A DNA stretch of 42,208 bases from a virus. The stretch covers positions 1-42,208 of IMG/VR virus record IMGVR_UViG_3300028920_000136; one strand, written 5' to 3'. The notes beneath the pieces were generated by a model that was given only the letters and a program-made list of their open reading frames with translations, did no database searches and was not told the DNA's origin. A program made the translations under genes and the position numbers. Positions within the stretch are counted from its first letter, which is position 1. Every line of letters begins with the position of its first letter. Below, one piece after another: positions 1 to 42,208 of this stretch.

Positions 1-153
1 ATGGCGCGCAAAGGCGGCATAACCCTGGCGCGGGAGAGGAACCTCGTAACGAATGGGCTAACCCGGCTCAGAGGGACCCTGCCACTTCAAGCGGCTATCA
101 TTCAGGCTATTGAACACCGGAAACGTCACGAGGAGGAAGGAGGGGACCCATGA
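1..153 (+). CDS. Small hypothetical protein, 50 aa
   Basis: Unrecognised 50-residue basic protein (starts MARKGGITLARERN, ends EEEGGDP). It overlaps the next gene by four bases (ATGA), so it is probably translationally coupled to the VRR-NUC gene. No good Shine-Dalgarno can be seen because the window begins at its ATG. If the window ends join, the frame stays open upstream but offers no other ATG or GTG start. No domain, signal peptide or membrane segment is visible. Confidence 0.5.
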   Translation: MARKGGITLARERNLVTNGLTRLRGTLPLQAAIIQAIEHRKRHEEEGGDP

Positions 154-476
154 CCAAGATACAGGTTAAGAGGCACAAGCCCGCGGATCGGGCGGCGAAG
201 CACAGTGATTTAAGGGCGACGGTGCGGGATTATCTGCGCTGGAAGGGATGGTTAGTGTTCCACAATCTCCAGGGCGTCGGCTGCCATAAGGGATTAACTG
301 ACCTTGTGGCAGTGAAGATGGACCGCTGTTTCTTCCTGGAGATAAAGACGGGGCGCGCGACCCTGAACGAGCATCAGAAGGAATTCAAGCGCCAGATAGA
401 GGCGCATGGCGGGGAGCATGTCCGGTTCCTGACCGTCCGGGGACTGGAGGACCTGAAACCATTGGAGGCGTATTGA
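150..476 (+). CDS. VRR-NUC domain nuclease
   Basis: A 108-residue protein with the complete VRR-NUC core of the PD-(D/E)XK superfamily: GLTD at 48-51, EIK at 64-66 with a beta strand before it, then Q76 in a helix. The predicted catalytic residues are D51, E64 and K66. Stand-alone phage VRR-NUC proteins of about 100 residues are Mg-dependent structure-specific nucleases, usually near replication and packaging genes, and are thought to resolve branched DNA before packaging. It sits between a tiny coupled gene and the late regulator, with a strong GGAGG ribosome site. The family call is firm; the in vivo substrate is inferred. Confidence 0.88.
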   Translation: MTKIQVKRHKPADRAAKHSDLRATVRDYLRWKGWLVFHNLQGVGCHKGLTDLVAVKMDRCFFLEIKTGRATLNEHQKEFKRQIEAHGGEHVRFLTVRGLEDLKPLEAY

Positions 477-477
477 C

Positions 478-966
478 ATGCAGTTATCCAGGGAAGCGGT
501 CAGGGCGGCAAAAAGGTGTTTGGTCGATTACTGGCAATATCGGCGGCAGCTTTCATTGTGCGAGGATTACCTCGAAACGATTCATTACATGGGTGGACCC
601 CAAGAGGTCCGGGTATCCCTGATTACTTCCCAAGCTGGACCCCAGGAGCGCGTGGTCATGGCGAAGGAGGGCGACAAGGAATACAGGCTGCTCCAGGCTA
701 TCGTCAGGACCATAGAGCGCGGACTGGTGGACTTGAACCAGCGCCAGCGTAACTGTGTTGACCTGGCATACAGGAGGGGCAGGGACGTCCGGGATATATG
801 CCGGATGTTGGATATATCCCAGGCGACCTACTGGCGGGAAATGGATAAGATCATAAACGTGATAGCTGAACCCGCGCTACAGGCTCAGGCACTCATAGTG
901 AAACTGGAGAAGCTGCGGGCGCGCCGGGATCAGATCAGGAACAAGAAGTTGTGTAAGACTTGGTGA
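478..966 (+). CDS. ArpU/RinA-like phage late transcription regulator
   Basis: A 162-residue protein resembling ArpU/RinA-type phage regulators: a helical N-terminus, then a sigma-70 region 4-like stretch around residues 80-130. In that stretch, LNQRQR and the helix-turn-helix LDISQATYWREMDKI look like the DNA-binding part. Proteins of this group lie just before the terminase genes in many phages and activate late packaging and structural transcription, which matches the position here. It starts two bases after the nuclease gene, with GGAGG upstream, so it belongs to the same transcript. A likely target is the leader at 2.8-3.06 kb ahead of the terminase operon; that link is inferred from position only. 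Confidence 0.7.
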   Translation: MQLSREAVRAAKRCLVDYWQYRRQLSLCEDYLETIHYMGGPQEVRVSLITSQAGPQERVVMAKEGDKEYRLLQAIVRTIERGLVDLNQRQRNCVDLAYRRGRDVRDICRMLDISQATYWREMDKIINVIAEPALQAQALIVKLEKLRARRDQIRNKKLCKTW

Positions 967-979
967 GGGGGTACTGGCA

Positions 980-1630
980 ATGGGGACACACGTAACACCC
1001 ACGGCTCCGGAGCGTTGCGCGGCTATGACTATTTCACAGTCGCGCGAGCGGTACTGCCTGGCGCGGGAAATAGCAAGGAATTTACGCCCTGGCGACGTAC
1101 TGGCTCTGGAGGGTGATGGTAGGGGCAGGGATGGGGGAACCGGTGACATCCGGACCCTGGTCTGTCGCAGAAAGGTCAAGGAGGGGATGTGGCTTTTCCT
1201 GGACCGGCTGGGAAGATATGAAACTTTGACCTTTTCCCAGATATTCGACAATATACCCTGGGCTCCTGGGAAAATGCGAAAATGGCTGCGCCGCGTCCGG
1301 GTCAAGGGGTTGGAGGCAGACCCGGAGCTGTACCGGCGGAAAATCCAGGCAAATTTAATAGCGACCCTCGAAGGGGGGAAGCGGTGGAACTGGTCGGCGG
1401 GGAAGGCTGCAAGGGAATACGCGGCGGGGAATCCTGATCTAAAGGGGTATATCCTGGTCAAGGGTCAGAACAGGCGCCACGAAAAACAGGATTATTTCTA
1501 TGCGATCTCCTGCGGGCGCGTGGTGGCGGTCAGCGAAAGGATGGTCCTTCTCGCGCCGGATGAATACCCTCTCGATCTGGTGGACTTTTTACAAACTGGA
1601 GTTATCAGGAAAGGGTATCATGCAGTTTAA
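980..1630 (+). CDS. Hypothetical protein, 216 aa
   Basis: I do not recognise this protein. It is basic and soluble, with no signal peptide or TM segment. The start at 980 is supported by GAGGGGG seven bases upstream; an internal ATG at residue 16 is an alternative. The middle (about residues 85-150) is rich in Arg, Lys and Trp, which would suit nucleic-acid binding, but no motif is diagnostic. It is the last rightward gene before a perfect terminator hairpin and so ends the early/middle transcript. Confidence 0.6.
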   Translation: MGTHVTPTAPERCAAMTISQSRERYCLAREIARNLRPGDVLALEGDGRGRDGGTGDIRTLVCRRKVKEGMWLFLDRLGRYETLTFSQIFDNIPWAPGKMRKWLRRVRVKGLEADPELYRRKIQANLIATLEGGKRWNWSAGKAAREYAAGNPDLKGYILVKGQNRRHEKQDYFYAISCGRVVAVSERMVLLAPDEYPLDLVDFLQTGVIRKGYHAV

Positions 1631-1641
1631 GGAGCATAAAA

Positions 1642-1668
1642 AAAGACCGGGAGAAAATCCCGGTCTTT
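1642..1668. terminator. Bidirectional intrinsic terminator
   Basis: A perfect 11-bp stem (1642-1652 with 1658-1668) around a GAAAA loop, A-rich on the left and ending in TTT on the right. It can stop both the rightward genes ending at 1630 and the leftward cassette ending at 1709, which converge here. Confidence 0.88.
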
Positions 1669-1708
1669 CCTGTTGCCCGCGTATATCTCGGGGGAGGTAT
1701 CGCGGTTT

Positions 1709-2206
1709 TTACTGCTGCCAGGGTAGGAAGATGTGTTGATCGTCGAAAGGTAATTTTAGGGCGCTGAATCCCTGCTCAAGCATCATCCGTATTGCCTGGT
1801 ATTCCCCATACCTGAAGAGCTCAATATCTGTCTTATCCGCGCAGCCTTGGAGCGGTTGCCAATTATAGGGGCTGTTCTCCAGGTCCATGAAATATTCTGC
1901 CTCGTCCGTCCCCTTGTAGATGTTCTCTATTCCGTATGGTTCATCATAAAATCTGCGAGTGAGAAGGATCACGTATTTTGCCGGGTCTAAGTGAAATTTC
2001 CCCCCGTTCGTGTCGAGCCTCAGCAGTATTGCGTCAAGAACCGTTCCTGACTCGCCGCGCGAAAACCCTCGATAATCCGCCCATAGCTCGGAAGTTGTAT
2101 AATCCTTCGTCGCGTAGTTCTGAAGGGTGATTGATTTTGATTCGACGGTTTCCCCGTGCGGGTAAGTCCCTCCAACCGACCAGCTGCCTATTCTTGTACC
2201 GAACAT
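1709..2206 (-). CDS. Hypothetical cargo protein, 165 aa (third gene of antisense cassette)
   Basis: Unrecognised 165-residue soluble acidic protein beginning MFGTRIGSWSVGG. The frame is open further upstream, but this ATG is the natural start: it follows the stop of the preceding cassette gene by one base and has AGGGAGGAG just upstream. It is rich in aromatics (Trp, Tyr) and ends FLPWQQ. No catalytic motif is visible. As the last gene of a three-gene leftward operon with its own promoter, it could be a lysogenic conversion, superinfection-exclusion or anti-defence factor; that is inferred from layout only. Confidence 0.62.
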   Translation of the reverse strand: MFGTRIGSWSVGGTYPHGETVESKSITLQNYATKDYTTSELWADYRGFSRGESGTVLDAILLRLDTNGGKFHLDPAKYVILLTRRFYDEPYGIENIYKGTDEAEYFMDLENSPYNWQPLQGCADKTDIELFRYGEYQAIRMMLEQGFSALKLPFDDQHIFLPWQQ

Positions 2207-2207
2207 T

Positions 2208-2447
2208 TCAGCTCCTCCCTTCGAAGTCTGCCAGGGCTTTCCTGAGCCCTTCGCTGGTTGCCGGGAAATAGTGACCGTGACAGTAGCCGCCCACCTGGTC
2301 GTTATGGAACCATGTAACGAATTCCGCCTTGTTTGCCGGGTGGTCTTCGCCGTAGATATGGACAAAGTGAGCTAATACGATCTTTCCCGGTGCCATTCCT
2401 TCGCCGCGCTGCGTTTCCTTCGCAAGTAATATTAATTTTGCGTCCAT
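2208..2447 (-). CDS. Hypothetical cargo protein, 79 aa (second gene of antisense cassette)
   Basis: Unrecognised 79-residue protein with a central His/aromatic-rich stretch (AHFVHIYGEDH, then WFHNDQ and GYCHGHYF). The cluster of His and Cys could bind a metal, but there is no standard motif. It starts seven bases after the stop of the 80-residue gene, and its own stop is one base before the next ATG, so the three genes form a tight operon. No export signal. Confidence 0.6.
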   Translation of the reverse strand: MDAKLILLAKETQRGEGMAPGKIVLAHFVHIYGEDHPANKAEFVTWFHNDQVGGYCHGHYFPATSEGLRKALADFEGRS

Positions 2448-2454
2448 GATCTTT

Positions 2455-2697
2455 TCACCTCGAAGTCATTACGCTGACATTGGTGGGATGGTCTTCAGCT
2501 TCAGGGGCGTGAATTCTAAGGATCAAATCGCCGTTATCCTTCGCGAATCCTTCTATACGTGCTGCTGTCATGATCGCCCCGCAGTTCCGCTGATATATCC
2601 TCAGAGTGAATCCGCCAGTCTTCGCCCTGGGACCGCCTGAAAGCTCTGTCCGCCGTCCGTCAATATCCGCCTCGATCCACCAGTTACGAACTGCCAT
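2455..2697 (-). CDS. Hypothetical cargo protein, 80 aa (first gene of antisense cassette)
   Basis: An 80-residue protein beginning MAVRNWWIEADIDGR, with GGPRAKTGGF and LRIYQRN following, which looks like a compact all-beta fold. I cannot name the family. A GGGAGGG ribosome site lies six bases before the ATG, and a near-consensus promoter lies about 50 bases further upstream on the same strand. First gene of the leftward three-gene unit. Expression would be independent of the lytic programme, so a role in the lysogen or in early infection is plausible. Confidence 0.62.
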   Translation of the reverse strand: MAVRNWWIEADIDGRRTELSGGPRAKTGGFTLRIYQRNCGAIMTAARIEGFAKDNGDLILRIHAPEAEDHPTNVSVMTSR

Positions 2698-2746
2698 AAT
2701 AAACCCTCCCTTTGGTTATTTAATTGTCAAGGTACGCCGCAAAACC

Positions 2747-2775
2747 ATATTACTACGCCAGCAACGTAATGTCAA
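2747..2775 (-). promoter_or_regulatory. Strong sigma-70 promoter of the antisense cassette
   Basis: Minus-strand TTGACA (2775-2770), a spacer of exactly 17, and TAATAT (2752-2747). It drives the 80/79/165-residue genes. A second TTGACA copy at 2730-2725 lies in the transcribed leader without a matching -10 and could be part of an operator. The match to consensus is close enough that no activator should be needed. Confidence 0.82.
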
Positions 2776-3066
2776 CTATTAAAAATACGCCGGAGGAATA
2801 GGTAATACACGAGGGGCGAAAAATGAGAGTAGAACTATCACCCCTTTTGGTGCTATAACCGTATCATTACAATTGCGTCTGGACCTGCCAGGTTTCGCGA
2901 GCTTGAAGGGTCCTTTGCCTTTGTCGGGTCCGGGAGGCGTCGCGACCTTCCGGATGAAAACTAAGCCCGTGAAGGGCTTTCCTCATAAAAGTAACGCCTG
3001 GTTCACCCCTAACCCAGGGACCGGCTGACCACCGGTCCCTAATCTTTTGGACTGGAGGCGGAGAAC
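2776..3066 (+). other. Gene-free leader upstream of the terminase operon, with hairpins
   Basis: About 290 bases with no convincing gene. It contains an 11-codon ORF (2823-2858) after GAGGGG, a small hairpin with AAGCCC/GGGCTT arms (about 2963-2979), and a 9-bp hairpin AGGGACCGG/CCGGTCCCT at 3016-3040 followed by AATCTTTT. I see no good sigma-70 promoter on the plus strand, consistent with an activator-dependent late promoter for the ArpU-like protein. The hairpins could act as a terminator or attenuator before the packaging genes. Confidence 0.5.
3016..3048 (+). terminator. Possible weak terminator or attenuator before packaging genes
   Basis: Perfect 9-bp stem (3016-3024 with 3032-3040), 7-base loop, then a short TCTTTT tract. 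It lies 19 bases before the next gene's start. The T tract is short, so attenuation or transcript protection is as likely as full termination. Confidence 0.45.
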
Positions 3067-3234
3067 ATGGCAGAAAGCAGAATAGAACATCCCCTTTGTT
3101 TCCAGGGCGCCGCCTTCAGGTTCCCCGATGAAATCATGGAGGATGCAGCGGGAAGTTATTACAACCTGGACGATCATGAAGCTATCCAGTCTTTCATCAT
3201 CATGGCGAAAAGAGCTGTCCAAAATGCGGAATAA
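3067..3234 (+). CDS. Small hypothetical protein, 55 aa, upstream of terS
   Basis: A 55-residue acidic protein starting MAESRIEHPLCF after a strong GGAGGCGGAG site. Its stop codon overlaps the first possible start of the small terminase gene (3224), so the two are probably translationally coupled. The C-terminal half (DDHEAIQSFIIMAKRA) should be helical. No known domain recognised. Too short for a domain search to be decisive, but ribosome site, spacing and coupling support a real gene. Confidence 0.55.
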   Translation: MAESRIEHPLCFQGAAFRFPDEIMEDAAGSYYNLDDHEAIQSFIIMAKRAVQNAE

Positions 3235-3934
3235 GATGAACGCGAAACAACAGAAATTTGTTCTCGCCTGGCTGAAGTGTGACAACATTTCGGAAGCTGC
3301 GCGGGAGAGTGGTTATTCGATTCGCTACGCTTATAACCTGGTAGAGAAACCTCATATTCGCGACTATTACGAAAAAGAAAAAACGAAACTTCTACGCCGT
3401 CAGGAAGTGAGCGCGGAAAGAGTGCTGCAGGAGATCGCGCGCCTCGGCTTCTCTAATATCCGGGATATAGCTTCCTGGGAGCAGAAGCGCGAGGAATACC
3501 AGGACGAAAACGGCGCTTCCACCTTCCCGGAAGACATTACCGGGGAAGACGACAAGGAAGAGGGGACAGAATACCGGATTATCGGAGGAGTACAGGTCAA
3601 GCCCTCGGACCAGCTCGCGGACGACGCAGCAGCGGCGATACAGGAAATTTCTGACACCAAGTATGGGCTGCGGGTCAAGCTGCATAATAAAATGTCTGCT
3701 CTTGAGGTCCTGGCGAAGATCACCGACCTGTTACCGAAGGGGGCGGGCGGGTCTGTCCACGATCCTATTCACCACCAGCACAATGTCAGCTTGTCGGACC
3801 TTTTCGACCCTGATACGAGGGAGGCGGTTATCCGTGAATATCTCGAACTTGAGCAGGGAGGACCTGCAGAAGATCGGTCCGATGGCTATGAAAATCGAGA
3901 TATGGAGCAGGAGTCCCTACCGGTTCCTGACTGA
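3224..3934 (+). CDS. terS: Terminase small subunit
   Basis: A protein of about 236 residues with the N-terminal pattern of the Terminase_2 family (SPP1 G1P-like): KQQKFVLAWLKCDNISEAAR, then a helix-turn-helix stretch (SGYSIRYAYNLV), which binds the packaging site. The middle is acidic and probably oligomerises; the C-terminus should contact the large subunit. The start could be 3224 (MRNKMNAK) or 3236 (MNAKQQ); both overlap or abut the stop of the 55-residue gene. Its 3' end overlaps the start of the large-subunit ATPase ORF by about 50 bases in another frame. The family call is good; the start is uncertain by four codons. Confidence 0.85.
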   Translation: MRNKMNAKQQKFVLAWLKCDNISEAARESGYSIRYAYNLVEKPHIRDYYEKEKTKLLRRQEVSAERVLQEIARLGFSNIRDIASWEQKREEYQDENGASTFPEDITGEDDKEEGTEYRIIGGVQVKPSDQLADDAAAAIQEISDTKYGLRVKLHNKMSALEVLAKITDLLPKGAGGSVHDPIHHQHNVSLSDLFDPDTREAVIREYLELEQGGPAEDRSDGYENRDMEQESLPVPD

Positions 3935-4499
3935 CTGCTGCTGGACCATGGACGAGGCGGACCAGGGCAAGGTAAAGCGCTTTCCTGAAAAGCCTCATAT
4001 CAGGGTTATTGCGGATCGCTGGCTCCGATATGACGTGCTGCTGGTCCCGAAGTCACGGCGGATGATGTGTACCTGGACGTTTTTGGCGCTTCATCTGTGG
4101 GCGGCTCTCTTCCATGGGAACAGCGCCATATTCATCCAGTCGAAGAAGGCGGAAGACAGCCAATTCCTGCTCGGTGAAAAGCGGCTGCTCTTCCTGTACA
4201 GGAATCTTCCCGCGGGCTATCCCTGGGCGGGGATCGAGCGCGCCATAAAGGGAAAGAACGGATACGACCGGCTCTATTTCGATAACGGCTCATATATCTA
4301 CGCGGTAGCACAGGGCGCGGACCAGCTCAGGCAGTACACGGCTTCATACATCTACGCCACGGAGCTCGCATTTTGGGACTATCCGCAAAGCACCTGGAGA
4401 GCCATGAAGCCCACCTTAGAAGGGGGCGGGAAGGTAGCTATTGACAGCTCCGCGGGTCCGGGCTTCTTCAAAGACCTGGTCTACGGGTTCCAGGAGTGA
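3882..4499 (+). CDS. terL: Terminase large subunit, ATPase part (split gene, N-terminal half)
   Basis: A 205-residue protein holding only the packaging ATPase domain. The divergent Walker A is VPKSRRMMCTW at 55-65, where terminases keep the lysine and the small hydroxyl residue but not the glycines. The Walker B-like strand is YIYATELAFW, with E161 as candidate catalytic glutamate. SSAGPGFF near 189-196 marks the end of the ATPase fold. The ORF then stops, while the matching nuclease domain is a separate ORF at 6165-6971. Large terminases of this type are normally one chain of roughly 450-550 residues. It overlaps terS, as usual for coupled terminase genes. The two halves presumably assemble in trans; alternatively the gene is decayed. 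Confidence 0.8.
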   Translation: MAMKIEIWSRSPYRFLTDCCWTMDEADQGKVKRFPEKPHIRVIADRWLRYDVLLVPKSRRMMCTWTFLALHLWAALFHGNSAIFIQSKKAEDSQFLLGEKRLLFLYRNLPAGYPWAGIERAIKGKNGYDRLYFDNGSYIYAVAQGADQLRQYTASYIYATELAFWDYPQSTWRAMKPTLEGGGKVAIDSSAGPGFFKDLVYGFQE

Positions 4500-4505
4500 T
4501 AGATC

Positions 4506-4643
4506 ATGAAGAAATTCAAAAAAACGAGGGAAGGTCCCTTGGTGGCTTCCATCGCAGAGATACTACGCGCAAAGAAGGGGAGCGGTCATGACATGGGTGA
4601 AGAATCTTCCAGAGGACGTGATCGAACAGATCGAGGAGGATGA
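4506..4643 (+). CDS. Small basic hypothetical protein, 45 aa (inside the split terminase)
   Basis: A 45-residue basic protein starting MKKFKKTREGPLVASI, six bases after the stop of the ATPase ORF. It overlaps the next small gene (4588) in a different frame. No similarity to terminase linker sequence is apparent, so it is not simply the frameshifted continuation of the ATPase gene. No strong ribosome site, so this is one of the weaker gene calls. Confidence 0.38.
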   Translation: MKKFKKTREGPLVASIAEILRAKKGSGHDMGEESSRGRDRTDRGG

Positions 4644-4749
4644 AGAGTATGTATCCAGGGGCAAGTCGAACAAGGCGCGGCGGCGGCGGATAAAGAATCT
4701 GTCCCTTCGGCGCCTTTCTATTTACGACGAGGGGAGGCGGCGAAAATGA
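4588..4749 (+). CDS. Small charged hypothetical protein, 53 aa
   Basis: A 53-residue protein, MTWVKNLPEDVIEQIEEDEE followed by a strongly basic part with four consecutive Arg codons. The acidic first half and basic second half suggest a nucleic-acid or protein-binding peptide. AAGGGGAG precedes the ATG by a few bases, and its stop overlaps the start of the secreted coiled-coil gene (ATGA), so it is coupled to it. I do not recognise a family. Confidence 0.5.
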   Translation: MTWVKNLPEDVIEQIEEDEEYVSRGKSNKARRRRIKNLSLRRLSIYDEGRRRK

Positions 4750-5126
4750 AGAAATTCACCGCGCTGCTGCTTGTTTCTATCCTGTTGTTTCTGCCTTTCT
4801 GCGCCCTGGCTGATACGGAGGCACTACCAGAGGACCCGGTCAGTCAGGACGGACAGGGGGTGGAGGTACAGCAGGGCGTCGTCGTTACCATAGCCGAATA
4901 CCTGGCGATGGTTCAGAAGATCATGGAGCTGCGACAGGCGGTCAGCTATTGGCGGCAAGTCTTCATGGCGGAATACGGGAAGCGTCAGGAGATAGAGGGA
5001 AAAGCCCAGGAGCTCCAACGAATCAATATCATGCTCCGGGTCTACAATGTCGAGCTCAAAACGAGGAACGACCACTTAAGGAAACAGGTTAAGGAGCTCG
5101 GCGGCGACCCTGACACCCATGATTAA
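4746..5126 (+). CDS. Secreted coiled-coil protein, 126 aa
   Basis: Has a classic Sec signal peptide: MKKF, a hydrophobic run to about residue 19, and a likely cleavage after CALA (22-23). A Pro/Asp/Gln-rich linker follows, then a long helix (about 45-118) with heptad-like spacing that should form a coiled coil. A Cys lies near the end of the signal peptide (LPFC), but the preceding residues do not make a proper lipobox. The product is expected in the periplasm or outside the cell. Superinfection exclusion or a spanin-like role is possible, but it is far from the lysis genes and I cannot assign a function. Confidence 0.7.
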   Translation: MKKFTALLLVSILLFLPFCALADTEALPEDPVSQDGQGVEVQQGVVVTIAEYLAMVQKIMELRQAVSYWRQVFMAEYGKRQEIEGKAQELQRINIMLRVYNVELKTRNDHLRKQVKELGGDPDTHD

Positions 5127-5940
5127 CCTTCCCGATGAACCATGCAGAGGACGGGGCGGAGAACTGCTCAGGATAGACGAGCGCTCCCATCCGTTCATCC
5201 GGGACAAGAAACTGCTTTACCTGGTAGGACTCGGCGACATTCACCTGGGGAAAGGCTGCGACAAGTCCCTGCTTTTCAAGTACCTGCAGTGGGGAAGGGA
5301 TAAGGGTAATGTGATCTTCGCTGGAACCGGCGATTTTCTCCAGTGCGATCTCATCAGCAGCAAGGGCGATGTATACGAACAGGAAGGACCGGTAGAACAA
5401 CAGGTCAACGAGGCGGAACGGCTGCTCAGACCTTACCGGGACCTGTTCATCTGTGGAGTGGGCGGCAATCATCCCAAGCGCGTCCGCAAGGCTGTAGGCT
5501 GGAACCCTGAAAAGGAGCTGTTCCGGCGCCTGGAGATACCCTTCTATGAGAACGAGGCTTTTATCTCCATCAAGTTTGGGCGGGATATGAAGTACAACAG
5601 AAAACCTGTGGTCTATTCCATATACCTGAATCATGGCGACTGGACCAACGGGAGGAAGACGGGCTCCAGCGTTAACCGCATGGAAGAGCTTATGGAACAG
5701 ATCGACGCAGACATTTTCATGGCTGGACACGTTCACAGGCTACATGGATCAGTGAGGAAAAAGCGGTCCGTCAATGCTAATGGGAAAACGGTTAATTATC
5801 GCTTAATGAGGTTTGTGAATTGTGGGACCCTGCAGCGCCATCAGCCCTATGCGAAGGATAAAGGCTTTGCGCCTTCGCCCCTGGGCTTCGGGATCGTGCT
5901 TTTGTGGGGAACGGAGAAAAAACACAGGGTCATGATATAG
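5119..5940 (+). CDS. Calcineurin-like metallophosphoesterase
   Basis: A 273-residue protein with all five metallophosphoesterase motifs in order: GDIH (39-42), GD (71-72), GNH (116-118), NHGDW (171-175) and GHVH (203-206). These residues bind the two-metal centre, so the enzyme should be active. The family hydrolyses phosphodiesters or phosphomonoesters (nucleases, cyclic nucleotides, phosphoproteins), and the substrate cannot be read from sequence. No signal peptide: cytoplasmic. It overlaps the preceding secreted protein gene by eight bases. Unusually, it lies between the two halves of the large terminase; related enzymes do occur as stand-alone phage genes. Confidence 0.88.
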   Translation: MINLPDEPCRGRGGELLRIDERSHPFIRDKKLLYLVGLGDIHLGKGCDKSLLFKYLQWGRDKGNVIFAGTGDFLQCDLISSKGDVYEQEGPVEQQVNEAERLLRPYRDLFICGVGGNHPKRVRKAVGWNPEKELFRRLEIPFYENEAFISIKFGRDMKYNRKPVVYSIYLNHGDWTNGRKTGSSVNRMEELMEQIDADIFMAGHVHRLHGSVRKKRSVNANGKTVNYRLMRFVNCGTLQRHQPYAKDKGFAPSPLGFGIVLLWGTEKKHRVMI

Positions 5941-5955
5941 CGGGAGGCGGGAAGG

Positions 5956-6159
5956 ATGCCGAAACTTTACGGAGAGAGGACAGACGGGGTCAGTCCTTGC
6001 GAAGCCTGTCTACATGGTCCTTTTTGGTATGACTCCAGGCACAGCTGCCATGAGGACTGCCCGCGGTATCAGGAATGGAAAGCCAAGACAGGGAGGTCAT
6101 ATTTTGGCGATCTTGCCGAAACACTTATCCATGCGCCAGGTGCAGCAGAGGGAGAGTAG
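5956..6159 (+). CDS. Small Cys-rich, zinc-binding-like protein, 67 aa
   Basis: A 67-residue protein with CEAC at 15-18 and HSCHEDC at about 29-35, four Cys plus His residues that could hold one zinc ion. GGGAGGCGGGAAGG lies directly before the ATG. It ends six bases before the nuclease half of the large terminase. Function unknown; a small DNA- or protein-binding adaptor is plausible. Confidence 0.6.
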   Translation: MPKLYGERTDGVSPCEACLHGPFWYDSRHSCHEDCPRYQEWKAKTGRSYFGDLAETLIHAPGAAEGE

Positions 6160-6164
6160 CCGTT

Positions 6165-6971
6165 ATGAGAGGTATCACAGAATGGGACACGCCCCAAGGC
6201 TTACACGTCGTGAGGTTGCATTACACGGCGGACCCGGAGAAGCGCAAGCCGGAGTGGAAGGATAAAGCCATGTTAGGGATGCCGCAAGCCGACTGGAAGG
6301 CTGAATATGAAATTGATTTCGATGTGGTCCTGGGAAGGGCGTATTTCCCGGAGTTCCGCTCAGACTTTCATGTCGCGTCGGGTCCTATCCAGCCCATAGC
6401 GAACTATCCCATAGGCGGCGGATGGGACTTCGGGCTCACCCCTGCAACCGTTCATGTCCAGCTATCGCCGAAGGGTCAGATATTGGTATTGCATCCGGAA
6501 AGCCAGAGCTGGGACGCCGGCATCAAGCGCCATGGCGGAGTGGTACAGAAGGTTCGGGAGCTCTTTTTCCCCGGCTTCTTCTTCAAGGATTACGGCGATC
6601 CGGCGGGCGGGTCCAGGGCGCAGACCGACGAAAAGACCTGCTTCGAGATACTGGCGACCGAGTACAGCATTCATGTTGCACCGGGTCCGGTAACGCAGCC
6701 GGAGAGGGATGATCCTTTCCGCGATCTTCTCACGCGGACAACATCGAGAGGCGAGCCTATGTTCCTGGTCGATCCGCGCTGTAAGTGGCTCATATCGGCT
6801 CTGAGCGGCGGGTACTGTCATAAACAGGTGATGGAGCGATATTTAGACGAACCTGAGAAGAACGAATACTCACACATAGTGGACGCGCTGCTTTACGTGG
6901 TGGCGCGACTTTTGAAGCGTCCAGAACGGCGGGTAAAACCGAAGAATCGCCGACGATCCGGGCAGCTATAG
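6165..6971 (+). CDS. terL: Terminase large subunit, nuclease part (split gene, C-terminal half)
   Basis: A 268-residue protein that begins at the linker between ATPase and nuclease (MRGITEWDTPQGLHVVRLHY) and carries the RNase H-like headful nuclease fold. Candidate metal ligands are D88 in GGGWDFG, D145 in DYGDP, and D240 in YSHIVDALLYV. The frame is open 30 codons further upstream, but those residues do not look like terminase, and GAGGGAGAG directly before 6165 fixes this start. It cuts concatemeric DNA during packaging. Having its own ribosome site and start codon shows that it is made as a separate chain from the ATPase at 3882-4499. Confidence 0.82.
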   Translation: MRGITEWDTPQGLHVVRLHYTADPEKRKPEWKDKAMLGMPQADWKAEYEIDFDVVLGRAYFPEFRSDFHVASGPIQPIANYPIGGGWDFGLTPATVHVQLSPKGQILVLHPESQSWDAGIKRHGGVVQKVRELFFPGFFFKDYGDPAGGSRAQTDEKTCFEILATEYSIHVAPGPVTQPERDDPFRDLLTRTTSRGEPMFLVDPRCKWLISALSGGYCHKQVMERYLDEPEKNEYSHIVDALLYVVARLLKRPERRVKPKNRRRSGQL

Positions 6972-6985
6972 GGGAGGAAGAGGAA

Positions 6986-7378
6986 ATGAGAAGGCTATTA
7001 GCGAGCGGGACTATTACCTGGGATGGACAGAGTACGTCCGGATATATCTTCGTGCCGGCACCGGCTCAGGAAGAGGCGGACCTTTTGCTTGAGATAGACG
7101 ATAGCGACGACTGCGGGAAGAACCTCACGGGGACCGTTAAGCTCGGAGCGGCTGCAGATTCCTTCGTGGATATTCTGCTCCCGTCCACCATTGAGCTTGA
7201 TACCTGGGAAGCTCCTTCCATCGCCATTACCAAGGGGACCCACAAGTTCTATGGACCTGTTCCCGGTTCCATTATAGGGCGGCATGGGCTACGGCTCATC
7301 CTGACCGCTGCAGAAGCTCCGACGAACGAGAAGGAAACCAATGTGAAGGTGTGGGAGTGTCCCCGTTATAGGGATTAA
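6986..7378 (+). CDS. Hypothetical virion-associated protein, 130 aa
   Basis: Beta-rich 130-residue protein (TITWDGQSTSGYIFVPAPA, many Thr/Val/Ile strands) between the terminase nuclease and the portal. No known motif. The fold prediction by eye is a small beta-sandwich, which would suit a decoration or connector-associated protein. Good GGGGAGGAAGAGG ribosome site. Its role in the head is inferred from position only. Confidence 0.6.
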   Translation: MRRLLASGTITWDGQSTSGYIFVPAPAQEEADLLLEIDDSDDCGKNLTGTVKLGAAADSFVDILLPSTIELDTWEAPSIAITKGTHKFYGPVPGSIIGRHGLRLILTAAEAPTNEKETNVKVWECPRYRD

Positions 7379-7396
7379 CCCTGAAGGGAGGACGCC

Positions 7397-9325
7397 ATGA
7401 TTAAGCTGAAAGCCGACCAGAAGGAGGAAATTCTGGAGCTAATAAAAATGGACATCCGGGAGGATGAAACCTTTTACCAGGAAACCATACTCCCCGCCCT
7501 TCAGGAGCGCTGGAACATCTTTGACGCCAGTCCTGAATATTACGCGAGTAAGTTCAAGTTCCTGACGAAGCGCTGCGACTTCGTGGCGACCGACTTCGCT
7601 AACGTGGTCGGCTGGATGTTGCCCTTTCTTGACGGCGTGTTCAATTCGAACCGCCAGGTCTTGAAGGTGGTAGTAGGGACGGAGAATTCCGACAGTAAGG
7701 CTGCAGAGGTCCTGAACAAGCTCATCAAGAAGCAGCTTACCAAGGATAATGATGGCTTTTCCCTTATCCATTTATGGAACACTGACGCCCTTATAACTAA
7801 CTGGGCGTGGCTCATGGGATGGTGGGAAAGGAACGTGAAGGAGCTTAAAACCGTTACCGAAACGGTAGACGAGCAGACCCTTGACCGCTACCAGAAGCAG
7901 ACCCTCATCGAGGTAGTGAGCGCGGAGGAGATCGAGGACGCCCAGGGAACCGGGCTTGGGGTTTATAACGTGGAGTATAAGGTCTTCGAGTATACCAGGA
8001 ACCGCCCGGTCCTGGAGCTCATGCCGCAATGGGAGGTCCTGGTGGATTCGAAGTGCCGGAACTACAAGGCTGCGCGCCGCATGTTCCATCGTAGGACCGA
8101 CGTCACCGCGTCAGACCTGATGAAAATGCGGCTCATGAAGGACAAGGAAGGGGAGCCGATCTACGACGTTCAGGCGATTAACCGGATTCTCAAACAGGGC
8201 GGCAGCTCCGACAAGCAGAGCAAGGATGGACTTAAACAGCAAGTGGAAGGGAACAAGGAGGAGGGGAAAAACATCCATCCATCGAGGCGGGAATATACCG
8301 TTTACGAAGGATTTGACCAGCTCCCCATAGGTGACAAAGGCACATTACAAACCGTCCTTGTCACTGTGTGTAATAACGAGATACTGAGGGTCGAGGACGA
8401 AGAGGTGTCCCTGCCCTTCGTGCTTCTCTCTACACAGATGGAGCCGCACCGCCTTTTTGCCAATCGCGGACTCGCGGACCTTATGGGACAGCTCCAGCAT
8501 ATCCGCACCGCCTTGTGGCGGCTAATCATCATCAATGCCGCCAAGGTCAACAATCCGCGCACCCTATACAATCCGGAGGCTATCGACCCGGACGATATGG
8601 AGGGCGAGTTCGACCTGGTGGAAATGCTGCGGACCATCAATCAGGGCGACATATACGAGCTCAATATAGGGACCCTGGACCCGCTGACCTTCCAGTTCCT
8701 CGAAAACATCACAGTAGAGGAGGGCGAGAGGTCCGGGATCACCGATTTTACCAAGGGGAACCATGGGACCAAGAAGATAGCCGACACCGCTACAGGCGTT
8801 ACAGCTGTAATGAGCGCCGCCAACAAGATTCTGGAGCAGACCGCCCGCGTCATGGGGGAAACGGGATATGCCGACCTTTACCGGCTACTTGTGGATATGA
8901 ACATCAAGTATTGCGATCCTGAAACCGTTTTCAGGCTTACCGGGGAATGGTTCGACCTGTCCACCATCAATGCAGAGTGGGATGTGGAGCTCCAGGCAGG
9001 ACTCGCGCTTTCCACCAAGGAACAGAGCCTTGCGTCGATCCAGCTGCTCTATCAGCTCTTGATGGAGCTCAAGGGTGCCGGCTGGCCTTATGTGGACGAC
9101 CAGAATGTCTATAACCTGATAGCAAGAATGGCGGAGGAGATCGGCGAGAAGGGCATAGAGGAATTCGTACATGATCCGGAGGAATTCGACAAGGAAGTTC
9201 TAAATCGAGCATTTGGAGGCGGGGAGAATGGCAACGAAGAGGGCGCCCAAGGAGCGCCGAGTGGAGCAGGTACAGATAGGGGAGAAGGCGAGAATAGCGC
9301 TGGAGTACCTGGAGCAGTGGTGTGA
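7397..9325 (+). CDS. Portal protein
   Basis: A 642-residue protein directly downstream of the terminase and upstream of scaffold and capsid, the standard slot for the portal. The composition fits a podovirus-type portal: helical clip and wing regions, a Trp-rich stretch (WNTDALITNWAWLMGWWER) near 126-144, a conserved-looking helical region near 340-390, and a Gly/Glu-rich disordered tail after about 605. The portal forms the dodecameric ring through which DNA enters and leaves. Its 3' end overlaps the next gene by about 98 bases. The call rests on size, context and composition more than on a single motif. Confidence 0.78.
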   Translation: MIKLKADQKEEILELIKMDIREDETFYQETILPALQERWNIFDASPEYYASKFKFLTKRCDFVATDFANVVGWMLPFLDGVFNSNRQVLKVVVGTENSDSKAAEVLNKLIKKQLTKDNDGFSLIHLWNTDALITNWAWLMGWWERNVKELKTVTETVDEQTLDRYQKQTLIEVVSAEEIEDAQGTGLGVYNVEYKVFEYTRNRPVLELMPQWEVLVDSKCRNYKAARRMFHRRTDVTASDLMKMRLMKDKEGEPIYDVQAINRILKQGGSSDKQSKDGLKQQVEGNKEEGKNIHPSRREYTVYEGFDQLPIGDKGTLQTVLVTVCNNEILRVEDEEVSLPFVLLSTQMEPHRLFANRGLADLMGQLQHIRTALWRLIIINAAKVNNPRTLYNPEAIDPDDMEGEFDLVEMLRTINQGDIYELNIGTLDPLTFQFLENITVEEGERSGITDFTKGNHGTKKIADTATGVTAVMSAANKILEQTARVMGETGYADLYRLLVDMNIKYCDPETVFRLTGEWFDLSTINAEWDVELQAGLALSTKEQSLASIQLLYQLLMELKGAGWPYVDDQNVYNLIARMAEEIGEKGIEEFVHDPEEFDKEVLNRAFGGGENGNEEGAQGAPSGAGTDRGEGENSAGVPGAVV

Positions 9326-9506
9326 TAAGGAGATAAGGGCAATTCAGGTCAAGTTCTGGAATGCCAGGGACGAGGACCTGGTCCCTTTGAGGCTCAGGGC
9401 GCTTGTTCTCAATAAGTTCAAGGAGGACGCCAAGATAGCCCTGCACCAGGGCGACAAGGCGATGGATAAGATTCTCAAAGAGGAAGAGGTAACGACTAAA
9501 TCTTAA
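9228..9506 (+). CDS. Small helical protein, 92 aa, overlapping the portal gene
   Basis: A 92-residue, highly charged helical protein (MATKRAPKERRVEQVQ...). The ATG at 9228 has GGAGGCGGGGAG just upstream and is preferred to the start five codons earlier. It overlaps the portal reading frame by 98 bases, where the portal encodes a disordered Gly/Glu tail, so two proteins are read from the same bases. Position between portal and scaffold suggests a head assembly or connector accessory role; no family recognised. Confidence 0.62.
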   Translation: MATKRAPKERRVEQVQIGEKARIALEYLEQWCDKEIRAIQVKFWNARDEDLVPLRLRALVLNKFKEDAKIALHQGDKAMDKILKEEEVTTKS

Positions 9507-9509
9507 ACC

Positions 9510-9535
9510 GGGAGCAACCCGGAAACGGGACTCCC
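9510..9535 (+). promoter_or_regulatory. Interrupted hairpin before the scaffold gene
   Basis: GGGAG (9510-9514) pairs with CTCCC (9531-9535), and inside it CCCG pairs with CGGG around a GAAA loop. There is no T tract, so it is not an intrinsic terminator. It lies just before the AGGGAGGT ribosome site of the scaffold gene and could be an RNA-processing or translation-control element. Confidence 0.4.
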
Positions 9536-9551
9536 AAGGGAGGTAATCTTT

Positions 9552-10736
9552 ATGTTTTTGTGGAGCAACCGTAACGGACTCCATCCATTTTACGCGCCGG
9601 ATGAAGGAGAAGGCGGTACAGCGTTAACAGACCTCAGCATGTTCGACCTGGGCGGTCTACTGAACGAAGTCGCCAGTAGGGACTCGGAGGAGGAGGATCA
9701 GGAAGGACAGGACCAGACTCCTGCAACCCCGACCCCCTCTAAAGAGCAACCCCCGGACGATGAAGGGCAGCAGACCCCGAAGCAGGGTGAGGGCGCTGGG
9801 GAGGGCGACGACTCAGGTAAAAAGGAACCTGCGGGCAAGGAAACTCCACCCGCACCGAAGGCTCCCTATACCCAAGAGGAACTGATCGCCCTGAAGAGTG
9901 AAGGACGATGGCATGAGCTCGATACATCCAGGCTCCCCGAATGGGCTTTACCCATATACGAGAGCATGAATTCCGTGATGAGCCGATCTAATCAGGAGCT
10001 TGTTTCCGCCAGGAAGGAGATACAGACCGCCCTGGCAGAGATCAGGAAAACTCCCAGGCAACAGGAAGTCCCACAGCAGCCGCAGCTTACACGCGAGCAA
10101 CAGTGGAAGGCTATAGACGACTACATCATCAAGGAAGTATGCGCCAAGGAGCTCAACATACCCGTCGAGGACTTCGACGAGTTCGACCGCGTCCATAAGT
10201 TAGCCTATGACGCCAAGTACCAGGAGCTTCGCGAGGCAGCGACCGCGAAACAGACGAAACAGGTAACAATGAAACAGGCACATGATGAAGCTGCTAATTT
10301 TGTCGCGTCCTTGGACCAGGTCCACAAAGATGAACCTGACTACCCTGAAATAATGCAGTTCTATCCCATCTGGAGAAGAGAATGTATGACCGTAGTTCAG
10401 AACGAAGAGCTGGATAGGCGCTTTCAGAAGGTGGTCCTGAACAAGGACACGGAAGGTCTTGAATCACTCTACCAGGAGCTCAAGAAAGCCATGTATCAGC
10501 ATAAACATGGTGTGGCGCCCCCGGCTGGAGGGTCAGGGCAGCAGCATTCGAAGAAAATGCAGGAAAAAACCGCTTCGCCGCCCTCAATGATGAAACCTGG
10601 GGGAAGCACTCAACCGAGGAAGGGCGCGCCCATTACCGGGGAAAAGCTCCGGAAGATGGACAAGTATGAACTGGGCGGGCTCATCGAGGAACTGGGAGAG
10701 GAGGAGGCGGCAAGACAGAATAACGATGAGAAATGA
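9552..10736 (+). CDS. Probable scaffolding protein
   Basis: A 394-residue, strongly charged protein with a disordered Glu/Asp/Gln/Pro-rich region (about 35-110), a long helical middle and a basic helical C-terminus. This profile, together with the position directly before the major capsid gene, is typical of phage scaffolds, which guide procapsid assembly and then leave. A Pro/Gln stretch (PRQQEVPQQPQ) separates helical parts. No protease motif is visible, so no sign of a capsid maturation protease fusion. Confidence 0.65.
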   Translation: MFLWSNRNGLHPFYAPDEGEGGTALTDLSMFDLGGLLNEVASRDSEEEDQEGQDQTPATPTPSKEQPPDDEGQQTPKQGEGAGEGDDSGKKEPAGKETPPAPKAPYTQEELIALKSEGRWHELDTSRLPEWALPIYESMNSVMSRSNQELVSARKEIQTALAEIRKTPRQQEVPQQPQLTREQQWKAIDDYIIKEVCAKELNIPVEDFDEFDRVHKLAYDAKYQELREAATAKQTKQVTMKQAHDEAANFVASLDQVHKDEPDYPEIMQFYPIWRRECMTVVQNEELDRRFQKVVLNKDTEGLESLYQELKKAMYQHKHGVAPPAGGSGQQHSKKMQEKTASPPSMMKPGGSTQPRKGAPITGEKLRKMDKYELGGLIEELGEEEAARQNNDEK

Positions 10737-10746
10737 GGTGTAATAA

Positions 10747-11622
10747 ATGGCTGGACCTACAACCTATGATATGGCGACCGGCAACAAGCCGTCAGTCAGA
10801 GAGGTTCTTTACAATGTGGCTCCGGACAATACCCCGCTCTATTCGCTTATCGGCGATGTGAACGCGGTAGCCACTCATCACAAGTGTCCGGAAGACACCC
10901 TTGCAGCCAGGGCAGCTAACAAGCTGGTAGAGGGCGCGAACTATGTCCTTGGTGATCCAACACCAAGAACACTGAACGCGAACTACACCCAAATATTCTA
11001 CAAGGGCGTCAAGGTGACAAAGACCCAGCAAGCGGTCGCTCACTACGCGGTCAAGAATGAAATGAAACGTCAGATGTTCTTGCGCTCCAAGGAGATCAAG
11101 GGCGACGTGGAATATGCTTTCGTGACCAGTGCAGCAAGCGCCGCGGGCGATGATGCTAACGCCAGGGAGCTTGGCGGGCTCAAGGCTTTCCTGAGCACCA
11201 ACAAGACCACTCCGGCGGCACTTACAGAGGCAGATTTCATCGCCCTGCTCAAGGCTGCCTATGACAGTGGTTGCCAGGACCTTACGGTCCTTGCCAACGG
11301 TACCAATAAAATAATCATCGACGAATTCACCGGAGGCAACATCAAGGAACAGCAGGGAGCCGCAGTGAAGGAGCTATGGGGTTACGTGGAGGTGTACCAT
11401 ACCTCTTTCGGGACCATGAAGTTCCTTCCCCCTCATAGGGATATGGCTGATGCAGACGTGTTCTGCGTCGATCCTGCCCTGTGGAACAAGGCATGGCTCA
11501 GGGACCTGAAGGTGGAGCCCTATCCTTCAGCCGGTTCCTACATTGCCAAGACCATGGAAATGGAGCTCACTCTTGAGTGTTGCTCTGAAAAAGGTAACGC
11601 TTGGATGAATATAGGCGGATAG
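10747..11622 (+). CDS. Major capsid protein, SU10/DUF5309-like
   Basis: A 291-residue protein with the signature layout of the DUF5309/SU10 major capsid family. The start is TTYD...VREVLYNVAPDNTPLYS, followed by AVATHHKCPEDTLAA, a TQIFYKGVKVTKTQQAV strand and an ELGGLKAF segment, on the HK97 fold. The family is found in podoviruses and forms icosahedral heads. GAGGTG precedes the ATG, and it starts 11 bases after the scaffold stop. A strong terminator follows immediately, so the capsid gene ends a transcript segment. Confidence 0.87.
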   Translation: MAGPTTYDMATGNKPSVREVLYNVAPDNTPLYSLIGDVNAVATHHKCPEDTLAARAANKLVEGANYVLGDPTPRTLNANYTQIFYKGVKVTKTQQAVAHYAVKNEMKRQMFLRSKEIKGDVEYAFVTSAASAAGDDANARELGGLKAFLSTNKTTPAALTEADFIALLKAAYDSGCQDLTVLANGTNKIIIDEFTGGNIKEQQGAAVKELWGYVEVYHTSFGTMKFLPPHRDMADADVFCVDPALWNKAWLRDLKVEPYPSAGSYIAKTMEMELTLECCSEKGNAWMNIGG

Positions 11623-11632
11623 TATTAAGTCA

Positions 11633-11661
11633 GGGGACCCGGTGGTGGTCCCCTTTTATTT
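11633..11661 (+). terminator. Intrinsic terminator after the major capsid gene
   Basis: GGGGACC (11633-11639) pairs with GGTCCCC (11647-11653), 7-base loop, then TTTTATTT. It lies 11 bases after the capsid stop codon and 24 bases before the next gene. Confidence 0.85.
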
Positions 11662-11684
11662 GATGAAAGGAGGGGGGTCCCCTC

Positions 11685-12137
11685 ATGAGTCAGAATATTT
11701 TTAATCTCGGTACGCATGACAGATGGAAGAGGAACACCAAGTTTTACGAGGTAGAGCAGATGATGAAGGCTATGTCCGGCGATATGGCTTTCAGGGTCAC
11801 TCCGGCGACCGATGCTCCCGCCCCTACAGAGGAGGCATGGGAACAGGAGGTCCTGATCGAGCTCGTTGACAGTGCCGGGAACCTTCATTCCTGGTATTCC
11901 GGTCCTATCAAGCTCGCCATAGCGGACGGGTCCACCCTGGGGACTGCGACCATAGACCCAGCCGGGACCACGCCTGACATGGTGAACGGGAAGTATACCG
12001 TGACCATTAAAGGTGACGCGGCGTCATGGCTGAACACGGAAACCGCCACTCTCACCGTATCCGACCCCGACACCGTCGGGATCATGGGACAGGTCGTGGC
12101 GGACAAGACCTGTGTAATAACCTTCACCACGCCGTAA
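11685..12137 (+). CDS. Probable head decoration or Ig-like virion protein, 150 aa
   Basis: A 150-residue protein whose second half is Thr/Val/Asp-rich in the style of an immunoglobulin-like sandwich (NGKYTVTIKGDAASW, TATLTVSDPDTV). The N-terminal 40 residues are charged and helical. It sits alone between two intrinsic terminators directly downstream of the major capsid gene, the usual place for a head decoration or stabilisation protein. AAAGGAGGGGG ribosome site. The role is inferred. Confidence 0.55.
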   Translation: MSQNIFNLGTHDRWKRNTKFYEVEQMMKAMSGDMAFRVTPATDAPAPTEEAWEQEVLIELVDSAGNLHSWYSGPIKLAIADGSTLGTATIDPAGTTPDMVNGKYTVTIKGDAASWLNTETATLTVSDPDTVGIMGQVVADKTCVITFTTP

Positions 12138-12158
12138 GGCATGGGAATAGGCGAAGAG

Positions 12159-12191
12159 GGGGAGCCCGGATCAGGGTTCCCCTTTTTTATT
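12159..12191 (+). terminator. Intrinsic terminator
   Basis: A 9-bp stem (12159-12167 with 12174-12182, one G-T pair), 6-base loop, and six T residues. It closes the 150-residue gene's transcript and lies just before the connector genes, which have their own GGAGG. Confidence 0.85.
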
Positions 12192-12204
12192 GGAGGTTGT
12201 GAGA

Positions 12205-12591
12205 ATGAGTAGAATTACCACGAATGAACAGGCGGTCGCCCTGGCATGGCGGCAGTGGTTCCCCGGATGCCCGGCTCCTGCTCCTGACATGTTCACCTAT
12301 CAGGAGATCGAACAGGACGACACCGACCCGGAGAAGATACATGTTTACACCACTTACAACTGTGACAGGATTCTTCGGATGAACGCTGAACAGCGCAAAC
12401 TTGGAAAGAATATCCAAAGGACCAGGAAGGGCAACATCAAGCCCATAGGTCAGATGGTGGGGCGCATACCCATGATCGAGCTGCTGAAATTCCCCTTTGG
12501 AAAGGCTTTTGAATATATGCACGACAAGAAGTATGTCATTAAGCTGCTCAAGGAGCACCCGGAGTGGCGTACATGCGAGGGGGAAATTTAG
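12205..12591 (+). CDS. Hypothetical protein, 128 aa, connector region
   Basis: Unrecognised 128-residue protein starting MSRITTNEQAVALAWRQWF. The ATG at 12205 has GGAGG at 12192; an in-frame TTG at 12190 is not needed. The C-terminal half is basic and helical (MIELLKFPFGKAFEYMHDKK). It abuts the adaptor-like gene (stop 12589-12591, next ATG 12592), so it belongs to the head-tail connector group by position. No motif seen. Confidence 0.6.
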   Translation: MSRITTNEQAVALAWRQWFPGCPAPAPDMFTYQEIEQDDTDPEKIHVYTTYNCDRILRMNAEQRKLGKNIQRTRKGNIKPIGQMVGRIPMIELLKFPFGKAFEYMHDKKYVIKLLKEHPEWRTCEGEI

Positions 12592-13176
12592 ATGAACGGC
12601 AACGATATAGCCTATGACATCTGGTATGCCCTGGGCGACAAGAACAAAGAAATCCTTTCTCCGCCACACATGCTTGTCCTCATAAATGAAGCGCTGGCAC
12701 TGGTGACGGAAGCCGTAAATGGTTCCGCCAGTAATTATCTGGTCAAGGAGGCGACCATTACCATGACCGATGGAGCGGGAGAGCTGCCCGACGATTTCCA
12801 TAATCTTGTGGGCGTATGGGCTGGCACATCGAGGTCTTCGCAGTATGTCCTGGAGGAAATGTCTGCACCCTTCCCGGTGGATCGCTATACCTTCCGGATC
12901 ATGGGAGAAAGCATTTACTCCACCAACGACAACCTGTTTCTATGCTATAAATCGCGGATCGAACCACTGACCAAGCTGGAAGCAGAGATAGAGCTGCCCG
13001 AAGTGCTAAGGCGCCACCTGAAGAACCTGGTCCTTCGGCTCCTGGCTCCTATAGGGAACGGCGAATCGAACACAGAAACTTATATCCAGGCGGAGCTGGC
13101 GCTGATAGCACGGAAACTGACCAGGAGGGACAGAAGGGGACGGGTTTCCCGGCTCTCCTTCACCCTGGAGGAGTGA
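12592..13176 (+). CDS. Probable head-tail adaptor protein
   Basis: A 194-residue protein with helical N- and C-terminal parts flanking a beta region (PDDFHNLVGVW; YSTNDNLFLCYKSRIEPL), a pattern seen in podoviral adaptor (gp4/gp11-like) proteins that sit under the portal. The C-terminal helix is strongly basic (KLTRRDRRGRVSRLS) and could contact DNA or portal. It is directly followed by another connector-size gene and the beta-propeller tail protein, which supports the assignment. No diagnostic motif. Confidence 0.55.
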   Translation: MNGNDIAYDIWYALGDKNKEILSPPHMLVLINEALALVTEAVNGSASNYLVKEATITMTDGAGELPDDFHNLVGVWAGTSRSSQYVLEEMSAPFPVDRYTFRIMGESIYSTNDNLFLCYKSRIEPLTKLEAEIELPEVLRRHLKNLVLRLLAPIGNGESNTETYIQAELALIARKLTRRDRRGRVSRLSFTLEE

Positions 13177-13182
13177 TGATCC

Positions 13183-13647
13183 ATGACCTTTGAAGATTTT
13201 ATGACCAGAGTACGGGAGAAGGCAGCCATAGTGGAACTCACGGAAGGGGACGGTATGGGGGACAACGAGTTGAAGAGAATAGTCAATGATGTTATTCATG
13301 CCATGGCGATCCAGCTCATAAACCAGAAGGACCCCGACATGATTAAGGAAGTGATGGTCACATATTCCATGGACAAGCCGAGCGACTGGCACTCCACGGT
13401 GGGGACCTACATTATCGAGGAGAGGGATGGGAAGCTCTATCCCAGGACCGCTGAATGGGTCAGGTACTATTCTCTGCCTACTGAGCTGGTGGCTATGGAT
13501 TCGGTAATACCCTTCAAGGATTACCTGATCCCGACCATGCTCACGGTGGCGACCATATTAATAATGATCCGCAACCATATTGATGTGACACAACATCTTC
13601 AGGCTGCGGGGACCCTGGTCAAGGGCGTAGTGGAACAGGTGGTCTAA
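13183..13647 (+). CDS. Hypothetical connector-region protein, 154 aa
   Basis: A 154-residue protein, MTFEDFMTRVREKAAIVEL, mostly helical at both ends with a beta hairpin in the middle (YIIEERDGKLYPRTAEW). It resembles a second head-tail connector component by size and place. A GGAGGAGTGATGATCC site precedes it, and the next ATG follows its stop codon directly, indicating tight coupling in the tail-assembly operon. Function inferred from position. Confidence 0.55.
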   Translation: MTFEDFMTRVREKAAIVELTEGDGMGDNELKRIVNDVIHAMAIQLINQKDPDMIKEVMVTYSMDKPSDWHSTVGTYIIEERDGKLYPRTAEWVRYYSLPTELVAMDSVIPFKDYLIPTMLTVATILIMIRNHIDVTQHLQAAGTLVKGVVEQVV

Positions 13648-15111
13648 ATGAGAATACCCCTGCATCCCAATGAGAAAAAGCTCCGTATCCGGGACCTTAC
13701 GGGAGGGGTAAACCTATCGGTATCCCCTGACGAGCTCGCGGATGATGAAATCTCTGTAGGAGTGAACTGGGAATATGACGTCCTTTCCACGCTCCCGAAG
13801 GTGCGCCCTGGACTGGGCGCTACTGAATGGTGTGATACCGGGCTCGATGAAGTGGAGAGCCTTTTTTACTGTCCGAACAGGGACTTCTTTCTCTGTTCCG
13901 ACGGTACTACCCTGAAGAAAGCCGTCGATGGATCGCCAGGCGCGGTGGGGACCCTGGCTGGATCGAAAATCCCGGTCTATCACTTGTGGGGCGAGACTAA
14001 CGACGTGCTGATAGCCAGCGGCGGAAAGCTCCAGCACTACGACGGAACTACCCTCACCAAGTACGACGGGACAGGAGAGCTGGACACAAGCCCGGACTGC
14101 GACATCGTGTACGTCCAGTTTGGAAGGGTTCTCCTGGCTAAGGCTGGGAGCGACCGTATCCACTATTCAGGTGTAGGAGATTGTGGGAACTGGACCGGCG
14201 GCGGTGACGACGATTACCAGTATCAGGACGTGGGATACAAGGACGGGCGCGACATTCGCGCTATGGTCATGCTTTCCAATGACTTGATCGTGTTCAAGGC
14301 GATAGGTGGGGACAACACTCAGGGGATCATTTACAGAATCCTTTATGGCTTCCCCGACTGGGAACAGAGGGAGATTTCCCGCGATATTCATACCTTCAGC
14401 CAGCTAACGGTACTTCCCCTGGGGGACGATGTATTCTACCTGGACAAAAGGGGTCTGAAAAACCTTTCCACTGTGGCGGAATACGGTGATGTAAAGACCA
14501 CTGACCAGGGCGACAAGGTGGTAAGCGAGATTTCCGACGGGAACGTAAGCCAGGCGAGGTTATGGCATATTCCGCAGAAGGGGCAGGTATGGGTAAAACC
14601 GGCAAATGGAGGACCGATATGGGTCTATTCCTATACTCACGGAGCCTGGACCTGTTTCACCTTCCCCTCAACGGTAGAGCCCTTGAGCATTGCTACTGAC
14701 GGGACCTATGTCTATGCGGGCTGTAATGACGGGAAGATATACAAAATGGACCCCGACAGCTCCTTTGACGGAGGGATCGCAGTAACGGCGACCCTGAAAT
14801 ATAAACGTATAGCCTCGAATACACAGCTCGTGATAACAGAATTCGGGATGAGGTATAAGGGTTTCACCACTGGCAGCGGGAATCTGCAGATAGGAAATGA
14901 CGCCATTGCTCTGTCCTTCGATCCAGAGGGCGACGTCGCCTATGACGACGAGGATGTTGCCTATGATGATGCTGATTATCCTGTGGCAGAGGTAGAGGGA
15001 AGGCGGATCAAGAGAACCAATTTAAGAGGGTTTGAATTCACTCCTGAGCTCGTGGTTTCCGAGGGGAAGATAGAGCTCAAGGAACTGTGGATTCACTACG
15101 CGGAGGTGTAG
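13648..15111 (+). CDS. Tail nozzle-like beta-propeller protein
   Basis: A 487-residue, beta-rich protein with repeated blades ending in G-rich turns (FFLCSDGTTLKKA, DVLIASGGKLQHYDG, RVLLAKAGSDRIHYSG, DDVFYLDKRGLKNLS, YVYAGCNDGKIYKMD). Such repeats are typical of the propeller tail proteins of podoviruses (P22 gp10/T7 gp12-like nozzle) that close the tail tip. Asp/Tyr-rich repeats VAYDDEDVAYDDADY occur near 430. Its place between connector genes and fibres agrees. Family named by architecture, not by a single motif. Confidence 0.68.
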   Translation: MRIPLHPNEKKLRIRDLTGGVNLSVSPDELADDEISVGVNWEYDVLSTLPKVRPGLGATEWCDTGLDEVESLFYCPNRDFFLCSDGTTLKKAVDGSPGAVGTLAGSKIPVYHLWGETNDVLIASGGKLQHYDGTTLTKYDGTGELDTSPDCDIVYVQFGRVLLAKAGSDRIHYSGVGDCGNWTGGGDDDYQYQDVGYKDGRDIRAMVMLSNDLIVFKAIGGDNTQGIIYRILYGFPDWEQREISRDIHTFSQLTVLPLGDDVFYLDKRGLKNLSTVAEYGDVKTTDQGDKVVSEISDGNVSQARLWHIPQKGQVWVKPANGGPIWVYSYTHGAWTCFTFPSTVEPLSIATDGTYVYAGCNDGKIYKMDPDSSFDGGIAVTATLKYKRIASNTQLVITEFGMRYKGFTTGSGNLQIGNDAIALSFDPEGDVAYDDEDVAYDDADYPVAEVEGRRIKRTNLRGFEFTPELVVSEGKIELKELWIHYAEV

Positions 15112-15114
15112 GAC

Positions 15115-15987
15115 ATGGCTGACAGGTGGAGCAAACAGTATACCCCTAACTTCGTAACGGAAGCGTCCGGGGGAGATACTACCGCAGAGGTCTTCCAGAA
15201 GCATATCAATGAATTGACCAGGATATATACCCTGCTTTCAAGGGTGGAGAAGTTCGACGCGGGAGATTCCGCACCGGCTGACAAGGGGGAGCATTCTATC
15301 TGGCTGGATACGTCCACAAACCCGGCGACGCTTAAATACTGGACTGGCGCTGCCTGGCAACAGGTCTTTCCCGATTCCTGGGCGCAGGACCAGGACGTGA
15401 ATGGTCACAAGATAATCTCTTCCGCTAACGGGAACATCGAGATCAATCCCAATGGTACGGGTGTAATTATCCTGGGCGCGACCATACGGGCGGGGGATAA
15501 CGAGGATGTAGTCATATCTCCCAACGGCACGGGGATAATCAAGATATTGAAGAAGGTCGTCGGCGATACCAACGGAAACGTGGAGATCGAGCCCAACGGG
15601 ACGGGAAAGATAGTCCTGGATGGTCCAGTGGAGCTCCCCACAGAGGGGGATGGGCTGGACATGAACAAGAATACAGCCTACTTCACTCTTCAGACCGCTG
15701 CGGGGACCACTTTGGACTTCACGAAGGGGAACCTTTGGAAAAAGACCCTGTCGGGCAACGTTACCCTCAGTTTTACGGCGCCGCCTGGTGTTGCATGGTT
15801 GACCTTCATCGTGGTTCAGGACGGGTCTACGGCGTATGACATCACATGGCCTGAAGGTATCTACTGGAGGGACCTCTTCGATGGATACTACGCTACAGGA
15901 AACGACGAGCCCGATCTTTCTGAAAAAGGGAAGACCTATATCATATCGTTCTTCCATGACGGGTCCAACTATTTCGGGAGCTTCTGA
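15115..15987 (+). CDS. Tail fibre or receptor-binding protein, short form
   Basis: A 290-residue protein. The N-terminal 60 residues are probably the tail attachment part. The middle holds repeats of the kind NGNIEINPNGTG (three copies, about 101-175), and the C-terminal module starts near LDMNKNTAYFTLQTAAG. The NGHKI...NGNI.I.PNGTG unit and the C-terminal module (YW..DGY..TGND.PD.S...KTYI) are shared with the collagen-like fibre at 16832-18685, so the two proteins are partial paralogues with different shafts. Likely trimeric and involved in host recognition. Confidence 0.65.
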   Translation: MADRWSKQYTPNFVTEASGGDTTAEVFQKHINELTRIYTLLSRVEKFDAGDSAPADKGEHSIWLDTSTNPATLKYWTGAAWQQVFPDSWAQDQDVNGHKIISSANGNIEINPNGTGVIILGATIRAGDNEDVVISPNGTGIIKILKKVVGDTNGNVEIEPNGTGKIVLDGPVELPTEGDGLDMNKNTAYFTLQTAAGTTLDFTKGNLWKKTLSGNVTLSFTAPPGVAWLTFIVVQDGSTAYDITWPEGIYWRDLFDGYYATGNDEPDLSEKGKTYIISFFHDGSNYFGSF

Positions 15988-15989
15988 TT

Positions 15990-16490
15990 ATGGCTACTTC
16001 GGCGAAAATTACAGGTCAGGTAGCGCAGGGGGACTGGAACGTTCAGCCTGACGACGGGACTGAGGTATGGGAAGCTATTGCCGACAGTGATTCGAGCTAT
16101 ATCCATAGCAATAGCGATCCTGTAGCGGACCCGGCGCTGGTCAAGTATGAGCCCATAGCCAAGCTGGAGGGGACTTCGGTAACTAAGGATGTATGGGTTA
16201 TATGGAAAAGGCGGTTCCCCGATCAGGTCGCATGGCTGAAGGTGTCGTTCATGTATTACTCCGGAGGGGAATGGTACTCGGCAGGAGCGTCAGGCACACT
16301 TTACTGCACGGACACGAGCTTCACCGACCGCAAGGCGGGGGAAATAACCTTTAATCCGTCCCTCGTGAGCGACTGGGATAACTGCGGGCTGAAGGTGGAG
16401 GGCGGGAAGTTGGAGCTGGATACTGTTTCAATCAGCGGGCTTTTTGCCAAGGAACAGATCGCCCACGCTGTTCCAGGTAGACCATTTTAG
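15990..16490 (+). CDS. Beta-rich structural protein, 166 aa
   Basis: A 166-residue protein rich in Trp, Ser, Gly and Thr, with alternating strands (VWVIWKRRFPDQVAWLKVSF) that look like a jelly-roll or carbohydrate-binding sandwich. It follows the short fibre after two bases. No enzyme motif. A tail fibre accessory or receptor-binding domain is plausible. Confidence 0.55.
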   Translation: MATSAKITGQVAQGDWNVQPDDGTEVWEAIADSDSSYIHSNSDPVADPALVKYEPIAKLEGTSVTKDVWVIWKRRFPDQVAWLKVSFMYYSGGEWYSAGASGTLYCTDTSFTDRKAGEITFNPSLVSDWDNCGLKVEGGKLELDTVSISGLFAKEQIAHAVPGRPF

Positions 16491-16505
16491 GGGGGGTATG
16501 GTGTC

Positions 16506-16831
16506 ATGATGAATATTAAGGCAGGGTCTACCTATATTCTTAACATGTATTACGAGGATTCTGATGGTACGCCCATAGATATTAGCGGCTGGAGCGCCCG
16601 GATGAAAATGCGCCGGGGAGCGTCCACCACTGCAGAGCTTGTCCTGGATTGTGGACCCTACCTTACCATAACCGGGGAAGAGGGAAAGGTGAACCTTACC
16701 CTTTCCGGAACGGTCACATCTGGATTGAGCGGCGGCGGAGTAGCCGACTGCGAGATAGATGATGGTGAGGGCTTCGTGGTCCCCATGCTTGATCTTGAGC
16801 CCTTTGGCGTTACTCCGGAGGTGTGCGAGTA

Positions 16832-16832
<1 letters not shown>
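16506..16832 (+). CDS. Small tail or baseplate-associated beta protein, 108 aa
   Basis: A 108-residue protein with the pattern common in a small phage tail protein group: an initial strand with a D-S-D-G-T turn ([19 protein letters not shown]), then a loop and repeated beta strands ending near the C-terminus. GGGGGG lies upstream; ATG codons at 16506 and 16509 are both possible. Its stop overlaps the start of the collagen-like fibre (TAATG), so it may be needed with the fibre as its attachment partner. Confidence 0.55.
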
Positions 16833-18685
<1,853 letters not shown>

Positions 18686-18697
18686 GAGGAAGGGAAA

Positions 18698-19228
18698 ATG
18701 TCGAGGATCATAACCATCCGACCCAGGGCAGATAATGATAATGAAGGTAGTGCCTGGAAAAACGAGGACGAAGGCACTACCTTGCATTCTCATCTCACGG
18801 GAGATTCCGGAGAATATATCTATAACTCCACCACGTACAGACGTAAATTCTCCGTTTACTTCGAGGACCCTGGACTTACTCCGGAGGAAATTGCCACTAT
18901 CATTTCCGCCAAGCTCAAGTGGGAAATGATACACGTCAACTCCAATGAATATGCCCGTTGTTATGTTGGAGGACATATATGCTGGCAGGAATACGGTAAT
19001 TTCAGGACCACTGCTGCTGGAACCTGGACGGCTCAGGAGGCTGAATTAGAGGGAACCGATGAAGAGGAATGGGACCAATATACTCGCTTTTGGGGGGATA
19101 TTGACTCGACCAGTGGGCTTGAGAGCAGTGGAAACAATACGAAGTTCCGTAATATGAGGATCGAGATAGAGCTTTCCGGAGGCGGCGGCGGCGACGGCAC
19201 TCCGCCTATTTTGTTAGGAGATTTTTGA
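18698..19228 (+). CDS. Beta-sandwich structural protein, 176 aa
   Basis: A 176-residue protein with the look of a jelly-roll or carbohydrate-binding domain (AKLKWEMIHVNSNEYARCYVGGHI), followed by a Gly-rich tail (GGGGGDGTPPILLGDF). AGGAGGAAGG precedes the ATG, and it is followed after one base by the glycosyltransferase. Probably another tail tip or host-range component. No catalytic motif. Confidence 0.5.
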   Translation: MSRIITIRPRADNDNEGSAWKNEDEGTTLHSHLTGDSGEYIYNSTTYRRKFSVYFEDPGLTPEEIATIISAKLKWEMIHVNSNEYARCYVGGHICWQEYGNFRTTAAGTWTAQEAELEGTDEEEWDQYTRFWGDIDSTSGLESSGNNTKFRNMRIEIELSGGGGGDGTPPILLGDF

Positions 19229-19229
19229 C

Positions 19230-20096
19230 ATGAGGGTCAGCGCGGTAATGATAGTCAAGAATGAGGCGCCATGTATCGAGGAATGCCTGGAGTCCATAAA
19301 GGACCTCGACGAGATCGTCATAGTGGATACTGGCTCCACCGACGGGACCCAGGACATTTGTAGAAGGTACACCGACAAGGTGTATGAGGATTACAGATGG
19401 AACGATGATTTTGCGGAGGCGCGGAACCATGCCATATCGAAGGCGACGGGCGACTGGCTCTATTCCATAGACGCGGATCAGTGGTCGGCGTCCAGTGCCA
19501 ATGATATACGCCATGAAGCGGAGATCGCAGAGAAGGAAGGGCATAAGGTGTGCTTTGTGAAATCCGTTCATGCTGCATCCCTAATGCTTCATTACCGGGA
19601 ACTGCTCTGGAAGAACGGCGAAGGAATTCACTGGGTGGGGAAGGTCCATGAATGCCTTTCCGTCAAGGCGACAAAAAAGACGGACCTTGTCAGATATTAC
19701 GGATACTCAAAAAACCACGCCCTTGATCCGAACAGAAACATCCGGATATTGCTAAAGGGCGATACCAGCAATCCCAGGACCCAGTTTTACCTGGCGCGCG
19801 AGTATTACGAGAGAACAAGGTTCGAGGAGGCTATTTCATGGTTCGACAAATACCTTGAGAAAGCCTGGTGGATACCGGAGAAGTGCGAAGCTCTCCTTAT
19901 GAAGGCGCGCTGCCTGTGGTTTCTCCATAGGGGGAATGAGGCACGAGCCACAACCTTGGAGTGTATCAGGAATAATCCGGACTTCCGGGAGGCACTTTTA
20001 TTTATGGCACAGCTTTATTACGAGCCATGGAAGTCAAAATGGGAGAGGCTGGCAAAGGCAGCCACGAACGAAGATGTCCTGTTCATCAGACGATGA
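19230..20096 (+). CDS. GT2 family glycosyltransferase with C-terminal TPR-like repeats
   Basis: A 288-residue protein. The N-terminal GT-A fold has the GT2 hallmarks: VMIVKNEAP at 6-14, IVDTGSTDGT at 31-40 for nucleotide-sugar binding, W..DFAEARN near 57-66, and the DXD-type metal site DADQW at 81-85. The C-terminal half shows helical TPR-like repeats (FYLAREYYERTRFEEAISWF and later AREA-type helices). Glucosyltransferases with this architecture act on sugars or glycoproteins. No TM segment, so cytoplasmic. It stands right after the fibre genes, so it may modify the virion fibre or host cell wall sugars; the substrate is not visible. Confidence 0.82.
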   Translation: MRVSAVMIVKNEAPCIEECLESIKDLDEIVIVDTGSTDGTQDICRRYTDKVYEDYRWNDDFAEARNHAISKATGDWLYSIDADQWSASSANDIRHEAEIAEKEGHKVCFVKSVHAASLMLHYRELLWKNGEGIHWVGKVHECLSVKATKKTDLVRYYGYSKNHALDPNRNIRILLKGDTSNPRTQFYLAREYYERTRFEEAISWFDKYLEKAWWIPEKCEALLMKARCLWFLHRGNEARATTLECIRNNPDFREALLFMAQLYYEPWKSKWERLAKAATNEDVLFIRR

Positions 20097-20137
20097 TTTC
20101 TTCTGGACTCCCTTCGACAAGAATAGGTGGAATTGGA

Positions 20138-20503
20138 ATGACCATACGGACCTATAGAGGCTGGATCAGGTATTACGAAAAACATAGCAGGGATAAATGG
20201 GAGCCACCTTTGAATTCGACCATTCTCTTTGATCCCAGGAAAGGGATCGTTTCGTTCCATATCGACCGGGACCTGAACGTCCTGTACGTGGATCAAATGG
20301 CAGGGGACGGAAGGCACTGGTTCGAACTGGGTAAGGCAATCGTCAAAAAAGAGGGTTTATCGGCAATGAGAATGTTCACCAGGAGGGACCCCAAGGTATT
20401 AGCCCGGTATCACGCCAGGCGATACGGCATAAAGATAACCGGAATAGAGATAGAAATAGGAGGCGAGGACCATGGGCGGGAGCACAAAGACAGTATCACC
20501 TAA
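20138..20503 (+). CDS. Hypothetical protein, 121 aa, possibly GNAT-like
   Basis: A 121-residue protein starting MTIRTYRGWIRYY with AGGTGG upstream; an alternative start at 20093 would overlap the glycosyltransferase stop as ATGA and add 15 residues. The strand-helix order with a late segment (AIVKKEGLSAMRMFTRRDPK) faintly recalls the small GNAT-like proteins found near virion genes in podoviruses, but the acetyl-CoA loop is not clear. It overlaps the next gene by 32 bases. The function call is tentative. Confidence 0.45.
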   Translation: MTIRTYRGWIRYYEKHSRDKWEPPLNSTILFDPRKGIVSFHIDRDLNVLYVDQMAGDGRHWFELGKAIVKKEGLSAMRMFTRRDPKVLARYHARRYGIKITGIEIEIGGEDHGREHKDSIT

Positions 20504-21623
20504 AATCCCCAAACCTACTGAAACCGAGCTCGCGATAGAACAGGAGCTCATGAAGATATTCGGGTTCACTCGCGATGAAGAGGGGAACATCGTTTCGCCC
20601 GAAGGGGAATGGAAATCCCCCTATGAGATCACATATCGGGATGAAATGGAGGGAGCCTACAAGGATCATCTTGGCTATCAGGACCTTGCGTCAGACGCCA
20701 TCAAGAAGGCATTAGGCTATACCAGTAAATCCACCGGCTACTTCAATAAGGCGGCTGGCTATTCATCCAAGTTCGATGAGGTGGCGAGTGCCTTCGACGC
20801 GCTGAACCGGGAGCTGTCTTCCCTGGGCGGCGAGGTCAGGAGCAGTCAGGAGGCAAGCAAGCAGGAAATGTCGGATATGACCAGGCTTCTCATCGAGAAT
20901 GCCGATCTTCTCCTGCCGATCATCCAGGAAGAGCTTCCCGCGCTTCAGAGGGGCGAGATTCCGGAGGCTTATCAGAAAAACTTCGAGAGCTATATGGGGA
21001 GCGCCATAGATACAGCCATGGGGACGGTCCTGAATGACCTGGCAAAAAGAGGCGTCATAGGATCGAGCGTCCTTGAAAGACAGGTGGGGCTTTCTGATGA
21101 TGCCATAGCCGAAGCTGCAGCCTCAAACTTCGCCAGTAATATAGGACTACTCAAGGGTCTTTCGGAGAGCAAGGCTGGAATGATAGGGCAGCGCGGAACG
21201 CTTCTCAATGACGCGGAGCGCGCGATCCTGGATAAATACGGTCTGCTCAACGAAGGCTTTGCGACCAGGGCGGGGATTATGGGTCAGAAGGGAAGCAATC
21301 TTGAAGGAAAGAAAGACTCCTACACCGGGGCGGTTAATGCGCTGCTCGGAGCCGGGCAGGGGTACCTCGGCGCGGGGAGCAACGCACTGGGAGCAGGGGA
21401 TTCCTACAATAAGCTCTCTTCAGGGTCGCTGGCGGGTATGGCTAATCTGCTGGGACTGAGCAACGTGGACTACAGTAATTACTGGCAGAGCGTCGGGAGC
21501 ATTCAGGATATTTGGAAGAATATGTACTCCGGCAGACACGGAGTGGCAGCGAACCAGACCGCGGTCTACGAGCCCGGTCCCCTGGACTACATGACAGCCA
21601 TAGCGCCGCTGTTCTTCCTGTAG
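20472..21623 (+). CDS. Probable internal virion or ejection protein, 383 aa
   Basis: A 383-residue, almost entirely helical protein with few Cys and low-complexity Ala/Gly/Ser runs, notably AAASNFASNIGLLKG and GAGQGYLGAGSNALGAGDSY. The Gly-rich stretch near 300 and the amphipathic helices are typical of short-tailed phage ejection proteins that leave the virion with DNA. It is the first of three genes in a row before the lysis module, the slot of the internal proteins in T7- and P22-like phages. Assignment by composition and position. Confidence 0.58.
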   Translation: MGGSTKTVSPKIPKPTETELAIEQELMKIFGFTRDEEGNIVSPEGEWKSPYEITYRDEMEGAYKDHLGYQDLASDAIKKALGYTSKSTGYFNKAAGYSSKFDEVASAFDALNRELSSLGGEVRSSQEASKQEMSDMTRLLIENADLLLPIIQEELPALQRGEIPEAYQKNFESYMGSAIDTAMGTVLNDLAKRGVIGSSVLERQVGLSDDAIAEAAASNFASNIGLLKGLSESKAGMIGQRGTLLNDAERAILDKYGLLNEGFATRAGIMGQKGSNLEGKKDSYTGAVNALLGAGQGYLGAGSNALGAGDSYNKLSSGSLAGMANLLGLSNVDYSNYWQSVGSIQDIWKNMYSGRHGVAANQTAVYEPGPLDYMTAIAPLFFL

Positions 21624-21636
21624 GGGGGTGGAATAA

Positions 21637-22851
21637 ATGCGTGTCCAGAGAAGCGGAAGGTTCGATACCCTGGAAAACATTACGAACATGATCTTGATGT
21701 ACAAGCAGAAAAAAGAGGAAGAGGAGAAGCAGCGGCACCTTCTTGAGCTGTTAGGGAGAGCAGGGAAACTCGCTTCCCAGGGGAAACAGGAAACCTTCGT
21801 TCCCCCCTTCGAGCCGACATATCAGCCTCCACAGCCGGCTCCTGACAGCAATATCCTTGCGGGTGTCCCGACAGCAGCGTCAGGGTTCAATGTTCCCGGT
21901 TATGATCCTAACGTCGTTCAGACCACTTCCAGACCCCTGGAAATGTACGAGTTCATCCAGCAGCTTTCCAGCCAGGGACGGGGAATGGGCGCGGACCCGG
22001 CGGCAGTGCTCCAAGCTGTCAGCGTCCTTGGTCCCAGCGTCCAGGCTTCGTTAGAGGATTGGAACGAAAGAAACGAGGATACCAAGAACAAGGAGGAGAT
22101 TTCCCGGAACCTGATAGGGCTTTCCGAGTCGGGCAGCCTTGAAGAGGCTACTCCCTTCATCGGCGGGCTCATTAATGCAGGGTTCAAGGGTATTTCCCCG
22201 CTTCTGGAGCGGTTCAAAGCGCATAATCCCAATACCTCAGTGGTCCGGAGCGGACAGAGGAACGTGCTGATCGACGACGCCACGGGCGCTATTATCCAGG
22301 AATATTCTCCCATCATGGAAGCCGGCACATCCGGCGGAGGGGGCGGCGATACTGTCCCGTCCAGGACAGACCTGGCAGCCATGGAGAAATGGCTTTTCGG
22401 AGAGGAGATCATCCTGGGCGACCAGATAATGAGGACCAGCGGCGTCCTTGGAAGGTATCCACTGGAAGAGGGAGCCATGACACAGGAACAGTACCAGCAA
22501 TCCCTCGCAAATGTAATGAACGAGATTCAGCAGGTATGGGGAGAACATCCGGAAAAGGTCCAGAAGCTCAAGCACTGGGTCATGACTTCTCCGCGCAGTC
22601 CCTTTTCGAAGGGCGCGGGCGCCTATGTGGTGGAGCCCGATCCTGCGATAGATCAGTCCGGGGGCAAGTCAGGATTGCTTAATTTCTTCTTCGGTCCAGG
22701 CGGGCTACTTTCAGGGAAACCCCCGGAGCCCACAAAGCAGACCGAAGGGAAGGGGCAGCCTATTTCCTGGAAGGAATACCAGTATCTCCTGGATCAGGGT
22801 AAGACGGACAAGGAGATAGAGGAGGCGGGATACATCGTCCCGAAGAGGTGA
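21637..22851 (+). CDS. Probable internal virion protein, 404 aa
   Basis: A 404-residue protein with a charged coiled-coil start (about 10-45, KKEEEEKQRHLLELL), a Pro/Gln-rich linker, a helical middle, a Gly-rich break near 228-234 (SGGGGGD) and a helical end. Second of three consecutive ejection-protein candidates. GGGGGGTGG lies before the ATG. No enzyme motif visible. The giant protein follows only four bases after its stop, with GAGGTGAT as its ribosome site. Confidence 0.55.
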   Translation: MRVQRSGRFDTLENITNMILMYKQKKEEEEKQRHLLELLGRAGKLASQGKQETFVPPFEPTYQPPQPAPDSNILAGVPTAASGFNVPGYDPNVVQTTSRPLEMYEFIQQLSSQGRGMGADPAAVLQAVSVLGPSVQASLEDWNERNEDTKNKEEISRNLIGLSESGSLEEATPFIGGLINAGFKGISPLLERFKAHNPNTSVVRSGQRNVLIDDATGAIIQEYSPIMEAGTSGGGGGDTVPSRTDLAAMEKWLFGEEIILGDQIMRTSGVLGRYPLEEGAMTQEQYQQSLANVMNEIQQVWGEHPEKVQKLKHWVMTSPRSPFSKGAGAYVVEPDPAIDQSGGKSGLLNFFFGPGGLLSGKPPEPTKQTEGKGQPISWKEYQYLLDQGKTDKEIEEAGYIVPKR

Positions 22852-22855
22852 TCCG

Positions 22856-25800
22856 ATGAAATCCATAGAAGAGCTGCTTGAAGAATATCGCACAGAACAG
22901 GCAGAACTGAATAAAGACAAGTCCGTGAAAGACCTGCTCGCGGAGCGCCGAAAAGAGGAAGTGGACAAGGTCAATCAGGTCCCTGGAGCGAACATCCTTG
23001 GCGGAAGATTCACAGGGGAAGAGGAAACTCCCACCTTCACAAAGAACATGGAAGCTCTTGGTGAGGTATGGGACCATACGGGGGACATGCTTTCCCGCCT
23101 TTCGTCCCTGTTGCCCGTTTCCGAGGAGAGAGCCCGGCAGCTCGATCTTCCTGTCCCGATGCACGAAACTCCGGAAAGACAGGAGAAACCGCTTTCACAG
23201 GCTGAAAACATCTTAATGGAGCATATCGGAGGCATGTTCGGGCTTGGAAGGACCCTGGAGAAAGAGAAGGAACTGAAACAGGCTCAGGCGAAGTATGGCA
23301 CTGAAATGCGCCAGAAGAAAATGACCACTGAACCGGGAGCACCTGTGGAACAGGAACCTTCGCAGCCCAGCAACATCGCTTCTCAGATACTCGCTCACAT
23401 CCTTGGTACAGGTGTGGAGTACATGCCCTATGTCATGGGCGCAGCCCCAGCTGGAGGCTTGGCGAGCAGCGCCATTGGTCCGGCTTCCGGATCGGTCCCG
23501 GCAGGAATGCGGATTCTACGCGAGGCTGTCAGGGGTGCCACCACTCTTGGTGGAGCAGAGTTAATCAAGAACGTGGTGGAGGGCGGCATGGAACCGGAGG
23601 ACCTGGAGAAGGCTGTGCTCATTGGAGCCATAGCTGATCCCATCATTTCAGAGTCCGTCCGCTTTATAGCGGGAGCCCTGAAGGGCAAGAAGATAGAGCT
23701 CAGGGGGAAGCTGCTCCAGGAGGGTGAGGTCCCCGTTTCCCTGAACAAGTACGACCAGGGGACCATGAAGAAGTTCATCACGGAGATAAGTAGGGGAAAT
23801 ATCGAAGGAGCTCGATCCCTTCTTTCCGAGGGCGATGCAGACCTGCTTATTAACCTTTACAGCAACTCCCCCTCCTTCAAGAAGACCGTGATCGAGATAG
23901 CCAAGGGTCACAAAATGCCTGGCAAGGTGAATGTACGGATCGAGGAATTCATGAGGTCTTCCGGAAGAACGGCCCCGGCAGCCAGAGCCCAGGGACCCGT
24001 CGCGGGTCTTTATGAAAAGGGAGGGCTCAGGGGCGCCCAGGCAGCAGGAAGGACTGGAGTACAGCGTCCAAAGTATGGACCTATGGAAGGCACTCCTGGG
24101 GAGAGAGCCCACGCCGGACTGAAGGCGCCTATTCAGGAAGGACGCCCGGATATACTGGTCGGCGGCACGGGCATGAGCGCCGAACAAGAGCTCGCCCTGG
24201 TACAGCGGTCGCTTACTAAGTTCCGGAGGGCGGTGCAGACCACCAGGGCAAAGGGACATAGACCATCAAATAGGATACTGGAGAGGATCGCTTCCCTGGA
24301 GGCTACAGAGGAGCAGCTGAAGCAGAGGGTCAGTCAGGGCAAATATCCCGACGAGGTCATGGAAAAAGGGCAGGAGAAGGCGAAGAAACCCCTGACCGGC
24401 ATGATGCCTCAGCCCTACAAGGAGCCACTGCCACCGGCTGTGTATGATAAAAAGGCGAGGGTCCAGGTTCCAGAGAAGCCAGGAGAACCAATAGCTGTGG
24501 GGACAGACCAGAAATTCCTTCATTCCTTTGAAGGTGATGCGGGGATCGGAACGGGAGGCGCCACGGCGGAAGCCCTTTCTCCTGAAGAGATGCAGAGGCT
24601 CAGGAACCTGAACGATAAGGCAAAAGGTAGAGAACTATACAAGGCGGACCAGGTCGATACGACCGGTCCTTATGTGGTGTTCCGTGAAACAAAGATGGAA
24701 GAGCTTTCTGCCGAAGAAAGCCGGGAGCTTTCGGAGCTCAGGGAAAAGGCTGGAGATCGTTATGGCTCGATAAGGAACCCCATTACCCAGGAGGAACGGC
24801 GCCCCTATAACAGGGTCCAGTATCCCCCATATCAAGGGAAGGAAGAAATCGCGGTTCCGGAGGAGGTCACTGCTCAGGCGGACCGGGTATTATCCGGGCT
24901 TGAAGCGCAGCTGTGGGAGCTTGGATATGATCCTGTCGCGACCAATAGACATGACATGACCACCGAGGGAGAGAAGATCGCAGACGCCATTAACTCCATC
25001 AGCGCTGGACTTCACCGGCTCAATAATTCAAAGCTCGCTATCTCCAGAGGATACAAGAGAGCCGACCCCGCGAGGGCAGAGGAGGATGAAACAAGGATCA
25101 GGAAGTTCCTGGACATCGTCGAGAAGGAAGGTCCTGAAAATGCTCCTGACTGGCTAACCTGGGATGGCACAGACCAGAAACCGGTTCCCCCCAAGGCTAC
25201 CGAGAAACCAACTAAAGCTGGGGGCGTTGTTTACGAGATTTACAAGGGTGACGAGGTCCTTGAGTCCGGACCTGTAGTTTCCGGTATGGGCGCTAAAGAC
25301 CTGGCTGCGAAGGAAAAAGCCCTTGGCGCGGATGGCTGGCGGATAAAAAAGAGCTTCACACTCTTCGATGGTCTTCCTGGAGAATCAATCGAAAAGGGAC
25401 CGGAGATTTCCGATAAGGAATATATAGTCAGGGCTCACGCCAAAGGAGTCCAGGGATTAGGCGGGTACACTGATATGGTCTTTCAGACCAAGGCTGAAGC
25501 TGAGCAGAATAAGATCGGGCAGGAGAAACACTCTGATATTAGTTTCGCCCAAATTATCGAAAGACCAAGGGGGACATACGTTAATCATCCCAAAAAAGGA
25601 CAAATTAGGATCGTCAATCAGGATGATAAGTATGTCTACTTCGAGGACGGGAAGAAAGCTCTGAAGAGTGCTACGTGGCTGAAAGGGCAGCAGCTTGGAC
25701 CAGCCAAGGAGCCCGCCCCGAAGAAAGAAGAAGAGATCGAGTGGGAAGGCAAACCGAAGGGATACGCCAGGGAACATCCCGATTACATAGGGCATCCCAA

Positions 25801-28800
25801 AGGGAAGACCCATAGTCCGATTGTCAGGAAAGACGAAAAGTATGTCTATTTTAAGGACAATTCGCAGGAGTTAAGAAATGCAAGATGGTTGAAGGGGCGG
25901 GGAGATTATTCCGAGGAACAGGGCCATCCTGTTGTGTTCATGGAAAGGTCCGGAACGGTATGGACAGCCAAGGACGATATTCCTAACGAAAACGGGCAAT
26001 ATGTTTACTGGGTCACGATCAGACAGGATAAAGGACCCTATGGTCCGACCTTTGACGAGCCATGTTACCGGTTACACACGGACACGCAACAGAAAGCGGT
26101 CTATGAGGGATACAAAGAGCTCCTTCGCCAAGCGGGGAGCAGCAACTATGGATTTAAGCCTGGAGAAATAAAGAAGATCAAAAATATTGTCAAGGAGCTG
26201 GAGGCGAAACTTCCCCAGGAACCCATAGTCGAAAAACCGGTATCGCAAGTCAAAGAATTTAAGGATATGTCCCTTCCTGAAATGGTGAAGAACTGGGATG
26301 CTGTAACCAACGGACTCAGAAAAGACATGGTCAGAATGACCTTGTATAACAAGATAAACAAGTCCCAGGACTACGGAGAGCTCCAGAAGATAATCGACCT
26401 GGCGGAAATGAGGGACATAGGTCCCGTTTTCCCGATGAAGGGCGTGGATCATGAGGAGCTTTATAAGGAATTAAGGCTCCAGATGGATTATCTACAGCGC
26501 CACGGAAAGGGAAAGTCCTCGATAGAGCCACGGAGAGGGGTATCGCCCCCCGAAGAGGGTATAAATGTATTCCCGGCGGGGGTTAGGAACGCTCCGTCGA
26601 AATCTACCGGCGATTTGGCGAAGAAATCGCCCACGGCGACCCCTGCCATAGAGGAAATACGCCCGAAGAGTAAAAAGACCGAGTCCATCAGGAAGGCGAG
26701 GCGTGATCTTTCCATGACGGGCGCCATGCAGGGCGATATTGACGGCGTATCCGTGAAGATCATAAGTAATGAAACACATCCGGACAGATATGGGCTTGAG
26801 TTTGTTATTGACGGGGTCAGGATGAACCCGAACTGGGACGCTCCGATCAACAATAACAGCCTTGCCGAAGCACCGAACAGGGCAGTAGAGGTCCTGGAAC
26901 AGCTTGAATCAGGGGAGTTATCGAAAGAATGGCTCACATCCATGAATACGGGCGGACCCGCACCGGCACCCAAAAAGGACGTGGTTTCCAGCGCCGGGAC
27001 AAGCGTCAAGGTCAAAACCCAGTCGGGACAGAATGTAGATACACAGTATATACTTCTTGATGCCGACGACCTGGTGGTTTCCCATAAGCTCAACTTCGAG
27101 CCGAACCCGGAATATCCGAAGGAGCTGCAGCCGAGGGAGCGGAACAGGGGCGCTTCACAGGTCCAGGTGGAGAGGATTCTTTCCAAGCTCGATCCTGAAA
27201 GACTGGGTCCTTCCCTCATGGCTACAGAGGGAGCTCCCATAGTAGGACCCGATCTTGTAGTGGAGTCCGGGAATGGGCGCACCCTGGCTATTCAAGCCAT
27301 GTATGACCGACATGTGACGGGAGCTATATCCAAGTATTCCGCCTGGCTCAAGGAGAATGCCGGCAGTTTTGGCATAGGAACTGGAGAGATAGGGAAGTAC
27401 AAAAAGCCCATCTTGGTCAGAAAGAGGACCAGCGATATTGACAGGGTTAAGTTCGCCCAGGCAGCCAACGAGTCGCCGATTTCCACTATGAGCGCCACGG
27501 AACAGGCGCAGCTCGATGCGAAACGCGTAACTATGGACATGCTCAAGACCTTCAATGTCAATGCCAACGGCGATATACTTAGTGGGAACAGCACCTTTAT
27601 CCAACAGTTCAGTGAACTGGTATCGGATAATGAGCTGGGACGCTTTATGGCTCCTGATGGGAAGGTTTCCCAGGAGGGTATCCAGAGGATCAGAAACGCC
27701 CTATTCTTCAAGGCTTTCGGTGATCCTTCGGCGCTGGTCCGGATGAGCGAAATGGCTGACGATAACACCAAGAACATCATCAACGGACTGGTCCAGGCGG
27801 CTCCAAGGATGGCTATGCTGCAGAGCCAGATAGAGCAAGGACAGGCTTATGATATTTCCATAGCCCAAGAAACAGTACGGGCGGTCAATGTGCTTTCTAA
27901 TCTACGCACCGAGGGGACCAAGGTCATAGACTACATCAATCAGGGGAGCCTCTTCGACGATGAACTGTCCCGGTTGGAGAAGAAGATTCTCATGTTCTTC
28001 GACGAGAACAAGAGAAGTGCCAAAAAGATAGCCAGACTCTACGATGAATTCGCCTATATTGTGGAGGGGCGAGGCGACCCCAGGACTCAAAAGATATTCG
28101 ATACCGAGGAGCCGACCCCGGAAGAGGTTTTCGAGGTCGCGCGAAAGATGGTGAGTGAAGGTGAAAAAGGCGGACAAGGTGGACTCTTCGAGGAGAGAGC
28201 CCCGGCGCAGCGTGATAAACAAGCTCTACGCGGCGACCAGGGCAAGAAAGGCGCGGGAACAGAAGAAATAGGTCCGGTGGCAATGAAGGCGTCCGGGAAC
28301 CCGCTCAGATACATGGAGCCGGACAGACCGGTGGCGGCTGCAGGAGAGAAGGTCGCGCCTATTCATATTAAGGAGATCAAGGAAAAGTTCAACGAGCTCT
28401 TCACTCCATGGAGGGAGAAGCGGCTCGGCAGGGGAATGAAGAGTGTGCTGGGATGGTATAATCCCGGCACTGATATTATCAGGACCCGGTTCAATAACGA
28501 TATAACTGTGGCTATGCACGAGCTCGGACACTTCCTTGACTTCAAGCTGGGACTCCATGATCCCATCAATGCGACCATGGCTACGGAGCTCATAAGACAC
28601 GGACTCGACACGTCCGCCCTTGGTTATTCTTCGGAGCAGATCATCATGGAGGGCGTGGCTCAGTTCTTCCAGTTCTATTCTGTCAATCCGGACCAGGCTA
28701 AGACTGAATTCCCCATGTACTATGAGAATTTCATGCGGGCGCTGAAGGCTAATCCGGAGGTCAAGTCCGACGTGGATCAGTTCGTGGAGCTGGTCAGAAG

Positions 28801-31276
28801 ATGGTACAAGCAGGACCCGCTACAGAGGCTCAAGGGCAGTATGGTCCACTCTTCCAAGGTTTCTCACCCGAACCTGACCATGAAGGACAGGGCTAACATC
28901 CTGTGGGTAGATACCTGGACAGACTGGATGGACGACAAATATCCTCTCTTGCAGGTGGACAGGACCGTCAGCAGAATCAAGAACATTGATCCGAAAACTC
29001 TGCCGGACGAGCTCTCTCCATACAACACCGCCAGGGCTTCGGTGGGAGTGCCAAAAGATGTGGAGCGTCAGATAGAAGGGCTTGAGTCTATACTGAAAAA
29101 CATTCCGGAGGAAGAAGCCTCGGATTTCCAGGCATTCCTTTCCGCTCAGACGGCAATGGATTACTGGGAGAACGGGCTGGAGCCGGGAATGGGGATCACC
29201 AAACAAGAGGCTCAGGAAATTATCGACCAGGCTCCTCAGCAGTACGCAGACCTGGCGGAAAAGATATATGACTGGTATAAGGGAGTGATGTTAAAAACCC
29301 TTGTCCCGGACATGCTCCCCAGGGTGCAGCTCGAATACTGGAGCGACAGGACCATTGATCCCGATACCGGGAAGATGAGAGGGAAATGGCCTCACTATAC
29401 CCCGGTCTTCAGGGACCTCAACGATGAAGAGGCTGTGGCTAAAGTCCTTCGTGGAAGGGGGAAGAGTTTCGTCAACATTCCTGAACCTCGCAATCTGAAG
29501 GCGAGAAAGGGCGCGGGGGACCCCGCAGCTGTAAAGCCCTTCTTCTATCCCCTGGAAATGATGGTCAAGTCCGTGATCCAGGCATATAACCTGAAAGCCC
29601 GTAACGATGTGGGTAAGGTCTTCCTGAACATAGCCAGGTTGCCGAAAATGGGCGAGGTAGCCGAGATCGTCGGAGGACCGGCGTCCCCTGCGGACTGCGT
29701 TTTTTCAGTGTGGCACGGAGGCGAGAGAAAGTTCGTCGCTACGGACCCGCTGATCTACCGGGCGGTCACGGAAATGGCGGGAGATACTGCTTTCAATAAC
29801 ATGTTATGGAAGGGTATGCAGAAAATCTCTAACCTGATGAGGAAATCCTTTACCAGATATAATCCCGCTTTCGCTGCGAAAAACCTTATCAGGGACCCCT
29901 TCGATGTGGCGCGGAACACGGACGCAAAAAATAAACTTTTATTCCAGCATCACGTTGTAGGGCTCATGAAGATACTCTCTGACGATCCCATCTTTATCGA
30001 GGCAATAGAACAGGGGGTCCTCTATTCCGGAATATCCGAGGAACTGAAGGACCTGACAAAAGGTGTCAATGAAATGTTCCACCAGGGATGGAAGGATGAA
30101 ATGCAGCACGATCTAAACCCGATGAAATGGCTCCAGATATTAGGGGAGTTTAATTCCAAGGGTGAGATCGCCCCGAAGATCGCGGAATACATGTACCTTA
30201 GACAACAGGGGGTATCCCCAAAAAGAGCAGTGGTCAAGGCACGAGAGGTCAATATCGACTTCCAGTGTCAGGGACGCCAGGCGAGGAAGGCAAACCAGGT
30301 AATTCCCTTCTTCAGCCCGGCGCTTCAGGGAATAAGAATCATGGCAAAGGTCCTGAAGGATCATCCCGTGAGGACCCTGTCCCGACTATGGCTCCTGGTG
30401 GTGGTTCCTACCGTTGCCCTGTGGTGGAAGTACAAGGACGATCCGGAGTACCAGGAAATGAGCAGAAGGAAGAGAGATAACTATTGGAATTTCAAGGTGG
30501 GGGACAAGTGGTATAGAATACCTGGACCCTTTGAAACCAAGATTCTCTTCGGAGCCGTCATAGAGAGAGCTCTGGACTACGCCTATGGCAAGGACCCGGA
30601 GGCGTTCAGAGGATTCGGCAAGGCGCTCCGGGAGAGCCTGTTGCCAGAAGTGATCCCCGGAGCCATACAGCCTTGGTGGGAGGTAGCTCAGAACTGGATC
30701 GGGTACATGGAAAGACCCATCGTTCCAAAGAGCATGGAGGGAATGCCGAAGGAACTACAGTACGGACCCTACACTTCCGACACAGCTAAGGCGCTTTCCA
30801 AGGTGATCCCCCTTTCCCCCTACGAGATAGACCATGTCTATCGAGGATACACGGGACAGCTGGGACAGGCGGTCCTTTCCACTGCGGAAGCCATAACCAA
30901 ATGGGTCAAGGGCGACGAGGATAATGCGCCCAAGAGATATGCTCACGAATTGCCCTTCATAAATTCCTTCACATCCACGCCATACAGGGGTTCGGAGAGT
31001 GTGGATCGGTTCTACGATCACCTGAAGGAGCTGGAAGAGGGACACAACGGCGCCAAGGCGCAGGGGAAGGTATATCAATACGAGGGCTTGCATAGGCAGT
31101 TCCAGAAAACCCGGCAGACCCTTTCCCTACTGTGGAAGAGCAACAACGCGATCCGGGAGCATCCGAACATGTCCTCGGAGCAGAAACGCGAAAGGATGGA
31201 CAAGTTCTATCTCCAGGCGGTCAAGATAGCCAGGGCTCAGCTGGACAGCTATTACAAGCACATGAAGCGTAAGTAG
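22856..31276 (+). CDS. Giant polyvalent protein: ddrB-ParB domain, zincin metallopeptidase, LPD38-like domain
   Basis: A 2806-residue protein, one fifth of the window. Parts in order: a charged helical start; a hydrophobic Gly/Ala-rich region near 185-275 that may touch membranes; charged linkers; two related repeats ending YVYFEDG..LKSATWLKG and YVYFKDN..LRNARWLKG (about 905-945 and 970-1016); a ddrB-like ParB domain (about 1380-1650, with VESGNGRT near 1470); a zincin protease with HELGH at 1888-1892 and a third-ligand candidate E1932 in MEGVAQFF; and an LPD38-like C-terminal domain (about 2320-2580) with NPAFAAKNLIRD and YRIPGPFETKILFG. This is the large polyvalent protein architecture of phages and conjugative elements, thought to enter the host with DNA and counter defences. 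The large reading frame is intact. Confidence 0.87.
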   Translation: MKSIEELLEEYRTEQAELNKDKSVKDLLAERRKEEVDKVNQVPGANILGGRFTGEEETPTFTKNMEALGEVWDHTGDMLSRLSSLLPVSEERARQLDLPVPMHETPERQEKPLSQAENILMEHIGGMFGLGRTLEKEKELKQAQAKYGTEMRQKKMTTEPGAPVEQEPSQPSNIASQILAHILGTGVEYMPYVMGAAPAGGLASSAIGPASGSVPAGMRILREAVRGATTLGGAELIKNVVEGGMEPEDLEKAVLIGAIADPIISESVRFIAGALKGKKIELRGKLLQEGEVPVSLNKYDQGTMKKFITEISRGNIEGARSLLSEGDADLLINLYSNSPSFKKTVIEIAKGHKMPGKVNVRIEEFMRSSGRTAPAARAQGPVAGLYEKGGLRGAQAAGRTGVQRPKYGPMEGTPGERAHAGLKAPIQEGRPDILVGGTGMSAEQELALVQRSLTKFRRAVQTTRAKGHRPSNRILERIASLEATEEQLKQRVSQGKYPDEVMEKGQEKAKKPLTGMMPQPYKEPLPPAVYDKKARVQVPEKPGEPIAVGTDQKFLHSFEGDAGIGTGGATAEALSPEEMQRLRNLNDKAKGRELYKADQVDTTGPYVVFRETKMEELSAEESRELSELREKAGDRYGSIRNPITQEERRPYNRVQYPPYQGKEEIAVPEEVTAQADRVLSGLEAQLWELGYDPVATNRHDMTTEGEKIADAINSISAGLHRLNNSKLAISRGYKRADPARAEEDETRIRKFLDIVEKEGPENAPDWLTWDGTDQKPVPPKATEKPTKAGGVVYEIYKGDEVLESGPVVSGMGAKDLAAKEKALGADGWRIKKSFTLFDGLPGESIEKGPEISDKEYIVRAHAKGVQGLGGYTDMVFQTKAEAEQNKIGQEKHSDISFAQIIERPRGTYVNHPKKGQIRIVNQDDKYVYFEDGKKALKSATWLKGQQLGPAKEPAPKKEEEIEWEGKPKGYAREHPDYIGHPKGKTHSPIVRKDEKYVYFKDNSQELRNARWLKGRGDYSEEQGHPVVFMERSGTVWTAKDDIPNENGQYVYWVTIRQDKGPYGPTFDEPCYRLHTDTQQKAVYEGYKELLRQAGSSNYGFKPGEIKKIKNIVKELEAKLPQEPIVEKPVSQVKEFKDMSLPEMVKNWDAVTNGLRKDMVRMTLYNKINKSQDYGELQKIIDLAEMRDIGPVFPMKGVDHEELYKELRLQMDYLQRHGKGKSSIEPRRGVSPPEEGINVFPAGVRNAPSKSTGDLAKKSPTATPAIEEIRPKSKKTESIRKARRDLSMTGAMQGDIDGVSVKIISNETHPDRYGLEFVIDGVRMNPNWDAPINNNSLAEAPNRAVEVLEQLESGELSKEWLTSMNTGGPAPAPKKDVVSSAGTSVKVKTQSGQNVDTQYILLDADDLVVSHKLNFEPNPEYPKELQPRERNRGASQVQVERILSKLDPERLGPSLMATEGAPIVGPDLVVESGNGRTLAIQAMYDRHVTGAISKYSAWLKENAGSFGIGTGEIGKYKKPILVRKRTSDIDRVKFAQAANESPISTMSATEQAQLDAKRVTMDMLKTFNVNANGDILSGNSTFIQQFSELVSDNELGRFMAPDGKVSQEGIQRIRNALFFKAFGDPSALVRMSEMADDNTKNIINGLVQAAPRMAMLQSQIEQGQAYDISIAQETVRAVNVLSNLRTEGTKVIDYINQGSLFDDELSRLEKKILMFFDENKRSAKKIARLYDEFAYIVEGRGDPRTQKIFDTEEPTPEEVFEVARKMVSEGEKGGQGGLFEERAPAQRDKQALRGDQGKKGAGTEEIGPVAMKASGNPLRYMEPDRPVAAAGEKVAPIHIKEIKEKFNELFTPWREKRLGRGMKSVLGWYNPGTDIIRTRFNNDITVAMHELGHFLDFKLGLHDPINATMATELIRHGLDTSALGYSSEQIIMEGVAQFFQFYSVNPDQAKTEFPMYYENFMRALKANPEVKSDVDQFVELVRRWYKQDPLQRLKGSMVHSSKVSHPNLTMKDRANILWVDTWTDWMDDKYPLLQVDRTVSRIKNIDPKTLPDELSPYNTARASVGVPKDVERQIEGLESILKNIPEEEASDFQAFLSAQTAMDYWENGLEPGMGITKQEAQEIIDQAPQQYADLAEKIYDWYKGVMLKTLVPDMLPRVQLEYWSDRTIDPDTGKMRGKWPHYTPVFRDLNDEEAVAKVLRGRGKSFVNIPEPRNLKARKGAGDPAAVKPFFYPLEMMVKSVIQAYNLKARNDVGKVFLNIARLPKMGEVAEIVGGPASPADCVFSVWHGGERKFVATDPLIYRAVTEMAGDTAFNNMLWKGMQKISNLMRKSFTRYNPAFAAKNLIRDPFDVARNTDAKNKLLFQHHVVGLMKILSDDPIFIEAIEQGVLYSGISEELKDLTKGVNEMFHQGWKDEMQHDLNPMKWLQILGEFNSKGEIAPKIAEYMYLRQQGVSPKRAVVKAREVNIDFQCQGRQARKANQVIPFFSPALQGIRIMAKVLKDHPVRTLSRLWLLVVVPTVALWWKYKDDPEYQEMSRRKRDNYWNFKVGDKWYRIPGPFETKILFGAVIERALDYAYGKDPEAFRGFGKALRESLLPEVIPGAIQPWWEVAQNWIGYMERPIVPKSMEGMPKELQYGPYTSDTAKALSKVIPLSPYEIDHVYRGYTGQLGQAVLSTAEAITKWVKGDEDNAPKRYAHELPFINSFTSTPYRGSESVDRFYDHLKELEEGHNGAKAQGKVYQYEGLHRQFQKTRQTLSLLWKSNNAIREHPNMSSEQKRERMDKFYLQAVKIARAQLDSYYKHMKRK

Positions 31277-31297
31277 AGTTTACCGTTACGTTTCATT

Positions 31298-31333
31298 AAA
31301 AGGGTGTTCACCGAAAGGTGACGCCCTTTTTTA
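31298..31333 (+). terminator. Intrinsic terminator after the giant gene
   Basis: AAAGGG pairs with CCCTTT and TCACC with GGTGA around a GAAA loop, with one small bulge, followed by TTTTTT. It separates the morphogenesis block from the lysis genes. Confidence 0.83.
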
Positions 31334-31347
31334 TTGGAGTGGTGGCG

Positions 31348-32016
31348 ATGATCCTATTAAAAAAGACGCTCCTTGTCCTGTTGATAATCCTTAATTTCTA
31401 CGGAGCAGCCGTCCAGGGAGAAACGCTGGAGAGGTTCGAGGAATGCCTGTTCGTTACCCTGGAGTTCGAGGGCGGACTGAATTCAGACCCCGACGATTCC
31501 GGGAACAGGGGATTTTCGGTCACGTTCAAGGGGATCACTTCCGGATGCCTTTCCAGGGCAAGGGAACTGGGAATAACCAATAAGACCTGCCCGTCCATGT
31601 TAAACGACGAGGAGATCAAGGAAATCTATTTCCAGATGTATTGGCTGGTGGCTCATTGTCATGAACTGCCGGAACCGCTGGATATGCTGGTCTTTGATAT
31701 GGCAGTGAACAGTGGTCCGGGAGCCGCAGCCAGGACGCTACAGAAAGCCATTAACTCTATGCTCCCAAGGGAAAAACAGATAGCCATAGACGGAGGGATC
31801 GGACCGGAAACCCTTGGAGCTATTGCATATATATCAAGTACAAGGACAGAGCAGATTCCTGACCTGGAAATCCTGGGACGCCTCTATCTATTGGAGAGAT
31901 CGAATTTCTTTGTGAGAATCAGCGTAACACGAAAACAGAACAGGAAATTCCTTCTTGGCTGGCTTCATCACAGGATATTGAGGCTCGGAGAAAAAGCTGG
32001 TCTGTGGGAGGTGTAG
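31348..32016 (+). CDS. Endolysin, GH108-like muramidase with N-terminal export segment
   Basis: A 222-residue protein. Residues 1-24 are a hydrophobic export or signal-anchor segment (ILLKKTLLVLLIILNFYG). The enzyme domain begins near 29 and has the GH108 signature: FEGGLNSDPDDSGN at 40-53, with E41 as predicted catalytic acid, then TFKGIT at 59-64. It is followed by the PG-binding-3-like half with DMAVNSGPGAAARTLQ. GH108 enzymes cleave the glycan chain of peptidoglycan. The start at 31348 is preferred because TTGGAG precedes it and the upstream codons lie in the terminator. An exported endolysin can reach the wall without a holin pore and points to a Gram-negative-type lysis scheme. Confidence 0.85.
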   Translation: MILLKKTLLVLLIILNFYGAAVQGETLERFEECLFVTLEFEGGLNSDPDDSGNRGFSVTFKGITSGCLSRARELGITNKTCPSMLNDEEIKEIYFQMYWLVAHCHELPEPLDMLVFDMAVNSGPGAAARTLQKAINSMLPREKQIAIDGGIGPETLGAIAYISSTRTEQIPDLEILGRLYLLERSNFFVRISVTRKQNRKFLLGWLHHRILRLGEKAGLWEV

Positions 32017-32019
32017 CGC

Positions 32020-32397
32020 ATGAAGAGATTGCTCATCTTGTTTCTGGTCATATTGATGATCGTGTTTATGGCAATGCCATGTTTCTCCCAGGTGATAAAC
32101 GAAGAGAACGCTGTGGAGGAGATCGCTGCTATCCTCACGTCCATCAAGGCGGAGCTGACAGACCTCAGAGTGGAGCTCCAGGGTATCCGTGTCAAGTTGG
32201 AAGAAAGGGATAAAGCTTACCAGAACGTCGCCCTGGAGCAGAAGGAACACAGCCGGGAGCTAAACTGTTTAAGACGAGAAATATCGGAGATAGAAGGCGC
32301 CTGGAAGAATTACCTGGCTGTGGGCGGAATAACAGGAGTGCTGGGGCTTGGTTTCGCGCTGTTTATTAAGAAGTATACGAAGGGGGTAGAAACATAA
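32020..32397 (+). CDS. Spanin-like lysis protein: signal peptide, coiled coil and C-terminal TM
   Basis: A 125-residue protein with an N-terminal hydrophobic export segment (1-23, ending PCFSQ), a long charged coiled coil (about 28-95) and a C-terminal TM helix (AVGGITGVLGLGFALFI) before a basic tail. An N-terminal export signal with a Cys plus a C-terminal TM recalls a single-chain (u-) spanin that links outer and inner membranes, but the lipobox is weak (AMPC). Between endolysin and holin, overlapping the holin start by one base. Alternative: a membrane-anchored lysis regulator. Confidence 0.55.
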   Translation: MKRLLILFLVILMIVFMAMPCFSQVINEENAVEEIAAILTSIKAELTDLRVELQGIRVKLEERDKAYQNVALEQKEHSRELNCLRREISEIEGAWKNYLAVGGITGVLGLGFALFIKKYTKGVET

Positions 32398-32957
32398 TGT
32401 TAGGGACAGAGGTCATAACCGCTGCCGTAGGCGGGGTCCTGGACATAGTCAAGGCGAAGGTCGGCGACCCCATCAAGGAGAAGGAGATCGAGGTCGAGGC
32501 TCTGAAGATAACCAAGAACGCAGAGATCGAGCTGGAAAAAGTGACTCAGGCAAGGCTGGAAGCTGTTAAGGCTATGTTGAATCATAAGTCGATTTTCGTT
32601 TCTGGCGCTATCCCGGCTTTCCTGTGGGTCGTGCCAATCTCCGTAGTATTCAACTGCTGGATCATGCCGGTACTGAACTATTTTGGTCCGCGGGTAATGG
32701 TGGACTTTGTCCCTGTTTCACCGGTATGGCTCCCTGCCTCTTACCTGACCGTGGTCTGTATTATAATCTCCGGTCTGTTCGGCAAGAAGGTGATAGACGG
32801 GAACGCTTGGTTCGGAAAAGACGGGACGCTTATTTCTCCGCCCAAACAGGTAGTGGAAAGCCTGGTCATTCAGGCTGCGGAAAAAGGTGAAAACGTGGAA
32901 GAAAGGTTCAATAAGTTGGTTGTCAAGTATGGAGCCAACCAGGAGGTGAAAAAGTAA
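32397..32957 (+). CDS. Holin, 3TM/GTA-type family
   Basis: A 186-residue protein: a charged helical N-terminal part, then hydrophobic segments at about 68-96 (FVSGAIPAFLWVVPISVVF) and 108-130 (WLPASYLTVVCIIISGLFG), and a charged tail. This matches the layout of the GTA_holin_3TM group, in which an amphipathic coiled-coil segment precedes the membrane helices. It would set the timing of lysis by permeabilising the inner membrane. It starts on the last base of the upstream stop codon and its own stop overlaps the next start (TAATG). Confidence 0.68.
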   Translation: MLGTEVITAAVGGVLDIVKAKVGDPIKEKEIEVEALKITKNAEIELEKVTQARLEAVKAMLNHKSIFVSGAIPAFLWVVPISVVFNCWIMPVLNYFGPRVMVDFVPVSPVWLPASYLTVVCIIISGLFGKKVIDGNAWFGKDGTLISPPKQVVESLVIQAAEKGENVEERFNKLVVKYGANQEVKK

Positions 32958-33085
32958 TGGATAAGATCAAGAAGTTTTTCAAGAATGCCCTCGGTTGTCC
33001 GGAGCTTTTTAAGAAAAACCCCAAGCTCGGCATTTTCATCGCAGTCGTAGCCATAGTTCTTATCCTGGCACTTCTGAAGGGATAG
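32957..33085 (+). CDS. Small membrane protein, 42 aa
   Basis: A 42-residue protein with a basic N-terminus (MDKIKKFFKNALGC) and one TM helix (GIFIAVVAIVLILALL), predicted N-in. It overlaps the holin stop codon (TAATG) and has AGGAGG upstream inside the holin gene. Likely a lysis accessory such as a pinholin or antiholin partner. Translation context is good, function inferred. Confidence 0.55.
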   Translation: MDKIKKFFKNALGCPELFKKNPKLGIFIAVVAIVLILALLKG

Positions 33086-33102
33086 TAAAGCCGGGGACCT
33101 TT

Positions 33103-33303
33103 ATGCACTATATCACTTGTGATATATGCGGAGAGGTTATCGCTGAGGACCCTCAAAGCGTGGAGGAGTACAGGGAAGATTCGGATTGTTGGATCGAGCT
33201 GCCAATGACTTTCCTGCGGCACAAGACATGGAACCTGTGCGAGGATTGCCAGAGGGAGATCGAGAAGAAAATCAGGGAAATGCAAAACAAAGAGGCGGGC
33301 TGA
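33103..33303 (+). CDS. Small zinc-ribbon protein, 66 aa
   Basis: A 66-residue protein with CDIC near 6-9 and CEDC near 46-49, the two knuckles of a zinc ribbon, followed by a charged helix. It is the last rightward gene of the lysis block and overlaps the left arm of the terminator. Function unknown. Confidence 0.6.
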   Translation: MHYITCDICGEVIAEDPQSVEEYREDSDCWIELPMTFLRHKTWNLCEDCQREIEKKIREMQNKEAG

Positions 33304-33319
33304 GAAAGCCCGCCTTTTT
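33294..33319 (+). terminator. Intrinsic terminator after the lysis block
   Basis: GGCGGGC (33294-33300) pairs with GCCCGCC (33308-33314), 7-base loop containing the stop codon of the preceding gene, then TTTTT. It ends late transcription before the integrase region. Confidence 0.9.
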
Positions 33320-33589
33320 GCACCCCGTCCTGGCGGAACGGGATTGAGAGAGTTCATTACTGCTGTATTCTACCACAATATAAAGCGAATGAGCCCGGTG
33401 CTGCAGCACTGGGCTCATTCAGAAAGGTGGTTCATTAACATGCAATGCAATTATACCATAAGGTGAGTTATATGACCTCAAGTTCAATATTCTCATGATA
33501 ATTTTGGATAATGGTTAAATTTACCTACACTTATCTCCGAGAATAGGTACTTTCTGACACTCAAATGATCCTCAAAAACTTGACAACTA
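33320..33589. other. Gene-free interval between lysis genes and integrase, candidate attP zone
   Basis: About 270 AT-richer bases with no gene. It contains a 34-bp near-perfect palindrome (33387-33420) flanked by GTTCATTA copies at 33352 and 33430, and AT-rich sequence up to the integrase stop. In phages with leftward serine integrases next to rightward lysis genes (for example Listeria A118-type), attP lies in this interval. The core cannot be fixed without the host attB. Confidence 0.45.
33387..33420. repeat. 34-bp inverted repeat
   Basis: Two 17-base arms (GAATGAGCCCGGTGCTG and its complement) meet with no loop, with a single G/T mismatch. No T tract follows on either side. It could be a recombinase or regulator binding site, or a transcript-end hairpin acting in both directions. 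Confidence 0.7.
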
Positions 33590-35170
33590 TCAGTCTTCAT
33601 AAAGGGCTCCACGCTGTAGAATAGTTATCCTTTGGGTGTTCGCCCCACTTACACAGGCGGCACGCCATCTGTCATCTGCTGCGAACACTTCGGCTACAAA
33701 GTTAGATGGGGACACGGTTATCCGGAGCTTCCGGGATTTATAGGCAAAAATCTTGACTCCCATTTTCTTCAGGCAACGACTGAATTCTTCGGGGGTCATA
33801 TTTAAGACCAGGTCGTAAAGTTCCCCTGAAATAGTGGAAATCAGGCGTTCATCTGCTTCGGGAAGAGAAAGAGGCTGAACGAGAGCCCGTTCTTCCCGGA
33901 GCTCTTTTTTTGCCCTTTCAAGACCCTTGATCCTGGGAGCCAGGTCGGAAAGATCGAATTCGTCCGACGTTTCCAGGATGGTATAAAGCCTCTCTATCCT
34001 GGCGTCGATTTCGGAAATCTGGCTCTGAAAGCTCTTATCCTTATATTCCAAGCCCTCATTGTGTTCCTGGATCATTTCCCGGAGAGCTTCGATGCAGCGC
34101 AACACGTTATTCTCTGAAATTAAATGCCGGATGAACCACTCCCTGACACTGGTATCGAATTCCCTGGCGGGTATCCGAAGCCCTGGACATTCATTCGTGA
34201 TCTTTCGGCGCCCCGAACAGACATAATAGAAATATAGCCTACCGTTTTTGCTTTTCCCTGTGTCACTGTCCATCCTGGAATGACATTCTCCACAATAAAG
34301 GACCCCGGAAAAGTAAAGTTTTGGGTTCGCAGGTGTTCTGTCGCCCTTCTTGTTAGGAGCCCTCGCTTCCATGATCTTCTGGACCTGGCCGAAGGTATCG
34401 GGGTCCACGATCGGGGTATGGGCGCCCTTCTTGTAGACATGGAGATAGCTCCAGTCCCCTTTATACTTTACGTTGTGGAGTAGCCTTGCCAACGAAGTGG
34501 TTCTCCAGGGCTTCCCCTTTGGCGTGGTTATCCCCTCATCCCTCAGAATCTTGGCTATCTCTATGACTCCCTTGCCCTCTAATACCAAGCCAAAAATTCT
34601 GCGGATGAGGGGAGCCCACTTCGGGTCAGGATCAAAGACTTTTCCCTGGGGAGCAGACTTCCACCGATAACCTATAGGTGGAGCGCCGCCGGGATAGAGC
34701 CCGTTCTTCTCCGCCTTGTCGAGCATTCCCATCTTGGCTTTTCTGCCGCTCAGGATGGCGGAAACGGCGTTAAATATCTCTTCCATGCCCTCTGACATCA
34801 TATCTCCAATGTCGTTCTCATCGACGTCGCGCATGGTGTAAACGATCTTTACGCCGCGCTGCCGCAGCTCGTGTTTATAAACTACGGAATCCACCCGGTG
34901 ACGGGCGAATCTGGAGCTATCCAGAACACAGAAGGCTTCTATCCCCTGGGTCTTATCCAGGCACATGGTTATGGCTTCCTGGAAGGCTGGGCGTCTATCC
35001 GCACTCTCTGAAGCTGTCTTGGCTTCCTCAAATACGCGCACAGGCGTATAGCCGAGCTCTTCCAGTTTTTCCCTGCACCTTTTGATCTGTCCAGGAATGG
35101 AAAGGTCCTTCCTTTCCTGGCGCAGCGTGGATACTCTTGCGTAGATCAGAGCCTTTCTCTTTTCAGCCAA
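33590..35170 (-). CDS. int: Large serine recombinase (phage integrase)
   Basis: A 526-residue protein. The N-terminal resolvase domain has the nucleophile S14 in YARVSTLRQ, and the DSSRFARH motif at 84-91. A recombinase domain follows (about 165-275, with PPIGYRW), then a zinc ribbon (C293, C296, C318, C328) and a coiled coil (about 365-440) for synapsis control. The length is normal for integrases of the phiC31/Bxb1/A118 group, which integrate attP into attB without supercoiling or host factors. The start is an uncommon TTG at 35170 after GGAGGAGGG; no nearby ATG. It follows the repressor gene by 27 bases, presumably cotranscribed. No excision factor gene recognised. Confidence 0.93.
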   Translation of the reverse strand: MAEKRKALIYARVSTLRQERKDLSIPGQIKRCREKLEELGYTPVRVFEEAKTASESADRRPAFQEAITMCLDKTQGIEAFCVLDSSRFARHRVDSVVYKHELRQRGVKIVYTMRDVDENDIGDMMSEGMEEIFNAVSAILSGRKAKMGMLDKAEKNGLYPGGAPPIGYRWKSAPQGKVFDPDPKWAPLIRRIFGLVLEGKGVIEIAKILRDEGITTPKGKPWRTTSLARLLHNVKYKGDWSYLHVYKKGAHTPIVDPDTFGQVQKIMEARAPNKKGDRTPANPKLYFSGVLYCGECHSRMDSDTGKSKNGRLYFYYVCSGRRKITNECPGLRIPAREFDTSVREWFIRHLISENNVLRCIEALREMIQEHNEGLEYKDKSFQSQISEIDARIERLYTILETSDEFDLSDLAPRIKGLERAKKELREERALVQPLSLPEADERLISTISGELYDLVLNMTPEEFSRCLKKMGVKIFAYKSRKLRITVSPSNFVAEVFAADDRWRAACVSGANTQRITILQRGALYED

Positions 35171-35197
35171 TGCCCTCCTCCGTCCACCGCTGTAAGA

Positions 35198-35692
35198 TTA
35201 TTGACCGTCGAAGCTACAGATATTCTCAGATGTATAGGGGTCCTGGTCCTGGTGTTCCTTCAACCCCTCAAAAAGACCTCTCATGACACACGCCATGGTT
35301 TTTGCTTCATTCTCTGATAACCCTCTTTGCACCGCACTGTGTAAATCCAAAATAAGATCGGGGTCTGCTTTGGCAAGCCTCCGGAGAAGAGTGTCAAGGT
35401 CCATTAAGCTCATTTTCGTCCTCCACCTTGGATTCTCCCGATACTTCTGAACGAACGATTCCAACTCGCCCTCAGTATGCTGCAAACTATCCTCAAAAAT
35501 CTGGGCTACTGTGATACCCAGCCCCTTTGCCAGGCTTTCTATCGTCGCGAGGGATGGCTGCGTTCTCCCCCGCTCGATGTCGCTCAGAAAGCTGGCGCTA
35601 ATGTTCGACGCGGCGGCGAGTTCCCGACCATTAAGACCTTTCGCCTGGCGTAATTGCTTGATCCGAAGACCAATGCTCTCACTGATAACCAT
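35198..35692 (-). CDS. CI-like repressor, XRE family
   Basis: A 164-residue protein with an N-terminal HTH of the XRE/Cro-CI type (residues about 8-62: IKQLRQAKGLNGRELAAASN and the recognition helix SASFLSDIERGRTQPS). A helical C-terminal half follows, with no peptidase S24 motif, so it would not self-cleave on RecA activation as lambda CI does. It is transcribed leftward from the divergent promoter region, ahead of the integrase, and probably represses the rightward early promoter. Lysogeny maintenance is inferred from position and fold. Confidence 0.82.
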   Translation of the reverse strand: MVISESIGLRIKQLRQAKGLNGRELAAASNISASFLSDIERGRTQPSLATIESLAKGLGITVAQIFEDSLQHTEGELESFVQKYRENPRWRTKMSLMDLDTLLRRLAKADPDLILDLHSAVQRGLSENEAKTMACVMRGLFEGLKEHQDQDPYTSENICSFDGQ

Positions 35693-35875
35693 AGTTCACC
35701 CTTTAGCCTCCCTATAGCGGACGGAAGTAGATGGGCGCGCCGAGATATGCTCCACGCGACCCGAAACCCTTTGGACGCTGAATGCCGGACTCGCGGCTCC
35801 AGCGCCATAACACCCTTGCGTAGCATCACTGCATTACTCCTCTCCTATAGCAGTCCCCTTGATACTCTTATGGCG

Positions 35876-35904
35876 AATATATACCCGATATACGTTTTAG
35901 TCAA
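35876..35904 (-). promoter_or_regulatory. Repressor/integrase promoter (leftward)
   Basis: Minus-strand TTGACT (35904-35899), 17-base spacer, TATATT (35881-35876). It would give a leader of about 175 bases before the repressor start at 35692, whose site is AAGGGTG. The boxes lie beside the rightward promoter, the usual lysis-lysogeny switch layout. Confidence 0.65.
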
Positions 35905-35927
35905 ACGGTGGATAGCGTATCCTACGG

Positions 35928-35956
35928 TTGCAACGTTTCTAAATCTGTGATAACAT
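35928..35956 (+). promoter_or_regulatory. Early rightward promoter
   Basis: TTGCAA (35928-35933), exactly 17 bases, then TAACAT (35951-35956), about 50 bases before the Cro-like gene. It would start the whole early operon (36008 onwards). Candidate operator half-sites flank it. Confidence 0.65.
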
Positions 35957-36007
35957 ACGATAGTGACGAACGTTGTTTTTCCCATAAGAAGGACAGGAGG
36001 TGTTCTA

Positions 36008-36235
36008 ATGGAAGGGCTCACACTACATCAGACCTTTGGTAGCACCATACGCAGGAAGCGGATGGAGAAGGGATTCCGCCGGGCAAAAGAGTTCGCCCTG
36101 GCTGTATCTATTTCTCCAAGTTTCCTCTGCGACATCGAGAAGGGAAGGGTTCTTTTCAGCCTTCCTACCCTGGTCAAGCTCGCTGAAGCGCTTGATACCA
36201 AGCCCTCTGAATTACTGGAGGAGGCTGGGCTATGA
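36008..36235 (+). CDS. Cro-like XRE regulator, 75 aa
   Basis: A 75-residue single-domain XRE helix-turn-helix protein (IRRKRMEKGFRRAKEFALAV, recognition helix SPSFLCDIEKGR). The ATG at 36008 follows a strong AGGACAGGAGG site; the frame is open upstream but has no ribosome site there. First gene of the rightward early operon and opposite the CI-like repressor, so it most likely acts as Cro, lowering repressor synthesis and early transcription. It is not a paralogue of the repressor beyond the HTH. Confidence 0.8.
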   Translation: MEGLTLHQTFGSTIRRKRMEKGFRRAKEFALAVSISPSFLCDIEKGRVLFSLPTLVKLAEALDTKPSELLEEAGL

Positions 36236-36381
36236 AGGAGCGGCTGCTGTGTGAAATGGAGCTGAACGAAGGCTGGGGGATAGCCAGAACGATCACCTAC
36301 GGGCGGATCGAGATTAATCCCAGGGACATCCTGAAGCAGGGGGACCTTCCCCTGTTAATGAGAAGTCTTAGGGCAGGATAG
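36232..36381 (+). CDS. Small hypothetical protein, 49 aa
   Basis: A 49-residue protein coupled to the Cro-like gene by an ATGA overlap (MKERLLCEMELNEGWGIA...). No motif recognised. Its overlap and place in a dense early operon support translation. Confidence 0.5.
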   Translation: MKERLLCEMELNEGWGIARTITYGRIEINPRDILKQGDLPLLMRSLRAG

Positions 36382-36392
36382 GGAGGGAGAAA

Positions 36393-36758
36393 ATGACAAA
36401 GGTCAAGGCACCGACGAGGAAAAGAAGGCTGTCGAAGAAACAGCGGCAGGTGATAGAAGAGGCATTTGAAGAGATATTTGGCGAGGAGCCGCAAGTCGAA
36501 CTGGGAGAGTTCTACCTCATTGACGAGCGCGGCAACATTATCAAACACGTCAGAAATACCAGGTCATTCACGGAAACGGATATGCGTCGCTGGAATTACC
36601 GGTACTACAAGGCGCGGGGCAGTCGGGTCTTTCCTTTGACATGGATCAAGGGCAAGGCAGCAGCCAAGAAGGTCCAGTTCTACAGGAAGAAGTCCCTGAA
36701 GAAAATGGGTATGGACCATGGGGGACACGATATTTACGCGAGAGGAGATCAACCATGA
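36393..36758 (+). CDS. Basic hypothetical protein, 121 aa
   Basis: A 121-residue very basic protein (TKVKAPTRKRRLSKKQRQV at the start; KGKAAAKKVQFYRKKSLKK near the end) with an acidic helix between. The composition suits nucleic-acid binding, but no family motif is visible. Overlaps the next small gene by four bases, so it belongs to the early operon. AGGGAGGGAG site. Confidence 0.58.
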   Translation: MTKVKAPTRKRRLSKKQRQVIEEAFEEIFGEEPQVELGEFYLIDERGNIIKHVRNTRSFTETDMRRWNYRYYKARGSRVFPLTWIKGKAAAKKVQFYRKKSLKKMGMDHGGHDIYARGDQP

Positions 36759-36898
36759 CCTATGAGGAGGAGCTTGAGCAGATCGAGAACATATATGAAC
36801 TGGAACAGGCGGAAAAGCGGCGGGTCCATCGTCAGATGATGGCGGGTATAAGCAGCGGCGGGCAAGTGCCGCCCTACATGGATGATCTTCTGGATTAA
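36755..36898 (+). CDS. Small acidic hypothetical protein, 47 aa
   Basis: A 47-residue acidic helical protein (MTYEEELEQIENIYELEQ...), coupled to the preceding gene by an ATGA overlap and with GAGAGGAG upstream. Function unknown; small acidic early proteins often inhibit host enzymes, but nothing shows this here. Confidence 0.5.
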   Translation: MTYEEELEQIENIYELEQAEKRRVHRQMMAGISSGGQVPPYMDDLLD

Positions 36899-36910
36899 GG
36901 AGAATTCAAG

Positions 36911-37285
36911 ATGAAGAACTACATGCCGATACTGGAGCTTCATGACGATAGGTTCGTTATCAATATGGATGTGTGCGTGTTCGACACCAAAGAGGATGCG
37001 GAAAAGGCGTCAAATTTTATGGCTTTCCCCATAAGGGAGAAGCTGAAGCTTGGACAGGGACATGTATATTACACCGGCGAAATCCTGGAGGTTGATGCGG
37101 ACAAGAATGGTCATTTTCTCCTGAATACGGGGGTCGAGCAGGAGCTTGAAGAGCTGATCCTTGTGAATGTGGGACTCAGGAACCCCACTGTGATAATCCT
37201 GCCCGACAAGATGCTAATTGTTACCGAGGACGGCGTGAAGGAAACAGAACCAGTAGAAGCCTACGAGATAAGCGAGGAGGGGTAA
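36911..37285 (+). CDS. Hypothetical protein, 124 aa
   Basis: Acidic 124-residue protein with mixed helix-strand pattern (INMDVCVFDTKEDAEKASNF) and a beta-rich end. I do not recognise the family. AAGGAG ribosome site; starts 12 bases after the preceding stop and ends two bases before the RecB-like nuclease. Being next to the exonuclease and ERF genes it may help recombination, but that is only context. Confidence 0.55.
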   Translation: MKNYMPILELHDDRFVINMDVCVFDTKEDAEKASNFMAFPIREKLKLGQGHVYYTGEILEVDADKNGHFLLNTGVEQELEELILVNVGLRNPTVIILPDKMLIVTEDGVKETEPVEAYEISEEG

Positions 37286-37287
37286 AA

Positions 37288-37998
37288 ATGGCAAGGGCAA
37301 CAACGAAGAGCAAGACCGCGGCTAAGGGGAAGAAGACCGACAAGCTCCGGAGCATGTCGAAGGCGCACCAGAGATATTACACCAGCTCCGGAGAGCGGGT
37401 CCCTGGAGTAACAACGATAACAGGGCAGCTCAATAAGCCCGCCCTGATACACTGGGCCTGGAAGCTCGGCATGGACGGCATTGACTACAAAACCTATCGG
37501 GACGCCGCCGCCGACGTCGGGACCCTGGCACACGCCATGGTGGTGGAGCACCTTGGCGGACCGAAGGTAGACCTAACCCAGTACAGTAAGAATATCATAG
37601 ACCTGGCTGAGAACGCACTTCTTTCCTTCTTTGAATGGGAGGACTCCCACAAGATCGAACCGGTATTCCTGGAAAAGCAGCTCGTATCGGATCGTTGTCG
37701 CTACGGCGGAACGCTGGACTGCTATGCCAAGATGGACGACGGGAAATACTGGCTCATCGACTTCAAGACGGGTAAGGCTATCTACACGGAAATGATCTAC
37801 CAGCTTGCGGGATACGCCGGGCTCCTGACGGAGAATCAGCAGCTCGTCCAGGGGACCAGGATTCTCCGCATAGGCAGGGATGAGAACGAGGGGTTTGAAG
37901 ACAAGATATTCGAGCTGTCGGACCTGAAGACCGCTTATCGTGCCTTCATCGCCCTGACCAAGTTCTACCACCTGTCCAGGAAGATCGACGGGAAATAA
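37288..37998 (+). CDS. RecB-like PD-(D/E)XK exonuclease
   Basis: A 236-residue protein with the RecB/Cas4-type nuclease pattern: GTLAHAM (H82) before motif I, YGGTLDCYAKM (D144), LIDFKTGK (D158, K160), and YQLAGYAGL (Q172, Y176), the last being typical of the RecB group. These give one metal site for 5' or 3' resection of double-stranded ends. Directly upstream of the ERF-like annealing protein, so the two probably form an exonuclease/annealase pair like lambda exo and beta. The basic first 25 residues (KSKTAAKGKK) may bind DNA. Confidence 0.82.
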   Translation: MARATTKSKTAAKGKKTDKLRSMSKAHQRYYTSSGERVPGVTTITGQLNKPALIHWAWKLGMDGIDYKTYRDAAADVGTLAHAMVVEHLGGPKVDLTQYSKNIIDLAENALLSFFEWEDSHKIEPVFLEKQLVSDRCRYGGTLDCYAKMDDGKYWLIDFKTGKAIYTEMIYQLAGYAGLLTENQQLVQGTRILRIGRDENEGFEDKIFELSDLKTAYRAFIALTKFYHLSRKIDGK

Positions 37999-38011
37999 GG
38001 AGGGGTGGATC

Positions 38012-39040
38012 ATGGCTGAAGAAAACAGGGGATCACTTTTTTCCAAGATGGTCAAGGTAATGGAAGAGGTCGGCTATGTTCCCAAAACTGGAAAGAACAG
38101 GGAGCAGGGATACTCCTTCGCTTCCGACGAGGAGATCATGGGGCGAGTGCAAGCTGCCTTTGTCCATCAGGGTTTAGCTTTCTTCTCTTCATGCGAGGGC
38201 GTGGAAAGGGAAGAGGCATATACCACCAGGGCGGGCAATACCATGTACCTTTTTACCGTGAAGATGGTCTATACCTTTGCGGACCCGGATACCGGGGATT
38301 ACTTCGTGGTCCGGGGCGTCGGGCAGGGAACCGATCCCGGCGACAAAGGCATCTACAAGGCTATCACCGGAGCCACCAAATATGCGCTCCTGAAGTCCCT
38401 GCTCATACCGACCGGCGACGATCCGGAAAAGGACAACGGATACTCTGAAAACAACAGGGAAAAGACAGAAAACGGGAACAAAAAAGCCCAAAGTGGACAG
38501 AAAAACGCACCAAGCGGGCAGAAAACGTCCCAAAGTGGTACCGCCCACAAATCGAAGCGGGCTGAAGTCCTCAACGCCATCTGGAAGAAGTATGTGGACT
38601 ACTTCGAAGGCGATGAGGTAAAGGCCAAGAAGGAGATCGTATCTCAGATAGGGAACAAGCCGCAGAAAGAATGGGAACAGGAGGACCTGAAACTCCTGAA
38701 GACCCATGTGGACGGACTTAACAGGGGAGAAGAGGACGCGACATGGAACGAGCTCGAAATGCCTTCCCAAAAAGAGGCAGAGGAATACTTCTCTGGAACC
38801 GGAGAAGAGGAGGAAAAGAAGGGTCCCATGTCCACCCAGGCGCAGCAGAAATACATTCATGTCCTGGCGGACAAGCTGGACCTGTCGGACAGCGATCTTC
38901 TGGACACCTATTTCTTCCTGACCGGGACCGACATCGAGAGCTCCAAAGACCTGACCAAGTCCCAGGCTCACGACATCATTGACAACCTCACTAATGACTG
39001 CAAGGAGAAGGGGATCGAGCTCAATGTCAAAAATAAGTAA
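38012..39040 (+). CDS. ERF-family single-strand annealing protein
   Basis: A 342-residue protein whose first 140 residues match the ERF (P22 essential recombination function) core: MVKVMEEVGYVPKTGKN, a central strand set (LAFFSSCEGV...YLFTVKMVYTF) and the Gly-rich GVGQGTDPGDKGIYKAITGA with TKYALLKSLL. The middle (about 150-185) is a low-complexity Gln/Ser/Gly linker, and the acidic C-terminal part may bind partner proteins. ERF proteins anneal complementary single strands and help genome circularisation or recombination. Paired with the upstream RecB-like exonuclease. AAGGAGGGG ribosome site. Confidence 0.85.
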   Translation: MAEENRGSLFSKMVKVMEEVGYVPKTGKNREQGYSFASDEEIMGRVQAAFVHQGLAFFSSCEGVEREEAYTTRAGNTMYLFTVKMVYTFADPDTGDYFVVRGVGQGTDPGDKGIYKAITGATKYALLKSLLIPTGDDPEKDNGYSENNREKTENGNKKAQSGQKNAPSGQKTSQSGTAHKSKRAEVLNAIWKKYVDYFEGDEVKAKKEIVSQIGNKPQKEWEQEDLKLLKTHVDGLNRGEEDATWNELEMPSQKEAEEYFSGTGEEEEKKGPMSTQAQQKYIHVLADKLDLSDSDLLDTYFFLTGTDIESSKDLTKSQAHDIIDNLTNDCKEKGIELNVKNK

Positions 39041-39209
39041 TGCCGAACTGGACGATATGTTAATACGCGACGCCATATTCAGGGCGGGGATCGAGGTAGC
39101 AAGGCATCGGCATGATGAAGAGTCCGGGGCGTTTCAGGACGCCCTGGACCGCCTTGAATCGGCAGTGAACATCTACCAGGACCATCAGACGCGTAACACT
39201 GAGGGGTGA
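39024..39209 (+). CDS. Small hypothetical protein, 61 aa
   Basis: A 61-residue charged helical protein (MSKISNAELDDMLIRDAIFR...) overlapping the ERF gene end by 17 bases. No family recognised. Its reading frame is open upstream but the ATG at 39024 has AAGGAGAAGG about ten bases earlier. It ends four bases before the replication initiator. Confidence 0.5.
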   Translation: MSKISNAELDDMLIRDAIFRAGIEVARHRHDEESGAFQDALDRLESAVNIYQDHQTRNTEG

Positions 39210-39213
39210 TCCT

Positions 39214-40125
39214 ATGCAATGGTTCAAACATGATTGCGACGCCATTAACTCACAGACAGCACAATATCTCATTTCCAAGTGTGGAATGGCAGGATACGGC
39301 ATGTTCGTCGGGGTAATGGAGAAGATCGGAGCCTCGATGGATGGGGCGGATTGTAGCACTTCTGTAACATATACGCTGAAGGTTTGGTCGAACTTCTTCC
39401 AAATTTCTCCGAAAAAGTTCCGAGATTTTGCAGAAATTTTGCAGAATTTACCCAAAAAATTGAAAAAGGACGCAAAGATTTTTGTCGAGGTCTACGAGGA
39501 CGAGGGTGATGTCCTCTTGAGATTCGACTATCCTGCCATGCTCAAGAAGCGCGATGAATACTCGAAAAAGAAGGAACGGAAGGTGAGTAAAAATCCGGAC
39601 AATGTCCAGACAAACTCCGGACAATGTCCGGACACTATCCGGACAAGCTCCGGTCAATGTCCGGAAAGAGAAGATAAAGAAGAAGATAAAGAGAAGATAA
39701 GAGAAGATAAGAATAAGAGAGATATGTGCGATTGCCAATCGCACGACTCTCAAGAGGTCGAGCTTGAGCTTCACGAATACGGGAAGTCCTTTCTCTTCAA
39801 GGTCAATCCTGAGAATTTCTCCTGGCAGAACCTCTTCGAGGAATTCAAGCGCTGTTATCCCAGGAGAAAGAAGTCTATGCAGTGGGCGCCAGTGAAGACG
39901 AAGTTCCAAGAAAAGACCTATTTTGCCACGTCCGAGCCCTTGAAGAAAAAGGTCCAGCGCTGGTACAGGATCACAGAAAGGCTGACCCAGTATGAGAGGG
40001 AGATCGAGGCTGAAATGGCGGAGAAGGAATCCCAGGGGAAAGAGTATAACCGGGACTACATCAAGACTCCTGCCGCCTGGCTGAATCTCTATGACTGGGA
40101 CGAAGAACTGGAGGAGGGATCGTGA
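39214..40125 (+). CDS. DUF4373/Lin1244-type replication initiation protein
   Basis: A 303-residue protein. The N-terminus (MQWFKHDCDAINSQTAQYLI...GMAGYGMFVGVME) is the DUF4373 signature of phage DnaD-related replication proteins. The middle (about 128-171) is a low-complexity linker that encodes the iterons and the AT/purine-rich tract. The C-terminal half (RCYPRRKKSMQWAPVKTKF; TPAAWLNLYDW at the end) should bind DNA or the helicase. Expected to melt the origin inside its own gene and load the DnaB-like helicase encoded directly downstream. Its stop overlaps the next start region. Strong call for the family; the origin is described separately. Confidence 0.82.
   Translation: MQWFKHDCDAINSQTAQYLISKCGMAGYGMFVGVMEKIGASMDGADCSTSVTYTLKVWSNFFQISPKKFRDFAEILQNLPKKLKKDAKIFVEVYEDEGDVLLRFDYPAMLKKRDEYSKKKERKVSKNPDNVQTNSGQCPDTIRTSSGQCPEREDKEEDKEKIREDKNKRDMCDCQSHDSQEVELELHEYGKSFLFKVNPENFSWQNLFEEFKRCYPRRKKSMQWAPVKTKFQEKTYFATSEPLKKKVQRWYRITERLTQYEREIEAEMAEKESQGKEYNRDYIKTPAAWLNLYDWDEELEEGS
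39594..39664 (+). repeat. Three 22-bp iterons (candidate origin of replication)
   Basis: Direct repeats of 22 bases start at 39594, 39616 and 39638, each beginning TCCGGACAA, with a partial fourth (TCCGG) at 39660. Copy 2 contains a perfect 17-base palindrome, TCCGGACA-A-TGTCCGGA. The period is not a multiple of three, so the DNA pattern is kept while the encoded peptide changes frame: selection acts on DNA. This is the lambda-O-type arrangement, an origin inside the initiator gene. Confidence 0.82.
39665..39724 (+). other. AT/purine-rich tract beside the iterons (candidate unwinding element)
   Basis: About 60 bases made almost only of A, G and some T on the plus strand, with four AAGATAA copies (39671, 39683, 39694, 39704). 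It follows the iterons directly. A similar AT-rich tract beside iterons marks the melting site of lambda-type origins. Confidence 0.6.
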
Positions 40126-41492
40126 TGGAAGATGAGCTGCAGGTCTATCCTCACGACGTGGAAGCGGAAAGGGCTGTACTGGGAAATGTCCTCGTGGATT
40201 ACCACAACTGCAAGGGGACCTTCGACATGCTGTCGGACCAGGACTTTTACTTCCATTCTGTTCTCTTCAGGATACTGCGGCGCCTTCATGAGAAGGGGAC
40301 GCCTCCCGAATACTTGACGATCCAGGAGAGGGCGAAGGATGAAAAGCTGCGGCTGGAGATCATCGCCCTGGTGGATGCCGTGAGCACTACTGCGAACTGG
40401 CGCCATCATGTGAACATCGTAAAGGAGCTTTCCCTGCGGCGCCAGACCATAGCCCTTGCAAAGGAGCTCGAAGCGGGAGCCTTCGACACGGGAACAGATT
40501 TTAAGGATTTCCTGATTACCCAGAGATCGAGGCTGGAGGGCGTGGAAAAGAGGTTCGCGATCCCGGTGGGCGATCCCTGGAAACATCTTGATAGCTACCT
40601 GGAATATCTTGCCTCCCTTGGAAAGGTTCCACCAAGGTACAGAACGGGAATATCCAGAGTAGATGAAGTCATACAGGGCGGAATACTGCCAGGTCAGGGA
40701 ATAGGGATTGTGGGAGCTCAGGGCTCCATGAAGACAGCTCTTGCTCTTCATGGGGTCCTGGACTATATCCAGACCCACAAGCGGAAAGTCGTATACCTGT
40801 TACTGGACCCCGGCATGGATAACTATGAAATCACCATGCGGCTGCTCCAGATGGAACTGAACCAGTCAGAGGCGGAGGTCCTGGGATTCCAGATGCTTCA
40901 TCCGGAAGAGTATCATAGCGTGGCTCAGAGGATCAACAACAGACTTTGTGGATTGCTGGAGATTTACAAGGGACCTATGGACCTGAAACAGGTGGAATCC
41001 CTGATCCGGAGGACCAAGCCCGGCGTGGCTGTGGTGGATTATGTCACTGCCGTTTCAGGTTTCCGTAACGAGAATGAATGCGCCATATCTGTCTATAGCA
41101 GACTGGGGGACCTGGCTAAAGAGCTCGGCTATGCCAATGTTTTCCTCGCACAGATGGGGCGGGAAAGCAAGCTCGCCCAGTCCCAGGGAAAATTCGGAAA
41201 CAATGCCAAAGGATCGGGAAAGGCTGAGGAGGCGGTCCATGTGGAGCTGGAGCTTTTCAATGAGCGCAAGCCGGAAGAAGAGGAGAACGACATCCAGAAG
41301 TATTTGGACGGCGTTTTCCTGACCTTCACCAAGAACAGGAAGGGCAAAAGTGGTCACACCCTATTCCTGGAAGTGAAATTTCCGGGGATGAAGTTCACCG
41401 GGAATGTGCGTGAGGACGTGAAGCATGTTAAACCGCGCACAAAGGTCTTGGTGCGCCCCACTAATTTCGGACAGCTGGGGTCCAGGTTATGA
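40125..41492 (+). CDS. DnaB-like replicative helicase
   Basis: A 455-residue protein with the DnaB layout: helical N-terminal domain (PHDVEAERAVLGNVLVD at the start), a linker and a RecA-like C-terminal domain. Walker A is GAQGSMKT at 197-204: the glycine before the lysine is replaced by Met, unlike the usual GxxxxGKT. Walker B is VAVVDYVTAV, followed by FLAQMGRES. The ATG at 40125 with GGAGGAGGG upstream is chosen over a GTG three bases earlier. No separate loader (DnaC/DnaI-type) gene is obvious. Unwinds DNA at the fork downstream of the origin in the preceding gene. Confidence 0.86.
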   Translation: MEDELQVYPHDVEAERAVLGNVLVDYHNCKGTFDMLSDQDFYFHSVLFRILRRLHEKGTPPEYLTIQERAKDEKLRLEIIALVDAVSTTANWRHHVNIVKELSLRRQTIALAKELEAGAFDTGTDFKDFLITQRSRLEGVEKRFAIPVGDPWKHLDSYLEYLASLGKVPPRYRTGISRVDEVIQGGILPGQGIGIVGAQGSMKTALALHGVLDYIQTHKRKVVYLLLDPGMDNYEITMRLLQMELNQSEAEVLGFQMLHPEEYHSVAQRINNRLCGLLEIYKGPMDLKQVESLIRRTKPGVAVVDYVTAVSGFRNENECAISVYSRLGDLAKELGYANVFLAQMGRESKLAQSQGKFGNNAKGSGKAEEAVHVELELFNERKPEEEENDIQKYLDGVFLTFTKNRKGKSGHTLFLEVKFPGMKFTGNVREDVKHVKPRTKVLVRPTNFGQLGSRL

Positions 41493-41638
41493 GGCATAAC
41501 AGCAGGAAGAGGACCGTTGTCCGGAGAAAGCTGAAACATCCGCCCTGTATATACCTGTGGACCAGGCGCGCCGTTCGCCCGGCGGTGGAGGATTATTTTG
41601 AACGGAAACGGAGGCAGAGCGATGATACAGAGCATTGA
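41489..41638 (+). CDS. Small Arg-rich hypothetical protein, 49 aa
   Basis: A 49-residue Arg/Lys-rich protein (MRHNSRKRTVVRRKLK...) that overlaps the helicase stop (ATGA). Likely a DNA- or RNA-binding peptide, function unknown. It overlaps the next membrane gene by 17 bases. Confidence 0.48.
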   Translation: MRHNSRKRTVVRRKLKHPPCIYLWTRRAVRPAVEDYFERKRRQSDDTEH

Positions 41639-41852
41639 TACCCTGATAGACCGGGATTTTCCAAAGAACCCCAGGGAAAACATGATCTTTCTCCATGCCA
41701 GGACCAAGGATGTCTATATATACTTCCGCGGGGAATGGATGGAGTACAGGAGATATATGGCGACAAAAGATCGGGAAGCGCGGGTACGATGGGCTCTCTA
41801 TGCGGCACTGGTCGGGATCACAATATTCCTGATCGTGTCCCTGTTGATTTAG
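41622..41852 (+). CDS. Small membrane protein, 76 aa
   Basis: A 76-residue protein with a soluble charged N-terminal part and a C-terminal TM helix (WALYAALVGITIFLIVSLLI). ATG at 41622 has GGAGGCAG upstream; an earlier TTG at 41598 is not preferred. Tail-anchored in the inner membrane. Early membrane proteins may act in superinfection exclusion; no direct sign here. Confidence 0.55.
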   Translation: MIQSIDTLIDRDFPKNPRENMIFLHARTKDVYIYFRGEWMEYRRYMATKDREARVRWALYAALVGITIFLIVSLLI

Positions 41853-41862
41853 AGGCGCCCTG

Positions 41863-42045
41863 ATGTTCTGGTATATCTTGCTGGGGATCGTGGGGCTCAT
41901 GGTGGTTGCGGCGTTCATGCCACCAAAGGTTCAGGAGCTCTATTTTGAGGTAGTCTGGTGGATCACCATTATTGTCCTGTCCGTCCTGTGCTGGGTTATG
42001 GAGTGGCTTATCGACGTGGCGGACCGGATCAAGAGGGGGGAATAA
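41863..42045 (+). CDS. Small two-TM membrane protein, 60 aa
   Basis: A 60-residue protein with two hydrophobic stretches (WYILLGIVGLMVVAAFM and VVWWITIIVLSVLCWVM) and a basic end. GAGGCG precedes the ATG. Together with the 76-residue protein it forms a small membrane pair at the end of the early operon. No function assigned. Confidence 0.52.
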   Translation: MFWYILLGIVGLMVVAAFMPPKVQELYFEVVWWITIIVLSVLCWVMEWLIDVADRIKRGE

Positions 42046-42047
42046 CC

Positions 42048-42208
42048 ATGTCCATAAGTTATGCGAGGAATGTGTTTGTAAGTGGGGTCATATCCACTGA
42101 CATCGACGGGGTACGGTTCTCGACAACGGCGCGAAGCCTGTATAAGAGGCTTCTCGCAGCCGCGGACATATTATCCCGGTCGGAGCTGGATTCTATCCAC
42201 TTAACCCT
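42048..42208 (+). CDS. Hypothetical protein, truncated by the window end
   Basis: Starts MSISYARNVFVSGVISTDID and is open for 53 codons to the window edge. GAGGGGGG precedes the ATG. Read across a joined end it would continue LTLWRAKAA and stop, giving 60 residues that overlap the first gene of the window; the fit is consistent with a circular or permuted molecule but does not prove it. No family recognised. Confidence 0.45.
   Translation, partial: MSISYARNVFVSGVISTDIDGVRFSTTARSLYKRLLAAADILSRSELDSIHLT

Follow-up and report, generated by a model that had tools for sequence, protein, structure and literature searches.

The large terminase subunit (TerL) serves as the universal marker gene for tailed phages, and taxonomy, marker trees and models of the packaging motor all treat it as one chain. 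T4 gp17 and the TerLs of Geobacillus phage D6E, P22 and SPP1 have a common core fold, a lid and a RuvC-like nuclease with conserved acidic residues, and their genes neighbour those for the small subunit (TerS) and the portal. The same features are found in the window, i.e. the whole 42,208-bp virus record analysed here. However, each of the four phages encodes them in one chain, whereas in the window they are divided between two genes, with the cut between core and lid.

In the literature, a split TerL is noted for the Arthrobacter phages of cluster AY, such as BillyTP (PMC11920828; PP978841). In these the ATPase and nuclease parts are likewise encoded by two genes, which are consecutive and overlapping (359 and 198 aa in BillyTP). 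Judged from gene lengths and a reading of the sequence, the AY break seems to follow the lid, which is kept with the ATPase, unlike the window break, which is placed before the lid. No inserted genes or inversions have been reported for AY phages, whereas both occur in the clade of the window, and profiles A3 and A4 had no significant match among the BillyTP genes, giving no sign of kinship with the AY-type split. Other phage enzymes are also made as one ancestral chain from two genes, including NrdA of Aeh1, gp43 of Aeromonas phage 25 and the T4 topoisomerase gp39/gp60, and activity was reported for reassembled NrdA and gp43 (PMC2988022). These cases are tied to homing endonucleases or to an inter-cistronic element, while most split-TerL relatives have neither. 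Finally, the terL coding sequence is interrupted by introns or inteins in Campylobacter phage IBB_35 (PMC3322345) and Vibrio phage JA1 (PMC3670811), and splicing restores one chain; the window has no such element. Two-gene TerLs are thus known from AY phages, while for a clade-wide core/lid split we found no report in literature that covered few subscription journals.

Domain content of the two TerL genes

The head-gene block of the window includes TerS, two TerL ORFs, an SU10-type portal and a major head protein (phrog_1328, E 2e-73), with the TerS and portal genes, identified by Pfam, adjoining the split TerL genes (Table 1). The single-chain arrangement, usual but not universal for TerL, is absent, and the two genes lie 1,665 nt apart. 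The N half matches positions 272-412 of the phrog_2 model (terminase large subunit) and the C half positions 427-601; therefore, they represent consecutive parts of one family. This agrees with the sequence-only reading of the locus, which proposed a TerL encoded by two separate genes. The same reading started the ATPase half at ATG 3882, but chain 1 probably starts at GTG 3834, since GGGAGG is found just upstream and the extra N-terminal residues are present in relatives.

Table 1. Coordinates of the split TerL locus, its motifs and its neighbours in the window
Feature	Position	Strand	Basis
TerS, terminase small subunit	3236..3934	+	ORF open from 3128; Pfam Terminase_2 match begins 3236, E 4e-23
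TerL chain 1, ATPase core, 221 aa (probable start)	3834..4499	+	phrog_2 E 8e-7; profile, model, Shine-Dalgarno
Walker A region of chain 1, K73-S-R75	4050-4058	+	conservation
Walker B Glu of chain 1, E177	4362-4364	+	conservation
Small ORF, 45 aa	4506..4643	+	without family (Pfam, PHROG)
Small ORF, 53 aa	4588..4749	+	without family (Pfam, PHROG)
ORF, 126 aa	4746..5126	+	resembles signal peptide + coiled coil on reading the sequence; without significant family
Metallophosphoesterase, DNA repair exonuclease-like	5119..5940	+	Pfam Metallophos E 1.6e-5; phrog_7339 E 1e-24
Small Cys-rich ORF, 67 aa	5956..6159	+	without family (Pfam, PHROG)
TerL chain 2, ATPase lid + RuvC-like nuclease, 268 aa	6165..6971	+	phrog_2 E 7e-7; profile A3; model
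Lid part of chain 2, residues 1-55	6165..6329	+	precedes nuclease fold; D6E 193-232 by profile
Nuclease domain of chain 2, residues 56-253	6330..6923	+	D6E, P22, SPP1 structure matches; conservation
Portal protein, partner of motor	7397..9325	+	Pfam SU10_portal E 5e-95

Chain 1 is the ASCE ATPase core and includes both Walker motifs, A and B. Its match to Pfam Terminase_6N (E 0.007) is below the family cut-off; profile A2, built from N halves, matches T4 gp17 with E 3e-12. The AlphaFold2 model of this chain (pLDDT 94.5) aligned to gp17 101-303 with Z 24.1 and an rmsd of 2.3 over 200 residues, as well as to Sf6 4-165 and D6E 9-189. Across 63 sequences, K73, R75 and E177 are invariant, with the lysine and arginine kept in split and fused forms alike. 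The Walker A region, PKSRRMMCTW, is unusual: the conserved lysine stands at the beginning (KSR) and the end lacks GK[ST], a pattern resembling the deviant Walker A motif in lambda gpA.

Chain 2 provides a RuvC-like nuclease with conserved acidic residues. In its AlphaFold2 model (pLDDT 93.2), residues 56-252 aligned to D6E 233-417 with Z 20.2 and an rmsd of 2.8 over 175 residues, and further alignments were obtained with P22 (Z 17.6), SPP1 (Z 15.7) and gp17 361-558. Profile A3 matches the D6E terminase over residues 193-418 (E 1e-10); of the C-half profiles compared with PDB sequences, the larger one matches D6E and the smaller one has no match. D88 and D145 are invariant in 72 sequences and E112, H237 and D240 are conserved at 88-97%; together, the five residues make up a candidate active site. 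The sequence-only reading would have been refuted by related phages in which the second ORF is plainly something else than a terminase nuclease; the second ORF clearly is one.

The folds of the two chains are complementary without overlap, covering 101-303 and 361-558 of gp17 and 4-165 and 160-453 of Sf6. According to the structure comparison, the nuclease fold of chain 2 begins at residue 56, and residues 1-55, which correspond to D6E 193-232 in the profile alignment, fall between the structure-matched ranges, where the lid lies. These ranges and the span of profile A3 on D6E put the break at the junction of ATPase core and lid, some 55 residues before the nuclease domain starts, and the lid thus belongs to the nuclease chain. 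The domain linker, where the break had been placed from the sequence alone, is not its position.

As originally noted, the insert between the halves contains five genes including a metallophosphoesterase, the only one that could be assigned to a family. Its relatives, at 25-28%, are in Firmicutes phages. In base composition, the insert does not differ from the flanking sequence. There was no Rfam match in window positions 3600-7400, no intein-type family in either TerL half and no endonuclease gene in the insert according to Pfam and PHROG, which upholds the earlier statement that intron, intein and homing-endonuclease signatures are absent from the window.

Junction forms among relatives

Starting from each half, and in a further round from profiles A1 (built on C halves) and A2 (built on N halves), searches of IMG/VR and of bacterial genomes yielded at least ~165 related loci. 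Among the matches listed in the profile survey, 99 loci have both TerL parts, which are split in two ORFs at the homologous position in 82 loci and fused in one ORF in 17, though these counts are not prevalences since the searches were seeded mostly with split sequences. The same split, which the sequence-only reading had suggested looking for in related genomes, recurs in them. The halves are adjacent, overlapping or less than 150 nt apart in 36 of the 82 split loci listed, and 0.18-3.8 kb apart with unrelated genes between them in 26. In the remaining 20 the order is inverted and the nuclease gene comes first, 1.4-2.2 kb ahead of the ATPase gene; L148, the one inverted locus checked, has TerS directly before the ATPase gene (Pfam E 1.5e-14). 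The bacterial genome scan contributed two Megasphaera loci among the matches listed, both fused. One more locus, L143, was left out of the counts, as its nuclease half lies in two frames (623-1628) due to a sequencing error or decay of the copy. The second-round profiles contain their own targets and their scores are not independent, but the first-round profiles had already picked up almost every part at E <= 1e-3. The C half of L130, which passes the Pfam cut-off for Terminase_3C, gives independent support, as do the N halves of L148, L130 and L113, whose matches are to the N-terminal part of T4-like TerLs from isolates.

That many uncultivated relatives share the position of the cut suggests a long-standing, functional arrangement rather than a broken gene. 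Purifying selection acts on both halves, with dN/dS values of ~0.03-0.17 for split forms (pairs with unsaturated dS). Ten records checked, the window included, contain one N match and one C match each, and no further terminase was found in them with phrog_2. Since the record is metagenome-derived, a pseudogene, a defective prophage or an assembly artefact had to be considered, and the sequence-only reading had named a frameshift or assembly error as its possible refutation. No frameshift restores one frame, and the recurrence of the break in dozens of separate contigs excludes chance and assembly error. With intact motifs, composition unchanged across the insert and no intact replacement gene, we regard such explanations as extremely improbable for the window, while for the clade as a whole they are refuted by recurrence, selection and single copies.

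Where the halves are adjacent, the ATPase stop and the nuclease start usually lie only a few bases from each other and often overlap (ATGA, GTGA, TAATG, TAGTG). That many overlaps are in the -1 frame, and that the halves of L031 share one frame with a single TAG between them, would suit a mechanism making one chain after all, such as frameshifting, stop read-through, RNA splicing or protein splicing. However, the adjacent-form junctions use all three relative frames and all three stop codons, and thus cannot be explained by recoding, a changed code or a single inherited frameshift error. Inverted and kilobase-apart forms cannot be joined in this manner either, and both Rfam introns and intein-type families are lacking, leaving production of one chain very improbable. 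An alternative code reading through the stop was likewise ruled out by recurrence, the three frames and the three stop codons.

A further possibility is that terL was split by the insertion of a homing endonuclease or another mobile gene, as in NrdA of phage Aeh1; precedents are given in PMC2988022. Endonuclease-like genes indeed occur between the halves of two relatives: an endonuclease VII/HNH-type gene in L100 (6600-7250; phrog_1035, E 1e-25) and a HAD-like gene with a LAGLIDADG-type segment in L127 (1632-2540; LAGLIDADG_1 at the Pfam cut-off). On the other hand, the abutting and overlapping forms have nothing or almost nothing between their halves, the insert of the window is devoid of such a gene, and the separated state changes so often on the tree (see below) that the cargo looks later than the split. 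We therefore consider this origin improbable. We read the intervening genes as unrelated cargo acquired after the split. The 1.7-kb insert is not what caused the split, a point on which the first reading needs amending, because the halves abut or overlap in many relatives and unrelated genes entered the junction several times.

In the phage collection, no match was found by a nucleotide search with window positions 3000-8000 or by tblastn with the N half of the window. The C half matched 17 records by tblastn; six of the seven inspected carry one intact TerL ORF, and the seventh, Vibrio phage PVA7 (PQ582223, L024), has a fragmented TerL gene. In the deposited PVA7 record, TerL and portal are broken into many small ORFs, most likely by sequencing errors, unlike the clean split described here. 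No cultivated phage with the core/lid split was found in this collection.

Evolution of the split and a probable two-chain motor

In the 85-row tree, a single branch (SH-aLRT 98) sets the inverted forms apart from the rest, and there are at least nine changes of the separated state over starred branches; the lower figure, from this tree and the 35-row one, is at least seven. Between split and fused states, at least six changes are needed on this tree, which has long branches and an outgroup that is not one clade. A 35-row tree of the window's surroundings groups the Megasphaera-type single-chain forms with split L031 (100/98) inside the split clade, and a tree forcing together the split rows of this clade was rejected (p-AU 0.010), which suggests that the single-chain forms of Megasphaera prophages arose by re-fusion. 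A second fused group (L044, L045 and L049) pairs with split L114 (98/97). The fused form of L003 has an acidic stretch, NEDEPEEEQEPHDV, at the join. The simplest reading of these trees is an old split followed by at least two re-fusions, with other genes repeatedly entering the junction, although several independent splits may also have occurred at the same place.

The first reading held that either the halves work in trans or packaging is changed. Work in trans is consistent with the conserved split, purifying selection and complementary folds; the association of the halves we infer. It is quite likely that the genes encode a functional two-chain large terminase, in which the chains associate, the lid docks on the core and a ring of heterodimers packages and cuts DNA. 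Docking of the chain 2 lid on the chain 1 core would restore a TerL-like protomer and complete the ATPase, several heterodimers would form a ring on the portal, and this ring would pump DNA that the chain 2 nuclease would cut. In P74-26 TerL, the lid rotates relative to the core on ATP binding, and a Walker A arginine toggles to a lid glutamate in simulations (PMC7617512). With core and lid on different chains, an ATP cycle of this kind needs both, and we therefore prefer an obligate heterodimeric protomer to a free nuclease. The nesting of fused forms among split ones argues that the two parts are linked as one working unit.

Alternatively, the chains could be separate in time, with chain 1 alone translocating DNA and chain 2 acting as a free nuclease that joins only at the start and end of packaging. 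The inverted and far-apart TerL genes are not translationally coupled, and gene layout does not force a 1:1 complex, as the genes may be kilobases apart or inverted. In addition, PMC7672431 describes a phi29 motor ATPase that pumps with a vestigial nuclease-like domain. Nevertheless, with the lid on chain 2, chain 1 alone lacks an element whose movement belongs to the ATP cycle in other TerLs, and this alternative also fits poorly with fused forms nested in the split tree, so that we find it unlikely. Within the heterodimeric motor, a doubtful further proposal is that the ATP site is completed in trans and, as the nuclease chain carries the lid, docking and release of this chain switch the motor between pumping and cutting. 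If true, such a switch would be a control impossible for a single-chain terminase.

In this deep, mostly uncultivated clade, the one-chain rule is broken at the core/lid junction, within the ATPase module. Such phages would provide a naturally two-component motor. Its ATPase and nuclease parts could each be titrated or mutated on their own, making it testable whether lid and nuclease join the translocating stroke or act in cutting only. For annotation, TerL can be missed or truncated in phages with this split.

Other features of the window and its relatives

A 2,806-aa ORF (22856-31276) with ddrB-like ParB (E 9e-32) and LPD38 (E 1e-41) domains is, from its domain content, classified as a polyvalent protein, a type believed to enter the cell by injection along with the phage DNA. 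The 620-aa ORF at 16823-18685 consists mostly of collagen-like GPTGPTGP repeats and is probably a tail fibre or appendage; the open frame on its opposite strand is an artefact of the repeat. On the minus strand, a large serine recombinase gene (33590-35692; Pfam Resolvase/Recombinase) adjoins a Cro/C1-type regulator, and therefore the phage is probably temperate. A glycosyltransferase-like gene (19230-20096; phrog_13126, E 2e-41) lies within the structural gene block. In the relative L008, a 30-codon ORF at 5176-5266 (VSEILEGIVIGIAVVIWMQLLVDIAFPEIK), apparently membrane-spanning as judged by eye, shares a few bases with each of the two TerL halves.
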